A stretch of DNA of 64,000 nt from Butyricimonas synergistica DSM 23225 (lineage in GTDB: Bacteria > Bacteroidota > Bacteroidia > Bacteroidales > Marinifilaceae): positions 969,475 to 1,033,474 of the forward strand of contig NZ_KB903359.1 in assembly GCF_000379665.1 (NCBI RefSeq), in the 5' to 3' direction. The translations under genes and the position numbers were made by a program. Below the pieces are notes generated by a model. It did not search any database, was not told where the DNA came from, and saw only the letters and a list, made by a program, of their open reading frames with translations. Positions 1 through 64,000 of the stretch are shown here, in pieces (the first letter of the stretch is position 1; every line of letters begins with the position of its first letter).

Positions 1-2547
1 GCGGCAAATGGAGTCATTATCGTGACCACGAAAAAAGGAAAGAAAAATCAAGACGCCACTTTCACCGTGAACGCCTCCCAAACTTGGAGTATCCTTCCCG
101 AATTACCGACCATAACGACAGGACGGGCAGAACGTTTATTTCGACTGCGTTCTTTCAGAGAGCGGTTCTGTGCTTATATCGATCCGGAAACCAACAGGTA
201 TAAATACCCGACCACACTTCGAGAACAATATGATAACTGGGACCGAGGGGCAATGCTCGATGGAAATTTCGAGCCTATCCCTTTTAATAATAATACAAAC
301 AACGGCAATATGTTTCAAGATAGTTTGAATGTATTCTACAATAACTCAACTAACTACTTCCCGATTTATTACGAGAAAGGCAAAGTCACGAACGCAAACA
401 TTCAAACCTACGGCGGCTCGGAAAGAATAACTTATGGTATCGGTTTAGGATACTACAACGAAGAAGGTATTTTCAGGGGTACCGGTTTTAACCGGGTGGA
501 TCTAAATTCTTCCATGAACGTAACTCCGGTAAACCGTTTGAATGTAGATTTACGCCTAAATGCATCCTTATCTAATCGTAAACGAGGAACGAAATCAGAA
601 GGATTAGGATCTGCACCTGCCATCGAAACAGTCCCAGGTGACCCGTATAAATTATCTTCATTATTCCCGGGAGAAGGTTCCGTGGCATGGAATTCCGTAC
701 TGGATGCTTACAAGGGAACCAAAGAAAAAAACAGGGCAATCCGTTTACGTTCCAATTTCAAGTTAGGATATGAACCCATAGAAGGATTAAATATATCTAC
801 ATCATTATCGGCAGACTATTCCATCGACCGCCGAAACTATTTCCAACCCTCCTATTTAAGTGAATCCGGATACTCCAAAAGTATCGGGGAAACAGGTATC
901 AACCTGATGGTATTGAATGAAAACATTCTTTCGTTCAACCGCACCCTGAAAGAAGACCACACGATCGGTTTCGTTGCCGGACTTTCATACCAGTACGATC
1001 AAGTAGAATACAACGGAGGTAGCGCCGAGAACTCTCCCTGCGATAAAATATATTACGCCCCTTCCGGGATGCCCGAAATTGGGAAAGAAGTCTACGATTT
1101 CGGGGGTGGTTACAAATATGAAGAAGTTATCGCCTTCCAGCATTATCAATCGGATATGCAGGAAAAAAGCCTGTTGTCTTATTTTGCTCGATTAGAATAC
1201 AGTTTCAAAGAACGGTATTTACTCTCATTAAGTTTCCGACGTGACGGGAGCTCTACTTTCGGGGAAAACAATCGCTGGGGAACATTCCCTTCCGTGGCAG
1301 CCGGTTGGACGTTTTCAGAGGAACCCTTCATCAAGGAAAAATTAGGCTGGCTCTCTTTCGGGAAAATCCGGGCAAGTTGGGGACGTTCCGGCATGCACTT
1401 CAGTTCCAATTACCTGGCATTAGGCATTATGAACGTGGGAGCCACTTCTTACCGGGGTAACCCGACCATCAATCCCAAGTGGGACGACGGACTGTATAAT
1501 CATGAACTTTCGTGGGAGGAAACCGACCAATATGATTTCGGATTGGACTTGGATTTCTTTGATTACCGCCTGACGTTTACTGCGGATTATTATTACCGCT
1601 ACACGGATAAATTACTTGCACGAATCACCCTACCCGGCGATCATAACGGTTATGAACAACAATGGCGAAATGCAGCGGCAATTTCCAACGAAGGAATAGA
1701 ACTGATGGTCAAATACGAAATTTTCCGGGAACCGGATTTGTACTGGAAAATTTCCGTGAACGGGGCAAAAAACTGGAATCGTTTCGAAAAATCGTATGAC
1801 GGAAAAGATTTTGGTGGCAGGGTTATAGGTAAATCCCTGAATGGTATTTATGCCAAAAAAACAGACGGTTTTATTAATTCCCAAGATGAAATGAAAGTAT
1901 ATTATAATCAACAGGGAGTAAGTTTCTATTTATCAGCGAACAATTATAGCAAAAACACTTTTTATAAACCCGGGGATTACAAATTTGTCGATTTAAATGG
2001 AGATTCCCAAGTTGATTCTGAAGATGAGGTTTACATAGGAAGCGCTTTACCGGAAATCAGCGGAGGTATCGTGAATGAATTCCGCTGGAAAAATTTTGAT
2101 CTGAATATGTTACTCACCTACACGATAGGACGACACATGGTTAATCCTCTCGTCAAAAGATGTCTTTCTACCTTTTCAAATTATCAAGCATTGGTTGTCG
2201 ATTTGGACAAAATCAGCTTCTGGGAAAAGCCGAACGATAACCCTGATTACCCAAGATTCCAATACGATCAAACAGTCGGTTTATGGTCAACCGTCGATCG
2301 GGATGTTGAAAAGGTCAACTATATGAAATTGCGGACCCTGACTTTGGGATATAGTTTCCCCAAAAAGTGGAGTAAAAAAGTAGGGATGGAAGAGTTAAGA
2401 ATATTTGTAAGCGGCGAAAATCTGTTGACATGGACCAATTACTCGGGAATGGATCCGGAAACAGTAGACATCACGTCAGGGGAAGACTGGCAGATAAATT
2501 ATCCTTTAGCCAGAAAATACACGCTGGGTTTAACTTTAAAATTTTAA
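1..2547 (+). CDS. SusC/RagA-family TonB-dependent outer-membrane transporter, 5' end outside window
   Basis: The reading frame is open from base 1 and begins AANGVIIVTT, which is the end of the plug-domain signature (GSRAANGVVVITT) found in SusC proteins. Signal peptide, carboxypeptidase-like domain and most of the plug are therefore outside the window. The remaining ~850 residues are beta-barrel: alternating aromatic strands, FRRDGSSTFGENNRWGTFPS typical of the family, and a C-terminal strand ending in Phe (YTLGLTLKF), the outer-membrane insertion signal. SusC proteins import oligomers through the outer membrane with a SusD lid; the SusD gene starts 4 bases after this stop. The substrate cannot be told from sequence; no glycosidase lies in the visible part of the locus. 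Confidence 0.95.
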   Translation, partial: AANGVIIVTTKKGKKNQDATFTVNASQTWSILPELPTITTGRAERLFRLRSFRERFCAYIDPETNRYKYPTTLREQYDNWDRGAMLDGNFEPIPFNNNTNNGNMFQDSLNVFYNNSTNYFPIYYEKGKVTNANIQTYGGSERITYGIGLGYYNEEGIFRGTGFNRVDLNSSMNVTPVNRLNVDLRLNASLSNRKRGTKSEGLGSAPAIETVPGDPYKLSSLFPGEGSVAWNSVLDAYKGTKEKNRAIRLRSNFKLGYEPIEGLNISTSLSADYSIDRRNYFQPSYLSESGYSKSIGETGINLMVLNENILSFNRTLKEDHTIGFVAGLSYQYDQVEYNGGSAENSPCDKIYYAPSGMPEIGKEVYDFGGGYKYEEVIAFQHYQSDMQEKSLLSYFARLEYSFKERYLLSLSFRRDGSSTFGENNRWGTFPSVAAGWTFSEEPFIKEKLGWLSFGKIRASWGRSGMHFSSNYLALGIMNVGATSYRGNPTINPKWDDGLYNHELSWEETDQYDFGLDLDFFDYRLTFTADYYYRYTDKLLARITLPGDHNGYEQQWRNAAAISNEGIELMVKYEIFREPDLYWKISVNGAKNWNRFEKSYDGKDFGGRVIGKSLNGIYAKKTDGFINSQDEMKVYYNQQGVSFYLSANNYSKNTFYKPGDYKFVDLNGDSQVDSEDEVYIGSALPEISGGIVNEFRWKNFDLNMLLTYTIGRHMVNPLVKRCLSTFSNYQALVVDLDKISFWEKPNDNPDYPRFQYDQTVGLWSTVDRDVEKVNYMKLRTLTLGYSFPKKWSKKVGMEELRIFVSGENLLTWTNYSGMDPETVDITSGEDWQINYPLARKYTLGLTLKF

Positions 2548-2550
2548 ACA

Positions 2551-4131
2551 ATGAGAAACTATTATATTCTGTTAGCAATTCTAACTTACGTTCAGTTTTG
2601 CGCTTGCGAGGATACATTAAGAATGATTCCTGAAAATTCTGTCACCTTCGAGAACGCTTTCGAGAATGAACGGGAAATTGAAATCGGGGTGCTTACCGTG
2701 GAAAGATATGCCCGGAAATATTTGGGAATGACCGATATTCAATACCCAGCATTATATGGAGCCTACTCGAATTATCATACTCCATTGGATGCGGCTCTTT
2801 TGCGAGAAAATGATGCGGCATTATATACGATACAATGGAATCACATATACGAAGTAATAGCAATGGCAAATGTTCCGTTACCGTATATTGATAAAGTGGA
2901 AATGCCGCAAGAACGCCGGAATTTTTATAAAGGGCAAATCTTTTTCACGAAAGCATTAGCTTACTTCGAGTTAGGGCGACGCTGGGGACGCTGCCCGATC
3001 ATTCGGGATGAAGTAAAATTCCAACCCGTTGAATTTTCATCTTGGGTAAAAGTCATCGACTATGCCATTGAATTAACGCGAAAGGCGATCAAATCGCTCC
3101 CGGAATACCCGGATTTAAAAGATTGCAACGGGAATGCCATCACATATAAATCCGTTCCCTGCAAAGGGGCGGCACAAGCCTTGTTAGCCCATTTATGCGC
3201 ATGGAAAGCAGGATGCAAATACATGGCAGCTCCCGAAGAGGCAACTTACGATGAACAGGCATTGTGGTCTGCTGTCGATTCCGCCTGCACGGCATTAATC
3301 AACTCCCCCGTTTACGAATTGGCGAAAACCCCGGAAGAGGTATGTACAAGCACGTTAGTCGGGGGCGACCAGGAAAGTATCTATGAAAATGTATTACGCG
3401 GATTCTGGGAAGAAATGGAAAACGAAGACCCTTTCTCTATAACTAATCGCATATTTTGTTTCGGGCGATTTTTCCAAAGCTGGCCGGTAGTAACAAACAC
3501 GGGAGAAGGAGATATCCAAAACATGAAATACAGAATATTAAATACTTCCGTACGCGAAATGTACCCTACCCGGACCGTGGGCGACCAAACGGTAACCGAC
3601 CTGCGACGGGATGCCTACTTCTACGATTTCGAACGCATGGAAGCCGAAGACACGGACATCACGGGAGGATACGCTTACCCGTGGAAATGGCGATTGGCAA
3701 GGGTCGGCACATCCGGCTGGGATATAGGAGAATTTTCTAATTTTGACCAGAACCGTATCTGGTTCCGATTAGCCGATATTATCCTATTACGAGCCGAATG
3801 CCGAGCTCGATTAGGCAATCAAAGTGGAGCCATTGCCGATTTAAATCGTATCCGGGAACGCGCAAACGCGGAACTTTACAACTCATCCGAATATGACGGG
3901 AATCTACGCTATGCCATCTACAAGGAACGGGAAAAAGAGTTATTGATGGAAGGTTGGCGCTGGTACGACATCATCCGGAACGGGTATTACAAAACAGAAC
4001 TGTATGGCGGATTCCGGAATGTATCGGCACAGGATATTATCGATGGCGTATTCTTTAACGGAGTTGACGATATCGAATTCGAGAATAATCCATTAGCACG
4101 CCAAAACACGTATTGGTTAAAAAGAATATAA
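2551..4131 (+). CDS. SusD/RagB-family surface nutrient-binding lipoprotein
   Basis: The 526-residue product starts with a lipoprotein signal (MRNYYILLAILTYVQFCACED; Cys about residue 19). TPR-like helices follow, and the C-terminal part carries the SusD hallmarks: WFRLADIILLRAECRARLG, then AIADLNRIRERA and a KEREKELLMEGWRWYDIIR segment. SusD proteins sit on the SusC barrel as a hinged lid and bind the substrate. The gene follows the SusC stop by three bases, so the two are surely co-transcribed. Length is normal for the family. Confidence 0.95.
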   Translation: MRNYYILLAILTYVQFCACEDTLRMIPENSVTFENAFENEREIEIGVLTVERYARKYLGMTDIQYPALYGAYSNYHTPLDAALLRENDAALYTIQWNHIYEVIAMANVPLPYIDKVEMPQERRNFYKGQIFFTKALAYFELGRRWGRCPIIRDEVKFQPVEFSSWVKVIDYAIELTRKAIKSLPEYPDLKDCNGNAITYKSVPCKGAAQALLAHLCAWKAGCKYMAAPEEATYDEQALWSAVDSACTALINSPVYELAKTPEEVCTSTLVGGDQESIYENVLRGFWEEMENEDPFSITNRIFCFGRFFQSWPVVTNTGEGDIQNMKYRILNTSVREMYPTRTVGDQTVTDLRRDAYFYDFERMEAEDTDITGGYAYPWKWRLARVGTSGWDIGEFSNFDQNRIWFRLADIILLRAECRARLGNQSGAIADLNRIRERANAELYNSSEYDGNLRYAIYKEREKELLMEGWRWYDIIRNGYYKTELYGGFRNVSAQDIIDGVFFNGVDDIEFENNPLARQNTYWLKRI

Positions 4132-4159
4132 AAATTTAGGACCTAAAATTCATAATAAA

Positions 4160-4792
4160 ATGAGAACGTTATTATATATATCAATATGTATTTGTGTACT
4201 ACCGCTCTTCACGGGTTGTGACACGAAACAAGATTGGATTGACACGGGAGTATCTTCACCGTATCATGATTGCAGCATCATGGAATACCTGCGAGGTGAC
4301 AAATATAACTGGGAACTGACTGTGGCAATGATCGAACGGGCAGGTTTGACAGCCCTATTCGAGGGAAATGAGCCGGAATACAAGGAAATCACCTTTTTCG
4401 CCCCGCCGAGTTATTCCGTGTTACGCTACCTATGGGATAATGATATGGAAAACGTGAGTGAACTTACTCCCGAATTTTGCCGGGAGATGATTCTGAAACA
4501 CGTGGTCAAAGGAAAAATGCTAAAGTCCGCGATTGCTTACCGTAACCCGGATTATATCATCACGGATAGCAAACAAGACGGTGGAACGGAATTAACCTGC
4601 ATCAGTGGAAACCGTTTGATCGCCTACGTGGACAAATCCCCTTATGGCGGAGTACCTGATGTCGGTCCGGAAACCATGTACTTGTATTCCTTCTCGGCTT
4701 ATACCCATGTGCCTTTGGCAACTCCGGACATACAACCGCTGAATGGGGTCGTTCATGCTTTGAATTATAATTATATATTAGGAAAAATTTAA
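4160..4792 (+). CDS. Fasciclin-like domain lipoprotein
   Basis: The 210-residue product has a lipoprotein signal (MRTLLYISICICVLPLFTGCD). The mature part has a fasciclin (FAS1)-like layout: a short YLRGDKYNWELTVAMIERAGL helix region, EITFFAPPSYSVLRYLWDN (compare the FAS1 'TvFAPtn.Af' box), EFCREMILKHVVKGKML (the H-box) and a final PLNGVVHALNYNYIL strand typical of FAS1 ends (NGvvHvid.vL). FAS1 domains are adhesion or surface-binding modules, and such lipoproteins are common as the third or fourth gene in SusC/D loci. It probably sits on the cell surface with the SusC/D complex. The ligand is unknown. Confidence 0.8.
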   Translation: MRTLLYISICICVLPLFTGCDTKQDWIDTGVSSPYHDCSIMEYLRGDKYNWELTVAMIERAGLTALFEGNEPEYKEITFFAPPSYSVLRYLWDNDMENVSELTPEFCREMILKHVVKGKMLKSAIAYRNPDYIITDSKQDGGTELTCISGNRLIAYVDKSPYGGVPDVGPETMYLYSFSAYTHVPLATPDIQPLNGVVHALNYNYILGKI

Positions 4793-4803
4793 ACCCTAAA
4801 GCT

Positions 4804-5238
4804 ATGAAAAGATTAATCATATTGCTCGTCATTGGAACACTGACATGGTTTACCAACGGGTGCCAGGATATAACTGTCGGATACTTGTTGACAAAGAGTG
4901 CAAATTATAACCCCGATACACTGGTGATAAAAAGTAAAAATTCATTAGATGTAGCCGGTGAAGATTACCTCCGGGCAAAATGGGGACAACCTTGGGTAAG
5001 TACCCCTATTGAAGGAGTGGAAGGAACGGCTCAAATTATCGTATCGATCAAGAATATCACTTCCACCTCGGGAGATCCCGATAAATTATGGGAAGTACTT
5101 GAAGTTCGCGGTGACGGTACATTTGAGATTCCCCTACAGCATGATGTCCCGGTAGGACGCTACGTAATTTCCCTGAATTTCAAAAACGAGGGTTACTCGA
5201 AAGACGTAAACGATTGTTTCACCATCATCGTGAAATAA
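4804..5238 (+). CDS. Small lipoprotein of a SusC/D locus, function unknown
   Basis: The 144-residue product has signal MKRLIILLVIGTLTWFTNGCQ with the lipid-modified Cys about residue 20. The mature part looks all-beta: NPDTLVIKSKNSLDV, AQIIVSIKNITSTSG, and a regular final strand pair VGRYVISLNFKNEGYSKDVNDCFTIIV. This suggests one Ig-like or DUF4843/SusE-like domain, but I do not recognise the family firmly. It starts 11 bases after the fasciclin gene and is followed by a strong hairpin, so it is the last gene of this locus. A surface role helping SusC/D is inferred from position only. Confidence 0.7.
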   Translation: MKRLIILLVIGTLTWFTNGCQDITVGYLLTKSANYNPDTLVIKSKNSLDVAGEDYLRAKWGQPWVSTPIEGVEGTAQIIVSIKNITSTSGDPDKLWEVLEVRGDGTFEIPLQHDVPVGRYVISLNFKNEGYSKDVNDCFTIIVK

Positions 5239-5263
5239 ATCATTGTAGTGTGTATGTGGCTCA

Positions 5264-5289
5264 GATAGGCACTTGTAGAAGTGCCTATC
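5264..5289 (+). terminator. Hairpin terminator after the first SusC/D locus
   Basis: A perfect 11-bp stem (GATAGGCACTT / AAGTGCCTATC) with a GTAG loop lies 25 bases after the stop of the last lipoprotein gene. The T-run after it is weak. It separates the SusC/D locus from the accessory island. Confidence 0.7.
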
Positions 5290-5321
5290 CCCTACACCGA
5301 TTCTACAAAAATAAACCTTGT

Positions 5322-5413
5322 TTTCCCGGCGTTTGACAAGGAATGTTAAGCCTATAAATTCAATATAAACTCAATATAGAATCGCTTAACATTCAAACGA
5401 GAACAAGTTTATA
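5322..5413. repeat. Nested inverted repeats upstream of the DUF6266/RteC-like module
   Basis: A perfect 11-bp inverted repeat GAATGTTAAGC (5341-5351) / GCTTAACATTC (5384-5394) encloses two TCAATATA direct repeats. An outer imperfect arm pair (AAACCTTGTTTTC near 5323 and GAGAACAAGTTT near 5400) makes it part of a larger fold. It ends about 105 bases before the start codon at 5518. It could be an operator or a folded 5' leader for the module; no -7 box matches exactly here. Confidence 0.5.
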
Positions 5414-5517
5414 AGATTTGTTTATTGAATGGATTTCATCTCTATAGACTGAATAAGGTTGGTGCAAACTTTCCCGTTCAGTCAAAAAGAGTATTGTTTA
5501 ATTTAATCTCTAAAATT

Positions 5518-6147
5518 ATGGCAGACATCGATTCTGATTTCGTGAAAGCCTTATCCGGCAAGGTCGGAGGGGTTTCCATCGTGGAACGATACGGCAAAAA
5601 ATTTGCCCGGCTGCTCCCCGTCATTTACCATGATGCACAAAGCGAGGAACAGTTGCATCAACGGGGAAAATTGCAAGCCGTCATCGCCCTCTACCAACGA
5701 GTGAAGGACTCGCCCCTCCCACTGGTCTGGCGAACCGCCGCGATCGGGTTACCCCGTTCGGGTTACAACCTGTTCGTGAAGCGAAACATTCATGCGTTTC
5801 GGGGAGATGGTTTCGTGAGGGACTACTCGCAATTACATTTTAGCGAGGGGACGTTACAACAAGCAGAGAATCTGACCCTGACAAGCGCATCCGACAGCAA
5901 TTTCACCTTGTGTTGGACGTGCAACCCGGAAACCGCCTCTTCCTCACACACCGACCGATTAATCCTTATCCTGGTAGAAGAAGACGCCACATTTTTCCCC
6001 CATGTTATTGAAACACCCGCTTGCAGGGCTGACGAATCCTTCACCTTCCGGCTTCCCGACGGGGTATCGCTTCCCTCCCACCTGTATTGCTTTTTCAGCA
6101 ACAAGGACTTTCACCAATTTTCAAACGACAAATATTTTCAACTATGA
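5518..6147 (+). CDS. DUF6266-like protein (first copy)
   Basis: The start is taken at ATG 5518 (MADIDSDFVKALSGKVGG), because upstream codons lack family similarity. The product is 209 residues. It shows the DUF6266 plan: N-terminal LSGKVGGVSIVERYGKKFARLLP, an EEQLHQRGKLQAVIALYQRV helix like the family's 'QLAQRAKF' segment, SGYNLFVKRNIHAF, a DYSQLHFSEGTL strand, then a beta domain ending in PSHLYCFFSNKD. The family is common in Bacteroidales and has no known function; members sit near small HTH proteins and phage-type amidases. There is no signal peptide. A second divergent copy is at 10879-11517. The stop overlaps the next start (ATGA), so translation is coupled. Confidence 0.75.
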   Translation: MADIDSDFVKALSGKVGGVSIVERYGKKFARLLPVIYHDAQSEEQLHQRGKLQAVIALYQRVKDSPLPLVWRTAAIGLPRSGYNLFVKRNIHAFRGDGFVRDYSQLHFSEGTLQQAENLTLTSASDSNFTLCWTCNPETASSSHTDRLILILVEEDATFFPHVIETPACRADESFTFRLPDGVSLPSHLYCFFSNKDFHQFSNDKYFQL

Positions 6148-6842
6148 TGAACACCAAAATCATTAAAAGGTATGTCACAGAACTGAGCAAAGCCCGGGTG
6201 AAGCTCTCCGACGATCCGCTTCATCCCGTTACGTTCAATCGTGCTGATAGTTTCCCGGATTACCAGCTTTATCTTCTTGGGCTGGAAATAGAACTGTTGC
6301 CCCTTGCCGTGGAGATCGTCCTCAACCGAAAACACACCGTCCACTGGCGCAAGCTGGTGTACAACTATTCCTTGCTCCTGGAAAATTTATTCCGGGGAAA
6401 AGGAGCTTGCGGCATTCACCGTCACTTGTCGATAACAAAAGGAAACGAAGTCGTATCCTTGCAGGATTTGTCAAACGACCACCGGGAATACATCAACCGG
6501 TTTCTCACCTTGCAACGAGAGTCTTTTGAACGAACTAAGGCAAGCCTGCTCGGAACTACTTCTTTCTGTCCTTCCGATTTCACGCTTGAAGGCACCGAGA
6601 TCGACTTGAACGAGTTAATCAATTTCCTCTGGCATTCTGGTGCGGTGAAAGGCATCACCCCCGGAGTCACGAAGAAAGCATTCGCCATATACTTCTCGGC
6701 TATGATGAACCGGAAGTGCGCCAATAATTTCGAGGACAGGATACACCAATCCCTCGGGCGTTACAACCCGCTTAAATACGTGGATAAACTGCGGGAACAG
6801 TACCTCGATTACGCGGAGGAACGAGAACAAAGAAAGAAATAA
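6144..6842 (+). CDS. RteC-like protein
   Basis: The 232-residue product starts at ATG 6144, overlapping the previous stop; Met-2 is an alternative start. The C-terminal segment EIDLNELINFLWHSGAVKG...KKAFAIYFSAMMN resembles the end of RteC ('..ELIYALH.SGV.N......A..FE..FNI'), the regulator of excision in Bacteroides conjugative transposons. The N-terminal PDYQLYLLGLEIELLPLAVEIVL also fits the family's opening helix. It is only distantly similar, so regulation by DNA binding is inferred. No mobilisation or conjugation genes lie nearby. An HTH gene follows 37 bases downstream. Confidence 0.5.
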   Translation: MMNTKIIKRYVTELSKARVKLSDDPLHPVTFNRADSFPDYQLYLLGLEIELLPLAVEIVLNRKHTVHWRKLVYNYSLLLENLFRGKGACGIHRHLSITKGNEVVSLQDLSNDHREYINRFLTLQRESFERTKASLLGTTSFCPSDFTLEGTEIDLNELINFLWHSGAVKGITPGVTKKAFAIYFSAMMNRKCANNFEDRIHQSLGRYNPLKYVDKLREQYLDYAEEREQRKK

Positions 6843-6879
6843 CGACACCCCTTTTCACTAACCACAAAACTACAACATT

Positions 6880-7164
6880 ATGGAAAAACAGATTAACATC
6901 GAGTACCAACTCCATGTATTACTGGAGTGTAACCACACGTTATTGAACCAAGTGGAAGTACTGCTCAACCGGGTGGAACAACAAACGATAGCCCCGGCTG
7001 CCGAATGGTTGGACGGCAACGATGTCTGCCGCATCCTGAAAATATGCCCCCGAACGTTACAAGTTTATTGTAACAAAAATATCCTCCCCTTCCGGCGTTT
7101 AGGAGGCAAAATATTTTTCAGCAGAACGGACATTGAAGCAACGTTAGAGGCGAAGAAATTTTAA
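6880..7164 (+). CDS. Small HTH protein, excisionase/MerR-like (first copy)
   Basis: The 94-residue product has an N-terminal helical segment (about residues 5-40, LLECNHTLLNQVEVLLNRVEQQ) likely to self-associate. A C-terminal winged HTH of the excisionase/HTH_17 type follows: EWLDGNDVCRILKICPRTLQVYCNKNILPFRRLGGKIFFSRTDIEATL. Its paralogue at 9621-9905 shares the whole layout (EWLDSGEVCRFLKISSRTLSNYCDKLLLTGYRLGGKLLFRRSEIEEKL). Proteins of this kind in Bacteroidales mobile regions regulate transcription or excision. It is the last gene of the first DUF6266 module. Confidence 0.8.
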   Translation: MEKQINIEYQLHVLLECNHTLLNQVEVLLNRVEQQTIAPAAEWLDGNDVCRILKICPRTLQVYCNKNILPFRRLGGKIFFSRTDIEATLEAKKF

Positions 7165-7184
7165 CGAGGATACGTGCTAAAACT

Positions 7185-7302
7185 GGTCCATAAGGTCTAT
7201 AAGGTCCGTAGGGGTGAACATGATAAAAAAAGGGGGCATTGTCAATTAAATCATTGTATTATAATATTTAGTGACTTTACGGACTTTTCGACCTTATGGA
7301 CC
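7185..7302. repeat. 9-bp direct repeats with a 25-bp inverted copy
   Basis: Three tandem 9-mers (GGTCCATAA, GGTCTATAA, GGTCCGTAG) start at 7185. A near-complete inverted copy lies at about 7278-7302 (perfect core GACCTTATGGACC at 7290-7302). The pair could form a long hairpin downstream of the HTH gene. It may be a terminator, a protein-binding cluster, or a relic of an insertion boundary; the broken toxin gene begins just to the right. Confidence 0.6.
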
Positions 7303-7338
7303 CATGGGTGTGTTTTGACACACACTCACACGAAAACC

Positions 7339-7789
7339 TTATTTTTCCACATATCCATCAGCAATCTCAATAAGGTCAAGTTTTATATCATCCCAATTTT
7401 TACCAAGCAAACATATAGGATCAGGAAATTCATCCGCAACACTAAAATCAGTGAACAATCGCAACAACTCTTTTGGCTCATGTTCCCACGGATACCTTTT
7501 CTCATGAAAAGCAAACATTTCAGATAATGCCAATCTATCAAGCAAAAAATGTAAATCCCAAAAATCCTTTTTCCGCCCACCACGGGACACTACATTCATT
7601 TTCATCGCAACAATATCACTTACACTAGCCATGCGTATATTGTATATCTTCTGAAATACGATGACCAAACCGCAAACTGAGATTAGTTCCACCGACTAAA
7701 CGGAACGGGTTAAACAATTCTTCCGCCATCAACATATCAAGAATTTCCTTCAAATATGGTTTTACCGTTTCATAATGTAATGCTGTCAT
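7339..7789 (-). pseudogene. AbiEii/nucleotidyltransferase-type toxin, broken by an internal deletion
   Basis: The 5' part from ATG 7789 encodes MTALHYETVKPYLKEILDML..FRLVGGTNLSLRFGHRISEDI, the N-terminus of AbiEii/AbiGii-type nucleotidyltransferase toxins. The frame then stops near 7625. The C-terminal half (RMASVSDIVAMKMNVVSRGGRKKDFWDLHFLLD...FPDPICLLGKNWDDIK) continues in another frame. The family normally has roughly 100 more residues between GHRISED and RMAS, including the D-x-D-F metal site; here they join directly and out of frame. A deletion plus frameshift has removed the active site. The start overlaps the antitoxin gene by 20 bases, the usual coupled toxin-antitoxin arrangement. Confidence 0.85.
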
Positions 7790-8282
7790 TAGAATGTTTC
7801 GTTTTAGTAATCCTATAATAATTACTCGATTTATAACTTTCAAGTTCCGTAACGTCTATATTATAGAAACGTGCTATTTCTTTCTTCTCTGCTTCATTTC
7901 CTCGTTCTAAAACCCTTTGTATTACAGTTTTTTTGTATCTACCCCAGTCTATCGAATCAAAATCGATGTCCCAAAACAAAGATTTCCGGATATTGGGAAT
8001 TCCAGATACGGATTGACTTAATTCCTTATTCTTAAATTCTATCACCAAATAATACGCCTGAAGGGCATACAAGAATCCTTCTTCGTATCCCAATGCTTGT
8101 TCTATCTTAAGAGATAATTCAATTGTCAGTTGCCGCCGTCCGTTAATTATGGCATTAAGAGTCTGACTATGAACACCAATAGAAGCAGCAAAAGAACGCT
8201 GGCTAAGATTTTTCTTTTTTAAATCTCGGCTAATGATCTTTCCCGGATGAATTCCTTTTAATATGTCAATTTTATGTGCCAT
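7770..8282 (-). CDS. HTH (XRE/HigA-like) antitoxin-type regulator with DUF6922-like C-terminus
   Basis: The start is ATG 8282 (MAHKIDILKGIHPGKIIS), chosen because it follows a good -7 box and fits the family; the product is 170 residues. Residues ~10-75 form an XRE HTH of the plasmid-maintenance antidote kind (LSQRSFAASIGVHSQTLNAIINGRRQLTIELSLKIEQALG). A DUF6922-like block follows (LFWDIDFDSIDWGRYKKTVIQRVLERGNEAEKKEIARFYN). In Bacteroidales this protein pairs with an AbiEii-type toxin, and here the toxin reading frame overlaps its end. The antitoxin looks intact although the toxin is ruined. The palindrome at 8304-8331 is probably its own operator. Confidence 0.85.
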   Translation of the reverse strand: MAHKIDILKGIHPGKIISRDLKKKNLSQRSFAASIGVHSQTLNAIINGRRQLTIELSLKIEQALGYEEGFLYALQAYYLVIEFKNKELSQSVSGIPNIRKSLFWDIDFDSIDWGRYKKTVIQRVLERGNEAEKKEIARFYNIDVTELESYKSSNYYRITKTKHSNDSITL

Positions 8283-8293
8283 AATTCTTTTTA

Positions 8294-8331
8294 CAAAGAT
8301 ACGAAAATGCAAACAAATTTGTTTGCATTTT
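8294..8331 (-). promoter_or_regulatory. Promoter and palindromic operator of the antitoxin gene
   Basis: On the minus strand a perfect Bacteroidota -7 box (TATCTTTG) lies at 8301-8294, 12 bases before the start codon. Directly upstream is a perfect 28-bp palindrome at 8304-8331 with core GCAAACAAATTTGTTTGC. Position over the upstream promoter region and dyad symmetry fit binding of the HTH antitoxin dimer for autoregulation. Confidence 0.75.
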
Positions 8332-8342
8332 TATAACAAAAA

Positions 8343-8726
8343 TCACAACACTAATTCCCGAAACAGTTTCTCGAACGTCATGTCAAGGTCGGCAGAGAAA
8401 CCGGGATGAGGACGTGAGGTCTGGATAGAAGTACTTCGGACGGCGGTAAGCCAGCGAAAACGCTCGGGAATTTCAAATTCGGCAATAGGACCGCCCTCTT
8501 TCACGCCGGAACAGATACGATCGAAAATACGCAGATTATTTTCTATCACCTCAACCTCCACCTCAGGGAAAAGCGTTTTCAACTTATCCCCGTGCAGGAC
8601 GTATTTCGCCTTGAGGTATTTTTTCCGTTTGGAAAACAAAATAATACCCACGTTCACAAATTCTTCCCGTTCCACCCGGGGCACTACCCGGATAACCGCA
8701 TATTCATACAAGTATTTCTCTGGCAT
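8343..8726 (-). CDS. DUF3037 protein, partner of the HipA-like kinase
   Basis: The 127-residue product matches the DUF3037 pattern: N-terminal YEYAVIRVVPRVEREEFVNVGIILFSKRKKYL, a central acidic stretch, and C-terminal FRWLTAVRSTSIQTSRPHPGF...FEKLFRELV. Its start lies inside the end of the HipA-like gene (23-base overlap), so the two are translated as a unit. This gene pair recurs in many bacteria. A helper or antitoxin role for DUF3037 is plausible but not established, and there is no obvious DNA-binding motif. Confidence 0.85.
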   Translation of the reverse strand: MPEKYLYEYAVIRVVPRVEREEFVNVGIILFSKRKKYLKAKYVLHGDKLKTLFPEVEVEVIENNLRIFDRICSGVKEGGPIAEFEIPERFRWLTAVRSTSIQTSRPHPGFSADLDMTFEKLFRELVL

Positions 8727-9486
8727 GTTGAGCTTCTTTTATAAATATTTCCGAATGTGCTACCCGTTCCGTCAGGAAACGCACGTAAGTATCCCTGATC
8801 TCCGACGGCAATACGCCGAAATCTTCCCAATTCAACCATTCGTCGGGAATCAAATGAACGATTTCACGTATTTTTTCCGGCGAGAGCAAGGCTTTCAACC
8901 CGGCATCCACTTCCGCCAACCGGCTCGCCCGGTGCAGCAGGACATGATCTTTTACCTGCTCGAAAGGACTCAAGGCGTGTTTTTCCCAATTTACCCAAGA
9001 GTAATGAAAATAAAGCGATGAACCGTGGTCTATCAACCAAAGTTCCTTGTGCCACATCAGCAAATTGGTATTCCGTATGGTACGGTCAATATTCGTGAGC
9101 AAGGCATCCAACCAAACGATTTTCGACGCCAATTCGGGATCAATTATATTCACCGTGGGATCGAATCCCAACGCCCCGGACAAGAAATGCAGCCCTAGGT
9201 TCAGCCCCCGGCTCGCTTTCAGCAAATCCTGAATCTCCTCGTCACCTTCCGCCTGCCCGAACGCCTCGTCCAGTTGGAGGAACACGATCTCGGGCACCCT
9301 CAATCCCAACGCACGAGCTACCTCACCCCCGATCAGTTCCGCGATCAAGGCTTTCGCCCCGTGTCCCGAACCCCGGAATTTCACCACGTATTTGAATTCA
9401 TCGTCCGCTTCCGCCAAAGCCGGCAAAGAGCCGCCTTCACGCAAGGGCATGATGTACCTCGTAACATTTGCAGTCCGTAACTCCAT
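8704..9486 (-). CDS. HipA-like kinase (HipA_2 type)
   Basis: The 260-residue product starts MELRTANVTRYIMPLREGGSL. It shows the compact HipA-like kinase plan: FKYVVKFRGSGHGAKALIAELIGGEVARALGL (ATP-binding region with Lys), a long insert, WLDALLTNIDRTIRNTNLLMW (catalytic Asp and metal-binding Asn), and ELWLIDHGSSLYFHY (DFG-like Asp). It is shorter than classic HipA (~440 residues) and lacks its N-terminal domain. There is no HipB-type HTH beside it; the overlapping downstream gene is DUF3037. Protein-kinase activity is inferred from the retained residues. A minus-strand -7 box lies 25 bases upstream. Confidence 0.85.
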   Translation of the reverse strand: MELRTANVTRYIMPLREGGSLPALAEADDEFKYVVKFRGSGHGAKALIAELIGGEVARALGLRVPEIVFLQLDEAFGQAEGDEEIQDLLKASRGLNLGLHFLSGALGFDPTVNIIDPELASKIVWLDALLTNIDRTIRNTNLLMWHKELWLIDHGSSLYFHYSWVNWEKHALSPFEQVKDHVLLHRASRLAEVDAGLKALLSPEKIREIVHLIPDEWLNWEDFGVLPSEIRDTYVRFLTERVAHSEIFIKEAQHAREILV

Positions 9487-9510
9487 ATCGTTCCTTTATT
9501 TAAGCAGAAA

Positions 9511-9518
9511 CAAAGATA
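9511..9518 (-). promoter_or_regulatory. -7 box for the HipA-like/DUF3037 pair
   Basis: The minus strand reads TATCTTTG from 9518 to 9511, a perfect match to the Bacteroidota TAnnTTTG box and 24 bases before the HipA-like ATG. I could not find a clear TTTG -33 element at normal spacing. Confidence 0.6.
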
Positions 9519-9620
9519 TAAATAAACGACAACTTTACCGAAGATTTCACACGAAATACTCTATTAACTTTTTTTGTTTAAGCAGTAATATTGTATGTAC
9601 AAATTAAAAAACAAGAAGAT

Positions 9621-9905
9621 ATGGAAGAAAAAAGTATGACAGAGGAGAACATGAGGCTGTTGTTGAAAAACAACCGAACGTTGATCGACAAGGTCAACCT
9701 GTTGCTGGAAAAACTGGAACATTACACTTCCGCCCCTTCCACCGAATGGCTGGATTCCGGGGAGGTATGCCGTTTCTTGAAAATCAGTTCCCGTACCTTG
9801 AGCAATTATTGCGACAAATTGCTGCTCACGGGATACAGGCTGGGAGGCAAACTCCTGTTCCGCCGGTCGGAAATCGAGGAAAAACTAAAATCACAGAGCC
9901 TATGA
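9621..9905 (+). CDS. Small HTH protein, excisionase/MerR-like (second copy)
   Basis: The start is ATG 9621 (MEEKSMTEENMRLLLKNNRTL), with an AAGAAG stretch just upstream; the product is 94 residues. A helical N-terminus (MRLLLKNNRTLIDKVNLLLEKLEH) is followed by a winged HTH (EWLDSGEVCRFLKISSRTLSNYCDKLLLTGYRLGGKLLFRRSEIEEKL). It is a clear paralogue of 6880-7164. Its stop overlaps the holin-like start (ATGA), so this regulator opens the lysis-type cassette and may control it. Confidence 0.8.
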   Translation: MEEKSMTEENMRLLLKNNRTLIDKVNLLLEKLEHYTSAPSTEWLDSGEVCRFLKISSRTLSNYCDKLLLTGYRLGGKLLFRRSEIEEKLKSQSL

Positions 9906-10273
9906 AGCCGGTAGTCGATTTCGTCCATTCCATCGGGGAGGTGGTTAATAAACTAACCTTGCCCTCCCGCCAGAAAAAGCAACTCGAATCGGAGTTAAGC
10001 CAAATGATCTACACGCTCGAGGAACGCATCGCTTCCGAGCAAGCCGTAGTCCTGCGAGAAGAAGCCCGGGGCAACTGGTTGCAACGTTCGTGGCGTCCCC
10101 TGGTCATGCTGACATTTGCCTTTATCATCCTGATCGGGATATTTACCGACCTCCCGTTATTGGCTGACACTTCCCGTTTTTGGGATTTGCTGGAAATCGG
10201 GTTAGGTGGATACTTGATCGGTCGTAGCGGCGAGAAGATCGCCGGACATATATTTCACCCTAAAAAGAATTAA
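9902..10273 (+). CDS. Holin-like membrane protein (3TM holin type)
   Basis: The start is ATG 9902, overlapping the HTH stop; the product is 123 residues. Residues 1-60 are a charged helix (FVHSIGEVVNKLTLPSRQKKQLESELSQMIYTLEERIASEQ). WLQRSWRPLVMLTFAFIILIGIFTDLP is the main membrane segment, and FWDLLEIGLGGYLIGRSGEKIAGHIF forms a second. The motif 'RSWRP.vM..F' and the 'GlGGYi.GRsgEK' tail match phage and gene-transfer-agent 3TM holins. Such proteins let a cytoplasmic endolysin reach the cell wall; the amidase gene follows two bases later. There are no other phage structural genes. Confidence 0.8.
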   Translation: MKPVVDFVHSIGEVVNKLTLPSRQKKQLESELSQMIYTLEERIASEQAVVLREEARGNWLQRSWRPLVMLTFAFIILIGIFTDLPLLADTSRFWDLLEIGLGGYLIGRSGEKIAGHIFHPKKN

Positions 10274-10275
10274 TC

Positions 10276-10866
10276 ATGACTCTCTTTGAACATACATTGC
10301 AAGGAAACGAAATCACCCGCCTGGCTTGCAGCAAAAACACGCAACCCCTCATCCATCCGGACACGATCGTCATTCACGCCACCGGGGGCAGCAGCGCAGA
10401 ATCATCCGCCCGCTACCTGGCAAACAAAGCCACTCCCGTGTCGGCACACCTCGTGATCGGCAGGCGCGGGGAGATATACCAACTCGTACCGTTTAACGTG
10501 ATCGCCTGGCACGCCGGGAAAAGCACGCATAAAGGTCGCACCAACCTGAACCGTTATTCTATCGGGATTGAATTGGATAATGCCGGAAAACTTCACCGGA
10601 GAGGATTCCAATTCTTCACGGAATTCGGGAAAGAGATCATGCCCTCGGAGGTCTACACGGACTACCGGGAATCCAAGCTCTCGTTCTGGCATACTTACAC
10701 GGAGCCACAACTGAACACTCTCGTCAAAATATGCCGCCTGCTGGTTGCCCGTTATCCCGTACAATATTTCCTGCGCCATTCAGATATAACTTCTCGCAAA
10801 ATAGATCCGGGGCTGGCTTTTCCTTTCGAGGCTGTTCGGAAACAAATTTTCATGTCTAACCTTTAA
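10276..10866 (+). CDS. N-acetylmuramoyl-L-alanine amidase (Amidase_2, endolysin-like)
   Basis: The 196-residue product is a single AmpD/T7-type Amidase_2 domain without a signal peptide. Zinc and catalytic residues appear complete: TIVIHATGGSS (first His), AWHAGKST, NRYSIGIELDNAG (Glu), and YFLRHSDITSRKIDPG (second His, Lys and Asp ligand). It cuts the bond between MurNAc and L-Ala in peptidoglycan. Lack of an export signal and the adjoining holin-like gene argue for phage-type lysis or a controlled wall-opening cassette rather than wall recycling. Confidence 0.9.
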   Translation: MTLFEHTLQGNEITRLACSKNTQPLIHPDTIVIHATGGSSAESSARYLANKATPVSAHLVIGRRGEIYQLVPFNVIAWHAGKSTHKGRTNLNRYSIGIELDNAGKLHRRGFQFFTEFGKEIMPSEVYTDYRESKLSFWHTYTEPQLNTLVKICRLLVARYPVQYFLRHSDITSRKIDPGLAFPFEAVRKQIFMSNL

Positions 10867-10878
10867 TATTTTAAACCT

Positions 10879-11517
10879 ATGGCTATTTTTGACCCTTTCA
10901 TTTTCAAAAACCTGCGTAAATCACTAGGGAACATCACCCTGTGCAAGTACAACGACGTCAACGTGATGAAAACCAAAATCACACAACGTCACGATCCCGG
11001 AACTCCTGCCGTGCTCGCCCAGCGTGCCCGCATGAGGGAAGCCGGGAAACTCTCCCAAGCCTTTGCCCCTGCCCTGCAAAAAGGTTTCGTGAAGCATCGG
11101 TTGAAAAACCGCTTCAATGCCTTTACGAGCGAGAACATGGCAGCCCTGGAAGTAGACGAGGCGTACCAGGTAACCATTCATCACGAACAATTGAAGTGTT
11201 CTGCCGGGATTTTGGTTACCCCCAAGGTGCAAGCCACGTTGAATACCGAAAGTGGAAAGATCATTTTCGAACAACAGGAACAGACACAAGGTGCTTTCTG
11301 TCTTCCCACGGACACCGTTTTTGCCGTGATCTACGAACCATTATGCAGAACCGTGGAAATAGTTCCTTTGCGTGACCGTGGAGAAAGCGGCTCGACCTCT
11401 TTTACCTTACCGGGAGATTGGGACGCAGAAAAAGTCCACATCTACTGCTTTGCCACCAACAAGAATGGCAGCATCGCCTCGAACACGCTGTATTTACCGT
11501 TAAATCCATCACTTTAA
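10879..11517 (+). CDS. DUF6266-like protein (second copy)
   Basis: The 212-residue product has the family layout: IFKNLRKSLGNITLCKYNDVNVMKTKI, then GTPAVLAQRARMREAGKLSQAFAPAL (the 'TPAqLaQRakf' segment), KHRLKNRFNAF, and a C-terminal beta domain ending in DAEKVHIYCFATNKNGSIASNTLYLPL. The copy at 5518-6147 is divergent but collinear. There is no signal peptide or membrane segment. It sits 12 bases after the amidase and before a tiny membrane protein, so it belongs to the same transcript. The function of DUF6266 is not known. Confidence 0.75.
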   Translation: MAIFDPFIFKNLRKSLGNITLCKYNDVNVMKTKITQRHDPGTPAVLAQRARMREAGKLSQAFAPALQKGFVKHRLKNRFNAFTSENMAALEVDEAYQVTIHHEQLKCSAGILVTPKVQATLNTESGKIIFEQQEQTQGAFCLPTDTVFAVIYEPLCRTVEIVPLRDRGESGSTSFTLPGDWDAEKVHIYCFATNKNGSIASNTLYLPLNPSL

Positions 11518-11530
11518 ACAACATTGAAAA

Positions 11531-11695
11531 ATGAATACCATGTATTTCTTTATCGGCACGTTATCCACGATGAGCCTCAACTCACTTCTTAGCCAGCTTT
11601 CCGACACGCTTTTCACGAATTTGATTAGTTTGTTGGGAGGAGTATTAAGCGCCATGGCAGTGGCTTGGTTGAGAAGAAGGTGGGAAAGGGAGTGA
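11531..11695 (+). CDS. 54-residue single-span membrane protein closing the holin-amidase cassette
   Basis: ATG 11531 opens a 54-residue frame: MNTMYFFIGTLSTMSLNSLL, a short polar stretch, a hydrophobic segment LISLLGGVLSAMAVAWL, then RRRWERE, giving a cytoplasmic positive end. It starts 13 bases after the DUF6266 stop and ends just before the terminator at 11709. Small membrane peptides are commonly found at this place in Bacteroidales DUF6266/amidase cassettes, but this one is not a clear match to a named family. It could be an antiholin or second holin; that is a guess. Confidence 0.65.
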   Translation: MNTMYFFIGTLSTMSLNSLLSQLSDTLFTNLISLLGGVLSAMAVAWLRRRWERE

Positions 11696-11708
11696 GTTTA
11701 TCCTCGGG

Positions 11709-11740
11709 AAGGGCTTTTAGGTTAGCCCTTTCTTTTATTT
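11709..11740 (+). terminator. Terminator of the HTH-holin-amidase-DUF6266 cassette
   Basis: Stem AAGGGCT / AGCCCTT with loop TTTAGGTT is followed by a T-rich tail (TCTTTTATTT). It lies 13 bases after the small membrane-protein stop. Confidence 0.8.
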
Positions 11741-12074
11741 GTTTCTAAAATAAACTATATTTGCTGTATCGTGGAAAGGAAGATTGAGGTAACAAGCAGA
11801 ATGTAGTTTGTTGTTAGAGGAGGTGTTCTTTGAAATGTTGGAAAATGAATATATGGAGTCGACCTTATTTTTTGAAGGGAATTTGTTGGATATTTTTATT
11901 GTTTCGGGTAAGTTTTGAGATGCTTACAATTTGATATTTAGATACATTCAATAAGTCGTCGAAGTACCGGGAAAATCTTATTATTGGGGGTCGACGCAAA
12001 TCATGGTAGGATTTTGGAAAAATTAAGATGGTAAGATAGTGATTTATATGCTACTATATTTTTCATTTTAACGG
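11741..12074 (+). promoter_or_regulatory. Probable CRISPR leader, with a perfect -7 box and a possible decayed reading frame
   Basis: This AT-rich 334-base stretch has no complete gene. TATATTTG at 11756-11763 is a perfect Bacteroidota -7 box pointing toward the array. From about 11793 to 11918 the frame *QAECSLLLEEVFFEMLENE...SGKF* looks protein-like. It contains an ATG at 11835 behind AGGAGG, giving a possible 27-residue peptide, and may be the remains of a gene. Two GTCGAC sites lie near 11859 and 11990. Leader assignment rests on the repeat orientation and on the altered terminal repeat at the far end. Confidence 0.55.
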
Positions 12075-12565
12075 GTAATAGAACAAAGGTGGTTGAATTG
12101 AAATTAATATACTCTGTCCTTTTCAATTATAGTTAAATCAGTAATAGAACAAAGGTGGTTGAATTGAAATGAGTCAGTCCAAGTAGTGACTCCATTCCCT
12201 AGTCCACGTAATAGAACAAAGGTGGTTGAATTGAAATTTTTGGAATAAAATGTATTATAACATACATTCATGGTAATAGAACAAAGGTGGTTGAATTGAA
12301 ATAAAGTTGATATTGAGCGCACGTTCTGGAAAATATCCGTAATAGAACAAAGGTGGTTGAATTGAAATAGGCTCCTTCCGATGAAAATATGCTAGCTTCA
12401 AACGGTAATAGAACAAAGGTGGTTGAATTGAAATTTTTGGTGTTCGTTCTCCTGATGCTCGTCTTCAACGGTAATAGAACAAAGGTGGTTGAATTGAAAT
12501 TTCGTTCCCGGTCGCCATTTTCCCAACGGTTATGGGTAATAGAACAAAGGTGGTTGAATTGAAAA
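12075..12565 (+). CRISPR. CRISPR array, 8 repeats and 7 spacers, no cas genes in window
   Basis: The repeat is 30 bp, starting GTAATAGAACAAAGG and ending TGGTTGAATTGAAAT. Copies begin at 12075, 12141, 12208, 12273, 12339, 12405, 12471 and 12536. Spacers are 36, 37, 35, 36, 36, 36 and 35 bp, all different. The first seven repeats are identical; the last differs only in its final base (A for T), the usual sign of the leader-distal end. On this strand the repeat ends ATTGAAAT, like the 8-nt crRNA 5' handle of type I-B and type III systems. Array transcription is therefore inferred to be left to right. The short length and uniform repeats fit either a recently active or a small trans-served array. 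Confidence 0.97.
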
Positions 12566-12630
12566 TAGTATTGTCGCACTAGGTGGTTCATGAAGAAGAA
12601 CTTTAATCGCACAAAATAATCGAATCCTAC

Positions 12631-13413
12631 CTACTCCCGCACTTCGCCTTTGATGATGAATTGAATGACAGACTGGCGGGGATCATTACAATAAAGAGTG
12701 ATTTGTTTGCGTTGCTTGCCAACTCTTCCAGCGGAGTGGAAAACGACATCAAGCTGGGTAGCTTTTCCGGGAAGGATCACTCGTTGTCCGGGGACGACGG
12801 CAGTACAACCGCAGGTGGTTTCAATTTTGCGGATGAGGAGGTTTGTGCCGCCCGTATTTCTGATAGGGACAACGATAGGTACTTCTTCCCCTTCTTTGAT
12901 GATACCGAAATCGTATTCCAAAGAATCGACTTCTACCCGAGGGGTTTTTGCCTTCTCCTTTTCGCTCCATTCGTTGAAATTTTCTTTCACTTCCGACTCA
13001 ACAACAAGACCGTAAGAGTAATCGGCATTCCCGTCAACCATAAAACGGAACGCATTATAATATTCTCCTAGAAGCAACTCGTTCTCCGGCTGAAAGGTTA
13101 CAATCAAGGTATCGATTTTGCCGGGAGCGATGCTATACCCGCCCAAGCGCCATTCCTGAACAGTCCCTCCTATTTTCCGACAAGTCAATTCGGGATAATT
13201 ACCCAATCCTTCCAACCGGATGGCTTTATCCTTGGGATTATATACCATGACCGTATCCGTGTATTCCCGTCCGATATAAGTAGTCGTCCACGTGATATTC
13301 TCTTTATTGAACAACAGATCGCCCGCGGGATAGATAAATCCTTCCGGAACTTTATTCCCGGAGCAAGCACAAACCCCAAAAGACAATATATAAATCCAAC
13401 AAAAATTCTTCAT
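12631..13413 (-). CDS. DUF1573 lipoprotein
   Basis: The 260-residue product has lipoprotein signal MKNFCWIYILSFGVCACSG (Cys about residue 17). Two Ig-like/ASPM-type beta domains follow. The second is the classical DUF1573 segment: VEVDSLEYDFGIIKEGEEVPIVVPIRNTGGTNLLIRKIETTCGCTAVVPG..ILPGKATQLDVVF. The conserved TTCGCT motif is present. DUF1573 proteins are frequent in Bacteroidales envelopes with no defined function. It stands alone on the minus strand; a TAGCTTTG -7 box lies at 13448-13441. Confidence 0.9.
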   Translation of the reverse strand: MKNFCWIYILSFGVCACSGNKVPEGFIYPAGDLLFNKENITWTTTYIGREYTDTVMVYNPKDKAIRLEGLGNYPELTCRKIGGTVQEWRLGGYSIAPGKIDTLIVTFQPENELLLGEYYNAFRFMVDGNADYSYGLVVESEVKENFNEWSEKEKAKTPRVEVDSLEYDFGIIKEGEEVPIVVPIRNTGGTNLLIRKIETTCGCTAVVPGQRVILPGKATQLDVVFHSAGRVGKQRKQITLYCNDPRQSVIQFIIKGEVRE

Positions 13414-13440
13414 GATATATCATAATTCGTTTCCGAAATT

Positions 13441-13604
13441 CAAAGCTACTATTAAAATTTTAATTTTGTTCGGCATCCCAAATATTTTACGGAGAAAATG
13501 TATTTTTGCCTCGAAAACAACATAATTAATTGAAGAAAAGTGATAATTAATGGTTTCGTTAGTGGATTTTTTACCGTTCTGTTTATCCTTCCAAGATAAA
13601 TTTG
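13441..13604. promoter_or_regulatory. Divergent promoters between DUF1573 and LRR lipoprotein genes
   Basis: On the minus strand TAGCTTTG at 13448-13441 fits the TAnnTTTG box for the DUF1573 gene, 28 bases from its ATG. On the plus strand TAAATTTG at 13597-13604 is a perfect box for the LRR gene, 48 bases from its ATG. The -33 elements are weak in both directions. Confidence 0.6.
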
Positions 13605-13651
13605 TTGCAGTAAAATGAAGCAAAATCTTTAATTATAAATTTTAATCCACT

Positions 13652-15034
13652 ATGAAAACAAAGAATTTATTCGTTGCACTAATTTCGACGCTGTTCGCCT
13701 TCCAAGCGTGCACGACGGACGACGTGTCATTGGTAGAAACGGGACCCGTGGACGGGAGCAATCTCTATTCCATCAAGGACGACGCATTCGGGGAATACTT
13801 GAAATACCTCAAGATTAACGGGGTTTATTCTCAAGTATCCAACGAGAACGGGAATGCTGTCATCTCTTACGTGATCGACACGGTAGAATCTCAAAATTAC
13901 ACGGGAGAAATAAACCTGAACAAAAGCGGTACTTTTACGTCCAAACTGGAAACTGCCGGATTGGTAACCGCCAAAGAGAAGATTGCCAACCTGGACGGCA
14001 TTCAATATTTCCCGGGAACCACCTCATTAATTTTGACTTCAAACGAACTGACATCTATTGATTTACGCCAATTAGTAAATTTGACCTCGTTGAACCTGAA
14101 TAACAACTGGATCGGTTCGTTGGACTTATCACAAAACACGAAACTGAAAACACTTCTGTATAACGCCAGTGGTAGTGCATCAGCACCGGAAAATAGCAAA
14201 CTCGTAAACATTGATCTTACTCACAACCTTGATTTGGACACGATCTCTATGACAAATCACGAGTTGGAAAGCATCGACCTATCGCAGAACACGAAATTGA
14301 AAGGAGTAAACTTCAAAGGCAACAGCAACACACTGTATGTTCCGCAGGAAGTTTACGACCGCTTGAATACTACGACCGGACTGCAAGTGGAAAGTCCCGT
14401 AGATCCGGGAGATAATATGTTCGTCATACCCGATAAAGCCCTTGGAGAATATTTAAATTACAGGTTAAACGGAACAGATATTATTGTCGAGGATGGGAGT
14501 ACCTACAAAATAGATAAAACCAAAGCAGCAAATTACACGGGAGCATTAAACCTTTCAAAAAATGGAGATATTCCGATGGAATTACAAGAAGCAGGATTAA
14601 GTACTGCCAAAGAAAAATTGACGAATTTAGATGGCATTCAATTCTTTACCGGAATTACATCTTTGAAATTGATAACAAACGAAATTACGGAAATCGATGT
14701 ATCGGCACTCATCAATCTAACTGTATTAGACTTGAATAACAATAAAATCAGTTCATTGGATGTTACTAAAAATACGAAATTAACAGAACTGAATTGCAAA
14801 GCAAGCTCCAAAGCAACAGACGCACAAAAACTAACATCCATCGATTTAAGTAAAAACACAGAATTGACAGCTATTAATTTTGAAAACAATCTATTCACAA
14901 CAATAGACCTGACGGCAAATACAAAATTAACTAGCATTAATTTCTTGAAAAACAAAAATACGATAACTATTCCTGCTGATTTATACGACCAAATCGAAAC
15001 TGCCGGAGGAGATTTAAAAGGCGTTACTAAATAA
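13652..15034 (+). CDS. Leucine-rich-repeat lipoprotein with an internal duplication
   Basis: The 460-residue product has lipoprotein signal MKTKNLFVALISTLFAFQAC. Two homologous halves follow (about residues 40-245 and 255-455). Each starts with a GEYLxY segment and an 'xNYTGxxNLxKxG' strand. Next comes 'TAKEKxxNLDGIQxFxGxTSL', then LRRs of the SLxLxxNxLTxIDLxxLxNLT kind, as in BspA/internalin-type surface proteins. The halves are strongly alike, so a tandem duplication is evident. LRRs bind protein partners, so a surface binding role is likely. The transporter gene starts only 7 bases downstream, which places this lipoprotein at the head of the seven-gene run. Confidence 0.85.
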   Translation: MKTKNLFVALISTLFAFQACTTDDVSLVETGPVDGSNLYSIKDDAFGEYLKYLKINGVYSQVSNENGNAVISYVIDTVESQNYTGEINLNKSGTFTSKLETAGLVTAKEKIANLDGIQYFPGTTSLILTSNELTSIDLRQLVNLTSLNLNNNWIGSLDLSQNTKLKTLLYNASGSASAPENSKLVNIDLTHNLDLDTISMTNHELESIDLSQNTKLKGVNFKGNSNTLYVPQEVYDRLNTTTGLQVESPVDPGDNMFVIPDKALGEYLNYRLNGTDIIVEDGSTYKIDKTKAANYTGALNLSKNGDIPMELQEAGLSTAKEKLTNLDGIQFFTGITSLKLITNEITEIDVSALINLTVLDLNNNKISSLDVTKNTKLTELNCKASSKATDAQKLTSIDLSKNTELTAINFENNLFTTIDLTANTKLTSINFLKNKNTITIPADLYDQIETAGGDLKGVTK

Positions 15035-15041
15035 TTTTATC

Positions 15042-16415
15042 ATGATATACATAGGAGCACTTATATCCATTCAATTCATTGCCCTGACTGCCTACTGGCT
15101 GTTCAAGAAGTATCACGCGCAGGCGGTGTTGCTTTTCAGCGGTTTGGCGATGTTGACTTTGGCTTTATTGCTGGGGTTCGATATTCCCGAACTGAAGAAT
15201 GCCACTGGACTGAAAGAATTTGACTTGTTCAAAGTGATACAGGAGATTTTCAGCGAGAAGGGTGCGGGCGTGGGATTGATGATTATGACCATCGGAGGAT
15301 TCGTGGCGTACATGAAGCATATCAAGGCAAGCGATGCCCTGGTATATGTTTCCATGCAACCGCTGTCCATCTTCCGGAAGTACCCCTATCTCGCCGCATC
15401 ACTGGTGATACCGATCGGGCAATTGCTGTTTATCTGTACCCCCTCGGCAACAGGATTGGGACTACTGCTGGTAGCTTCCATTTACCCGGTTCTCGTGAGC
15501 CTGGGTGTCAGCAAACTGTCTGCCGTATCGGTCATCTCGGCGTGCACCGTATTCGACATGGGACCTGCCTCGGCAAATACCGCCCGGGCTTCGGAACTCG
15601 TGGGGATGAATAACGTGATGTACTTTATCGAGCACCAGATGCCGCTGACGATCCCCATGACAATACTGCTTATGGTGGTATATTATTTCAGCAACCGCTA
15701 TTACGACAAGAAAGACGCTTTGCACAAGCAACAGGAAGAATCCAAGCAGGAAGATTTCAAAGTGGACGTACCCTTGATTTACGCCATTCTTCCGGTATTG
15801 CCGTTAATCCTCCTGATCGTATTCTCGAAATACATCCAATTGTTCAATTTCTCGGTAGAACTTGACACGACGACAGCGATGTTCATGTCATTCTTCATCG
15901 CGATCATTTTCGAATTGATACGCCAGAGAAATCTCAAGAATGTATTTGCTTCCATCAAAACCTTCTGGGACGGGATGGGCAAAGTATTTGCCAGCGTGAT
16001 CACGTTGATCGTGGCTGCCGAAGTCTTCTCCAGAGGACTAATCAGCCTCGGCTTTATCGATTCGCTGGTGATGTTCTCGCAACACATCGGCTTCTCGGGT
16101 GCAGGGATAGCCATCCTGATGACATTGCTTATCTTCGCGGCGTCCATGCTGATGGGAAGCGGGAACGCATCGTTCTTTTCGTTCGGACCGCTGGTACCCT
16201 CCATCGCGACCAAAGTGGGATTGGACGGGGTAAACATGATATTACCGATGCAACTTGCTTCCAGCATGGGACGGGCGGCATCACCTATCGCCGGGGTTAT
16301 CATTGCCATATCGGAAATCGCCGGGGTATCGTCCTTCGACCTTGCCCGCCGGAACCTGATTCCGTTATCGGTCACGATGATAGCCATGCTGGCATATCAC
16401 TTCTTTATCGGTTAA
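15042..16415 (+). CDS. dcuC: DcuC-family C4-dicarboxylate/aspartate transporter
   Basis: The 457-residue inner-membrane protein has about 12 hydrophobic segments and DcuC-family features: FSEKGAGVGLMIMTIGGFVAYMKHIKASDALV, IPIGQLLFICTPSATGLGLLLVASIYPVLVSLG, and GSGNASFFSFGPLVP. The family carries anaerobic exchange or uptake of succinate, fumarate, malate and aspartate. Its gene precedes isoaspartyl dipeptidase by three bases, suggesting that it moves aspartate or the C4-acids made from it. There is no signal peptide, and the length is normal. Confidence 0.88.
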   Translation: MIYIGALISIQFIALTAYWLFKKYHAQAVLLFSGLAMLTLALLLGFDIPELKNATGLKEFDLFKVIQEIFSEKGAGVGLMIMTIGGFVAYMKHIKASDALVYVSMQPLSIFRKYPYLAASLVIPIGQLLFICTPSATGLGLLLVASIYPVLVSLGVSKLSAVSVISACTVFDMGPASANTARASELVGMNNVMYFIEHQMPLTIPMTILLMVVYYFSNRYYDKKDALHKQQEESKQEDFKVDVPLIYAILPVLPLILLIVFSKYIQLFNFSVELDTTTAMFMSFFIAIIFELIRQRNLKNVFASIKTFWDGMGKVFASVITLIVAAEVFSRGLISLGFIDSLVMFSQHIGFSGAGIAILMTLLIFAASMLMGSGNASFFSFGPLVPSIATKVGLDGVNMILPMQLASSMGRAASPIAGVIIAISEIAGVSSFDLARRNLIPLSVTMIAMLAYHFFIG

Positions 16416-16418
16416 AGT

Positions 16419-17570
16419 ATGAATATTACAATAATAAGAAACGCGAATATATATGCCCCGGAAAAACTGGGGATGAAAGATCTTCTCGTGTGTAACGGGA
16501 AAATACTCATAGTGGATGAGAAGATCGAGTTGACGAGTGTAAAGCACTCGGAGATCGATGCCGGGGGCATGATCGTGACCCCCGGTTTCATCGATCAACA
16601 TATGCACATTATCGGCGCAGGCGGCAAAAGCGGTTATTTTTCCATTACCCCGGAAGTACAACCGAGCGAACTGATCCGCTGTGGCACGACCACGGTGGTC
16701 GGGTTGTTGGGAACCGACGGGATCACGAAAGAATTGACCACGCTGTACGCCAAATGCAAATCACTGGAACAATACGGCATCGGGGCATATATGCTCACGA
16801 GTTATTTCGCCGTACCCCCGAAAACGATTATGAAGAGCGTGACCGAGGATATGTTATTTATCGACAAGATCATCGGTTGCAAGGTTGCCATCAGTGACGA
16901 ACGTTGCTCCTTCCCGGGCAAGGAAGACCTGTTGCACCTCATCAACCAGGTACACTTGGGCGGTCTGACTTCCGGTAAAGGCGGAGTTTTACACATCCAC
17001 CTCGGGGCGTTGCCTTCCCGGATGCAACTCTTGTTGGAAATCGCACGGGAATATCCTACCCTCATCAAACATATCTCCCCTACCCACGTGGGCAGAACGG
17101 CTGCCTTATTCGAGGAAGCCATCAAGTTTGCCATCCTGGGAGGCATGATCGACATCACGACGGGAGGAACGAAATACGACGAACCTTACAAGATTTTGTT
17201 ATACGGGTTGGAAAAAGGAGTACCTATCGACCGGATGACATTCAGCAGCGACGGTAATGCCGGCATGAGCAAGAAAGACCCGGCGACGGGAGAACTCGTG
17301 TTCTACAAAGCCCCGTTACACCTGAACCTGCAACAAGTACAAAAACTGGTAAAGGAGGGCGGGCTACCGTTGGAAGACGCCCTGCGTCCCGTGACAACGA
17401 ATCCGGCTAAGAACATGACCTTACGCACGAAAGGACGTATCGCCCCGGACTGCGATGCCGATTTCTGCTTATTCGACGACGAACTGAACCTGCAAAGCGT
17501 GATCGTGGGTGGTGTGGAATGGATGCGCCGGGGACAGTTGGTAAAGGTGGGAAATTTTGAAACACTTTAA
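16419..17570 (+). CDS. iadA: Isoaspartyl dipeptidase (beta-aspartyl peptidase)
   Basis: The 383-residue cytoplasmic amidohydrolase shows the family's metal ligands: His61 and His63 in IDQHMHIIGAGG, Lys155 (carbamylated in the family) in GCKVAISD, His194 in LHIHLGALPS, His223 in PTHVGR, and Asp278 in FSSDGNAG. From memory, these sit at a constant offset of seven from E. coli IadA. The family's catalytic Tyr position falls at Tyr129-Phe130 (SYFAVPP), so that residue needs an alignment. The enzyme cuts beta-Asp-X dipeptides, releasing aspartate. Neighbours are a DcuC transporter, porins and peptidases. Confidence 0.9.
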   Translation: MNITIIRNANIYAPEKLGMKDLLVCNGKILIVDEKIELTSVKHSEIDAGGMIVTPGFIDQHMHIIGAGGKSGYFSITPEVQPSELIRCGTTTVVGLLGTDGITKELTTLYAKCKSLEQYGIGAYMLTSYFAVPPKTIMKSVTEDMLFIDKIIGCKVAISDERCSFPGKEDLLHLINQVHLGGLTSGKGGVLHIHLGALPSRMQLLLEIAREYPTLIKHISPTHVGRTAALFEEAIKFAILGGMIDITTGGTKYDEPYKILLYGLEKGVPIDRMTFSSDGNAGMSKKDPATGELVFYKAPLHLNLQQVQKLVKEGGLPLEDALRPVTTNPAKNMTLRTKGRIAPDCDADFCLFDDELNLQSVIVGGVEWMRRGQLVKVGNFETL

Positions 17571-17584
17571 CTTGAAACGAAAAG

Positions 17585-18931
17585 ATGAAAAAATATAAGT
17601 TCATATTTATGCTGTTCATGCTGGGGTTATGTTTTCCGGTTCTCTCCCAAGAGGTAGAAACGGACGACGATGACTCGGAAGCCGTAACGGCAGATTCCGA
17701 TGCAGCTAAAATCATCGTGAATAAATACCGCCTGGGTGACGGGATCACTTTCTCCGCACCGGACGGCGGGTACAATATCAACCTGCGGGGATTTATCCAG
17801 ACCACGTTTGAAACCCGGAAATACGAGGGGGACGATCAATTCTATTCCCGTTTCCGCATGAGGCGGTTACGCCTTCGCCTGTCAGGTGATGCCTGGGGCG
17901 GTAAAATAGGTTACCGTTTACAGACCGACTTCGCGCAAGCCAACGGCGGCGACGGCGAATTGAGCGGAATGTTGCTGGATGCTTTTATTTCCTATAAACC
18001 CGTGAAAGGATTGACCTTGACTTTCGGTCAGAAATCAACCCCGACCGACAACCGGGAACTGGGCATGACCTCAAACACGTTACAGTTAGTAGATCGCAGT
18101 AAACTATCTTCCTATTTCGGTTCTATCCGGGAAGTGGGTATTTTCGTGGACGGTTCCTTCCGTGTAGGACACACGGGATACATACGCCCCTCGGTCACCA
18201 TCACGGACGGGGACGGCAGTGCCACCTTTACCCGCCGCCACGGGGGATTCAAATACGGTGCCCGTGTCAACTATCTGCCCTTCGGGTTATTCCGTGCTTA
18301 CGGGGAAAGCCGGGGCGGGGATATGGCAAGGGAAGTCACCCCGAAACTCTCTATCGGTACGGCTTTCAGTTACAATGTCGGGATCAGTGACCGGAGGGGA
18401 CGGGAAAGCGGTTCCATCCTCTACCTGAACGACGAGAACAAGGAAGCATTGCCGGATTACATCAAATTCGTGGCAGACTTCCACTTCAAATACATGGGAT
18501 TCTCCGTGCTGGGGGAATACGTGAAAACCTGGGCACACGTGCCAAGTGAAATCACGCAGCGGGTCAGAAACGACGGGACGACCTCGACAGACTTCAGCGG
18601 CGACATGAAAAAATACGTAAAGGCTCGTATGATGCTGGGTTCCGGGTACAATATCCAAGCCGGATATATGTTCCCCAACCGCCTCTCCATCGATGCCCGT
18701 TACACGCATTTCGACCCGGCAAAAGATTCGTTCCTGCATAACGAACTTTATTTCAACCGGAATAACTTTTATGAAATCGGCGTCGGCAAATACCTGACGA
18801 AATCATACGCCGTGAAGGTACAAGCCTCCGTCGTATTCGTGGATGCCGAACCGGGCAGTAAAAACGTGAACAGCGTGGTGACCGAGGGGAACGAAACCCT
18901 TTTCCAAGCCATGATTCAATTCTCATTCTAA
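17585..18931 (+). CDS. OprO/OprP-type outer-membrane porin (first of two)
   Basis: The 448-residue product has signal peptide MKKYKFIFMLFMLGLCFPVLSQ and then a short acidic spacer (ETDDDDSEA). The barrel has porin O/P features: YNINLRGFIQTTFETRKY, FRMRRLRLRLSGDAWGGKIGYRLQTDFA, LTFGQKSTPTDNRELGMTSNTLQLVDRS and a last strand QAMIQFSF ending in Phe. The family forms trimeric pores selective for anions, which fits acidic peptides or phosphate. A paralogue follows two genes later. Confidence 0.85.
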   Translation: MKKYKFIFMLFMLGLCFPVLSQEVETDDDDSEAVTADSDAAKIIVNKYRLGDGITFSAPDGGYNINLRGFIQTTFETRKYEGDDQFYSRFRMRRLRLRLSGDAWGGKIGYRLQTDFAQANGGDGELSGMLLDAFISYKPVKGLTLTFGQKSTPTDNRELGMTSNTLQLVDRSKLSSYFGSIREVGIFVDGSFRVGHTGYIRPSVTITDGDGSATFTRRHGGFKYGARVNYLPFGLFRAYGESRGGDMAREVTPKLSIGTAFSYNVGISDRRGRESGSILYLNDENKEALPDYIKFVADFHFKYMGFSVLGEYVKTWAHVPSEITQRVRNDGTTSTDFSGDMKKYVKARMMLGSGYNIQAGYMFPNRLSIDARYTHFDPAKDSFLHNELYFNRNNFYEIGVGKYLTKSYAVKVQASVVFVDAEPGSKNVNSVVTEGNETLFQAMIQFSF

Positions 18932-18943
18932 TAACCGCAAAAG

Positions 18944-20485
18944 ATGAATACGATGATAAGATATTTATTGACATTATTGATTCTCGTGCAAGTCGGCTCG
19001 CTTTGGGCACAACAGCCTGCCAAGGTTGCCAAAAAGTATTTCCCTGACCCCGAGATGGATATTCAGACGCCGTGGTTCCAGAAAGGAAGAAAGTTCACGA
19101 CTTACAACGAGATGATGGCATACATCCGCCAGCTCGTGAGCCAACACCCCGACAAAGCAACTTTGAATTTTATCGGCAAGACACAAGAGGGCAAAGAGAT
19201 TCCTGCCGTAACGATAGCCGGTAAGACCAGAAACACGAAAATGAGAGTACTGTTTCTCGGACGGGTACACGGCGACGAACCGGGTAGTACCGAGAGTATG
19301 CTCTACACGATGGAACGCCTGTTGAACGACCCGGACTTGGCTTACTTGTTGCAACGCCTGGAAATCACGATTATCCCGATGGTTAACATCGACGGGGGCA
19401 ATCGTCTGGAACGGGCTACCGCCAACACGTTAGACCTGAACCGGGATCAAAGCAAACTCGAAACACCGGAAGCCGTGGTTCTACGGACATTCTACAACAA
19501 TTACAGTCCGCAAGTCGTGATCGATTTCCACGAGTTCCAGCCCCTGCGTGCCGACTACACGCTAATCAGCACGGATAACATCACCAATTCGTTCGACGCC
19601 ATGTTCCTGTACACGGGTAACCTGAATGTACCGCAAGAATTGCGTGACCTTACCGCCAAGAAATTTGTAGGAAATGCCCGCGAGGCACTTGACCACAACG
19701 GACTGCGCCACCACGATTATTTCACCACCTCGAAGAAATTCGGCGAAGTGATCTTCAACGTGGGCGGTATCAATCCCCGTTCAACAGCAAACGCCTTCTC
19801 CCTAGGCAATTCTGTTGCCATATTAATGGAATTGCGAGGAGTCAAAATCGGTAAGACGTCCTTGAAACGCAGAGTGTACACCGCCTTCACGCTGGCAGAG
19901 TCTTACTTGAAAACGGCATACGACAACTTCGACGAGGTGATGAGCACCACAGCACAGGCAGCCCGCACGAAAAATGACATCGTGGTTACCAGCAAAGCCA
20001 AGACCGTGGACGACTATGTACTTCCGTTTATCAGCATGAACACGAACAAAATCGTGGAACTGGAAGTAAATGCCAACTTGTCGTTGGAATCCACTCCTAC
20101 CCTCACCCGGAAACGTCCGGCAGCTTATTATATTTCGTCTTCACACCCGGAGATTGCCAATAAACTCAAACAACTGGGAGTAACGGTAGAAACGTTGACC
20201 GCCCCCGTTACCGTCGAAGTGGAAGCCTACACGGTAGACTCGCACAAGGCAGAATACACGCTATTCGAGAAATTTTACCCCGTGAAGGTGAAAACAAGTG
20301 TTACCGCCAAACAAGTAACCTTCCCTGTCGGCTCGTTCGTGGTTCCCATGAACCAGAAGAACGGCAACGTGGCAGCCTCGGTTCTCGAACCGGAAGCCCC
20401 GAACGGTTTTATCAACTATCGGGTTTACGAAACAAAGCAAGGAGAGGAATTACCGGTCTACCGGAAAATGAACAGTGAAAAATAA
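18944..20485 (+). CDS. M14-family zinc carboxypeptidase, exported
   Basis: The 513-residue product has signal peptide MNTMIRYLLTLLILVQVGSLWAQ. The M14 domain spans about residues 45-330. Zinc ligands are in LGRVHGDEPGSTE (H..E) and VVIDFHEFQPL (His); NIDGGNRLERATANTLDLNRD holds the substrate-binding Asn-Arg region; and AILMELRG carries the catalytic Glu. The C-terminal ~180 residues are a beta-rich extension. It probably trims peptides in the periplasm or at the surface for import. It lies between two porin genes with short gaps. Confidence 0.88.
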   Translation: MNTMIRYLLTLLILVQVGSLWAQQPAKVAKKYFPDPEMDIQTPWFQKGRKFTTYNEMMAYIRQLVSQHPDKATLNFIGKTQEGKEIPAVTIAGKTRNTKMRVLFLGRVHGDEPGSTESMLYTMERLLNDPDLAYLLQRLEITIIPMVNIDGGNRLERATANTLDLNRDQSKLETPEAVVLRTFYNNYSPQVVIDFHEFQPLRADYTLISTDNITNSFDAMFLYTGNLNVPQELRDLTAKKFVGNAREALDHNGLRHHDYFTTSKKFGEVIFNVGGINPRSTANAFSLGNSVAILMELRGVKIGKTSLKRRVYTAFTLAESYLKTAYDNFDEVMSTTAQAARTKNDIVVTSKAKTVDDYVLPFISMNTNKIVELEVNANLSLESTPTLTRKRPAAYYISSSHPEIANKLKQLGVTVETLTAPVTVEVEAYTVDSHKAEYTLFEKFYPVKVKTSVTAKQVTFPVGSFVVPMNQKNGNVAASVLEPEAPNGFINYRVYETKQGEELPVYRKMNSEK

Positions 20486-20500
20486 GGGAATAACAGCAAT

Positions 20501-21724
20501 ATGAAAACATTATTTATAACTATCATAACGTTATTATCAGTGACCGCAGCAGTTGCACAGGATAATAAGAACACAGCCAAATTTGAATTGGGCAAAGGAT
20601 TGGACATCAATTTGAATAACGGCGAGTACAATTTTAACCTGAACGGGTTTATTCAGGTCTACGGGGCTTACCGCAATGAAAAAGACGGCGAGGACGAATC
20701 GGTCTTCGGCGTGAAGAATGCCTTCTTCGGGTTCAAGGGAGGTGCTTTGTACAACAAGTTTACCTTTATGTTGGAATTGAATTTCGCGGATTCCAACCCG
20801 CTGATGGATGCCTGGGCGGCTTACAATTTGAAGGACTATCTGACGATCAGCGCCGGACAGAAACAAACCTTCACGAACAACCGGGAGATGATGATGCACG
20901 AGAAGGGATTGAGCATGGCAGAACGAAGCATCGTGAGCCAATATTTTTCAGGCACGGGACGTGAACTCGGGCTTTTCTTCGAGAGCAGGTTCCATATCGG
21001 GAAAGTAGGTCTGAAACCTTCTATCGCGATCACCACGGGCGACGGCAGAAACTCGTTCGGTTCCAGCTCTATCGACGTGGACATGGGCGGTTTAAAATAC
21101 GGGGGACGTTTAGATGTACTCCCCTTGGGTGAATTCAAATCGGGCAACGACGCCGTGGGTGCAGACTTCGCACGGGAAGCAACCCCGAAACTGTTGATCG
21201 GGGGAGCCATGAGCTACAATGACGGGGCAAGCAACAGTGTAGGAGAAGGACACGGGGATTTTATCCTCTACGACAAGGACGGGAACACGCAACTCCCGGC
21301 ACTCCGCAAGATCGCTGCCGATTTGTTATTCAAATGGCAAGGTTTGAGCGTGATGGCTGAATACGTGAATACTTCGGGAACCGACCTGAAAGGCATTTAT
21401 ACCAAATCGACAGGTGATCTTCCTCTCCAACCGGAAGAGATAGCCAATTACCTAAGCATCGGCAACGGGTACAACGTGCAAGTGGGTTACATTCTGAAAA
21501 ACGGTTGGGCTTTCGATGCGCGTTATAGCAAAGTAAAACCGGAATTCAAGGAAACCGCAAAATCCGTGTTCCTTGAAACCGACGAATACGCCGTGAGCGT
21601 TGCCAAATATTTCATTGACAACCGCCTGATGTGCCAAGGTTCTTTCACTTACCTGAAAAACCCGAACCTGAAGAAGGCAAACGAGAAATTGAGCGCGGAG
21701 CTGTCATTACAAATCATATTTTAA
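20501..21724 (+). CDS. OprO/OprP-type outer-membrane porin (second of two)
   Basis: The 407-residue product has signal MKTLFITIITLLSVTAAVAQ. It is a paralogue of 17585-18931 with shared blocks: YNFNLNGFIQVYGAYRN, AGQKQTFTNNREMMMHEKGLSMAERS, GGLKYGGRLDVLPLG, and REATPKLLIGGAMSYNDG versus REVTPKLSIGTAFSYNVG in the first. The last strand is ELSLQIIF. Two related porins in one operon may differ in the size or charge of peptide passed. Confidence 0.85.
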   Translation: MKTLFITIITLLSVTAAVAQDNKNTAKFELGKGLDINLNNGEYNFNLNGFIQVYGAYRNEKDGEDESVFGVKNAFFGFKGGALYNKFTFMLELNFADSNPLMDAWAAYNLKDYLTISAGQKQTFTNNREMMMHEKGLSMAERSIVSQYFSGTGRELGLFFESRFHIGKVGLKPSIAITTGDGRNSFGSSSIDVDMGGLKYGGRLDVLPLGEFKSGNDAVGADFAREATPKLLIGGAMSYNDGASNSVGEGHGDFILYDKDGNTQLPALRKIAADLLFKWQGLSVMAEYVNTSGTDLKGIYTKSTGDLPLQPEEIANYLSIGNGYNVQVGYILKNGWAFDARYSKVKPEFKETAKSVFLETDEYAVSVAKYFIDNRLMCQGSFTYLKNPNLKKANEKLSAELSLQIIF

Positions 21725-21742
21725 TCTGAAACAAGACGTGCC

Positions 21743-22639
21743 ATGAATTTAAAAATATCCATATTACTTCTACTTTTCGGTTTCACCCTCGCCAGTTGCG
21801 AGTGGAAAAGCGATGAGGACGATCCCGTACTGAATCAATTGGGTACGGGACACGGGATAGTGACTTACACGGGGTACACCCCGTTAAAGGACAAGCCGAT
21901 AGACATTCACTTCTATATCCCGGAAGGGGACATCAAGAAAATGCCCATCGTGTTTATCCTGCCGGGCACAACCCGAAATGCCAATGACTATCTGGCAGCC
22001 TGGATGAAACATTTTGACGACCGGAAAGTGATTGCACTGGCGTTGGAATTTCCTTCCGCTTACTATTCCACAAGTGAATATATCGAGGGAAATATGTTCA
22101 AGAATAACAAAGCCCTTCCGGAAGAACAATGGTCTTACTCCGTGATCGAGGCTATTTTCGACTACGTGAAAGAAGAAACCGACAACCAGTCCACGCTGTA
22201 CAGTATGTTCGGTCACTCTGCCGGGGCACAATTCGTGCATCGCTTTGTCACCTTCAAACAAAACACGCGTCTGGACAAAGCCATCGCAGCAAATTCCGGC
22301 TGGTACACCGTGCCCGACACGCAAATTGAATACCCCTACGGGTTGAAGAATTCCGGTTTTTCGGACAAGCCAACCCTGACACATTTGTTCAGTTCCAACC
22401 TGATCGTGGCTCTAGGGGATAAGGATACCGACCCGAACGACAGTTCCCTGCGTCACACCCCGGAAGCTGACGCACAAGGATTATATCGTTATGCCCGAGG
22501 TGAATATTATTACATCCAAAGCCAACAAACCAGTCAAACCAATTCGATGATTTTCAACTGGAAAAAAGTAATCGTGAAAGGTGTGGCACACGATTTCGAG
22601 GCAATGATGGTGGAAACAGCAGACTATTTGAGTCTGTAA
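21743..22639 (+). CDS. Alpha/beta-hydrolase lipoprotein
   Basis: The 298-residue product has lipoprotein signal MNLKISILLLLFGFTLASCE. The alpha/beta-hydrolase fold has a visible triad: nucleophile Ser in FGHSAGAQFVHRF, an Asp in VALGDKDTDPND, and His in GVAHDFEAMM. The oxyanion region is VFILPGTTRNANDY. It is most like esterase/PHB-depolymerase-type hydrolases; the substrate is unknown, and in this operon a peptide or ester linked to the imported material is likely. It is the last gene before an inverted repeat. Confidence 0.8.
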   Translation: MNLKISILLLLFGFTLASCEWKSDEDDPVLNQLGTGHGIVTYTGYTPLKDKPIDIHFYIPEGDIKKMPIVFILPGTTRNANDYLAAWMKHFDDRKVIALALEFPSAYYSTSEYIEGNMFKNNKALPEEQWSYSVIEAIFDYVKEETDNQSTLYSMFGHSAGAQFVHRFVTFKQNTRLDKAIAANSGWYTVPDTQIEYPYGLKNSGFSDKPTLTHLFSSNLIVALGDKDTDPNDSSLRHTPEADAQGLYRYARGEYYYIQSQQTSQTNSMIFNWKKVIVKGVAHDFEAMMVETADYLSL

Positions 22640-22646
22640 AATTTAT

Positions 22647-22736
22647 AAATTTGTAAGGTTCACAAGTTCTTATAGCACAGTGAAACACCCCAAAAAACAA
22701 CCGTTACTTTATTAACTTCACGAACCTTACAAATTT
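22647..22736. repeat. Long inverted repeat after the isoaspartyl operon
   Basis: The arms AAATTTGTAAGGTTC (22647-22661) and GAACCTTACAAATTT (22722-22736) are a perfect 15-bp match, extended by TTTATAA with one bulge. They are separated by 60 bases. The pair starts right after the hydrolase stop. It may act as a terminator or as an mRNA-stabilising structure. Confidence 0.6.
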
Positions 22737-22752
22737 TATAAACTTATTGCTA

Positions 22753-22783
22753 TTTTATAATTCACAAGCAAATGCTATATTTG
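22753..22783 (+). promoter_or_regulatory. Promoter of the transmembrane regulator gene
   Basis: A TTTT stretch (22753-22756) is followed after 19 bases by a perfect -7 box TATATTTG (22776-22783). The box ends only 6 bases before ATG 22790, so the mRNA would be leaderless or nearly so. The next in-frame Met would cut off the signal/TM segment, so 22790 is retained as the start. Confidence 0.6.
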
Positions 22784-22789
22784 CAGTGA

Positions 22790-24289
22790 ATGAAAAACAC
22801 CAGGCAACATACCATATCTTACCTATACTCACGGTATTCCATACCCGTGGTTTTCATGTTTATACTCCTATTGGGCGTTTCCCCGGCGGGCAGGCTATCC
22901 GCACAAACGGACAATAGCAACACTGAAAAAAACGATACGATACCTCCCGACAAGAACCGGTATATTTATTTGAAGAAACGGTTACAACTTGATTTCGACA
23001 TTACCTTGCAACCGCAGCAACAAACTTATTTCGGACCACTGTTGCAAATCAATTCAAACGAGAACGAGTATTACAACCTGTTTCTGGATTACCGGAAAGG
23101 GGAATTGCAACAATTGATAGTATATTCCCGACAAAATTTAAGAAAGTTGACGATCCCCCCTTCTGCCTTAAATCCGGGACAAGCGGGATTAAAAGTAAAA
23201 CTCACCTTGTTCCAACAGCAAAAAGAATTTACGATTCAAATCGGTGATACACTATACACGATCAGCAACCTCGGGTTTGATCCCAAGGCGGGATACAAAT
23301 TCGCCTTCGTTGCCGATAAAGAGAAAGTGCTCGCCCCAGATGGCAAACCGGCATTACAGATCAGTAATATCCACTTTATAGAAACCACGAACACGCAACT
23401 TTCCAAGACGTTCTGGTATTGGTTTATTTTTATCCTTATCGTGGATTTACTCGTGTTCGGCGGTGTACAATTGCGTAAAAAACTCCTGCGCCGCAAACAA
23501 TCAGCCTCCGCTTCACAACTGGAAAGCGAGATCACGATCACCAATAACGAATCTTCGGTTTATGTGCCACAGACCGTAAATGCCATTTACCTGTTCGGAG
23601 GCTTTCACATCTACGACACCGTGGGGAATAATATCACGAAGAAATTCACGCCTTTACTGAAAGAGCTTTTCCTGTTATTGTTGGTACATACCCCGGAAAA
23701 AGGCATTACTTCCGAACGGTTGAAAGAATTGTTATGGTTCGACAAGACCGAACAAAGTGCCAAGAACAACCGGGCGGTGAATATCGGCAAATTACGTAGC
23801 CTGTTGGATACCCTCGGCGAAAACGAGGTCAGCAACAAGACCGGAAGCTGGATTCTCAACCTTAACCTGGAACAAATCTACGTGGATTATTACGATTATC
23901 TCTCGCTGGCAGCAAAAGGCAAGCTAACTACCCGGGAAGACATTCTGAAATTATTGCAGCTATCCAAACAAGGCAGCTTCCTGTATGACACGGATTACGA
24001 GTGGTTAGACCGTTACAAATCGACCGTATCGGATTACATTATCGATACTCTGGCAAGCTACACGGAAACCTCCGTGAACATCCAGACAGAACCCGATCTG
24101 GCATTACAGATTGCCGACTCCATTTCCCTTTGCGACCAACTCAACGAGTACGCCCTCCAACTACGGGTAAACGCATACGGCGCTCTCGGGAAACACTCCC
24201 TCGCCAAAAAAAGCTACGAGAAGTTCACGAAAGAATATTTCAACGCTTACGGGGAAAAATTTTCCAAATCGTTTACCGACATCCGCTAA
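22790..24289 (+). CDS. Membrane-spanning winged-helix transcriptional regulator (SARP/BTAD-like output)
   Basis: The 499-residue product has a signal/TM segment (about 18-40, VVFMFILLLGVSPAGRLSA). A periplasmic beta-rich domain spans about 45-200, and resembles a concanavalin/LamG-type sensor (LDFDITLQPQQQTYFGPLLQI..NLFLDY). A second TM follows (WYWFIFILIVDLLVFGGVQL, about 205-225), with a basic stop-transfer RKKLLRRK. The cytoplasmic part is a winged helix of the OmpR/SARP kind (LKELFLLLLVHTPEKGITSERLKELLWF..NNRAVNIGKLRSLL) plus a helical BTAD-like tail. It would sense something in the periplasm and act on DNA without a phosphorelay. Its target is unknown; it stands between the isoaspartyl operon and nadB. 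Confidence 0.75.
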   Translation: MKNTRQHTISYLYSRYSIPVVFMFILLLGVSPAGRLSAQTDNSNTEKNDTIPPDKNRYIYLKKRLQLDFDITLQPQQQTYFGPLLQINSNENEYYNLFLDYRKGELQQLIVYSRQNLRKLTIPPSALNPGQAGLKVKLTLFQQQKEFTIQIGDTLYTISNLGFDPKAGYKFAFVADKEKVLAPDGKPALQISNIHFIETTNTQLSKTFWYWFIFILIVDLLVFGGVQLRKKLLRRKQSASASQLESEITITNNESSVYVPQTVNAIYLFGGFHIYDTVGNNITKKFTPLLKELFLLLLVHTPEKGITSERLKELLWFDKTEQSAKNNRAVNIGKLRSLLDTLGENEVSNKTGSWILNLNLEQIYVDYYDYLSLAAKGKLTTREDILKLLQLSKQGSFLYDTDYEWLDRYKSTVSDYIIDTLASYTETSVNIQTEPDLALQIADSISLCDQLNEYALQLRVNAYGALGKHSLAKKSYEKFTKEYFNAYGEKFSKSFTDIR

Positions 24290-24312
24290 GGAACTTTATA
24301 CCTATTCCCGGA

Positions 24313-24448
24313 GTAATCCCAAAGTAATACTACCTCACGGCACTTTCAAAACCGTTACAAGGCACTTATATCACCGTTGGCAGAGAGCGATGTAAGTGTC
24401 CTGTTTCCGGCTTAAAACTGTCAAAAGGTAGTATTACTTTGGGATTAC
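24313..24448. repeat. 136-bp element with perfect 23-bp terminal inverted repeats
   Basis: The arms 24313-24335 (GTAATCCCAAAGTAATA..) and 24426-24448 are perfect reverse complements over 23 bases. The 90-base inside has partly symmetric segments (GGCACTTATATC / GATGTAAGTGTCC). No ORF and no clear target-site duplication. It looks like a miniature inverted-repeat element or a strongly folded RNA between the regulator and nadB. Confidence 0.75.
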
Positions 24449-24503
24449 CTTGGGATCTCGATAAGAAAAGTCATTTTTCAAGCATTTAGCTTGCGGCTTT
24501 TTA

Positions 24504-24534
24504 TTGGTTTAGACAAAAAATATTACTACTTTCG
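24504..24534 (+). promoter_or_regulatory. Promoter of nadB-nadC
   Basis: TTGG (24504-24507), 19 bases, then TACTTTCG (24527-24534), one mismatch from TAnnTTTG. ATG of nadB is 22 bases downstream. This supports the start at 24557 over the upstream in-frame codon at 24491. Confidence 0.55.
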
Positions 24535-24556
24535 CACCAATTTACATGACAAAAAA

Positions 24557-26119
24557 ATGCGTAGTTACGATTATATTATTGTCGGAAGTGGTTTAGCGGG
24601 TCTTTACACCGCCTATCGTGCGTCAGCCTACGGAAAAGTAGCCTTACTGACTAAATCCAATATCAGGGAGAGTAACTCTTATTTCGCCCAGGGTGGAATA
24701 GCCGCGGTTACCGGGGAAGATGATGCGCCATCGTTTCACTTTCAAGATACAATCACGGCAGGAAGAGGTTTGTGCGACTATCCTGCCGTTCATGTTTTAG
24801 TTAACGAAGGTCCCGTACGCATACAAGAGTTGATTAACGACGGTATGCACTTCGACACGGAGAACGGGGAACTAGCCCTCGGTCTGGAAGGAGGACACCA
24901 CCAAAAGCGGATATTACACGCCGGAGGGGATGCCACCGGAAGGATGATTACTAATTTCGTGATCGACAAAGTGGAACATTGCCCCTCGGTAGAAGTTTTC
25001 GACAATCATGCCGTCATTGCCCTGTTGCAAGACGAGTACGGGTGTTACGGCGTCAGATGCTGGGATTTCAACGAGAACCGGGAAGAGATATTCACGGGAC
25101 ACAACGTGTTCCTTACCTCCGGGGGAACTTCCGCTATATACAAGCGCACGACAAATCCCCACACGACGATCGGCGACGGACTGGCACTCACGTTCGAGGC
25201 TGGATGCGAAATCGTGGATATGGAATTTATCCAATTCCATCCCTCTGCGATCTACACCCCCACGGGAGAGGCTTACCTGGTGAGCGAAGCGGTACGAGGT
25301 GAAGGCGCCCACCTGTTGAACCAACAGGGCGAACGCTTTATGCTGGGGAAACATGAATTAGCAGAACTGGCTCCGCGAGATATCGTGGCTCAGTCCATCT
25401 TCCGCCAGATGAAAGAAAACAACCAGGATTACGTGTATCTATCCTTGAAACACCTCGATCCGGCAAAAATAAAGAAACGTTTCCCGAATATATTCGAGAA
25501 ATGTGCAGAATTGGGTATCGACATGACTGACCGCATACCCGTCGCTCCTGCCGCCCACTACACCGTGGGAGGTGTCAAGACCGATCTGAACGGACGGACG
25601 AACATCCCTCACCTTTACGTGTGCGGAGAACTCGCCTCTTCCGGGATTATGGGCGCTAATAGACTGGCATCCAACTCCCTCATCGAATGCCTCGTGTTCG
25701 GCAAACGGGCGGTGGAAGATTCCATCCGAAACAGGCGGGAAGCTTCAATTCCGGAGATCACGCCCCAATTCCGGTTAGATGCCCGTAAACTTGATGCTTA
25801 CCTGAATCTCAAAACAGAAGTCGCCGACATCATGACCATGGAAGCCGGGATTATCCGTACAGAGCAAGGTTTGCAAGAAGGTCTGAATCGTTTGGAGAAA
25901 CTGAAAGCAAAAGAGAATTTTGAAGAAAACGAATATTACTCGCTGGTCAGCAAAAACCTGCTCACCGTGGCAGAACTGATTATTCGCTCTGCCCTATTCC
26001 GCAAGGAGAGCCGAGGCGGACACTTCCGTTCCGACTACCCGAACACGGAAGATGTTTTTGTATGCCACATCATCCAGCAAAAGGAAAAGGAGATCAGGAC
26101 AATACCGGTGGACAATTGA
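24557..26119 (+). CDS. nadB: L-aspartate oxidase
   Basis: The 520-residue product starts MRSYDYIIVGSGLAGLYTAYRAS, the FAD-binding beta-alpha-beta motif. Other family blocks are NSYFAQGGIAAVTGEDDAPSFH, GLEGGHHQKRILHAGGDATGR, EFIQFHPSAIY, RGEGAHLLNQ.GERFM, and the FAD C-terminal motif ASSGIMGANRLASNSLIECLVFG. It oxidises L-aspartate to iminoaspartate, the first step of NAD synthesis; under anaerobiosis fumarate can serve as electron acceptor. nadC follows 47 bases later. The start at 24557 is chosen over 24491 because the latter would lie upstream of the promoter. Confidence 0.95.
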   Translation: MRSYDYIIVGSGLAGLYTAYRASAYGKVALLTKSNIRESNSYFAQGGIAAVTGEDDAPSFHFQDTITAGRGLCDYPAVHVLVNEGPVRIQELINDGMHFDTENGELALGLEGGHHQKRILHAGGDATGRMITNFVIDKVEHCPSVEVFDNHAVIALLQDEYGCYGVRCWDFNENREEIFTGHNVFLTSGGTSAIYKRTTNPHTTIGDGLALTFEAGCEIVDMEFIQFHPSAIYTPTGEAYLVSEAVRGEGAHLLNQQGERFMLGKHELAELAPRDIVAQSIFRQMKENNQDYVYLSLKHLDPAKIKKRFPNIFEKCAELGIDMTDRIPVAPAAHYTVGGVKTDLNGRTNIPHLYVCGELASSGIMGANRLASNSLIECLVFGKRAVEDSIRNRREASIPEITPQFRLDARKLDAYLNLKTEVADIMTMEAGIIRTEQGLQEGLNRLEKLKAKENFEENEYYSLVSKNLLTVAELIIRSALFRKESRGGHFRSDYPNTEDVFVCHIIQQKEKEIRTIPVDN

Positions 26120-26166
26120 AAATGAATTAATTTACGATTAATCTAAAATCAATAAATCTAAAATAC

Positions 26167-27003
26167 ATGTACGACTCGCTAATTGAAAGACTAATCGACC
26201 TCGCCATTGAAGAGGATATTGCAACGGGAGATATTACTACCAACGCGATCATCCCGGTACAGGCAAAAGCAGTTGCCGAAATGAAGGCAAAAGCAGACGG
26301 TGTTATTTCCGGATTGGAAATCGCTAAACGAGTATTCGAGAAATTTGAAAAAGACATCGTGTGGACTCCCTTGGTTGCAGACGGTACCGCCGTGAAAAAA
26401 GGCGATATTATCCTACGCGTAGAGGCAAGCTATCGTACATTGTTATTGGGCGAACGGTTATCCTTGAATATCCTGCAACGGATGTCGGGTATTGCCACGG
26501 AAACCGCCCGTTACATGAAAGAATTGGCAGGAACACGTACTCGTCTTCTGGATACTCGCAAAACTGCACCGGGATTAAGAGTTCTGGATAAAATGGCTGT
26601 ACATCACGGGGGCGGTTCCAACCACCGGATGGGGTTGTACGACATGATTATGTTGAAAGACAACCATATCAAGATTGCCGGGGGAATACCGAATGCCGTG
26701 AAAGAAGTACGAGCCAATCTTCCGCTCAGCATCAAACTGGAAGTGGAAACGACCACGCTGGAGGAAGTACAACAAGCTCTGGATGCCGGAGCCGATATTA
26801 TCATGCTCGACAACATGAGTAACGAAACTATGGCAGAAGCCGTGAAACTTATCGCGGGCAGAGCCAAAACCGAAGCATCGGGCAACATGAGCATTCCCCG
26901 CCTGAAAGGCGTTGCCGCCACCGGAGTGGACTATATCAGCGTGGGAGCCTTGACACACTCGGTGACCGCGATGGATATCAGTATGAATATCAAAATGAAC
27001 TAA
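26167..27003 (+). CDS. nadC: Nicotinate-nucleotide pyrophosphorylase (quinolinate phosphoribosyltransferase)
   Basis: The 278-residue product is normal length. It carries DIATGDITTNAIIP at the N-terminus, RMSGIATETARYM, LLDTRKTAPGLRVLDKMAV (PRPP/quinolinate site), HHGGGSNHRMGLYDMIMLKDNH, and AGADIIMLDNMS. It converts quinolinate and PRPP to nicotinate mononucleotide. It sits between nadB and nadA with no promoter box upstream, so it is probably read from the nadB promoter. Confidence 0.97.
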   Translation: MYDSLIERLIDLAIEEDIATGDITTNAIIPVQAKAVAEMKAKADGVISGLEIAKRVFEKFEKDIVWTPLVADGTAVKKGDIILRVEASYRTLLLGERLSLNILQRMSGIATETARYMKELAGTRTRLLDTRKTAPGLRVLDKMAVHHGGGSNHRMGLYDMIMLKDNHIKIAGGIPNAVKEVRANLPLSIKLEVETTTLEEVQQALDAGADIIMLDNMSNETMAEAVKLIAGRAKTEASGNMSIPRLKGVAATGVDYISVGALTHSVTAMDISMNIKMN

Positions 27004-27014
27004 AAGATAAAATC

Positions 27015-27044
27015 TTTAAATCTAAAATTAATACATTATCTTTG
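27015..27044 (+). promoter_or_regulatory. Promoter of nadA
   Basis: TTTA (27015-27018), an 18-base spacer, then a perfect -7 box TATCTTTG (27037-27044). The box lies 21 bases before the nadA ATG, so nadA likely has its own start besides read-through. Confidence 0.6.
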
Positions 27045-27065
27045 GGGTTTTGAAAATACAAGGTT

Positions 27066-27992
27066 ATGACACAGACGGAAATTGTTGATAGGATACAACA
27101 ACTAAAGAAAGAAAAGAACGCTATTATTCTGGCGCATTATTATACTCGCCCGGAGGTGCAGGACGTTGCCGATTACTTGGGTGATTCTTTGGGATTATCC
27201 CGTATGGCGGGAGAAACGGACGCTGACATTATCGTCTTTTGCGGGGTGCATTTTATGGCGGAAACCGCCTCAATCATTTCCCCGAACAAAAAGGTGCTGA
27301 TCCCGGCAGAGGGAGCCGGTTGTTCCCTGGCGGAAGGCGTCAGCGGATACGATTTGCGGGAATGGAAGAAAGCGAATCCGGACGGTCTTATCGTCAGCTA
27401 CGTGAACACGACTGCCGAGGTGAAAGCATATACGGATTATTGTTGTACCTCGTCCAATGCCTTGAAAGTAGTACAAAGCCTGCCGAAAGATAAAAAAATC
27501 CTTTTCGTTCCGGACAAGAATCTCGGGGCGTATATACAAAAAGTGACCGGACGAGAAATGGAAATCTGGAACGGCAACTGCTGTGTGCATGAACGGATTG
27601 ACGCTCAAATGGTACTGGATAAACTGGAACAATACCCGGATGCCGATGTTTTGATACACCCGGAATCCAGTTGCTCGCACGATGACCGTATTCTGAACCA
27701 CCCGAGAGCATTCATGTATTCCACGGCGGGAATCATCAAACACGCCAAGGAATCACCGAAACAACAATTTATCATTGCTACCGAACTGGAAACCATCCAT
27801 AAGTTGCAAGCGGATAACCCCACGAAAGAGTTTATCCCCATCCATCCCACCACGATCTGCGGGCAGATGAAAAAAGTAACTCTTGAAAAAGTCCTCGACG
27901 CCCTTGAGAAAGAGCAATACGAAGTTCACCTTCCCGAGGATTTAAGACAAAAGGCATGGTTACCGATTCAAAGAATGCTCGAGATCAATTGA
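27066..27992 (+). CDS. nadA: Quinolinate synthase A
   Basis: The 308-residue product has the NadA pattern: NAIILAHYYTRPEVQDVADYLGDSLGLSR, VFCGVHFMAETASIISP, and SYVNTTAEVKAYTDYCCTSSNA. NGNCCVHER and IHPTTICGQMKK carry further conserved Cys; the family holds a [4Fe-4S] cluster with three Cys ligands. It condenses iminoaspartate with DHAP to quinolinate. Together with nadB and nadC it makes a full de novo pathway from aspartate to NaMN. Confidence 0.97.
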   Translation: MTQTEIVDRIQQLKKEKNAIILAHYYTRPEVQDVADYLGDSLGLSRMAGETDADIIVFCGVHFMAETASIISPNKKVLIPAEGAGCSLAEGVSGYDLREWKKANPDGLIVSYVNTTAEVKAYTDYCCTSSNALKVVQSLPKDKKILFVPDKNLGAYIQKVTGREMEIWNGNCCVHERIDAQMVLDKLEQYPDADVLIHPESSCSHDDRILNHPRAFMYSTAGIIKHAKESPKQQFIIATELETIHKLQADNPTKEFIPIHPTTICGQMKKVTLEKVLDALEKEQYEVHLPEDLRQKAWLPIQRMLEIN

Positions 27993-28035
27993 AAATGGAG
28001 AATTGAAAAAGAAAAAGCGAGGACTCGTGAGTGGA

Positions 28036-28073
28036 AATCTAAAATCAAAAATCATTAAATCTAAAATCAAAAT
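28036..28073. repeat. AAATCTAAAATCAA-type intergenic repeat before pheT
   Basis: Two copies of AAATCTAAAATCAAAA lie directly before the pheT ATG. The same word recurs in the nadB-nadC gap (about 26138-26165, two copies) and in the nadC-nadA gap (about 27010-27030). The words lie on the same strand in all three gaps, each close to the next start codon. Confidence 0.65.
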
Positions 28074-30524
28074 ATGAACGTATCACTGAACTGGTTGAAA
28101 GACTATCTGAAAATAGACCAAAGCACTGAAGAGATTTGCAAAATACTGACAAGTATCGGACTTGAAGTTGGCGGTTACGAGGAGTTTGAGGCAGTGAAAG
28201 GAGGATTGAAAGGATTGGTTATAGGTAAGGTTTTGACCTGTGAAGCACATCCCGACTCAGACCACTTGCACGTGACGACCGTAGACTTGGGAACGGGAGA
28301 GCCGGAACAGATCGTGTGCGGCGCACCGAATGTTGCTGCCGGACAAAAAGTAGTGGTAGCTACTGTCGGTACAACCCTTTACAAAGGTGATGAGGAGTTC
28401 GTGATAAAGAAATCAAAAATCAGAGGAGTAGCCTCCAACGGGATGATCTGCGCGGAGGATGAGATCGGTATCGGCGAGTCACATGACGGAATCATGGTAT
28501 TGCCGGAAGATACTGTCGTCGGAATGCCTGCCGCCGATTATTTCAAAGTTTACCGGGATACCATTATCGAGGTAGATATTACCCCGAACCGGATCGACGG
28601 GGCTTCTCATCTTGGTGTGGCTAGAGATTTGGCAGCTTACCTGCAACAGACACAAGATATACATTACACGCTTCCTTCCGTGGAAGGATTCAAACCGGAC
28701 AGCACGGATGCCAAAATATCCGTACGCTTGGAAAGACCGGAAGCCTGCCGCCGATATGCAGGCATTTGCATTGAAGGCGTTCAAGTAAAACCCTCCCCGA
28801 AATGGCTGCAAAACCGCATGAAAGCTATCGGACTGCACCCGATCAGCAATATCGTGGACGTGACAAACTATATTCTATTCGGGTTGGGACAACCTTTACA
28901 CGCTTTTGACAAAGACAAGGTGAAAGGAAACGAAGTTATCGTCAAGAGTGTTGCCAAAGGAACGAAATTCACCACGCTGGACGGCGTGGAAAGAGAATTG
29001 CACGAGGACGACCTGATGATCTGCAATAGCGAGGCTCCCATGTGTATTGCCGGAGTATTCGGCGGATTGGAAAGCGGCATTTCGGAAACCACAACGAACG
29101 TATTCCTGGAAAGTGCTTGCTTCGACCCGGTATTTGTTCGTAAAACAGCCCGCCGCCACGGATTGAGCACCGATGCGTCTTTCCGTTACGAACGGGGAAC
29201 AGACCCGAATATCGTGATTTATGCCTTAAAATTGGCAGCAATGATGATTAAAGAAGTGGCAGGGGGAAAGATCACCTCCGACACAATCGATATTTACCCG
29301 GAACCCGTGCAGGATTTCGAGGTTGCCGTGAAGTTCGATCATATCGACCGGCTTATCGGCAAGAAAATCGACCACTCCGCCATCAAGAATATCCTTCGTT
29401 CTCTAGAGATGAAGATCATGAAAGAAGACGAAGAGGGTATGTTATTACACGTTCCCCCCTACCGCGTGGACGTGAAACGGGAAGCGGACGTGATCGAAGA
29501 CATCCTTCGCATTTACGGGTTCAATAACGTGGAAGTACCCAACAGCGTGAAGTCCACGTTAAGTTATAGCGAAAAACCGGATGATTACCAATTGAAAAAC
29601 ATCATCTCCGATTTGCTTGCCGCCAACGGATTCAGCGAAGTGATGAATAACTCGCTGACGAAAGCCAGTTATTTCGAGGAACTCAACTCGTTCGACCCGA
29701 CCAAGACAGTCATGTTGTTCAACCCGCTTAGCGCGGACTTAGGTGCTATGCGCCAATCCCTGCTGTTCAGCGGTCTGGAAAACATCGCTTACAATATCAA
29801 CCGGAAAAATCATAACCTGAAATTGTTCGAGTTCGGGAAAGCGTACACCTTCCACAAAAAAGAAGGTACCGACGACCCACAAAAACAATACAAAGAAGAA
29901 AATATGCTCTCTCTTTTCATCACGGGAAGCAAAAATGTTACTACCTGGAATGCAAAAGAAGTAAAGACGGATTTCTTCTATCTGAAAGCATATTGCGAAA
30001 TGATTCTGAACAGGCTCGGACTTCAACCCGACAACCTGAAAATAGAAACAAGCGATAAAGACATATTCCGGGAAGGACTAACTTACAAGATGGGAGATAA
30101 ACACATCGTTTCCATGGGTATCGTGAGCAAAGCTCCCTTGAAGAGAACCGATGTAAACCAGGAAGTTTACTACGCTGAATTCTCGTGGGAGAATATATTG
30201 AAGGCGATTAAAAATCAAACCGTCACCTTCGTTCCGCTATCCAAATTCCCTTCCGTGAAACGTGACCTTGCCCTCCTGTTGGATAAGAAAGTAACGTTCA
30301 AGGAAATCAAAGAAACAGCTTTCCGCACGGAGAAATCCTTGCTGAAATCCGTCACGCTATTTGACGTTTACGAGGGAGAAAAACTAGGTGCGGATAAAAA
30401 ATCCTACGCCGTAAGTTTCACCCTGCTTGACGAGGAAAAGACGCTCACCGACAAACAGATCGACAAGATCATGAACAAATTGATGGGCGCCTATAAACAC
30501 CTTTTCAATGCAGAAATCAGATAG
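28074..30524 (+). CDS. pheT: Phenylalanine-tRNA ligase beta subunit
   Basis: The 816-residue product has full domain order. It starts MNVSLNWLKDYLKIDQSTEEI, then a tRNA-binding EMAP-like domain (GLVIGKVLTCEAHPDSDHLHVTTVD, about 45-150). The B3/B4 editing domain has RYAGICIEGVQV..WLQNRMKAIGLHPISNIVDVTNYILFGLGQPLHAFD. The B5 domain is DHIDRLIGKKIDHSAIKNILRSLEM, followed by the synthetase-like core. The C-terminal FDX-ACB domain begins about 720 (FVPLSKFPSVKRDLALLLDKKV). It partners with PheS, not in this window, to charge tRNA-Phe. Confidence 0.97.
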   Translation: MNVSLNWLKDYLKIDQSTEEICKILTSIGLEVGGYEEFEAVKGGLKGLVIGKVLTCEAHPDSDHLHVTTVDLGTGEPEQIVCGAPNVAAGQKVVVATVGTTLYKGDEEFVIKKSKIRGVASNGMICAEDEIGIGESHDGIMVLPEDTVVGMPAADYFKVYRDTIIEVDITPNRIDGASHLGVARDLAAYLQQTQDIHYTLPSVEGFKPDSTDAKISVRLERPEACRRYAGICIEGVQVKPSPKWLQNRMKAIGLHPISNIVDVTNYILFGLGQPLHAFDKDKVKGNEVIVKSVAKGTKFTTLDGVERELHEDDLMICNSEAPMCIAGVFGGLESGISETTTNVFLESACFDPVFVRKTARRHGLSTDASFRYERGTDPNIVIYALKLAAMMIKEVAGGKITSDTIDIYPEPVQDFEVAVKFDHIDRLIGKKIDHSAIKNILRSLEMKIMKEDEEGMLLHVPPYRVDVKREADVIEDILRIYGFNNVEVPNSVKSTLSYSEKPDDYQLKNIISDLLAANGFSEVMNNSLTKASYFEELNSFDPTKTVMLFNPLSADLGAMRQSLLFSGLENIAYNINRKNHNLKLFEFGKAYTFHKKEGTDDPQKQYKEENMLSLFITGSKNVTTWNAKEVKTDFFYLKAYCEMILNRLGLQPDNLKIETSDKDIFREGLTYKMGDKHIVSMGIVSKAPLKRTDVNQEVYYAEFSWENILKAIKNQTVTFVPLSKFPSVKRDLALLLDKKVTFKEIKETAFRTEKSLLKSVTLFDVYEGEKLGADKKSYAVSFTLLDEEKTLTDKQIDKIMNKLMGAYKHLFNAEIR

Positions 30525-30537
30525 TTACAAGTTAGCA

Positions 30538-30575
30538 GGTTACAAGTTACAGGTCAATGCCTCTAACTTGTAACC
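30538..30575 (+). terminator. Hairpin terminator after pheT
   Basis: The arms GGTTACAAGTTACAGG (30538-30553) and CCTCTAACTTGTAACC (30560-30575) pair at 15 of 16 positions around the loop TCAATG. A second TTACAAGTTA copy just upstream hints that the stem arose by duplication. T-rich sequence follows at 30590. Confidence 0.75.
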
Positions 30576-30623
30576 AGCAACTCCCTATCATTTTCAATTT
30601 TCAATTCTCAATTTTCAATTGTT

Positions 30624-31664
30624 ATGCGTTCCCTTCTCCCCTCTTTCATCCTGATTATCCTGTATTTTATTGCCGAAGAGTTTTTCGGCGCAAAGATTGG
30701 TTTGATTGCCGTTATCGTGCTGGGTATCGGAGAATTCACCTACTCGTGGATAAAAGAAAAAAGGGTGAATAAAATGACTCTCGCTAATACCCTGTTCTTC
30801 ATCGCACTTGGGGTGATTACCGTGTTGTTGGAAGGGACATCTTTTGAAAGGATACAACAAACCATCGTGGAAGCCGCCATGTGTGTGCTGTTAGGTATTT
30901 TCGCCTTCACGAAAGCCGACATGACGAAGACGCTGCCCGAAGCCTACCGGAAGACCATGCAAATCACAGCAGAACACCAACAAGCCATGCGTAGAATGCT
31001 GAAGTTGTTATTCTATCTGCTCGTAATCCACACGGCTGTTGCTTTCGCGTCTGCCTTCCTGTGTAACGATGAAGTACACGCTTTTATTGAAGGACCGTTA
31101 TTATACATTTTGATTGCCTTGTTCTTCCTCACCTTCTTTGTCAAAAACCGGTTACTTGCCAAAGCGGCACGTGACGATGAATGGGTACCCGTGGTCAACG
31201 AGAAAGGGGAAGTGGTAGGAAAAGCTACCCGCCGTAGCGTACACTCCGGCTCCATGTTGCTCCACCCGGTAGTCCATCTCCATATCATGAATAAGCAAGG
31301 AGATATTTACCTGCAAAAACGAAGCATGAAAAAAGACCTCCTGCCGGGGAAGTGGGATACGGCTGTCGGGGGACACGTCGGTTTCGGCGAGAAAATAGAG
31401 GATGCTTTAAAAAGGGAAACACAAGAAGAATTGGGTATCACCAAATTTAAAGCCCGTTTTCTCGGTTCTTACGTGTGGGAAAGTTCACGGGAACGGGAAC
31501 TCGTGTTCTCCTTCCTTTGCACGGCACACGACGCCATTGACATCCACAACGAGGAAGTCGACGAGGGACGCTTTTGGAGTCGCAAAGAGATTGAAGCCCC
31601 TGCCAATGCTTCCATTTTTACACCCAACTTTTTGCATGAGTATCAACGACTATTGAAGAAATAG
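30624..31664 (+). CDS. Membrane protein with C-terminal Nudix hydrolase domain
   Basis: The 346-residue product has six predicted hydrophobic spans in residues 1-175. Examples are LLPSFILIILYFIAEEFFGA, IGLIAVIVLGIGEFTYSWI, LANTLFFIALGVITVLLEG, LKLLFYLLVIHTAVAFASAF and LLYILIALFFLTFFV. The layout is like YciB/septation-protein-A. Residues ~185-346 are a Nudix domain with an intact box GHVGFGEKIEDALKRETQEELGI and GKWDTAVGGH before it; it is closest to the IPP-isomerase-like/YfcD group (VNEKGEVVGKATRRSVHSG..LHPVVHLHIMN). The Nudix part would face the cytoplasm. The substrate is unknown; a lipid-linked diphosphate would fit a membrane-tethered enzyme. Confidence 0.85.
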   Translation: MRSLLPSFILIILYFIAEEFFGAKIGLIAVIVLGIGEFTYSWIKEKRVNKMTLANTLFFIALGVITVLLEGTSFERIQQTIVEAAMCVLLGIFAFTKADMTKTLPEAYRKTMQITAEHQQAMRRMLKLLFYLLVIHTAVAFASAFLCNDEVHAFIEGPLLYILIALFFLTFFVKNRLLAKAARDDEWVPVVNEKGEVVGKATRRSVHSGSMLLHPVVHLHIMNKQGDIYLQKRSMKKDLLPGKWDTAVGGHVGFGEKIEDALKRETQEELGITKFKARFLGSYVWESSRERELVFSFLCTAHDAIDIHNEEVDEGRFWSRKEIEAPANASIFTPNFLHEYQRLLKK

Positions 31665-31675
31665 TCTTATTCAAA

Positions 31676-31713
31676 ATCGAGGATAATGTTCTGCTACAAA
31701 CATTATCCTCGAT
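31676..31713. terminator. Terminator between convergent Nudix and lipoprotein genes
   Basis: A perfect 15-bp stem (ATCGAGGATAATGTT / AACATTATCCTCGAT) with an 8-base loop lies between the two convergent stops. It can serve both strands. Confidence 0.85.
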
Positions 31714-31731
31714 CTATAAAGGAAAATTGTG

Positions 31732-33039
31732 CTAATCTACCTTCGTGAATTTGAAAGAGAGCGTAAATTTGCCCTTCATCGGATAATTCTTGTCAAAGTT
31801 CACGTCACCCGAATAAAAAGGATCGCTATAATAGGCATAAGTTTCTTGCAGGAAATCGGTAGGAATATACTGTACAATCCTCAGTTCAAGAATATCCCCA
31901 TCCCCGAGTATTCGAAAATCGACCTCCGCCGGGGAATAATTCTGATTTGTTGGGGAGAAACTTAAATTCACTTTACTGAAATTCGTACGCAACACGGAAC
32001 GAAGTAATTTCCATTCTCTCATCTCATCCGGCAAATAAATCTGTTCATTCACGATCTCTCCGACAGTAATTTCCGCTCCATCACAAAGATAGTTTTTCAG
32101 ATCCCCAGTCAACTGTCCCGTCCGGATAAAGTTCTTTCCTCCGGAAGTTTCAAATACCAGAATATCGGAAGACGAGTTCTCCGGCAGATGTTTAACCCCT
32201 TCCGTATCCCCTGCTATTGTCGCCGTGCTTTTCACGTATTCCATACTGGAAAACTCTTCAAACTTCCAGGAACCGACCAGATCTTCAAATCCGATAGGAC
32301 CGTTTATAGTAACATACGCCCGGTTGTTCGTGGTCGAAATCATAAAATTATCCGTTTCCACTAACCGCAGGACAATCTTATCCTTCCCTTCTTCTTTTTT
32401 CAGGAATTTCAGTTTCACCCGTGCCATATAATCATCCTTCTGGTACAAGAACTGTTGTGTTCCTCCCTCAATTTCAAAATGAGTACCCAACACGGCTGTC
32501 GAAGCCGGATCGATCTCAAAAGGAATCGTAATATCATAGGGAGGAGTGGTGTACTCTTTACTCCCGATGTCCAATCGGGCGGCAACTTCCATCTCCCGAT
32601 ACAAATTGTATTCCGTGGGAAAAAAAGAAGTTGTAAAAGCACTCTTCTTTTCTATCGGAATCACGGTTTGCTTGTATACTCCGAACTCGTAGCCTTCTAC
32701 TCTATTCAAGACTAAACAAATTTCTCGTCCTTCGACCATATTGTTGAGCGGAGTTATCACGACTACCGCAGTATCCAACCCTGCCTTTACAATAAACTCA
32801 TGGGCGGAAATGGCATAATCCTCACCTTCTTCACCCGTCCCGGTTACATCAAAAGTCACGGTAAGATCTTCCGTTGCCGGTTCGGACAAACGGACTTCAA
32901 CGTTCAATGCCTCCATGGCAGGCAACACGTAATAAGCTCTTCTGAAAGAAATATCCGGTACTTTCGCATCGTCATCCGAACAACCAATAAATCCGACAAA
33001 AGACACAATGAGCATCCAAATAACTAATATTTTTCGCAT
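31732..33039 (-). CDS. Lipoprotein of the second SusC/D locus (SusE/F position)
   Basis: The 435-residue product has lipoprotein signal MRKILVIWMLIVSFVGFIGCSDD. The N-terminal region (about 25-125) is a Calx-beta/DUF4843-like domain (VEVRLSEPATEDLTVTFDVTGTGEEGEDYAISAHEFIVKAG). A related second domain follows, then a lipocalin-like C-terminal module starting GFEDLVGSWKFEEFSS (about 275 onward). Such multi-domain lipoproteins sit at the surface and bind or hold substrate for SusC/D. It is the last gene of the locus, 28 bases after the small lipoprotein. No firm family name. Confidence 0.75.
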   Translation of the reverse strand: MRKILVIWMLIVSFVGFIGCSDDDAKVPDISFRRAYYVLPAMEALNVEVRLSEPATEDLTVTFDVTGTGEEGEDYAISAHEFIVKAGLDTAVVVITPLNNMVEGREICLVLNRVEGYEFGVYKQTVIPIEKKSAFTTSFFPTEYNLYREMEVAARLDIGSKEYTTPPYDITIPFEIDPASTAVLGTHFEIEGGTQQFLYQKDDYMARVKLKFLKKEEGKDKIVLRLVETDNFMISTTNNRAYVTINGPIGFEDLVGSWKFEEFSSMEYVKSTATIAGDTEGVKHLPENSSSDILVFETSGGKNFIRTGQLTGDLKNYLCDGAEITVGEIVNEQIYLPDEMREWKLLRSVLRTNFSKVNLSFSPTNQNYSPAEVDFRILGDGDILELRIVQYIPTDFLQETYAYYSDPFYSGDVNFDKNYPMKGKFTLSFKFTKVD

Positions 33040-33067
33040 GACTCTTTCTTTTATTTATAAATTACTA

Positions 33068-33271
33068 TTATTCAGAAGCTCTTTCAGCGAGAGCCTCGTC
33101 AAAAGCTTTCTGTTCGGCATCAAGAATATCTTGTTCCTCGTAAGTCAACCTGGGAGTAGGAATCACAATTTCACTATCTATAATTTCCTCGATACGAGGA
33201 GTTAACTCCTTGCTATTGTCACAACTCGATAAGCCTAGTAACAAAAAACAACACCATAAAATGTATTTCAT
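33068..33271 (-). CDS. 67-residue lipoprotein in the second SusC/D locus
   Basis: The start is taken at ATG 33271 (MKYILWCCFLLLGLSSCDNS), because the upstream Met codons overlap the SusD gene and would displace the signal. The lipid-modified Cys is about residue 17. The mature part is only ~50 residues, acidic and Pro-containing (IVIPTPRLTYEEQDILDAEQKAFDEALAERASE), probably extended and then helical. No family is recognised. It sits between the SusD gene and the large lipoprotein and may be a small subunit or spacer of the surface complex. Confidence 0.65.
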   Translation of the reverse strand: MKYILWCCFLLLGLSSCDNSKELTPRIEEIIDSEIVIPTPRLTYEEQDILDAEQKAFDEALAERASE

Positions 33272-33287
33272 AATTCTTATTTTTAGA

Positions 33288-34673
33288 CTATTCATAACCT
33301 TCATTCTGTACTAAATTCGGGTTGACCCGTAAATCCTGCTTCCACAAGGGGAAGGTATACAAGTATTTCTTTGTTTCATACTTAATACCTTTATACCCAA
33401 CCCAAAACTCGGGACGCCCGTTACGCTTCAATTCAAACCAACGATCGTATTCCATGTAAAGTTCCTTCCGGCGTTCGTTCAATATAGACGCCATCAACGG
33501 GGTCAAGTTTTTTCCCTCCGCATCGACCTTGATCATAGCCGACGGATCAACAGGAGGCAACGTATTCATTGCCAACGGAACGTAATCTTTAATCCTTTTC
33601 TCCCGCAATTTATTCAAATATAATAAAGCATTTTCCTCGTCGGACAAATGGGCATATCCCTCTGCCAACATCAAACACATCTCCGCCCCGCGAATACACA
33701 TATTCAGACGTTTTTTGTTCAAAAATGTCTTGTCGAAAGAAATCGCGTAACGTATATCCCGCTCCTTTTCTTTGAATAAGCCGGCAAATTCAAGGCTCAC
33801 CGGACGCCTGCGGGTATCCGTGGCATATCGGGTATTGAATGCCGTACTAATCATACCTTGCCCGTAAGAAACAACGATCATATTACCCGGTTTCGTTTCA
33901 AAGGGAGGTTTAGACTGTATCATGGCTTCGTATGCCTCACCCTCTATTAACGGGTACTTTTCCAACAACTCTTTGGCAACGGCTATCGTTTTTTCCCAAT
34001 TCTGAATCCAGAAATAAGTCCTCGCCAGATAGGCTTTCGCCACATCAATGGTCAAGATATACTCGTCATCTGTAAGGTTCAACGCTATCGCCTTCTCCAA
34101 ATTGTCAATAATGAAATCCGCTGTAACCTGAATATTTCCCCTTCCGGGCTTCGCTTCCATATCAAAATGATCCACGATGGGAATTCCCATGATTTCGTTT
34201 GCCCGTTGTTTATCGTACGGTTCGCATAACTCCCGCATCATATTATAATACAAGATTCCCCGCAAGGTATAAGCCACAGCTGTGATTTTCTTGCCTAGTT
34301 CCGACTCCTTATCCTCCATATTGTCCAGCACGATATTCACATCCTTCACCACTTGGAATAGATTATTAAACCGGTATATCGCCGAAGCAATATATGAACC
34401 CACGTAGGTCGGTGTATAGGAACTCGTCGTTTTCATCAGACTAGCATTCAGGTTATCTGAAAAACATTCAAAACGCAGTACGTCATTGAAATTCCCAAGT
34501 ATTTTATCCGAGGTCGCCGTCTCGATATTATTCAGATGCGTGTAGATCAGCGTGGCATAGTCCTCCGTGGTTTCCGGCAACACCTGCCCGTATGTTTTTA
34601 CTTCCAAGTAATCGTCACAAGAGGTACAATACCCGGAAACAAACAATAAAATGTAATATATATACCTTTTCAT
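33288..34673 (-). CDS. SusD/RagB-family lipoprotein (second locus)
   Basis: The 461-residue product has signal MKRYIYYILLFVSGYCTSCDDYLEV with Cys about residue 19. It has SusD features: the first-helix region DDYLEVKTYGQVLPETTEDYATLIY, TAVAYTLRGILYYNMMRELCEPYD, RGAEMCLMLAEGYAHLSDEENALLYLNKLREKRI and the C-terminal LNERRKELYMEYDRWFELKRNG. The gene starts 15 bases after the SusC stop. It is somewhat shorter than many SusDs. The substrate is unknown. Confidence 0.93.
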   Translation of the reverse strand: MKRYIYYILLFVSGYCTSCDDYLEVKTYGQVLPETTEDYATLIYTHLNNIETATSDKILGNFNDVLRFECFSDNLNASLMKTTSSYTPTYVGSYIASAIYRFNNLFQVVKDVNIVLDNMEDKESELGKKITAVAYTLRGILYYNMMRELCEPYDKQRANEIMGIPIVDHFDMEAKPGRGNIQVTADFIIDNLEKAIALNLTDDEYILTIDVAKAYLARTYFWIQNWEKTIAVAKELLEKYPLIEGEAYEAMIQSKPPFETKPGNMIVVSYGQGMISTAFNTRYATDTRRRPVSLEFAGLFKEKERDIRYAISFDKTFLNKKRLNMCIRGAEMCLMLAEGYAHLSDEENALLYLNKLREKRIKDYVPLAMNTLPPVDPSAMIKVDAEGKNLTPLMASILNERRKELYMEYDRWFELKRNGRPEFWVGYKGIKYETKKYLYTFPLWKQDLRVNPNLVQNEGYE

Positions 34674-34688
34674 AGTCCTCCATTTTTA

Positions 34689-37600
34689 TCAAAATCCAAG
34701 ATTAATTCCAAACGCCACGGAACGAGTGATCGGATAAGTCGTACCCGGAGTCTCCGGATCGATCCCCGAGTAATTAGTAAACGTGAAGAAGTTGCTCATC
34801 ATCAACGAGAAGTTCAAAGAAGATACTCCCAACTGGTCCAACCACTTCCGAGGCAAGCTATAATTTAAAGTAATATCCCGTATGCGGAGGAAAGAAACAT
34901 CCTCCAGGAAACTTCCGATAGTAATCGATGACAAGACAGGATTGTATTGATCCAAATACAGCTTCTCCCCGAACGCATCGACAATTCTCGGATATTTTGC
35001 ATCCGTATGGGTCTTTGTCCAACGATTGATCATTTCCCGTCTTACATTCAAATGATTACGATATAGATCACTATATACTGTCTGTGGTTTTTCCTTCGCT
35101 TCAGACGAATAAGAAACCTTTTCATAACTCGCTGGAGAAGTTATTCGGTTATCTACTTTTGCCCCGAAAGAATACGATCCCCCGACCGTAAGCGACAAAG
35201 TCCGGTAAGAGAACCGAAAATTAAACCCTCCTGCAACAGGTGCAATAGAAGTGCCTAAATAATAACGGTAATTAACTAGAGTTTTTAAATCAAAAGCCTT
35301 CTCTATCTTGGCATCAAGACGCATATAATAAGTATAAACCCCGTCGTACGGGTCGATACCCATTTCTTTACCCCCGAAAATAGCTTCCAGCGGATACCCG
35401 ACATATTTTCCCTCGCTAATCGTTCCGTTAGGAGAAGAATATTTCGATAGCACATTTCGATTCCATGCTATATTACCGGAAAAATGCCACTTAAAATCAC
35501 GGGTATTGATAATCTTCACGCCAAGAGTTGCCTCCACCCCTTTATTCTCTATTTCGGATGAATTATAGCTTTGAGTGTTAAACCCGGTAGAGGAAACCAC
35601 CCGAACCCGAGAGATAACATCGGAACTTCTCCGCCAATACCCTTCGACCAATCCCGTGATACGCTCATCGAATAAACCAAATTCCAATGCCACTTTCATA
35701 TCTCTGGTTTTCTCCCAACGCAACTTAGGATTGGGAGCCGTTTGAATAGACCCGGTAGCATGATTGTGCCAGTACTTCGCACCATCCTTTATCACAAGAT
35801 ATTTCAAAATGCCCGGAACGACATTTCCCGTGTAACCGGTAGCCACCCGAAGGGTCAAACGATTCAACACGGGTTTCAGCGACTGCATAAAAGGTTCACT
35901 GTCGGCGTGCCAAGCTGCCCCTAAAGACCAAGTAGGATTGAATTGTTCGTCACTACCGAAATTATTCGATCCATCCATACGAAATGAGGTGTTCAGTATA
36001 TAACGTTCCAGATAAGTATATTCCGCCGACGCATAAAAAGAAGCATACGTACTTTCCGAACGACTCATCCCCGATAAGTTATCAATCAATGTCGTGTACC
36101 AAGTACCACCGAAATCCTCCGGGTAAGGATTCTCGGGCATACTCGTGTTCCCCGTTTTCTCGTCATATCCATAACGCTTGACAGCTACACGTTTGCTCTT
36201 GGAACCGCGAAGTTCCGCCCCTAGCAACACGTTCAGGTAATGGCGATCCGAGTAAGAATCCGAGTACGAGAACTGTCCCCTGGCATTATATTGCTCCCCG
36301 TCAGCTGACGATTGAGTTATAGAACCGTATAAATTCTGCGTTTTCTTATTATAATCAAAAGCAAGCCGATCCACGAAAGCGGCATAAGACTCACGTCCCA
36401 GAATATTTTCTTCTTTATTATTCGTGTAACCGTAAGAAACTAACCCGGAAAATGACAACTGTTTCATAATTTGAAAATCCAAACTAAATTGCCCCGATGC
36501 CGAAAACTTTTTCCCCTCGCTGGAAGTTTTCTCCATTTCCCGCAAAATATTAAACCCTGCCGTGGGTAAATTTTCCAGAGAAACCGTACCTTCATTTATT
36601 GCCGTCAGGTTGAAATAGGTCATGTCCGGACGAAAACTTCCGTCCTCGTTATAAGGTCGCTCGTAGGGATTGGCAAAATAAGCGTACTTGAACGGGTCTA
36701 CATTCATACTCGGACTTTTAGAGATCAAATTGGATATTCTTACACCTATCCCTAATTTCATCCGCTTGGACGGATTCGTTGAAACCCGAAGATTCATCGA
36801 GTAACGATCATAACCGCTCTCCTTCAACAATCCCTCCTGGCTCGCATACCCCAGGGAAGCGTAATAGGTAGATGTCGGATTTCCACCCGAGAAAGAAAGA
36901 TTATGCGTCATATTAAAAGAATTTCTGAATATAACGTCAAACCAATCCGTCGAATGGGAAGCTAAATCTTGGATATACGCATCTTGCTCACTCTTCGTCA
37001 TCGCCTCAAAACCATCATCCGTCCACAGAGCCCCGTTACGCCCGAGTTTGTTCGCCCGTAACATTCCCACAATACCGACTACCGGGTATTGTGTTTCATT
37101 GTTTGCATACTTTTCTGCCGCAAACTCATCCCACAATTCCTGTTCCCACGCCAATTTTTCGGAAGCATTCATCAACCCGGCATCACGCTGAGGTTTCAGT
37201 CCGATACCAAAATGTGCGGAGTAACTCGTACGCATCTTACCGGGCTGTCCCTGCTTGGAATTAATCACGACAACCCCTCCGGCAGCACGGGAACCATAGA
37301 TTGCCGTTGCGGCAGCATCCTTTAAAATCGTGATACTCTCGATGTCATTCGGATTAATCCCTGCCACACCATTGACAAATATTTCATTGAAATTCTCGGA
37401 TTTTATCTGAGACAGATCAAATTTAGGCAGTTCATCCTGCAAGGGCACACCGTCCACTATCCACAGGGGTTCGGCACTCCCGGTTATCGTGTTCGTACCC
37501 CGAATCCGAATCTTTGAAGATTCTCCGGGACGTCCCATATTGGTAACCACAACACCAGCAACCAAGCCCTGTAACAGATTATCCACCGATACCGGAATCC

Positions 37601-38075
37601 TGTTCTCTAAAGCATCGCTTTTTATCACGGCTATCGACCCTGCTGCCCTGCGTTTGGTGGTTGTTCCGTACCCCGTGATAACCACCTCGTCCAACTCGCC
37701 GATTTTCTCTTCCATAACCACGTGAAGCTCTTTCTTGAAATCCTTTACCACGATCTCCTGCTTCTCCATACCTATAAAAGAAAAGATCAAAATGACTTCC
37801 TTTTGTTCTGGGAGGTCAATGACAAAATGTCCTTTAATATCGGTTACGCCTCCCAGCTTTGTTCCCTTAATCAACACGGTAACGCCCGGCAGAGGTTCTC
37901 CTTGAACATCTTTTACCGTACCTTGTAAGCGCACCTGTTTCACCTTCTCCTGTTGTGTCTGATAATCAAAAGACTCTCTCGATTTTTCTTCCGAAAACCC
38001 ATCTAAACTCAGGGTTATCAACAAAAAAATCAACAAAGAGAGTCCCATTACCCTACATTTCAACTTCTTTTTCAT
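34689..38075 (-). CDS. SusC/RagA-family TonB-dependent transporter (second locus)
   Basis: The 1128-residue product has a signal segment (VMGLSLLIFLLITLSLDGFSE). The carboxypeptidase-regulatory-like domain spans about 48-125 (RLQGTVKDVQGEPLPGVTVLIKGTKLGGVTDIKGHF). The TonB-box region is DEVVITGYGTT. The plug has PLWIVDGVPL and ITILKDAAATAIYGSRAAGGVVVINSKQG, and the barrel ends GINLGF. There is no STN domain, so it is a plain transporter rather than a transducer. It starts the locus; the 320 bases upstream hold no gene but an imperfect palindrome at 38111-38144. Confidence 0.95.
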   Translation of the reverse strand: MKKKLKCRVMGLSLLIFLLITLSLDGFSEEKSRESFDYQTQQEKVKQVRLQGTVKDVQGEPLPGVTVLIKGTKLGGVTDIKGHFVIDLPEQKEVILIFSFIGMEKQEIVVKDFKKELHVVMEEKIGELDEVVITGYGTTTKRRAAGSIAVIKSDALENRIPVSVDNLLQGLVAGVVVTNMGRPGESSKIRIRGTNTITGSAEPLWIVDGVPLQDELPKFDLSQIKSENFNEIFVNGVAGINPNDIESITILKDAAATAIYGSRAAGGVVVINSKQGQPGKMRTSYSAHFGIGLKPQRDAGLMNASEKLAWEQELWDEFAAEKYANNETQYPVVGIVGMLRANKLGRNGALWTDDGFEAMTKSEQDAYIQDLASHSTDWFDVIFRNSFNMTHNLSFSGGNPTSTYYASLGYASQEGLLKESGYDRYSMNLRVSTNPSKRMKLGIGVRISNLISKSPSMNVDPFKYAYFANPYERPYNEDGSFRPDMTYFNLTAINEGTVSLENLPTAGFNILREMEKTSSEGKKFSASGQFSLDFQIMKQLSFSGLVSYGYTNNKEENILGRESYAAFVDRLAFDYNKKTQNLYGSITQSSADGEQYNARGQFSYSDSYSDRHYLNVLLGAELRGSKSKRVAVKRYGYDEKTGNTSMPENPYPEDFGGTWYTTLIDNLSGMSRSESTYASFYASAEYTYLERYILNTSFRMDGSNNFGSDEQFNPTWSLGAAWHADSEPFMQSLKPVLNRLTLRVATGYTGNVVPGILKYLVIKDGAKYWHNHATGSIQTAPNPKLRWEKTRDMKVALEFGLFDERITGLVEGYWRRSSDVISRVRVVSSTGFNTQSYNSSEIENKGVEATLGVKIINTRDFKWHFSGNIAWNRNVLSKYSSPNGTISEGKYVGYPLEAIFGGKEMGIDPYDGVYTYYMRLDAKIEKAFDLKTLVNYRYYLGTSIAPVAGGFNFRFSYRTLSLTVGGSYSFGAKVDNRITSPASYEKVSYSSEAKEKPQTVYSDLYRNHLNVRREMINRWTKTHTDAKYPRIVDAFGEKLYLDQYNPVLSSITIGSFLEDVSFLRIRDITLNYSLPRKWLDQLGVSSLNFSLMMSNFFTFTNYSGIDPETPGTTYPITRSVAFGINLGF

Positions 38076-38110
38076 AGATTTGTAGCGTTTAATTTGTTAA
38101 ACATTATCGG

Positions 38111-38144
38111 AATGGCAGATAATTGTAGCTAGCTATCTGTCATT
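38111..38144. repeat. Imperfect palindrome in the SusC upstream region
   Basis: The arms AATGGCAGATA and TATCTGTCATT pair at 10 of 11 positions around ATTGTAGCTAGC. It lies 36-69 bases upstream of the SusC ATG on the minus strand. It could be an operator or a leader hairpin. I saw nothing else in the AT-rich 38145-38340 stretch, and no exact -7 box. Confidence 0.5.
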
Positions 38145-38340
38145 CTTTTTATTCACATTCCAATCACATTTTTCCTTATCTCAACTTCCATAGATACATT
38201 CACAATCTCCTACAAATATTCATTTTTACAAAATTCAACTTCAATATTTAATTGCCTGCAAATGTCAATATTATCCATGAAAACTACAATCCCCATATAT
38301 TATGAAATAAAATATAAAATTCCCTATCTATGATGAATAA

Positions 38341-38376
38341 AAAAACGAACCACCCCTCACGAGGTGGTTCGTTTTT
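38341..38376. terminator. Terminator downstream of the DUF2795 gene
   Basis: A perfect stem AAAAACGAACCACC / GGTGGTTCGTTTTT with loop CCTCACGA gives A/T runs on both sides, so it works as a minus-strand terminator for the gene ending at 38398 and could act in both directions. Confidence 0.85.
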
Positions 38377-38397
38377 CTTACAACCGTCAAAAATCAA

Positions 38398-38619
38398 TCA
38401 GTACTCATCCTCGTTAAAGAAGAAGTCATCTTTACTTGGATAGTCTGGCCAAATATCTTCAATACTCTCGAAAATCTCTTCATCATCCTCAATATCCTGA
38501 AGATTCTCAATAACTTCCATAGGTGCCCCTGAACGAATGGCGTAGTCTATCAACTCATCTTTTGATGCAGGCCAAGGTGCATCTTCCAATTTTGAGGCAA
38601 GTTCCAGTGTCCAATACAT
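38398..38619 (-). CDS. Small acidic DUF2795 protein
   Basis: The 73-residue product begins MYWTLELASKLEDAPWPASKDELIDYAIRSGAPMEVIENLQDI, which is the DUF2795 domain (conserved WPASKdELIdYAirsGAP..V). The C-terminal 30 residues are very acidic (DDEEIFESIEDIWPDYPSKDD). It is cytoplasmic, small, conserved in Bacteroidales, and of unknown function. It is a single-gene unit with its own terminator. Confidence 0.85.
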   Translation of the reverse strand: MYWTLELASKLEDAPWPASKDELIDYAIRSGAPMEVIENLQDIEDDEEIFESIEDIWPDYPSKDDFFFNEDEY

Positions 38620-38782
38620 AGTTATATCGTTTATATAGTTTTTTCTATTTTGCCGCGAATATATACTTTATTTCTAATAATACAACCTCTTTATAATATA
38701 GAAGGAATTATTTAGAAACATTACAAGTAACATATCCTCCATCCTAATAACGGGAATGTGGCTAAATAGTTACATTCGCCCC

Positions 38783-40570
38783 TTATTCATCATCCGAGAA
38801 ATGGATAAGCACCTTACGATAAGTATTGAATATCTTTGCTTTAGAAACGAATCCCAAGTACTGGTGATCTTGCAGGACGGGTAAATTCCATGCCCCGGAA
38901 TCCTCGAACTTTTTCATCACCACCTCCATCGAATCATTTATATCGATAACCACGGAAGGAGTCGTCATGAAATCCCTCACGTAGGTCTTGGAATACATAT
39001 CCTGATTGAACATCACCTTACGAATATCATCTAATAACACGATCCCCAACAATTGTTGCCGCTCGTTTAACACCGGAAACAAATTACGGCTAGATTTAGA
39101 AACCACCTTCACCAAATCGCCCAGCGTGGCATCTACCCCTATCGTCTTGAAATCCGTTTCCACCACTTTGTTCAATTTCATTAAAGTCAATACCGCCTTA
39201 TCCTTGTTATGCGTCAGCAAATCGCCCTGTATAGCCAACCGACGGGCATAAATGGAATAAGGTTCCATCCCTTGGCTCGTCAAATAAGAAATGACGGAAG
39301 TCAACATCAAAGGTAGGAACAAAGCATATCCCCCCGAGATCTCCGCTATCAGGAACATTGCCGTCAAAGGAGCCTTCATCACCCCTGACATTGTGCCCGC
39401 CATACCCGCCAGCACGAAATGACTCGGTTCCACGTGACGTATTCCACTCAAGTTAATCAACATGGCTACCAAAAAACCGGCAACGCCCCCGGTAAACAAA
39501 CTCGGGGCAAACACACCACCGACACCACCACTACCGTTCGTCAATGCTGTTGCAATTACCTTCACGAAGATTAATCCGATCACGAAAAGAATCAGCATCC
39601 AAGTACTATCCCGAAACCCGAAGAAATACGTGTTATTCAACAATTTATCGGAATGTCCTGCCATCAAATCGTCCAAGGCTGTATAACCTTCCCCGTATAA
39701 CGGAGGAAAAATAAAAATAACCACGCCCAACAAAGCCCCACCGATAGCTATCCGTTTCCAAATATTTTCCACCCGCCCGATCAACTGCTCTATCCGGATA
39801 TTCATCCGCACGAAATACACGGACAACACTCCGGAAAAAACACCCAGTATCACGTAATACGGGAAATTAGCCATCACAAACTTATCGGTAATCTGATAGG
39901 AAAACACGAAACCGTCCCCCATCAGGAAGAAAGTCACCACGTATGAAGTGATCGCCGTAAACATAAGGGGTACCAGTGAAGCCATGGTCAAATCGAGCAT
40001 CAGCACCTCCAACGTGAAAACAATCCCGGCGATAGGCGCCTTGAATATCCCGGCAATGGCACCTGCCGCACCACACCCGATCATCAATGTCATCACTTTA
40101 TAGTTCATCCTGAACAACCGGGCAAGGTTCGACCCGATAGAAGCCCCTGTCAACACGATGGTTGCCTCCGTCCCGACCGAACCACCGAACCCGATAGTCA
40201 AGGTACTGGCAATCATCGACGAGTAATTGTTATGCGGTTTAATCATACTATTCCGCCGGGAAATAGCATACAGGACTTTAGTTACCCCGTGGCTGATTCC
40301 GTCCTTCACGAAAAACTTCACGAACAAAGTCGTGAGCAAAATACCAATAACCGGGTACACGAAGAAAAACAAGCTACCGCTATCCACCTGCATCCGTTCC
40401 GTAAAAAACATATGAGTAAAATGCACCATATTCTTCAACGTCACTCCCGCCAACCCAGTCACAACCCCCACCAGGATACTCAAGATCACTATAAATTGCT
40501 TCTCTTTGATGTTGCGCACACGCCACACCAAAAACTTCCCCAGTAATCCCTTTTCGTTAATTTCCGCCAT
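38783..40570 (-). CDS. ClC-family chloride channel/antiporter with C-terminal CBS pair
   Basis: The 595-residue inner-membrane protein has ClC features: GFGGSVGTEATIVLTGASIGSNLARLF (the conserved 'GxE' Glu gate region), KAPIAGIVFTLEVL, GSGGVGGVFAPSLFTGGVAGF and MKAPLTAMFLIAEISGGYALFLPL. Residues ~455-595 hold two CBS domains (VVETDFKTIGVDATLGDLVKVVSKSSRNLFPVLN... and VRDFMTTPSVVIDINDSMEVVMKKFEDSGAWNLPVLQD), which in other ClCs bind nucleotides and gate the pore. It probably exchanges chloride for protons. The Glu gate is kept, but GTEAT replaces the usual GKEGP. Confidence 0.93.
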   Translation of the reverse strand: MAEINEKGLLGKFLVWRVRNIKEKQFIVILSILVGVVTGLAGVTLKNMVHFTHMFFTERMQVDSGSLFFFVYPVIGILLTTLFVKFFVKDGISHGVTKVLYAISRRNSMIKPHNNYSSMIASTLTIGFGGSVGTEATIVLTGASIGSNLARLFRMNYKVMTLMIGCGAAGAIAGIFKAPIAGIVFTLEVLMLDLTMASLVPLMFTAITSYVVTFFLMGDGFVFSYQITDKFVMANFPYYVILGVFSGVLSVYFVRMNIRIEQLIGRVENIWKRIAIGGALLGVVIFIFPPLYGEGYTALDDLMAGHSDKLLNNTYFFGFRDSTWMLILFVIGLIFVKVIATALTNGSGGVGGVFAPSLFTGGVAGFLVAMLINLSGIRHVEPSHFVLAGMAGTMSGVMKAPLTAMFLIAEISGGYALFLPLMLTSVISYLTSQGMEPYSIYARRLAIQGDLLTHNKDKAVLTLMKLNKVVETDFKTIGVDATLGDLVKVVSKSSRNLFPVLNERQQLLGIVLLDDIRKVMFNQDMYSKTYVRDFMTTPSVVIDINDSMEVVMKKFEDSGAWNLPVLQDHQYLGFVSKAKIFNTYRKVLIHFSDDE

Positions 40571-40594
40571 AAACCGAATTGTAAATGCTTGAAG

Positions 40595-41707
40595 CTATTT
40601 CTTTACCACACCTTTCAACGAACCGTATTGCGGGTAAAATTCGATAGCTATGCCCTCGTTATTGACCACATCCAAGGGGAATTGCTTGATCACACCCAAT
40701 TGCGGAATGATAGCCCGGACGGTCATCAAAGTTTCTTTCCCCTTCATCAGGCAAAGATCAGCAGTCACCGGCTCCCGGTAAAATATAGAAGGTATCGGAC
40801 GGACGGATTCCTTTTGCGGTGTTTCCTGTTTCCGTATCAGAATATTTCGTAACTCAACGATATAAGGTTGGGCGGAAACATTATTCTTAGCAGTCACACC
40901 TTCCTCCCCGGAGAAACGGAATAAAACAACGGATTCATCCGCTTTCTCGGGCACGTACGTGAAAGTACGGGTAACCTCACGCCTTATCTTTTTTCCCATA
41001 AATAGACTCAAGTAATTCTGTTCCAATTCGTCCAACGCTTTCAACGCCTCGGCAGTAGCCATCCCTTTCGTCAAAAGTTCCAAGCGCTTTTTCCGGATGG
41101 CAAATATATCTTCCGTGATCTCACTCGCGTAATCTTTTTCTTCTTTCAGCACATGACGCTCGATCGGATCCCACACTTTGCGAATCTCCCCTTCTACTTC
41201 CATTTCCGTAAAATTGGAATCCAGCACCTCTTTTTTCGTGGAACGCAGCCCAAAACGAATATAATCAATATCGGCATTTGTGTCTTCCACCTCGCTCGTG
41301 TACGTAAGCTCTCGCTCCCGGCTCTCGTTGGTAGCTCCGCTTCCCAGCCCAGCGAGGAAACCTTCCGGGGTCACATTTATCAATATCGAATTGTACTCAC
41401 CCGTGGCGTTCAGCGTGTACATGGCTTTCGTGTCCGGCAAAGCCTTCGGCACAAAACGAATATTTTTGATTGTCCACGCCTCGTCGGGGAGCATTATTTC
41501 TGGTTGTACCCCCAATTGTTCTTGGGCATACTTGCGGAAAGGTCCCGGTACAGACTCCACACATTCCATCGTCACCACAACATCATAACCGATCTTCGGC
41601 AAAGCATAATCCACTGACACAGGAGTAGTTAATTCTCTCTTCTTCTGTCCTAAAACCGCAAGGGATGCCAATCCCATCAACCCGATAATCAATAAAAGTC
41701 GTTTCAT
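40595..41707 (-). CDS. DUF4831 family exported protein
   Basis: The start is taken at ATG 41707 (MKRLLLIIGLMGLASLAVLGQ, a signal peptide), rather than a GTG four codons upstream that touches the previous stop. The product is 370 residues. It matches the DUF4831 plan: VDYALPKIGYDVVVTMECVES.PGPFRKYAQEQLG at the start, a central DPIERHVLKEEKDYASEITEDIFAIRKKRLELL helix region, and a C-terminal beta region ending VVNNEGIAIEFYPQYGSLKGV. Function unknown; likely periplasmic. It follows the NAD(P)HX repair gene closely. Confidence 0.8.
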   Translation of the reverse strand: MKRLLLIIGLMGLASLAVLGQKKRELTTPVSVDYALPKIGYDVVVTMECVESVPGPFRKYAQEQLGVQPEIMLPDEAWTIKNIRFVPKALPDTKAMYTLNATGEYNSILINVTPEGFLAGLGSGATNESRERELTYTSEVEDTNADIDYIRFGLRSTKKEVLDSNFTEMEVEGEIRKVWDPIERHVLKEEKDYASEITEDIFAIRKKRLELLTKGMATAEALKALDELEQNYLSLFMGKKIRREVTRTFTYVPEKADESVVLFRFSGEEGVTAKNNVSAQPYIVELRNILIRKQETPQKESVRPIPSIFYREPVTADLCLMKGKETLMTVRAIIPQLGVIKQFPLDVVNNEGIAIEFYPQYGSLKGVVKK

Positions 41708-41718
41708 CTCGTTTATCA

Positions 41719-43239
41719 CTACTTTGCAATATTATTACATGTTTCCATCTTTTTCCACACCAATCCCAGCTTATCCGCGATGTCACCTGCCCGGACTCCC
41801 CTCATTCCCTGTTCTTCTGCCGCCAAGTCACCAGCCTTGCCGTGGGCATAAACACCGATCATGGCGGCATCCAACGGTTCGTGTCCGCTTGCCAGCAAAG
41901 CGGCTATAATTCCGGTCAACACATCACCAGCCCCTCCTTTTGCCATTCCCGGGTTGCCTGTCATGTTAAAATAACAATTTCCCTCGGGAGAGGCAATCAC
42001 CGTATGCGCACCTTTTAGTACAACATACACTTGATGCAGACCTGCAAAGGTGCTTAATTTATTTAATCTATCAAAATCATTTTCACTTTTTCCTGCTAAT
42101 CTTTCAAATTCTCTCGGATGAGGCGTCAGGATGGCACCCCGGGGAAGCAACTCCAACAAATCGGCATTGGCAGCAATCAAGTTCAAGGCATCGGCATCCA
42201 GCACCATCTTTCCCTTCCACTTTTTCAAAAGCTGGCGCAACCCCAACCCTACCACGGGAGCCACACCCAAGCCCGGTCCCACGCCAATCGCTTGCACCCC
42301 GCACAGATCTTCCACCATCGAGAAACAATAGTCACTCTGGTCCACCTCCACCAACGCCTCGGGCACGACAAGATGAATCATCTGCTTCAACGAGCGAGGC
42401 ACATGCACCGTCAACAAACCCGTGCCCGAGCGAATAGCCCCCTTCGCCGCCAACACCGCCGCTCCCGGCATCTCGGGAGAACCCGCTATTAATAAAGTAT
42501 TCCCCAGCGTGCCCTTGTGCGAGAATTTACCGGGCACCAGCAACCGGGATGCCACTGCTTCCTCCGTCAAGTAATACCACGGGGATTCCCGTTCTCGCAA
42601 AATATCCGGGTGCAAACGAATATCCAGCACCTCCACCCGACCGACGTACTTGCCATTCTCCGGGAACATGAACGCCAACTTGGGAAACTGGAACGTGAAC
42701 GTGCAATCAGCCTCCACAATCGCCCCGTCATTCTTGCCGTTATCCTCACCGAACAAGCCGGACGGGATATCTATCGCCGCCACCCTGTGGGGCAACTCGT
42801 TTACTTTCCGGATAATATCACCCAAGAATCCGGTTACCGGACGATTCAACCCCGCACCAAAAATCGCATCAATGATAACACAACCTTCATCCGGCGCAAA
42901 ATCTTCCACTTTTTCTACCTCAATACAAGTACCCCCATCCAGGATAAAAAGCTCCCTGTTCACAGCACAATCGGGCGATAACTGCTTCCCTGGACATAAA
43001 TCAAACACTTTGACTGTCAACTCCATTTCATTCAACAATCTCGCCACGGCGTACCCGTCACCCGCATTATTGCCAGTACCAGCCAAAATGTTAAAAATAT
43101 GGCTATTTGAAAAAAAAATCAATAATTTTCGAGTTAATAAACTAGCCGCTCTTTCCATCAAATCCAATGACGTTACCGGCTCATTATCAATTGTGTACTT
43201 ATCAAGTTCCGACACTTCGGATATCTTGAAAATTTTCAT
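41719..43239 (-). CDS. nnr: Bifunctional NAD(P)H-hydrate epimerase / ADP-dependent dehydratase
   Basis: The product begins MKIFKISEVSELDKYTIDNEPV at ATG 43239; Met codons at 43254 and 43266 are possible, giving up to 515 residues. The N-terminal half is the epimerase (FNILAGTGNNAGDGYAVARLL, VVIDAIFGAGLNRPVTG, VAAIDIPSGLFGED). The C-terminal half is the ribokinase-like dehydratase (FSHKGTLGNTLLIAGSPEMPGAAVLAAKGAIRSGTGLLTV, ALNLIAANADLLELLPRGAILTPHPREFERL, NPGMAKGGAGDVLTGIIAALLASGHEP). It repairs hydrated NAD(P)H. The cofactor-repair gene lies about 14 kb from the nad genes, without a transcriptional link. Confidence 0.93.
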   Translation of the reverse strand: MKIFKISEVSELDKYTIDNEPVTSLDLMERAASLLTRKLLIFFSNSHIFNILAGTGNNAGDGYAVARLLNEMELTVKVFDLCPGKQLSPDCAVNRELFILDGGTCIEVEKVEDFAPDEGCVIIDAIFGAGLNRPVTGFLGDIIRKVNELPHRVAAIDIPSGLFGEDNGKNDGAIVEADCTFTFQFPKLAFMFPENGKYVGRVEVLDIRLHPDILRERESPWYYLTEEAVASRLLVPGKFSHKGTLGNTLLIAGSPEMPGAAVLAAKGAIRSGTGLLTVHVPRSLKQMIHLVVPEALVEVDQSDYCFSMVEDLCGVQAIGVGPGLGVAPVVGLGLRQLLKKWKGKMVLDADALNLIAANADLLELLPRGAILTPHPREFERLAGKSENDFDRLNKLSTFAGLHQVYVVLKGAHTVIASPEGNCYFNMTGNPGMAKGGAGDVLTGIIAALLASGHEPLDAAMIGVYAHGKAGDLAAEEQGMRGVRAGDIADKLGLVWKKMETCNNIAK

Positions 43240-43299
43240 GCATTCATTCTTCATAGTATAGTTCAAACGTTTTCAGCGACTAAAGATAAAAAAATAAAT

Positions 43300-43307
43300 T
43301 ATATTTG
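43300..43307 (+). promoter_or_regulatory. -7 box for the POT transporter gene
   Basis: TATATTTG is a perfect TAnnTTTG match, 62 bases before the ATG. The leader RNA would be about 55 bases and AT-rich. It points away from the minus-strand nnr gene. Confidence 0.65.
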
Positions 43308-43369
43308 CGTGCTGTTAGTGCGAATGAAATAATTTTAAATTAATCAATACAAATCAAAAACAAAAGTTT

Positions 43370-44929
43370 ATGTTTAAAAATCATCCTAAAGGGTTGCTTA
43401 CAGCCGCCCTAAGTAACATGGGAGAACGTTTCGGCTACTACATCATGAATGCCGTGTTAGTGTTGTTCCTGTGTTCTAAATTTGGTCTGAGTGAAGCTGC
43501 CAGTGGTACTATTTACTCTTTCTTTTACGCTGGTATATACATTTTAAGCCTTATCGGTGGTCTTATCGCAGACCGCACACAAAACTACAAAGGAACCATC
43601 AAGACCGGTCTTGTAGTTATGGCAGCAGGATACATTATTCTTTCTATTCCTATCCTCGCTACATCGGCAAACACGACTTGGTTGTTGACTCTTACTTGTT
43701 TTGCCTTGTTCCTTATTGCATTCGGTAACGGTTTGTTCAAAGGTAACTTACAGGCAATCGTGGGTCAAATGTATGATAATTATGAAACGGAGGCAGCCAA
43801 AGAAGGTCCGGAAGCTCTTAAACTTGCAAAAAGCAAAAGAGATTCAGGTTTCCAGATCTTTTATGTATTCATCAACGTAGGTGGTTTGATTGCCCCGTTC
43901 ATTGCTCCTGTTTTACGCCAATGGTGGTTGGGTGTGAACGGCTTCTCTTACAATGCACAACTTCCGGCACTTTGCCACGAGTATATTAACAATGCTGCCG
44001 CTATGGCACCCGAAGCTCTTGCAAACTTGCAACAACTTATGACTGCCGCCGGGGGAACGATTACCGATTTGGCAACCTCTTGCTATCAATACCTGCAAAT
44101 TTTCAATGAAGGTATTCACTATTCATTCATTGCATCTGTTGCAGCCATGCTTATCTCTCTTGTTATTTTCTTTGTTTCTCAAAAAACTTTCCCAAATCCG
44201 GCAAAGAAAGCTGCAACACAGAGCATAGACTATACCCCTGAGGAGAAAGCTGCTATGGCTAAAGAGATTAAACAGAGAATGTACGCATTATTTGCCGTTT
44301 TAGGTATCGTTATATTCTTCTGGTTCTCATTCCATCAGAACGGTATGTCCCTTTCATTCTTTGCACGTGATTTCGTAGATTCTTCAGCTGTTGCACCTGA
44401 AGTATGGCAAGCAATCAACCCCTTCTTCGTGATTGTCCTTACCCCCATAATCATGGCAATCTTTGGATTCCTTGCAAGACGCGGTAAAGAAATTTCAACT
44501 CCGAGAAAGATCGCAATTGGTATGTTCATTGCGGGAATGGCATTCTTGTTCCTTGCTATTTTCTCAATGATGAAAGGTTATCCTTCTGCTGACTCATTCA
44601 AATTACTTCCCATTGCAGAGCAAATGGCAAGTAAGGCACACTGGTGGGTTCTTATTGTTACCTACTTCTTCCTGACAGTCGCAGAGTTGTTCATCTCGCC
44701 TCTTGGATTATCATTTGTATCAAAAGTTGCTCCCAAGAGTATGCTTGGTTTATGTCAAGGTCTATGGTTAGCAGCGACCGCCCTCGGTAACCTTCTACTT
44801 TGGATTGGTCCTCTTATGTACAACGCATGGCCGATCTGGCAGTGCTGGATGGTATTCTTGATCGTATGCCTTGTATCCATGGGCGTTATGCTTGGTATGG
44901 TAAAATGGCTTGAAAGAGTTACAAAATAA
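43370..44929 (+). CDS. POT/PTR-family proton-dependent peptide transporter
   Basis: The 519-residue inner-membrane protein has about 12-14 spans. The N-terminal POT signature is kept (SNMGERFGYYIMNAVLVLFL, the E-x-x-E-R-F-x-Y-Y type motif: here GERFGYY), followed by GGLIADRTQNYKGTIKTG and GNGLFKGNLQAIVGQMYD. The C-terminal half has FSFHQNGMSLSFFARDF and ELFISPLGLSFVSKVAPKSMLGLCQGLWLAATALGNLL. POT members bring in di- and tripeptides with protons. It is a stand-alone gene with its own promoter and terminator. Confidence 0.93.
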   Translation: MFKNHPKGLLTAALSNMGERFGYYIMNAVLVLFLCSKFGLSEAASGTIYSFFYAGIYILSLIGGLIADRTQNYKGTIKTGLVVMAAGYIILSIPILATSANTTWLLTLTCFALFLIAFGNGLFKGNLQAIVGQMYDNYETEAAKEGPEALKLAKSKRDSGFQIFYVFINVGGLIAPFIAPVLRQWWLGVNGFSYNAQLPALCHEYINNAAAMAPEALANLQQLMTAAGGTITDLATSCYQYLQIFNEGIHYSFIASVAAMLISLVIFFVSQKTFPNPAKKAATQSIDYTPEEKAAMAKEIKQRMYALFAVLGIVIFFWFSFHQNGMSLSFFARDFVDSSAVAPEVWQAINPFFVIVLTPIIMAIFGFLARRGKEISTPRKIAIGMFIAGMAFLFLAIFSMMKGYPSADSFKLLPIAEQMASKAHWWVLIVTYFFLTVAELFISPLGLSFVSKVAPKSMLGLCQGLWLAATALGNLLLWIGPLMYNAWPIWQCWMVFLIVCLVSMGVMLGMVKWLERVTK

Positions 44930-44949
44930 GCAACAACTTCAATCATATA

Positions 44950-44983
44950 AAAAAGAGTTCGGGGTCCCCGAACTCTTTTTTTT
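44950..44983 (+). terminator. Terminator of the POT transporter gene
   Basis: A near-palindromic stem AAAAAGAGTTCGGGG / CCCCGAACTCTTTTT, with minimal loop, is followed by further Ts. It lies about 20 bases after the stop. Confidence 0.9.
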
Positions 44984-45063
44984 GAAAACATAAACCCATA
45001 TCGCATTCACGAGCGCATTTTTCTAGTAACAACCCGGCAAAGACTATCCGACCGGACATAAAA

Positions 45064-45098
45064 ATAGGTTGTCGACCATTCATAGACCGACAACCTAT
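45064..45098 (-). terminator. Terminator of the DUF3078 gene
   Basis: The stem ATAGGTTGTCG / CGACAACCTAT has a 13-base loop. On the minus strand it is followed by TTTTTATG, a T-run, and lies 42 bases after the stop of the DUF3078 gene. Confidence 0.8.
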
Positions 45099-45139
45099 CC
45101 TATTAAAAAATACGGGGTTTATAAGCTTCTATCTTGCAA

Positions 45140-46033
45140 CTAAAAATGAATCTGCAACCCTACACCCAACACTTCTTTAAATTGCACTCTCGGTCCCGCA
45201 GACCCATCCTTTTGAGCAATCTTCACGTCATTATCGTACAATAAATTTGTAGATAGCGTTGTTGAAAACCATTTATTAATAGCCATATTCAATTGCACGT
45301 CCCAGCGGACATCAATATTCTGCGGATCTTCAAGGTAGTTGGAATACAATTCCAAACGAGAATAAATCGTCATATTTTGCAAAAACTCGTAATTTACTTC
45401 AGCTTTCAAGTTAGCACCGAACTCTGACAGTAAATGTTTTCCCTTGTCCACGCCGAAAGCACCTTCATCCGACAAACGTTTGTTCGCCACGATAGTTCCC
45501 CGCCATGAAGCAGGTGTAAAAGTTACGGAAAATATTTTATTTGGATTCCACGTGGCACCAACACCAATAACTAAATACCCGGGTGCCATGAATTTCGAAA
45601 TAAAATCAGAATCCTCAATATTATAATCATATCCCTTGGCAAACTGCGTGTTAAAGTTCAACAAGGCACTCCAATACAATGATTTATACATTTGATAACC
45701 GTATGTAGAAGCAAAATAAATCTTATCGTTTGTCTTCCGGGCGCTTTTCCCGTCGTTCTTTGTCAAACCGTATCCTAACTCCAAACGATTTTGCCATAGT
45801 TGACGATCTCGCTTAAAATCGGCACTGTACGTTATCTGACTGTCAAATGCCATCGCAGACTCACCTCCGGCAGACCAACTGCTTAAACTCACTTGCGTCA
45901 ATTTCAACCCGAAATATCCTGCTTTATTCCACGCCGTATCTCTCACCGGCTGCGCATCCAATTGCCCCCATCCCAACAGGAACAAGGCAATACATAAAAA
46001 TCCTCTCATCATATACATTATTAATTTATCCAA
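45140..46033 (-). CDS. DUF3078 outer-membrane-type protein
   Basis: The 297-residue product has a signal peptide (MMRGFLCIALFLLGWGQLDAQ). Met codons at 46033, 46018 and 46012 are all possible starts; the -7 box at 46057-46050 leaves a more normal leader for the later ones. The mature part matches DUF3078: WNKAGYFGLKLTQVSLSSWSAGGESAMAFDSQITYSADFKRDRQLWQNRLELGYGL, then barrel-like strands (SVTFTPASWRGTIV, YSRLELYSNYLEDPQNIDVRWDVQLNMAI) and a final LGVGLQIHF. It is probably a small beta-barrel; function unknown. Confidence 0.85.
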   Translation of the reverse strand: MDKLIMYMMRGFLCIALFLLGWGQLDAQPVRDTAWNKAGYFGLKLTQVSLSSWSAGGESAMAFDSQITYSADFKRDRQLWQNRLELGYGLTKNDGKSARKTNDKIYFASTYGYQMYKSLYWSALLNFNTQFAKGYDYNIEDSDFISKFMAPGYLVIGVGATWNPNKIFSVTFTPASWRGTIVANKRLSDEGAFGVDKGKHLLSEFGANLKAEVNYEFLQNMTIYSRLELYSNYLEDPQNIDVRWDVQLNMAINKWFSTTLSTNLLYDNDVKIAQKDGSAGPRVQFKEVLGVGLQIHF

Positions 46034-46049
46034 TTAACATTTAATTTCA

Positions 46050-46057
46050 CAAAAGTA
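46050..46057 (-). promoter_or_regulatory. -7 box for the DUF3078 gene
   Basis: The minus strand reads TACTTTTG from 46057 to 46050, a perfect TAnnTTTG match 17 bases before the outermost ATG and 38 before the ATG at 46012. Confidence 0.55.
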
Positions 46058-46102
46058 ATCTTTTCCGATTAAACGTGAAACAATACCGATAGGTTATAAA
46101 AA

Positions 46103-46130
46103 AATGTCCCAAAGTTTAACTTGAGACATT
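46103..46130 (-). terminator. Terminator of the proS-pepT unit
   Basis: Imperfect stem AATGTCCCAAAG / CTTGAGACATT; read on the minus strand it is followed by a run of seven T. It lies about 50 bases after the pepT stop. Confidence 0.75.
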
Positions 46131-46179
46131 ATTTCTTTATCAACTCCGACTTTCAAACTCAGGATAGCGTTCTAACCAA

Positions 46180-47403
46180 TTATATTTTAGCGGAAAACTC
46201 GGATATTTTCACGATCAATTTAACCGCTTTCTCCATGGATGAAACGGGTATATACTCGTAACGCCCATGAGAATTATGCGCTCCATTGGACAGGTTTGGC
46301 GTCGGTAGTCCCATAAAAGACAGTTTCGCCCCGTTGGTTCCACCCCGGATTGGCACGATCAAAGGTTTAATACCTAATTCCGCCATCGCTTGTTTGGCGA
46401 TTTCCACGATATACCTTACCGGTTCGAGCCGTTCTTTCATGTTGGCGTACTGGTCTTTCATATCCAGCAATACCGGCAGGTCATATTTCCGGGTAAATTC
46501 CCGAACCCCATTTTCGATAACACCTTTCCGCCACTCGAAAGTTTCCTTGTCAAAATCGCGAATCAATATTTCAAGAACCGTTTCTTCTACCGTACCTTTT
46601 ATCGAATAGATATGAAAAAATCCCTCGTAACCGGAAGTATACTCGGGAGCATCCTTCTTCGGAAGACCCGCCATAAACTCATTAGCGACCTTGATAGAAT
46701 TCACCATCTTATTCTTGGCATAACCGGGATGGAAATTCCTCCCTTTGAATGTCAAACGGGCTAAAGCGGCATTAAAATTCTCGCACTCTAGTTCTCCGAT
46801 CTCTCCTCCATCCAGCGTATAGGCAAACTTGGCCCCGAATTTCTTCAAGTCAAAATGGTCTACCCCCTCCCCGATTTCCTCGTCCGGAGTAAAGCAAACA
46901 GCGATTCTCCCGTGTTTGATTTCCGGATGCCGTATCAGGTATTCCATTGCCGTCAAAATCTCGGCAATACCGGCTTTATCATCTGCCCCGAGAAGCGTGT
47001 TTCCGTCGGTCACGATCAAGTCTGTCCCCACGTAATTCAACAATTCAGGAAAATCATCCGGGGATAACGTGAATCCTTTCTCTTTATTCAGAAGAACATC
47101 TACTCCCTTATAACTCTCTATAATTTGCGGCTTCACGTGTTTGCCCGTCATATCCGGACTGGTATCCATGTGGGCGATAAAACCGATGGAAGAACACTCC
47201 TTATCCGTATTCCCGGGGACGAAACCCATCACGTACCCGTAATCATCCACCGACACGTCCTGCATACCTATCGCCTGCATCTCTTCACAAAGAAGATAAG
47301 CAAACTCCAATTGTCCCGGCGTACTCGGAACCAACCCGGTTTCCCGATCCGACTCCGTGTGTATCTTCGCATACCTAAGAAAACGCTCAACTACTGGCAA
47401 CAT
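46180..47403 (-). CDS. pepT: Peptidase T (tripeptidase)
   Basis: The 407-residue M20B metallopeptidase is full length (MLPVVERFLRYAKIHTESD). Metal-site blocks are IGFIAHMDTSPDMTG (His, Asp), NTLLGADDKAGIAEIL (bridging Asp), VCFTPDEEIGEGVDHFD (catalytic and metal Glu), YTLDGGEIGELECENFN (Asp) and the C-terminal NLSNGAHNSHGRYEYIP (His). It removes N-terminal residues from tripeptides in the cytoplasm and can act on products of the POT transporter. It starts 18 bases after proS, so the two are co-transcribed. Confidence 0.97.
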   Translation of the reverse strand: MLPVVERFLRYAKIHTESDRETGLVPSTPGQLEFAYLLCEEMQAIGMQDVSVDDYGYVMGFVPGNTDKECSSIGFIAHMDTSPDMTGKHVKPQIIESYKGVDVLLNKEKGFTLSPDDFPELLNYVGTDLIVTDGNTLLGADDKAGIAEILTAMEYLIRHPEIKHGRIAVCFTPDEEIGEGVDHFDLKKFGAKFAYTLDGGEIGELECENFNAALARLTFKGRNFHPGYAKNKMVNSIKVANEFMAGLPKKDAPEYTSGYEGFFHIYSIKGTVEETVLEILIRDFDKETFEWRKGVIENGVREFTRKYDLPVLLDMKDQYANMKERLEPVRYIVEIAKQAMAELGIKPLIVPIRGGTNGAKLSFMGLPTPNLSNGAHNSHGRYEYIPVSSMEKAVKLIVKISEFSAKI

Positions 47404-47421
47404 ATATTAATTCTGTGATTA

Positions 47422-48897
47422 TTAATAAGCTCTCGCTATCAACACCCTCCTGTGGGACGGTTTCCCGGTCACCATACATTTGCCTTCCTCCTCGGGCGCA
47501 TCGAACGGAATACAACGAATGGTAGCTTTCGTTTCGTTCTTGATGAGTTCTTCCGTTTCCGGGGTTCCATCCCAGTGACACAAGAAGAAACCGCCCTTCG
47601 TGTCAAGCAACGTCTTGAATTCCTCGTAAGAATCCACTTTCGTTATCCTCTTGGAACGACGCTCCAAAGCCAATTTGTATATATTTTCTTGAATCTCATC
47701 CAACAATTGCTCGATATGCAATTCAATTCCTTCCAACGGCAAAGTTTCCTTCGTTAGAGTATCGCGACGAGCCACTTCAATTGTTCCATTCTCCAGATCA
47801 CGTTCTCCCATGGCAAGGCGCACAGGAACACCTTTTAACTCGTAATCGGCAAACTTCCAACCCGGTTTTTGAGTATCCCGGTCATCGAATTGCACGGTAA
47901 TTCCGGCTTTACGCAACTTCTCGATTACCCCGCTAATCGCTTGACGTATTCTTTCCAGTCCCTCCATGCTTTTGTAAATCGGCACGATTGCCACTTGTAG
48001 CGGAGCCAGTTTCGGGGGCAACACCAAACCGTTATCATCAGAATGCGACATGATCAATGCTCCCATCAAACGGGTAGAAACCCCCCATGACGTAGCCCAC
48101 ACGTACTCTTGTTTCCCCTCTTTCGTGGTATATTGCACATCAAATGCCTTGGCAAAATTCTGTCCCAAGAAATGAGAGGTACCCGCTTGTAGCGCCTTTC
48201 CGTCCTGCATCATCGCCTCGATGGTCAAAGTATCCAACGCCCCGGCAAAACGCTCGGTTTCACTCTTGTGTCCCATGATGACAGGCATCGCCATCCACTT
48301 CTCGGCAAACTCGGCATACACCCGGATCATCTTGTTCGCTTCCTCGATCGCCTCTTCCTTTGTAGCGTGAGCCGTGTGACCTTCCTGCCACAAGAACTCA
48401 GCCGTGCGCAAGAACATACGGGTACGCATCTCCCAGCGCATCACATTAGCCCATTGGTTACACAAGATCGGGAGATCACGATAAGACTGAATCCAATTCT
48501 TGTAAGTATTCCAAATAATCGTCTCGGAAGTCGGACGAATAATATATTCTTCTTCCAATTTGGCAGCCGGATCAACCACCACACCGCCTCCATTGGGATC
48601 ATTTTTTAAACGATAATGAGTTACGACCGCACATTCCTTAGCGAATCCTTCCACGTGGTCAGCTTCTTTTGAAAAGAAAGACTTGGGAATCAACAAGGGG
48701 AAATAAGCATTGCAATGCCCGGTATCCTTGAACATCTGGTCTAACTGATGCTGCATCTTTTCCCATATGGCGTAACCGTAAGGCTTAATCACCATACATC
48801 CTCTTACCGCTGAATTCTCTGCTAATCCGGCTTTTACCACCAGATCATTGTACCATTGTGAATAATTCTCTTCTCTTGAAGTTAAAAACTTAGCCAT
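47422..48897 (-). CDS. proS: Prolyl-tRNA synthetase (eukaryote/archaeal-like form)
   Basis: The 491-residue product has the short form without the bacterial editing insert: [48 protein letters not shown]. Class II motif 2 is [30 protein letters not shown], and motif 3 is [26 protein letters not shown]. The anticodon domain begins [12 protein letters not shown], and the C-terminal Zn-like domain is present ([20 protein letters not shown]) ending in AY. It charges tRNA-Pro. This form is normal for Bacteroidota. A -7 box lies 27 bases upstream. Confidence 0.97.
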
Positions 48898-48923
48898 CTC
48901 ATTATTTTTTGATAAAACAAGTG

Positions 48924-48931
48924 CAAATTTA
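48924..48931 (-). promoter_or_regulatory. -7 box for proS-pepT
   Basis: The minus strand reads TAAATTTG from 48931 to 48924, a perfect TAnnTTTG match 27 bases before the proS ATG. The rest of the 258-base gap to 49156 shows no gene I can support. Confidence 0.6.
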
Positions 48932-49155
48932 CAACAAAAACTAGGATTTCCGATTTTTATTTTCTATTTTTATGAAGATAAAGATAAAATACCTGCCATC
49001 AAAATAAGTTACAAGCCACTGACGTACTGGTTTAGGACTTATTAGCATGAAAGTAGTAGAAATACAAAGAACGTGGTACACATTTTGTTATATTACAAGT
49101 AAACCAAAACACTCAGAATTTGTCATAGGATAAGAAAGGAAATAAATTTACAGCC

Positions 49156-50337
49156 ATGAAGATAGCGTTATTCATCTCAGCATTAGCAGTCATATTCAGT
49201 GCCTGCTCTTCCTCGCAAAACTTTACAAGGGCGCAGGAAGACGATATTTACTATGTCCCCGGCAAGCGTTCTCTTTTTGTACAGGAAGTCAAAAAGAAAA
49301 CTGGCGTGGACATCGTAGCGGACAGAACTTCATCTTCTCGAGAGAACACGGCAAACGATAAAACATACCCGAAGGAAAACGACAACAGCGTGAATCCCAA
49401 ATCTCACGCCATAGGTATGGCTCGTTATGCCACGGAAAAGCAAGTACAGAAAGAAGAAGAACGGACAGGACAAACCGTTTCCAGAATCGCAATACCGGAA
49501 GGCGACGGGTACTGGCTCGGGGGATTCAAAGGTTCCGATAATGATCTGGAAGAATGCGTTCGCATCATGAATCGTTACCCGGAAGGCTTCGCTTATTTCG
49601 GTAACGGATACGAGATCGCTCAAAACCTCTCGTTCAGTCCGGACTGGAACGTGTTCACGTTAAACGGTCGTTACTGGTGGTTCCCGACAAACTCGAATAT
49701 TTCATTATACAACGAACTGATTTTTGGAAACTACCCGAAATACGCTTGGACTATGATATGGAACGATCCCCGTTTCGATAGTTTCGCGTGGAGTAATCGT
49801 GTTTCCTTCGGTTGGGACCGTTGGGGATGGAGAGGTTCCTTCGGCTGGGGTAGCGGCTGGGGATACGACCCCTTCTGGAACAATTACGGATACTACGGTT
49901 TTTATGACCCCTGGGGATGGAATTCATGGGGACCGAATTACGGTTACTATCCGGGATGGGGTTATCCGCACTGGGGACATCGCCCCGGATGGGGACACCA
50001 CGGACCAAATTGGGGACATCATCGTCCGGGTTGGGGTGGTTCGATAGAAAGACCGACAGCCTCGACTACTCGCTACGCTCCTAAAAAGCAATACACGAGC
50101 AATCGCAACGCCCGGTCGTACAGCACCTACTCCCGAACTTCAAGAAGTTCCAGTACCAGCAGAAACAGTAGTTTCGATCGTGGCAATTCAGGTTCTACCC
50201 ACAACCCGTCATACAACTCCGGAAGTTATTCCAGAGGGAACAGTAGCGGTGGCTCATATGGCAGTAGTTCTTCTTCCCGTTCAAGCAGTGGCAGAAGCGG
50301 ATCAGTTGAGCGTACTAACACGGGTAGCAGAAGATAA
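49156..50337 (+). CDS. Lipoprotein with Trp/Gly/Tyr-rich centre and Ser/Arg-rich tail
   Basis: The 393-residue product has lipoprotein signal MKIALFISALAVIFSACSSS. About residues 20-190 form a conserved-looking region (DIYYVPGKRSLFVQEVKKK, EGDGYWLGGFKGSDNDLEECVRIMNRYPEGFAYF, NLSFSPDWNVFTLNGRYWWFPT). Residues ~220-298 are repetitive and rich in Trp, Gly, Tyr, Pro and His (GWGYDPFWNNYGYYGFYDPWGW, then HWGHRPGWGHHGPNWGHH). Residues ~300-393 are Ser/Arg/Gly-rich and surely disordered. No family is recognised. The aromatic repeats suggest a surface adhesion, wall-binding or matrix role. It is followed by a FadL-type gene 23 bases later. Confidence 0.8.
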   Translation: MKIALFISALAVIFSACSSSQNFTRAQEDDIYYVPGKRSLFVQEVKKKTGVDIVADRTSSSRENTANDKTYPKENDNSVNPKSHAIGMARYATEKQVQKEEERTGQTVSRIAIPEGDGYWLGGFKGSDNDLEECVRIMNRYPEGFAYFGNGYEIAQNLSFSPDWNVFTLNGRYWWFPTNSNISLYNELIFGNYPKYAWTMIWNDPRFDSFAWSNRVSFGWDRWGWRGSFGWGSGWGYDPFWNNYGYYGFYDPWGWNSWGPNYGYYPGWGYPHWGHRPGWGHHGPNWGHHRPGWGGSIERPTASTTRYAPKKQYTSNRNARSYSTYSRTSRSSSTSRNSSFDRGNSGSTHNPSYNSGSYSRGNSSGGSYGSSSSSRSSSGRSGSVERTNTGSRR

Positions 50338-50360
50338 TGTCTAAATTAATACTTTAGGAT

Positions 50361-51863
50361 ATGAAAATATTATATATACTGCCGGTTCTATTTCTCTTCA
50401 CCTTGTCGGCTTCGGCACAAAGTGAAGAAGACGCCCTCAAATTCTCCAGAATACTCCCGTTCGGTTCTGCAAGAGTAACCGCCATGGGAGGGGCATTCAC
50501 GGCTCTAGGCGGAGATTTAACCACTTTGTCAATGAACCCCGCGGGAATCGGGGTCTTTCGTAAATCGGAATTCAGTTTTACTCCCATGATGGACTTCGCC
50601 CATTCCAAAACCAAGGGAATCGACAACGAAAAGAATATGTTCATTCTAAGTAATGCAGGTCTGGTATTATCATTCAGCCCGAATAGCAAAACATTGAAGA
50701 ACTTCAATATCGGTTTTAACTATTCAACACTGAATAATTTTAACCGGAACACATTTCAAGGCTATTACGAAACGAACGGCAACTCCTCGTTAGCCAACGT
50801 GTGGAAAGAAGAAGCCGACGGGAAATCCCCGAAACAGCTAAACGATTTCACCACAGGACTGGCTTATGATGCCTATATGCTTTATCTAAGCAAAGAAGAC
50901 ATCGAAAACGGGAATTACGATTACGAGAACCCCATCCGGGAAACCGACCAGTTACAACATTACAAATACACGAGGGAACGCGGATACCAGGGTGAATACG
51001 CCATATCGCTTGGAGGTAATCTCAGTGACAAATTCTATTTCGGGGCAACCCTCGGGATTCAGTCACTCCACTACAAATCATTCTCCGTCTACACGGAAGA
51101 AATTATTGGTGACAACATCACGAATAAGTTAGAAAAATTCAGTATGTACCAAGACTTCACGAGTAGCGGTACGGGATTAAACTTCAAAGCGGGATTCATA
51201 TTCCGTCCTATCCCGGCAATCCGCATCGGTGCAGCCATCCATACCCCGACGTATTATAATATCGACGCTTTTGCCGAAAACAACGTATCTGCTTTATTCA
51301 CGGAGAAACCCGTTGAAGATGCAAAGGTGGAACCCGGTTTCCAGTATGGCAACTCTGCATGGACAGAATACTCGTACAAACTAAAAACCCCATGGCGAGT
51401 GATGGCTGGTGTAGCAGTTGTACTCGGTCAACGGGCTATCATCAGTGGTGATTATGAGTACGTGGATTACACGGCGGCTAAATTCTCTGATGATGACGCC
51501 AAAAACGAATACCTAGAAACGAATAATGTAATCAAGAACATTTACAAAGCCACTCATAATTTCAGAGCTGGTGCCGAATACCGTTTCAGTAGCGTTTTCT
51601 GTATCCGAGGAGGATACGCCCTTTCCGCTTCCCCGTATACCAAAGGGGAAATGAACGAAGATAACGATATCCAAATATATTCCGGTGGTCTGGGAGTAAA
51701 TCTCGGTTCATTTTACGCCGACGCCTCTTTCATGCACAAACAATCAGATCTCAAAGGGTTATTCTATTACTATGAATCCCCCAACGGTACGATCGAATCT
51801 CCGGAATTCAAAACGAAATTCTATAACAACGAATTCCGCTTGACACTAGGCTTAAGATTCTAA
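50361..51863 (+). CDS. OmpP1/FadL-family outer-membrane transporter
   Basis: The 500-residue product has signal peptide MKILYILPVLFLFTLSASAQ. Its N-terminal hatch is typical: ALKFSRILPFGSARVTAMGGAFTALGGDLTTLSMNPAGIGVFRKSEFSFTP (compare FadL 'NPAg'). The barrel includes FGATLGIQSLHYKSF, FKAGFIFRPIPAIRIGAAIHTPTYYNI, KTPWRVMAGVAVVLGQRAIISGDYEYVDY and a final FRLTLGLRF. Members bring hydrophobic small molecules across the outer membrane; Bacteroidota copies are often called hemin-receptor-like without proof. Co-transcription with the Trp/Gly-rich lipoprotein is likely. Confidence 0.88.
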   Translation: MKILYILPVLFLFTLSASAQSEEDALKFSRILPFGSARVTAMGGAFTALGGDLTTLSMNPAGIGVFRKSEFSFTPMMDFAHSKTKGIDNEKNMFILSNAGLVLSFSPNSKTLKNFNIGFNYSTLNNFNRNTFQGYYETNGNSSLANVWKEEADGKSPKQLNDFTTGLAYDAYMLYLSKEDIENGNYDYENPIRETDQLQHYKYTRERGYQGEYAISLGGNLSDKFYFGATLGIQSLHYKSFSVYTEEIIGDNITNKLEKFSMYQDFTSSGTGLNFKAGFIFRPIPAIRIGAAIHTPTYYNIDAFAENNVSALFTEKPVEDAKVEPGFQYGNSAWTEYSYKLKTPWRVMAGVAVVLGQRAIISGDYEYVDYTAAKFSDDDAKNEYLETNNVIKNIYKATHNFRAGAEYRFSSVFCIRGGYALSASPYTKGEMNEDNDIQIYSGGLGVNLGSFYADASFMHKQSDLKGLFYYYESPNGTIESPEFKTKFYNNEFRLTLGLRF

Positions 51864-51884
51864 TAAATAAACGTTATAAAAATA

Positions 51885-51918
51885 AGAGAGGCTACCCGAA
51901 TACGAATAGCCTCTCTTT
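51885..51918. terminator. Terminator between convergent FadL-type and PKD-like genes
   Basis: A perfect stem AAGAGAGGCTA / TAGCCTCTCTT with loop CCCGAATACGAA lies between the convergent stops at 51863 and 51932. It can act on both strands. Confidence 0.85.
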
Positions 51919-51931
51919 ACAAACTGAAACT

Positions 51932-53485
51932 TTAAAAATTCGCAACACTCCCATATTTAAAATTCACCTCGAGTATTTCCCCAAAACCGGATATTTCTGT
52001 TACAAAAGACTTCTCATTCGCAACACTCCAGCTTTTAGACAAATCATAAAGTATTAATGAACCATTTTCCAAACCGATTCCCACCGTACTATTCGTTCGT
52101 CCCAACTTTCCATGATCCAACGACATGATTTTGTAATCAAACGCCTTATACAATTTCGGTTCCCCCAATCCTTTAGATTTACGTTCCACGTAGTAAAGAG
52201 AATTGGGTTCATTTTGTGCAGAATAAAGCACGTAAGATTTAATCATTCCCATGTAAGGATCGTTTAATATACAGAACTTACTATCTACACCCATATTAGC
52301 CGGACAAATAATATTCTCGTAAGTAATCGTAGCGGAAGGACTCGTACGCCCATTAAATTCAACAACAAACTCCAACGCCTCCAATCCTCCCGAAGGATTT
52401 TTCATGATACAGAAATAAGTATAATCTGTGTCCCAGGAATAAAAAGGTTTAATGAATTTAGATGTCACTATTTCGTATCCTTTCCAATCATTTACCCCAT
52501 CCTTTGCGGGAAAAGAAAGTATATCTCCCGCCCGATCACCAAAATATTGAGTATTCCAATCATAATCGGTATTCACAACTAGAAAGCGACCGTTCTTCTT
52601 ATCAAACAACATCGCCATTTTTGACTTATGCTGGCATAATGTCATTGATGAAACAATTAACTCTTCTCCCTCGAACTTCACGGGCAAATCACTAAAACGC
52701 CCCGTGTAGTAACCCTTACCATTCTTTCGCATGTAAAGTCGCCCGTCATCAGCTAATAAATAATCGACAAAACCGCAATATAAAGCATTTTTAAATCGTA
52801 TGCCGGAAGGTATTTCATCGCCTATCCATTCTTGATTCAACGACACGGTTTTAGCCAAACTCTTACCATCCATGGAAAAACATTTGGACGGATCGGCATC
52901 CAAATACATCACCTCCCCCACAATATTTGTCTTTTCTGTAGACCAATATTCCAACACGCCAAGTGGACTTATCGCCTCGATTTCATCCATCACGTTCATA
53001 TAAGGAGTATATATATATGACGGACTAGCAGGTTTCTCGTTCACCACATGTAAACGCACCTTTCCAACCTCCCTGTCCAACACGGTCCATGCTCGTTCAA
53101 AAGGTTCAAGCAACATAATAAAGAAGCTATACACATCAGCGTTATCAGCTGAATTACGTCTAATCATCAACGTTCCACTCGCTGTAGATTTCGATATATT
53201 GCATTCCCATTCCAATACCTTCTCTTGCGAAACAGATTTTCCGTCAATAAACCATTCGTACGATAAATCTTCCGGGTTGTCATATTCCACGTACGGAACA
53301 ATACGCAAGGTCTGTCCTTGAACAACCTCATAAGGTTGATTTTCCTTAAAAGCGTGTTCATCTTCGTCATTTATCAGAAGAACAGGCTTTTTCAGTTCTT
53401 TATAATCTGTATTCGTGTCATCCTTGAAACATGAACAACATAACGTAAAGAACAACACGAAGATTAATAATATATTCTTTCTCAT
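51932..53485 (-). CDS. PKD-like family lipoprotein (third SusC/D locus)
   Basis: The 517-residue product has lipoprotein signal MRKNILLIFVLFFTLCCSCFKDD. An N-terminal PKD/Ig-like domain (about 50-130) has VVQGQTLRIVPYVEYDNPEDLSYEWFIDGKSV, the characteristic YEWfIdG. The following ~350 residues are beta-propeller-like with repeated strands (YCGFVDYLLADDGRLYMRKNG, CQHKSKMAMLFDKKNGRFLVVNTDYDW). This is the 'PKD-like family lipoprotein' often found with SusC/D, DUF4843 and DUF5117-type metalloproteases. It is the last gene of the locus and is probably a surface substrate-binding component. Confidence 0.85.
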   Translation of the reverse strand: MRKNILLIFVLFFTLCCSCFKDDTNTDYKELKKPVLLINDEDEHAFKENQPYEVVQGQTLRIVPYVEYDNPEDLSYEWFIDGKSVSQEKVLEWECNISKSTASGTLMIRRNSADNADVYSFFIMLLEPFERAWTVLDREVGKVRLHVVNEKPASPSYIYTPYMNVMDEIEAISPLGVLEYWSTEKTNIVGEVMYLDADPSKCFSMDGKSLAKTVSLNQEWIGDEIPSGIRFKNALYCGFVDYLLADDGRLYMRKNGKGYYTGRFSDLPVKFEGEELIVSSMTLCQHKSKMAMLFDKKNGRFLVVNTDYDWNTQYFGDRAGDILSFPAKDGVNDWKGYEIVTSKFIKPFYSWDTDYTYFCIMKNPSGGLEALEFVVEFNGRTSPSATITYENIICPANMGVDSKFCILNDPYMGMIKSYVLYSAQNEPNSLYYVERKSKGLGEPKLYKAFDYKIMSLDHGKLGRTNSTVGIGLENGSLILYDLSKSWSVANEKSFVTEISGFGEILEVNFKYGSVANF

Positions 53486-53508
53486 AACATCATTTTTACA
53501 CGTTAAAA

Positions 53509-54192
53509 CTAACCAATAACCGGTACCGTTACCACTCCTCCATTCTCGTCATAAAGAGGTTTTCCGAGAGATTCCAAATAATACTTGAATTGCCTAGCAT
53601 AATACAACTTCTCACTGGCTTCCAATGCCCCGTAATCGCCAGCATAAATGTGATTCACGAATTCTGTTAACTTAACTTCCGACCACGTTCCCAAATAAGA
53701 GTCTACAACCTCTTGTGACCACCATTCAGGTTTATCGATCTTGTGAGTATACGTGATTTTAATCTCCAAAGAATCTCGGGTCGAAGCCTCAAAACTTGCG
53801 TTACTGATAAGCCGCAAACAAAGATCTACACTTTGCTCTTTCAACCGCTCACTATCAATAAGCATCACTCGAAGCGTATCTTGATAAAAATCAGCTCGAA
53901 ACGGTTGTTCCAAAAGGACATCATATTCCCCAGCAACGGCAGTCGTTTTATCTGCTATAATCTCCCAAGCAACAGTCGCATTTTCCTCCAACTTCGCACC
54001 CACGTATTTCACCGGAATCAACACCTCGTGGCGATCACTTCCCTGACTATACATGAAAGAATAACTAAGCGTATTTTCCCCATAAGGAAATTGGATAAAT
54101 CTCGAATCAGTAAAGAATGAAATCTCATCTTCCTGGCAAGAAGTCCCGTAAAACATGAGAAATACAATAACAATATAAATACAATTCTTCAT
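53509..54192 (-). CDS. DUF4843 lipoprotein (third SusC/D locus)
   Basis: The start is taken at ATG 54192 (MKNCIYIVIVFLMFYGTSCQEDE), a good lipoprotein signal; the in-frame codons upstream run into the SusD gene. The product is 227 residues. The N-terminal half is DUF4843: ISFFTDSRFIQFPYGENTLSYSFMYSQGSDRHEVLIPVKYVGAKLEENATVAWEII, with DKTTAVAGEYDVLLEQPF. The C-terminal half (WWSQEVVDSYLGTWSEVKLTEFVNHIYAGDYGAL) is helical and Trp-rich. It recurs between SusD and PKD-like genes in Bacteroidales. Surface exposed, ligand unknown. Confidence 0.85.
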   Translation of the reverse strand: MKNCIYIVIVFLMFYGTSCQEDEISFFTDSRFIQFPYGENTLSYSFMYSQGSDRHEVLIPVKYVGAKLEENATVAWEIIADKTTAVAGEYDVLLEQPFRADFYQDTLRVMLIDSERLKEQSVDLCLRLISNASFEASTRDSLEIKITYTHKIDKPEWWSQEVVDSYLGTWSEVKLTEFVNHIYAGDYGALEASEKLYYARQFKYYLESLGKPLYDENGGVVTVPVIG

Positions 54193-54211
54193 AACATTCA
54201 CGTTTAAATTA

Positions 54212-55645
54212 TTAAATGGCACTTTCACTCGTGGGTTTGGGCAATACCAATTTCCCTTTCGCATCCACTTTCCCCTTAGAGGTATAGATTTTATTCAAGC
54301 GCTTGAACATAAAGAGTATTTGTCCTTCACTAATCAAATCTTTGCGAGCATCATTCACTAATTTATCCATCACCACACCAGCCGCTAAATCTACTTGCAA
54401 AGCTTTTCCACCTCGGGCTTTCCTTACCATGTTAAGCACCTGTACAGCATGCTCAACATCTTCAACATACAAATAACATTCGGCTGCAATATAACATATC
54501 TCACTCAAGCGGATGAGAGGAACGTATCCCGTGTACGCTTCTTTGCCCCGGTCTTCCATATATTTTACCACGATGTTATGATCAAGCAAATCCTCCCGCT
54601 TATCGTAATCATCGGCAGCTTCACCCGGGTCAAACAACGCGGGATCTTCCACGTAAAGCGTTGCCCGTTCGCCACTGGAATAATTGGCATATCCCTCAAC
54701 CATCTTCGAATAGTTCAAGCAAAACAATACCCCATCCATCATTTTAGGATCAGAAGCGATATTATTTCCTTCCGTCAAACGCAATGTACCATTCTCTACC
54801 AAATGGACAATTTCCAGGGCTTGTTTCATTGCCAAATCATATTGTCCCGCATACAAGTAAACTCGGGCAAGCAAACCAGTCACTGCATAATAATTCAAAC
54901 GGGTTCCGCGAAACGCATAAAACTTTCCCCAGTCAGGCATGGTTGACTTTGTCAAGCGCATTTCCGTATTCGTGATAAATGTCTTATTTCCTTGTAAAGT
55001 ATCAAAAGTCGCTAACAAATCTTTACTCATTTTCAAATCCTTGACAATCTTCTCTAATACTTCATTCGTAGGTATTGCTGGATTGAATATCATAGGATAT
55101 TGGGTCACGTAAGGTATGTAACTACCGGTCGCATCAAGGAGTGGAGCTTGCGCAAAAACCCTCAACATATCAAAATGTATAAAAGCTCGTAAAGCAAGAG
55201 CTTCTCCCATAAGTACATTCTTTTCCAACTGCCCGTTATCAAAAAATGTTGAATCCTGCTGTTCTATATGTTCTATCAAATTATTAGCTCGAGCTATTCC
55301 CCGGTAACCATTCTCCCAAATCGAACTACCAACCGACCTCACTTCCTTCGTATCATAATTAAAATCACGCATAGCGATAAATCCTTTATGCTCGTCAACA
55401 TTGTCTGTCAATGTATAAACACCAGCCCAAGCATCCATGGCACCCCACGAAAGATGACGTCCGTAAAGTTCTGGCTCTCCTATATTATAATATATACCGT
55501 TTAGCACAGAATAGAAACCTTTCGTGTTCTTATACATTTCATCTTCGGCAATATCCGTTTCCGGCTCCACTTCCAACCAGGCATTACAGGAAGCCATCCC
55601 AAATGCTATCACCAATAATCCTATTTTTCTGAATATATTCTTCAT
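54212..55645 (-). CDS. SusD/RagB-family lipoprotein (third locus)
   Basis: The 477-residue product has signal MKNIFRKIGLLVIAFGMASCNAWLEV with Cys about residue 20. It has SusD-type features: NAWLEVEPETDIAEDEMYKNTKGFYSVLNGIYYNIG, NVLMGEALALRAFIHFDMLRVFAQAP (the 'EA.aLRAf.hFdllR.f' helix) and LIRLSEICYIAAECYLYVEDVEHAVQVLNMVRKARGG. The gene follows the SusC stop by 17 bases. It is the lid of the third SusC/D pair. Confidence 0.93.
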   Translation of the reverse strand: MKNIFRKIGLLVIAFGMASCNAWLEVEPETDIAEDEMYKNTKGFYSVLNGIYYNIGEPELYGRHLSWGAMDAWAGVYTLTDNVDEHKGFIAMRDFNYDTKEVRSVGSSIWENGYRGIARANNLIEHIEQQDSTFFDNGQLEKNVLMGEALALRAFIHFDMLRVFAQAPLLDATGSYIPYVTQYPMIFNPAIPTNEVLEKIVKDLKMSKDLLATFDTLQGNKTFITNTEMRLTKSTMPDWGKFYAFRGTRLNYYAVTGLLARVYLYAGQYDLAMKQALEIVHLVENGTLRLTEGNNIASDPKMMDGVLFCLNYSKMVEGYANYSSGERATLYVEDPALFDPGEAADDYDKREDLLDHNIVVKYMEDRGKEAYTGYVPLIRLSEICYIAAECYLYVEDVEHAVQVLNMVRKARGGKALQVDLAAGVVMDKLVNDARKDLISEGQILFMFKRLNKIYTSKGKVDAKGKLVLPKPTSESAI

Positions 55646-55662
55646 AACTATCGTTTTAAAAA

Positions 55663-58600
55663 TTAGAAGGATGCACTAAGGGTAAAATTAAACGCTCGGG
55701 CAAAAGGATACTGGGTTCCTTTCTCCATCTTGACTGTACTGATCGTGAACAAGTCTGAAGCATTCAATTGCAGTTTCAATCGACTTAATCGAATTTTTTC
55801 TACCAATTTTTTCGGGAATTCATACCCTAAAGAAATAGAAGACAACGACAACTTGTTATAATCCTGTACAAAACGAGAAGTCGGTAAAGTCGGTTCCTGC
55901 CAAGAATTCAAGCGTTTGAATTGTTTCACATCCCCAACTTCTTTCCAACGATCCCGCAACACCCGAACATCACAATTCCGGGTCAAATCAGCTCGTTCTA
56001 TCTTATCCAACAAGGTATTATTATAAATTTCACCACCAAATTCATACATAAAATAAGCATCCAACGTGAAACCCAAGTAATACAAATTAAAACCGAAAGA
56101 CCCGTTAAACATCGGTTCTGTATCTCCAATCACAACATTTTCACTTCCCAACCATCTATATCCAGTACTACCGTCTTGGTAACGATAATACTCCCTTCCG
56201 GTAGCAGGATCTATTCCTAAAGAATTCATCCCGTAAATAGAAGTCAACGAAGCACCCTCGTAATATTTCAACAAAGGTTTATCATTATTATAAGGATCAT
56301 TCACGAAATGTTCATTCACTCGCTCATTATACGTTTGCATGGAATTGGATATTTTGGTCAAACAGTTCTCATTATGCACGGCATTTACGAACACGTATAA
56401 TTGCAAATCCTTATTACTAATCAATTTACTCCTCACATTCAACTCAATACCTTTGTTTTCCACACAGCCGACATTTTCTTTATAGGAAGTGAATCCGGAA
56501 GAAGAAGGGATAAACATATCTGCTATCAAATCCTTCGTGTTCTTCTGGTAATAAATAAACTTAAGGTAAAAAGCCTCATGAAACAAAGATAATTCAGCAC
56601 CAATATCAAATATCTCGGTTTTTTCCCATTCCAAATTAGGATTTCCCATGTAATCCAACTTAGCGGCATGCCCCGTGGTATACCAAGCATCCGTTTCGAA
56701 AAAGAATCTGTTTTGTGCCGTATAAGAAGGAAAATTTACTTTTCCCGTCATCCCGTAAGAACCGCGTATTTTCAATTGTTGCAACCAAGGCGTATGTTCC
56801 TTGAAAAACGAATAATTATGGATATTCACCCCCAATCCCCCGGAAGCAAAAGGAGCGTATTTCTTCTTTGTCCCGAACTGAGAACTACCATCCAACCTCA
56901 TGGATACATCTGCTAAATATATATTATTATAAGAATAATTCAAGGTGAACAGAGCCCCAAACAAACGAACTTTATCGTATGCATTCGTCGGTTTTCCCCT
57001 CAACTCTTTAGCAAAATCAGGAGAAGAATACCCTCCTTCCGGAAAATCCACGTAATACAATCCTTTGTACTTTGAAATGGTCTCTTTTATATTTATTCCC
57101 GCTGCAAGATTGACATTATGCTTGTCAATTTGGTCGTTGTAATAAAGTAACCCGCTAAAATCATAACCGGAAGAAATACGTTCCGTGATACGTAGATCTC
57201 CCTTAATATCACGATTAAGGAAAAAAGTGGCTTCTGGATCTTGAAATTTTTCTGTTTCCTCTACTTTATAATTGAAGGCAATATTTGCTTTCAAATTTAA
57301 CTTAGGAGTTATATACCAACGTACGTCAAAATTATCATAAAACTCTTTGTAATTCGATCTGTCAAAACTAGAAAGAGTTGCATCATAAACCGGATTACGA
57401 TAGTTACCGCCTCCATGCCAATCTTTCATATCACTGGCCACCCGACCATTTTCATCAAGATAAGAATCATACGGATTCATTTTCACGATATCAGAATAAT
57501 TCCCGTAAGGAGATTCCTGCGAATTCATGCCATCATAAGTAGCATTATTACGGAAATGGAATTTATCCATCTGATAAGAAAGCGTGAAACCGAATCCCAT
57601 AGTTTCACGATAAGAATCTTTCATCACCCCATTATCACGGTCATACTTCAAATCCACCCCGTAACGCATATTTTTAACTCCACCTTCCAAATAAATATTA
57701 TGCTTGTGACTTAATGAATTACGCAAGGGCAATGCCATCCAATCCGTATTGATTCCTTTCTCAATATTCTGTAACTTCAGGTTATATTTCTTCTGCAAAT
57801 CTGAAAAACGAGTAGGATCATCACTTTCAAATAATCCGGCAGCAACCTCCGCTTCCAATTTCTGACGAGCATCCATCAAATTATAAAAAGAAAGGTCTGG
57901 CATACTCAATTTCAAATCGGCATTATAATTAACCACAAGTTCTCCCGGTTTCGGGGCTATCGTGGTGATAACAACCACTCCATTGGCAGCACGGCTTCCA
58001 TACATAGCTGTTGCCGCAGCATCTTTCAATAGATTAATGCTCTCAATTCTGTTCACGTCAAGATCGTATATCTTTGTTACAGAAACCTCATAGCCATCCA
58101 AAATAAAAGTAGGTAAATTAGGATTACTATTCAAAGATGTTTCCGATATATCCGTTTTATCCAATTCCGTAATACCGATACCAGACTGCCCTCTCACATA
58201 CATTTCGGGAAGTGCATTCGGATTGGAACCCATTGTCAAATTCTCCTTTATCCTAAACGAAGGATCAAACATCTGTATTCCTGCTATAATATTATTCGGT
58301 GACACTGTCTTCAATTGTTCTTTATCAATCGTGGTTACCGAACCAGTAAAAGATTTTTTCGAAATATTCGCGTACCCCGTCACAATCACTTCATCAACTT
58401 CCTGTGTATCCGGTTTCATCCGAATATTTAATTGCGTAAAATCATTTACCAAAACTTTTCCATCACGAATTATTTCGATTTCTTGGGTTTGCATACTGAT
58501 AAAACTAAATACTAGTGTTACATTCTTAGCCTTCACGTAATCTAGTTTAAATTTTCCATCAGCATCCGAAGCTGTCCCATGAGTTGATCCTTTTATTAAT

Positions 58601-59031
58601 ATCGTCACTCCAGGCAAAGCCTCCCCTTGTTCATCCACAACTACTCCCTGTATACTCAATCGTTCCACCTCAACTTCTTTCTTCGGGTTCTCTTTCAACA
58701 CAACAAGTTTATTTTGAAATTCATAAATCACATTTGTTTCTTTAAAACAAATATCCAATATTACCCGAAGTGACGCATTTTTTACATCCAAAGACACTTT
58801 AGGTAACGCCTCTATCAACTTATTATTATATAAGAAATCATAATCAGAATGGTTATCCAAATAATTAATAACCTCCTTTACTGGTGCTTTTTCAAATTTC
58901 ACGGAAAACTGTCGCTCGTTTCCACTTTGAGCAAACAAGTTTCCTGAACCATATAAAACTACCAAATTAAAGAATAGAAATATCCATCCTATCCTACAAT
59001 TTTGCAATATTCTATCACACAATTCTTTCAT
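55663..59031 (-). CDS. SusC/RagA-family TonB-dependent transporter with STN domain (third locus)
   Basis: The 1122-residue product has a signal segment (IGWIFLFFNLVVLYGSGNLFAQ). A secretin/TonB short N-terminal (STN) domain spans about 42-112 (FSVKFEKAPVKEVINYLDNHSDYDFLYNNKLIEALPKVSLDVKNASLRVILDICF). The carboxypeptidase-like domain spans about 125-205, then TonB-box DEVIVTGYAN, plug with INLLKDAAATAMYGSRAANGVVVITT, and a barrel ending FNFTLSASF. STN-containing SusCs usually signal to an anti-sigma/ECF sigma pair; none is visible here, so it may lie upstream beyond the window. The gene follows the two metalloproteases on the same strand. Confidence 0.95.
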   Translation of the reverse strand: MKELCDRILQNCRIGWIFLFFNLVVLYGSGNLFAQSGNERQFSVKFEKAPVKEVINYLDNHSDYDFLYNNKLIEALPKVSLDVKNASLRVILDICFKETNVIYEFQNKLVVLKENPKKEVEVERLSIQGVVVDEQGEALPGVTILIKGSTHGTASDADGKFKLDYVKAKNVTLVFSFISMQTQEIEIIRDGKVLVNDFTQLNIRMKPDTQEVDEVIVTGYANISKKSFTGSVTTIDKEQLKTVSPNNIIAGIQMFDPSFRIKENLTMGSNPNALPEMYVRGQSGIGITELDKTDISETSLNSNPNLPTFILDGYEVSVTKIYDLDVNRIESINLLKDAAATAMYGSRAANGVVVITTIAPKPGELVVNYNADLKLSMPDLSFYNLMDARQKLEAEVAAGLFESDDPTRFSDLQKKYNLKLQNIEKGINTDWMALPLRNSLSHKHNIYLEGGVKNMRYGVDLKYDRDNGVMKDSYRETMGFGFTLSYQMDKFHFRNNATYDGMNSQESPYGNYSDIVKMNPYDSYLDENGRVASDMKDWHGGGNYRNPVYDATLSSFDRSNYKEFYDNFDVRWYITPKLNLKANIAFNYKVEETEKFQDPEATFFLNRDIKGDLRITERISSGYDFSGLLYYNDQIDKHNVNLAAGINIKETISKYKGLYYVDFPEGGYSSPDFAKELRGKPTNAYDKVRLFGALFTLNYSYNNIYLADVSMRLDGSSQFGTKKKYAPFASGGLGVNIHNYSFFKEHTPWLQQLKIRGSYGMTGKVNFPSYTAQNRFFFETDAWYTTGHAAKLDYMGNPNLEWEKTEIFDIGAELSLFHEAFYLKFIYYQKNTKDLIADMFIPSSSGFTSYKENVGCVENKGIELNVRSKLISNKDLQLYVFVNAVHNENCLTKISNSMQTYNERVNEHFVNDPYNNDKPLLKYYEGASLTSIYGMNSLGIDPATGREYYRYQDGSTGYRWLGSENVVIGDTEPMFNGSFGFNLYYLGFTLDAYFMYEFGGEIYNNTLLDKIERADLTRNCDVRVLRDRWKEVGDVKQFKRLNSWQEPTLPTSRFVQDYNKLSLSSISLGYEFPKKLVEKIRLSRLKLQLNASDLFTISTVKMEKGTQYPFARAFNFTLSASF

Positions 59032-59064
59032 AATTCGTTATTAAGTTATAGTATAAATCTAGAA

Positions 59065-59103
59065 ATATCCACCATGACAACAATATGTTGTCATGGTGGA
59101 TAT
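59065..59103 (-). terminator. Perfect 18-bp hairpin between pseudoprotease and SusC genes
   Basis: The arms ATATCCACCATGACAACA (59065-59082) and TGTTGTCATGGTGGATAT (59086-59103) with loop ATA fill half the 78-base gap. On the minus strand it starts 6 bases after the pseudoprotease stop, with a weak ATTTCT tail. It may end the protease transcript, partly attenuate read-through to SusC, or stabilise the upstream mRNA. Confidence 0.75.
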
Positions 59104-59109
59104 GTTTTA

Positions 59110-61689
59110 TCAATCTAACAATTTACTAATAGAATCATACATAAAGCGATAATGCTTACGCACATTCGGAGAACCTGAATTCAAGCATTTCTCAACCAAC
59201 ACACGCATATCCTTCAAAATATCATAATACACGTGACGGGTTGACTGTATATTAAACACAGGCCAAGTTTTCAACTCCCCGTAATTTCCAGCCATAATGT
59301 CCTCGTTTTTATAACCGTCAATCAATCTCTCCTCACAAAGAGCTAATTCTTTTGCATCCGTAACGTCTACAATTTTCACATCATTATATAACATTTCTGC
59401 AAGAGCATTAGACGCACCACCGGAACTCTTGCCAGAACGATCAACCATCTGCGAACTCTTCATCATTGTTCTGAAGAAATAACTCTGGTAATACAATTCT
59501 TCCTCGGAAATTTCCTCTCCACGACGAGTTTTCTCGAACAATTTTCGATACAATTTATAGATATAATCCGTGTGAGTTATATACTCACCTTCTACCTGCT
59601 CGTACGCAAACAACTTGCCAGCCATCACATTAAGCAACAACATCACGTAATCCTTATGCATCTCCATATTTGAACGCATTAAAGGCATTTTAGTTTCCAA
59701 ATCCGGACGATCCAACCAAGAGGGACGCAATAATTGTGTAAAAAACAAGTCAAGAGCCTCTTGTTGACGCTTTTTATCTATGAAGCGGTACATCGGAACG
59801 GGATCTCCGGCCTTCTTCTCGTAAGTGAAAATTCCATAACAATTCATCGCCACTTGAGTGATCATCTTCTTGTATTGGCGTTGCAACATCAAATAAATGG
59901 AACCACGAAAATCAAATTCGGGATCTTCTTCATCCGTAATCCATTTATCAAAATTCTGTACCATGAATTTCAAATTCTCCATCCCATACTTGAAAGCTTT
60001 TAAATCATCATTTCCCACGTCATTAGCTCCACAATCCGGACAATCTTTCGCATATTCATAACGATATTTAGGATCACCTACCTTCTCGGAAACCCATTTC
60101 TCAACAACCTTAAATTCCTCTTCTGGTGTATTTGCCCCGGGAATAGGTGCATACAAACATTTCACCACGTGATAATCATATTCTCCCACGCCCACCGGAG
60201 TAAGGCGAATCCCTTTTGAAACGGCATCCACGGGTGCAACCGTATTATAAGGAGCCAAATCAAGCAAAGAAGGAGAAGTACCATATTTTTGCGTGAAAGA
60301 AGCAGAACGCAATGAATCTATCGAGAAGGCAGCAGAAGAAGTCAGATTATATGTCATACCGAAACATTCTGTCCCCGCCAACCAAGCGAAATAATTCTTT
60401 ATATCTTCCTTCAAACGATCATCTGAAAGATAACGTTTTCTCACTGACGGATCGGCATGTGCTGTATTAAGGAATACGTTATACGGGATATTCACCACAT
60501 AATTATGCGTCACCAGTATATTGGTATTCAATATCTCTCCCGACCGTGGATCGGCATACGTACGAACCGTTATACCACTGGCAAGTGAAGGCACGTAACG
60601 TATGCAATTATAACTAAAATTATCTGGATCGAAAGAAGAATCACACCTCGGGTAATCCCTTACCTGAATGACATTTTTATACCCGATAGCGTCAAAAGTC
60701 TTATTCCACTCCAACAACCCTTCCGTGATTCCTGCACGTACAAGTGGACTTAACAAAGTATCCAAATAAAATACGATCGGTTTTTTAGGCTCTACTTTCT
60801 CACCTGCTCTAAAAGCGGACTCATTTTGCGGTTCCAACCTCCATCTTAAAGCATAATACACAGGAGCCAAAATCTCGCCATTCCCACGATAATTCCATTT
60901 TCCCAACACTTGTAAAGGCAAACGGTAATCTGCCAAACGAGGCTTCATCTGAACTTCAGGCAACAAAGCCAATGTACGAGTCACCACAGCAGTCGTGTAA
61001 CGATTGTAAATATTCACTTTACTATTATACGTCAAACGACTCTGAACGGAAACATTATTCTCAAAAGCTTTCACATCCTCCAAAACGGATAAGTCGTCCA
61101 CCAATCGATAATTAACACCTTTCAACATCAGTTTTGATTCAGAACGAGGATCAATCGCCGAAATCAAACGCTCACTGCCCGTGAAGAATTTAGTCATATC
61201 AAAAACAACTGCCGTGCTATCAGGCGAATAAGCCTTAATTTCAAACGATGCCATGATAGCCCCTGTGTTGCTTCTCTCTATAGCCCGGGCAATATTAATA
61301 TCGCCTCCTCCGGCTATCGATTGATTTCTATCTCGACGCAATTGCACGTGTTTACCTATTTTACTGAAATACACGCGCAAAGGAATATAAGCGTTCTTCC
61401 CCACGTAACAATCCGTGTGGTCGCTTATCTCGGAAACGACTGAAGCCAACATCATATCTTTCTTCAGTAATTCTAAAGGCAATTCGACAAACAATTTTCC
61501 ATCTACAAGGTGCAATGTCATCAATCCTTGCACCTGTTTCATCTTTTTGCCTTTCAAAAGTTTTTCATACTCCGATGCAGCTCTCTGCACAGAATTTCCT
61601 TCGATGTTTTTTTCCTTCCTCTTATCCGCTCCAGCCAAAGAAACCGAAAGACAGAGAAGCAAAACCATATACATTAATTTGTTCATCAT
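59110..61689 (-). CDS. DUF5117/DUF4953 metalloprotease paralogue lacking zinc ligands (probable pseudoprotease)
   Basis: The 859-residue product has signal peptide MMNKLMYMVLLLCLSVSLAGA. It keeps the full family order: DUF5118-like segment (about 35-90, YEKLLKGKKMKQVQGLMTLHLVDGKLFVELP), DUF5117 (about 95-290) and the DUF4953 catalytic-type domain. Where the paralogue upstream has HEVGH and a third His six residues on, this one has Leu437-Ala-Gly-Thr-Glu441 and Tyr447. All three zinc His and the catalytic Glu are gone, yet flanking blocks (FSIDSLRSASFTQKYGT) remain. Reading frame and length are intact, arguing for a kept non-catalytic role. Its gene lies 15 bases after the active paralogue. 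Confidence 0.9.
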   Translation of the reverse strand: MMNKLMYMVLLLCLSVSLAGADKRKEKNIEGNSVQRAASEYEKLLKGKKMKQVQGLMTLHLVDGKLFVELPLELLKKDMMLASVVSEISDHTDCYVGKNAYIPLRVYFSKIGKHVQLRRDRNQSIAGGGDINIARAIERSNTGAIMASFEIKAYSPDSTAVVFDMTKFFTGSERLISAIDPRSESKLMLKGVNYRLVDDLSVLEDVKAFENNVSVQSRLTYNSKVNIYNRYTTAVVTRTLALLPEVQMKPRLADYRLPLQVLGKWNYRGNGEILAPVYYALRWRLEPQNESAFRAGEKVEPKKPIVFYLDTLLSPLVRAGITEGLLEWNKTFDAIGYKNVIQVRDYPRCDSSFDPDNFSYNCIRYVPSLASGITVRTYADPRSGEILNTNILVTHNYVVNIPYNVFLNTAHADPSVRKRYLSDDRLKEDIKNYFAWLAGTECFGMTYNLTSSAAFSIDSLRSASFTQKYGTSPSLLDLAPYNTVAPVDAVSKGIRLTPVGVGEYDYHVVKCLYAPIPGANTPEEEFKVVEKWVSEKVGDPKYRYEYAKDCPDCGANDVGNDDLKAFKYGMENLKFMVQNFDKWITDEEDPEFDFRGSIYLMLQRQYKKMITQVAMNCYGIFTYEKKAGDPVPMYRFIDKKRQQEALDLFFTQLLRPSWLDRPDLETKMPLMRSNMEMHKDYVMLLLNVMAGKLFAYEQVEGEYITHTDYIYKLYRKLFEKTRRGEEISEEELYYQSYFFRTMMKSSQMVDRSGKSSGGASNALAEMLYNDVKIVDVTDAKELALCEERLIDGYKNEDIMAGNYGELKTWPVFNIQSTRHVYYDILKDMRVLVEKCLNSGSPNVRKHYRFMYDSISKLLD

Positions 61690-61704
61690 ATCTAATTCTT
61701 ATTT

Positions 61705-64000
61705 CTATCGCAATAATCCGTCAATTCTATGCAACAACAATTGATAATGATCCCGTGTCGCTTTCGATCCGGTATTTTTCATCCGGTTTACTAACTCTCT
61801 TGCCTCCTTTATTTTCGCATAATACAAATGAAATCTTGGTGTTAAAGACTCTGCAACACCGCGGAAAAAACCGAATCCCATGTAATCCTCTTGGCTAATT
61901 GCCTCCAAAAAACGCTCAAATTTCATACTCTCGGCTACCATATTCGAGCATACTTCATCCTGTTCACGAATCCGTCTTTGCCAATCATATTCATTCCTAT
62001 TCAACACGGGTAAATCATTTTCTACGCTAGACAAAGAAGTAATTCCTTGTGCATTTTTCTCTTTCTTCTCCAATCCCGATATCAAAAACATCATGTCAAG
62101 GTAAGCAATCTGATTGGATCTCTCTGCATCCGTCAAATCTTTACCCGCGCGAGTTGATGCAAAAACAGTGTTAAATGCATCTTGTTGATGTTCTTCAATA
62201 GTATAAGCATTTTTTTCCGGACTTACCAACTTCGTGAAAGAAGCTCTATCTGCCATCACCAAACTCAATATCATACGTTGCATTTTCACAGCCATATTTC
62301 CCATCAACGGCAACTCCTTAATCAATTTCGGGTTATTTAGCCATTCCAAGTCATTCAATTGTTCACACAGGAATTTTTGTGCTCTTCGTTGATAATCAGC
62401 TTCCACGAAACTATAAGCAGGACGAGGGTCTCCAGCGTAACGTTCATTCAAGTAAACTCCACCTTTCACATTGTACACGTGATAAAGATACATAAAGTAT
62501 TGTTGTAAAATCTGCTTGTAAATCATTTCACGGAAAGACATATCCGGATCTTCATCAGCCACCCAATCATTCATATTCTCCATGAGATATTTCAAATTCT
62601 TCACCCCATACTCGGAAGCCTTCACCAAATCATCACCCAAATCTTCTGACTGTGCCGATGGATCCCAAACAGTAAATATCTGCTGTTTCCCGTAACGATA
62701 AACCGGGTCATCTGCTTTCTCTGCCACCCAACTATCCAGAATTTTCTTCTCATCCTCTATAGTTTTCGCCCCAGGAATAGGAGAATACAACCACTTTATA
62801 GCAAATAAATCTTGTAAACCAAGACGAGGAGGAGTCATGCTTACACCCCGTTCAGCATCACCGGGTTGTGCCACGTGATTGAAACGAGCGTAATCCATAA
62901 TAGAATACGTAGTTCCGTATTTCTGGGTAAAAGAAGGAGAACGTAAAGAATCAACAGGAATGGCAGCAGAAGCACACATATTATGCATCAAAGAAAGACA
63001 ATGCCCTACCTCGTGTGCAAGTACATATCGAATCGACTCATACATAATATCATCCGAAAAACGAGTGGTCCGTACCCTAGGGTCTGCAGGAGCTGTCTGT
63101 GTAAAACGCCACCGCGTAAGTAATTTTATTACATCATGATAAACCAAAACAGAAGCGTTCACGATTTCACCAGAGCGAGGATCTATCCACGAGGGGCCCA
63201 TCGCATTCATGATACTGATCGGTTGATATCGCAAACAAGAATATTTCAAATTATCGGGATCAAACTCTGGGTCATTCTCCGGAAAATCTACCGCTTTCAT
63301 CACGTTTTTCAAACCGATCTTTTCGAAAGCCTCATTCCACTGCTCCACTGCCTCATGAATCGGAGCTCTCCATTTTTCCGGGAAATCGCTATCCACATAA
63401 AAAACAATTTGTTTCTTCGGTTCCACCAACTCACCGCGTTTCCATCTCTCCATGTCAGAAGGCTCCACGTTCCAACGACGAGCATAATATTCAGGCATTG
63501 TTCCTCGATTATCGTTTCCACTAAATCTAGCTTTCCCCATAACAAACACATTCATGCGGGGATCTGCCAAACGAGGACGCATTGGCTTCTCGGGCAACAA
63601 CAAAAAAGAACGGGTTACTAATGCAGTGAAAGCATTTTTATTCTCAACCTTCACAGGCATATTCCCGATCTGTCCCGAAACATCCACTTTATACGTCAAA
63701 TAACTCTTCACGCTAAAATTATCCTCGAAAGACTTGACATCACCCAAGTGACTCATATCTTTTTGGAAAGAAACCGACCGACTAAATGGCTTTGTCGACA
63801 TCCGACTATACGGGTCAAACGGATCTATATCCTCAATATGAGTCATAAAGAGAGAGGTCGCATCAAACACAACTGCCGTACTATCAGTATTATAAGCCTC
63901 AATCTTAAAAGTCTTGAAAACACTACCGATAGTTGATTTTTTCACGGCTTTGGCGATATCATCTTCACCTTCCGCTGCCGTGTAAAGTGAATTCACCATA
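61705..64000 (-). CDS. Zinc-dependent metalloprotease DUF5117/DUF4953, 5' end outside window
   Basis: The frame is open to the window edge; comparison with the paralogue shows that the N-terminal ~130 residues are missing, so the Met at 63999 is internal. DUF5117 part: TIGSVFKTFKIEAYNTDSTAVVFDATSLF. The catalytic domain keeps VLAHEVGHCLSLMHNMCASAAIPVDSLRS, an HExxHxxxxxH zinc site (HEVGH coded at 63001-63015), then SPSFTQKYGTTYSIMDYARFNHVAQPGD with the Met-turn-like SIMDY. It is an exported peptidase of the metzincin type, likely at the surface or in the periplasm, feeding the SusC/D system. It begins the visible minus-strand run of six genes. Confidence 0.93.
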   Translation of the reverse strand, partial: MVNSLYTAAEGEDDIAKAVKKSTIGSVFKTFKIEAYNTDSTAVVFDATSLFMTHIEDIDPFDPYSRMSTKPFSRSVSFQKDMSHLGDVKSFEDNFSVKSYLTYKVDVSGQIGNMPVKVENKNAFTALVTRSFLLLPEKPMRPRLADPRMNVFVMGKARFSGNDNRGTMPEYYARRWNVEPSDMERWKRGELVEPKKQIVFYVDSDFPEKWRAPIHEAVEQWNEAFEKIGLKNVMKAVDFPENDPEFDPDNLKYSCLRYQPISIMNAMGPSWIDPRSGEIVNASVLVYHDVIKLLTRWRFTQTAPADPRVRTTRFSDDIMYESIRYVLAHEVGHCLSLMHNMCASAAIPVDSLRSPSFTQKYGTTYSIMDYARFNHVAQPGDAERGVSMTPPRLGLQDLFAIKWLYSPIPGAKTIEDEKKILDSWVAEKADDPVYRYGKQQIFTVWDPSAQSEDLGDDLVKASEYGVKNLKYLMENMNDWVADEDPDMSFREMIYKQILQQYFMYLYHVYNVKGGVYLNERYAGDPRPAYSFVEADYQRRAQKFLCEQLNDLEWLNNPKLIKELPLMGNMAVKMQRMILSLVMADRASFTKLVSPEKNAYTIEEHQQDAFNTVFASTRAGKDLTDAERSNQIAYLDMMFLISGLEKKEKNAQGITSLSSVENDLPVLNRNEYDWQRRIREQDEVCSNMVAESMKFERFLEAISQEDYMGFGFFRGVAESLTPRFHLYYAKIKEARELVNRMKNTGSKATRDHYQLLLHRIDGLLR

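Follow-up and report, generated by a model that had tools for sequence, protein, structure and literature searches.

A DUF4953 pseudoprotease encoded beside its active paralogue in Butyricimonas synergistica and its putative role as a partner subunit

Among M16B peptidases, several enzymes are made up of two homologues, only one of which carries the zinc motif, as described for the mitochondrial MPP alpha/beta pair and for the bacterial SPH2681/SPH2682, TTHA1264/TTHA1265 and AlbF/AlbE pairs in the passages of two papers considered here (PMC12731061, PMC11266112). According to the same passages, in which SusC/D is not mentioned, the inactive subunit of MPP is needed for function and the TTHA1265 gene adjoins that of TTHA1264, a two-gene operon being mentioned (PMC12731061, PMC11266112). 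The M16B precedent shows that a split into an active and an inactive chain can end in a two-chain enzyme (PMC12731061, PMC11266112). The likeness to the gene pair analysed here concerns the arrangement only, namely an active beside an inactive homologous chain, since M16 peptidases carry an HxxEH motif and form another Pfam family, to which the present pair does not belong. The M16 heterodimer has been shown, whereas a heterodimer of the DUF4953 pair is putative.

Karilysin, myroilysin and the serralysins are the solved metzincins among the closest known systems. ADAMs, metzincins of family M12, are transmembrane proteins with further domains, and we know of no ADAM pseudoprotease encoded in a tandem operon with an active paralogue. 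The pseudoprotease ADAMs listed in Table 2 of one source have a degenerate HExGHxxGxxHD motif and keep the Met of the Met-turn (PMC11266112). On the side of nutrient import, a likeness is offered by the SusC/D utilisomes of Bacteroidetes, in which proteins act together with SusC/D import, and which the part of the source considered describes for glycan uptake (PMC7618045), whereas the DUF4953 pairs are proteases without a clear lipobox. In the open-access literature, no paper was found that names DUF4953 or DUF5117, and neither dead DUF4953 members nor such active/dead pairs were found there among the matches listed, preprints excluded. Within that literature, the first-pass annotation was right to call dead members of this family undescribed, and the novelty of the pairs is likely. 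Utilisome components are surface lipoproteins.

The window, that is, the whole stretch of 64,000 nucleotides that was analysed, ends within the active gene of such a pair, and the features of the locus are as follows.

61705..64000, minus strand: active met-zincin protease (ORF, Pfam), N-terminal part beyond the window end; full gene 886 aa
62983..63015, minus strand: zinc motif of the active copy, intact (HEVGHCLSLMH)
61690..61704, minus strand: intergenic gap of 15 nt between the active and dead genes
59110..61689, minus strand: pseudoprotease DUF5118-DUF5117-DUF4953 without zinc site, 859 aa (ORF, Pfam, BLASTP, model)
60349..60384, minus strand: eroded motif WLAGTECFGMTY, residues 436-447 of the dead copy (alignments)
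55663..59031, minus strand: SusC-like TonB-dependent transporter (Pfam, TIGR04056)
54212..55645, minus strand: SusD-like protein (Pfam SusD-like_3, SusD_RagB)
53509..54264, minus strand: DUF4843 protein, a recurrent neighbour (Pfam)
51932..53485, minus strand: PKD_2 protein, a recurrent neighbour (Pfam)

The complete active gene was located in the host genome (G000:C1:1031179-1033839, 886 aa), with FecR and ECF sigma genes upstream of it, past the window end. The gene order in the window is active, dead, SusC, SusD, DUF4843 and PKD_2, and the placement of the tandem ahead of SusC/D, proposed earlier, is correct for this locus, while elsewhere the pair mostly lies behind SusC/D. The 15-nt gap is consistent with the active and dead genes being carried on a common transcript. 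The same window also encodes a POT-family transporter (43370-44929, plus strand), an M14 zinc carboxypeptidase (18944-20485, plus strand) and a DcuC-type carrier (15042-16415, plus strand), as well as two frames of 260 codons each on the same strand (8704-9486 and 12631-13413, minus strand). A tRNA scan of the window found none.

Both frames of the pair were verified on the minus strand, with HEVGHxxxxxH in the upstream protein and, downstream, a motif devoid of zinc ligands and general base, as had been read from the sequence initially. The two proteins share 36% identity across 772 aligned positions (BLASTP, E 2e-148) and both match DUF5117 and the DUF4953 'Met-zincin' domain in Pfam, the dead copy with E 9e-54 for DUF4953; against the PF16313 (DUF4953) cut-off of 24.2 bits, the dead copy scores 183.2 and the active copy 322 bits. 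The active copy carries HEVGHCLSLMHN, and AWLAGTECFGMTYN of the dead copy is aligned opposite this motif, so that H, E, H and H of the four catalytic columns are replaced by W, L, E and Y in the MAFFT alignment. A one-residue insertion leaves the register of the eroded motif uncertain by one, but neither register contains a His or puts a Glu at the general-base place. The metzincin zinc site is HExxHxxGxxH/D, with a Met-turn below the zinc and a Tyr two residues further; most DUF4953 copies have this Gly, whereas HEVGHCLSLMH of the window's active copy has Ser instead. The dead copy lacks this zinc site and also the Met-turn with its Tyr, having Leu, Leu and Pro at M490, Y492 and R494, and Gly, Ile and Val at the edge-strand positions N387, A388 and G390 (numbering of the window's active protein). 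These losses imply that catalysis has probably been lost in the dead copies.

A signal peptide was recognised by eye in the window's dead copy, and its predicted model (pLDDT 85.1, pTM 0.86) contains a helix at residues 423-442 that spans the first part of the eroded motif. The metzincin-like region of this model comprises residues 257-515, where the catalytic domain gives a structural match to metzincins that carries no claim of activity; the model of the active copy, built on its 764-aa part (pLDDT 85.8), likewise matches metzincins structurally. Foldseek by itself returned no PDB match at E <= 0.001, and a sequence search for a solved relative of the DUF4953 Met-zincin family found none.

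The distribution of dead copies was surveyed first of all in the host genome (4.77 Mb), which gave 54 DUF4953 matches, 53 of them in frames of at least 600 aa and the remaining one at a contig edge. DUF4953 is thus expanded in this genome, given that five congeners had 13-45 matches and another seven genomes from the same bacterial family had 0-17. HExxHxxxxxH is present in 40 of the 53 host copies and missing in 13, and the motif-less copies amount to 13/19 among later tandem copies, 0/16 among first copies and 0/18 among single ones (Fisher p=3e-8). Since 13 of 53 copies are motif-less and 13/13 of these lie directly behind an intact copy, the pattern of loss in this genome is more than chance. 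The sample was widened with the match lists of ten relatives and the stretches round their tandem clusters (28 further dead copies, 41 in total in L031-L090), and with 20 further stretches selected after 393 genomes of the order had been searched (eight new dead copies, duplicates dropped). Across 246 unique copies, a non-random sample apart from the host genome, 53 are motif-less, 51 of them immediately following an intact copy and 2 immediately preceding one; by position, motif-less copies make up 51/75 of the later, 2/62 of the first and 0/109 of the single copies, some of the single copies lying in short stretches or near contig ends. Thus, the linkage of dead copies to an active paralogue, on which the earlier proposal of a partner had been made to depend, was observed in 53/53 cases.

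With A for active and D for dead, the loci are arranged as AD (44), AAD (3), ADA (2), ADADA (1), DA (2), AA (5) and AAA (5). The dead copy comes first in L107 (Hoylesella nanceiensis, 5416-7956) and L179 (6209-8815), whereas the other 50 loci with a dead copy have the reverse order, and the five genes of L064:2894-16154 (plus strand) alternate as active-dead-active-dead-active. Ten tandem loci have no motif-less copy, three of them (L054, L070, L180) holding a half-eroded one, which indicates that tandem copies need not divide labour. On named genome contigs, the best 80 of 578 relatives gave 74 one-copy loci, all intact, and six two-copy loci, and a scan of these contigs with the dead protein as the single query returned no relative. 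In a class-wide search of 395 genomes, which yielded short stretches only, all 29 returned loci outside the host genome carry the motif.

The history of the losses was followed in unrooted trees built without the motif columns, in which changes were counted where starred branches force them. The host-genome tree (53 rows, mixture model) has five forced state changes, and seven are forced in the wider trees (FastTree, 219 rows; quick IQ-TREE, 165 rows), a number that falls to six when L054 and L070, both half-eroded, are scored as dead; the wider trees used simpler models without mixture and came with long-branch warnings, and these points, together with the lack of a root, limit this count of losses. 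A single ancient dead clade is ruled out by the five forced changes in the host tree and the seven in the wider ones. The motif thus appears to have been lost six or seven times independently in the DUF4953 family, including five times in the host genome; to our knowledge, no such repeated loss of the active site has been reported in M16.

Two of the dead clades are large. Dead clade II contains 18 dead copies from several genera of one family and stands next to its 18 active partners (support 80). Dead clade III contains 26 dead copies from several families and splits into a group of 18, a group of seven and, by itself at the end of a long branch, the window copy; its active partners form one group with the window's active copy and the same seven (support 89) and another with the same 18 plus one (starred). 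In the 165-row tree, the dead copies of clade III are thus one clade, while their active partners are two groups meeting at a weak node. Trees of dead copies and partners mirror each other across genomes in clade III (r 0.94, 21 pairs) and in clade II (r 0.83, 16 pairs), with 0/2000 permutations as high in each case. Within the host genome, mirroring was found for clade III (r 0.967, six pairs, 2/720 permutations), which is cleaner than in the cross-genome sets, since permutation leaves shared species history in the latter, and no significant mirroring was found for the four pairs of clade II (r 0.23, 12/24 permutations).

As regards selection, codon models of five dead orthologue sets gave omega values of 0.063, 0.081, 0.098, 0.078 and 0.050, compared with 0.069, 0.046, 0.086, 0.078 and 0.039 for the active partners in the same order. 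Pairwise NG86 values, computable for 19/28 orthologue pairs, were 0.05-0.16 for dead copies and 0.02-0.15 for partners; many pairs were saturated, YN00 having no value for many of them, and restricting the comparison to the five pairs of dS < 1 gave ranges of 0.05-0.16 for dead copies and 0.02-0.09 for partners. The orthologous sets thus combine lost residues, open frames and low omega, as is expected of a pseudoenzyme maintained by selection. These figures cover orthologue sets elsewhere, because the window's dead copy has no orthologue of at least 55% identity among those compared; its frame is open over 859 codons, even though 5.4% of single-base changes would make a stop, and this open frame on a long branch is the only direct sign of its maintenance. 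The purifying selection postulated at the outset was therefore found for dead orthologues elsewhere (omega 0.05-0.10), the window copy's own omega lying outside this measure, and neither scattered frameshifts nor relaxed selection emerged, nearly all dead copies being long open frames. At the protein level, dead copies diverged more than their partners in 323/325 and 150/153 comparisons, a pattern that would also fit relaxed constraint or changing ligand binding.

The residues lost and kept by the dead copies were examined in the 76 columns conserved at 93% or more in the 193 motif-bearing copies. For ten of these columns, conservation among the 53 dead copies is under 15%, namely the three His, F274, N387, A388, G390, Y492, R494 and E574. 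Retention is 5/53 for N387 and 2/53 each for A388 and G390, whereas the 72 conserved columns outside the motif, seven cleft columns included, have a median retention of 83%, and W343 and Y527 are retained in 53/53. Y492 lies two residues past the Met of SIMDYAR, presumably placed like the Tyr of astacins and serralysins. N387-G390 belong to the strand (373-379 in the dead-copy model) ahead of the active-site helix, a strand which we take to be where metzincins pair with the substrate peptide and which is among the most eroded parts of the dead copies.

Cleft erosion is close to all-or-none: of the seven cleft columns other than the motif, none is lost in 178/193 motif-bearing copies and one or two in 12, whereas at least five are lost in 53/53 motif-less copies. 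The only copies of intermediate erosion are L054:5789-8404, L070:8438-11053 and L180:6773-9274, which have an intact motif with 4 to 6 of the seven columns changed, two of the three being changed at the Met-turn Tyr and Arg. Their positions match those of dead copies in homologous clusters, half-eroded L054/L070 corresponding to dead L038/L060/L077 and half-eroded L180 to dead L107/L179; at another matching position, L044/L052/L078 are intact and L047/L053 dead. From these three copies, it seems that erosion of the cleft can precede that of the zinc site, and the retention of F274 by dead group VI (L047, L053) shows that there is no fixed order.

Taken together, these observations make it very probable that the dead copies lack catalysis and are maintained by selection as companions of the active copy. 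For the protein encoded at 59110-61689, the best explanation, to which we give about an even chance, is a pseudoprotease kept as a dedicated putative partner subunit of the upstream active met-zincin. The active enzyme would act as a homo-oligomer; after tandem duplication, both paralogues would assemble together, giving mixed oligomers with a spare catalytic site, and the loss of one site could then occur repeatedly. One copy, nearly always the downstream one, would lose substrate cleft and zinc ligands while keeping its fold, since it would serve to complete the active subunit or to steer it, and the pair would work in the periplasm on peptides or proteins imported by the SusC/D of the same operon. 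A role common to the dead copy and its partner would explain why none of the dead copies sampled is alone, why they arise repeatedly beside an active one and why they conserve the same positions outside the cleft. The M16-like heterodimer proposed by the first-pass annotation would fit this picture. Points against a subunit are the unmirrored host pairs of clade II, the faster divergence of dead copies, the division of the active partners of clade III into two groups, the lack of a window-copy orthologue at 55% identity or above for a rate test, the four loci without SusC/D in the stretch examined, the ten tandems without a motif-less copy, the two dead-first pairs (L107, L179) and the damaged copies L076 and L039.

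The genomic neighbourhood could also be read differently, with the dead copy as a peptide-binding or escort protein that is not bound to the protease and holds substrate, either periplasmically or on the cell surface, before passing it on to the protease or to SusC/D. SusC/D lies beside 48/52 loci with a dead copy (four show none in the stretch examined), DUF4843 and PKD_2 proteins occur in 28/52 each, and the faster divergence of the dead copies could reflect shifting ligand specificity. Other genes adjoining pairs encode an ABC transporter with ABC_transp_aux (L040:6285-9524), a GH92 glycosidase (L037:7116-9443) and DPP-IV-like S9 peptidases (L032:14121-16445, L031:3617-5875). However, the strand for pairing with peptides is changed in nearly all dead copies, clade III has no dead-specific conserved site, and an escort role leaves unexplained that every dead copy sampled adjoins an active one. 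With N-termini judged by eye and a simple lipobox pattern, 0/44 dead copies match, compared with 3/44 active partners (those of the window, L047 and L053). The LLAC at residues 7-10 of the window's active copy was judged too near the N-terminus to be a lipobox, while those of the L047 partner (ILSC ending at residue 17) and the L053 partner (LLAC at 26), unlike other pairs, may be real. With no dead copy matching this pattern, surface delivery looks less likely than a periplasmic partner, and the pair is probably periplasmic; the earlier idea of a surface peptide-binding protein feeding SusC/D thus lost ground, and an escort role is considered unlikely.

A further reading assigns the dead copy the role of a chaperone, inhibitor or self-protection subunit that restrains the active protease until the substrate is reached. 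The same linkage and selection data agree with it, and the close spacing of the genes (-22 to 156 nt in 44 active/dead pairs, median about 10 nt) would suit assembly during co-synthesis. However, none of the 109 single active copies has such a partner in the stretch examined, although some of these stretches are short or reach a contig end; a dead partner is therefore not a general requirement of the enzyme, and this role appears improbable.

It could also be supposed that a different catalytic activity or metal site has been acquired by the motif-less copies, given that the general base E452 is retained in 21/53 of them and that three (L038, L060, L047) retain HExxH, their third ligand position being occupied by Asn or Asp, Asp being a zinc ligand in some metzincins. 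However, these three have also lost the Met-turn Tyr and Arg, no newly conserved residue was found in 94 columns of dead clade III, and the six dead-specific conserved residues of clade II lie away from the old cleft His positions. The absence of newly conserved residues from clade III is easier to reconcile with a structural role than with a newly gained activity, which is accordingly disfavoured and seems very unlikely. Slow, unselected decay of redundant duplicates, to which divergence above that of the partners and a few damaged copies might point (L076:8885-11353 without the N-terminal signal end; L039:7671-9731 without the stretch after the motif), is scarcely credible and unsupported for the orthologous sets in view of 53 frames of at least 600 aa, the low omega, dead clades that span genera (II) or families (III), and the window's open frame. 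Short DUF4953 pieces at G004:C4:225757-226138, one with internal stop codons, are probably a pseudogene.

Returning to the partner subunit, a broader proposal can be put forward tentatively, at rather less than even confidence: a two-chain metzincin may have evolved six or seven times in Bacteroidales, with a pseudoprotease subunit replacing half of an ancestral homo-oligomer and setting what the periplasmic peptidase of a SusC/D peptide-import operon accepts, in which case the 13 dead copies would equip the host genome with a diverse repertoire of import-coupled peptidases. M16 offers known examples of active/inactive protease pairs, and the same outcome seems to have been reached repeatedly in the DUF4953 family. 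Because intact, half-eroded and dead copies occur at matching cluster positions, the route from enzyme to pseudoenzyme becomes directly testable, and the pairs give a lead to the function of a large family that is tied to SusC/D and has 53 copies in one genome.
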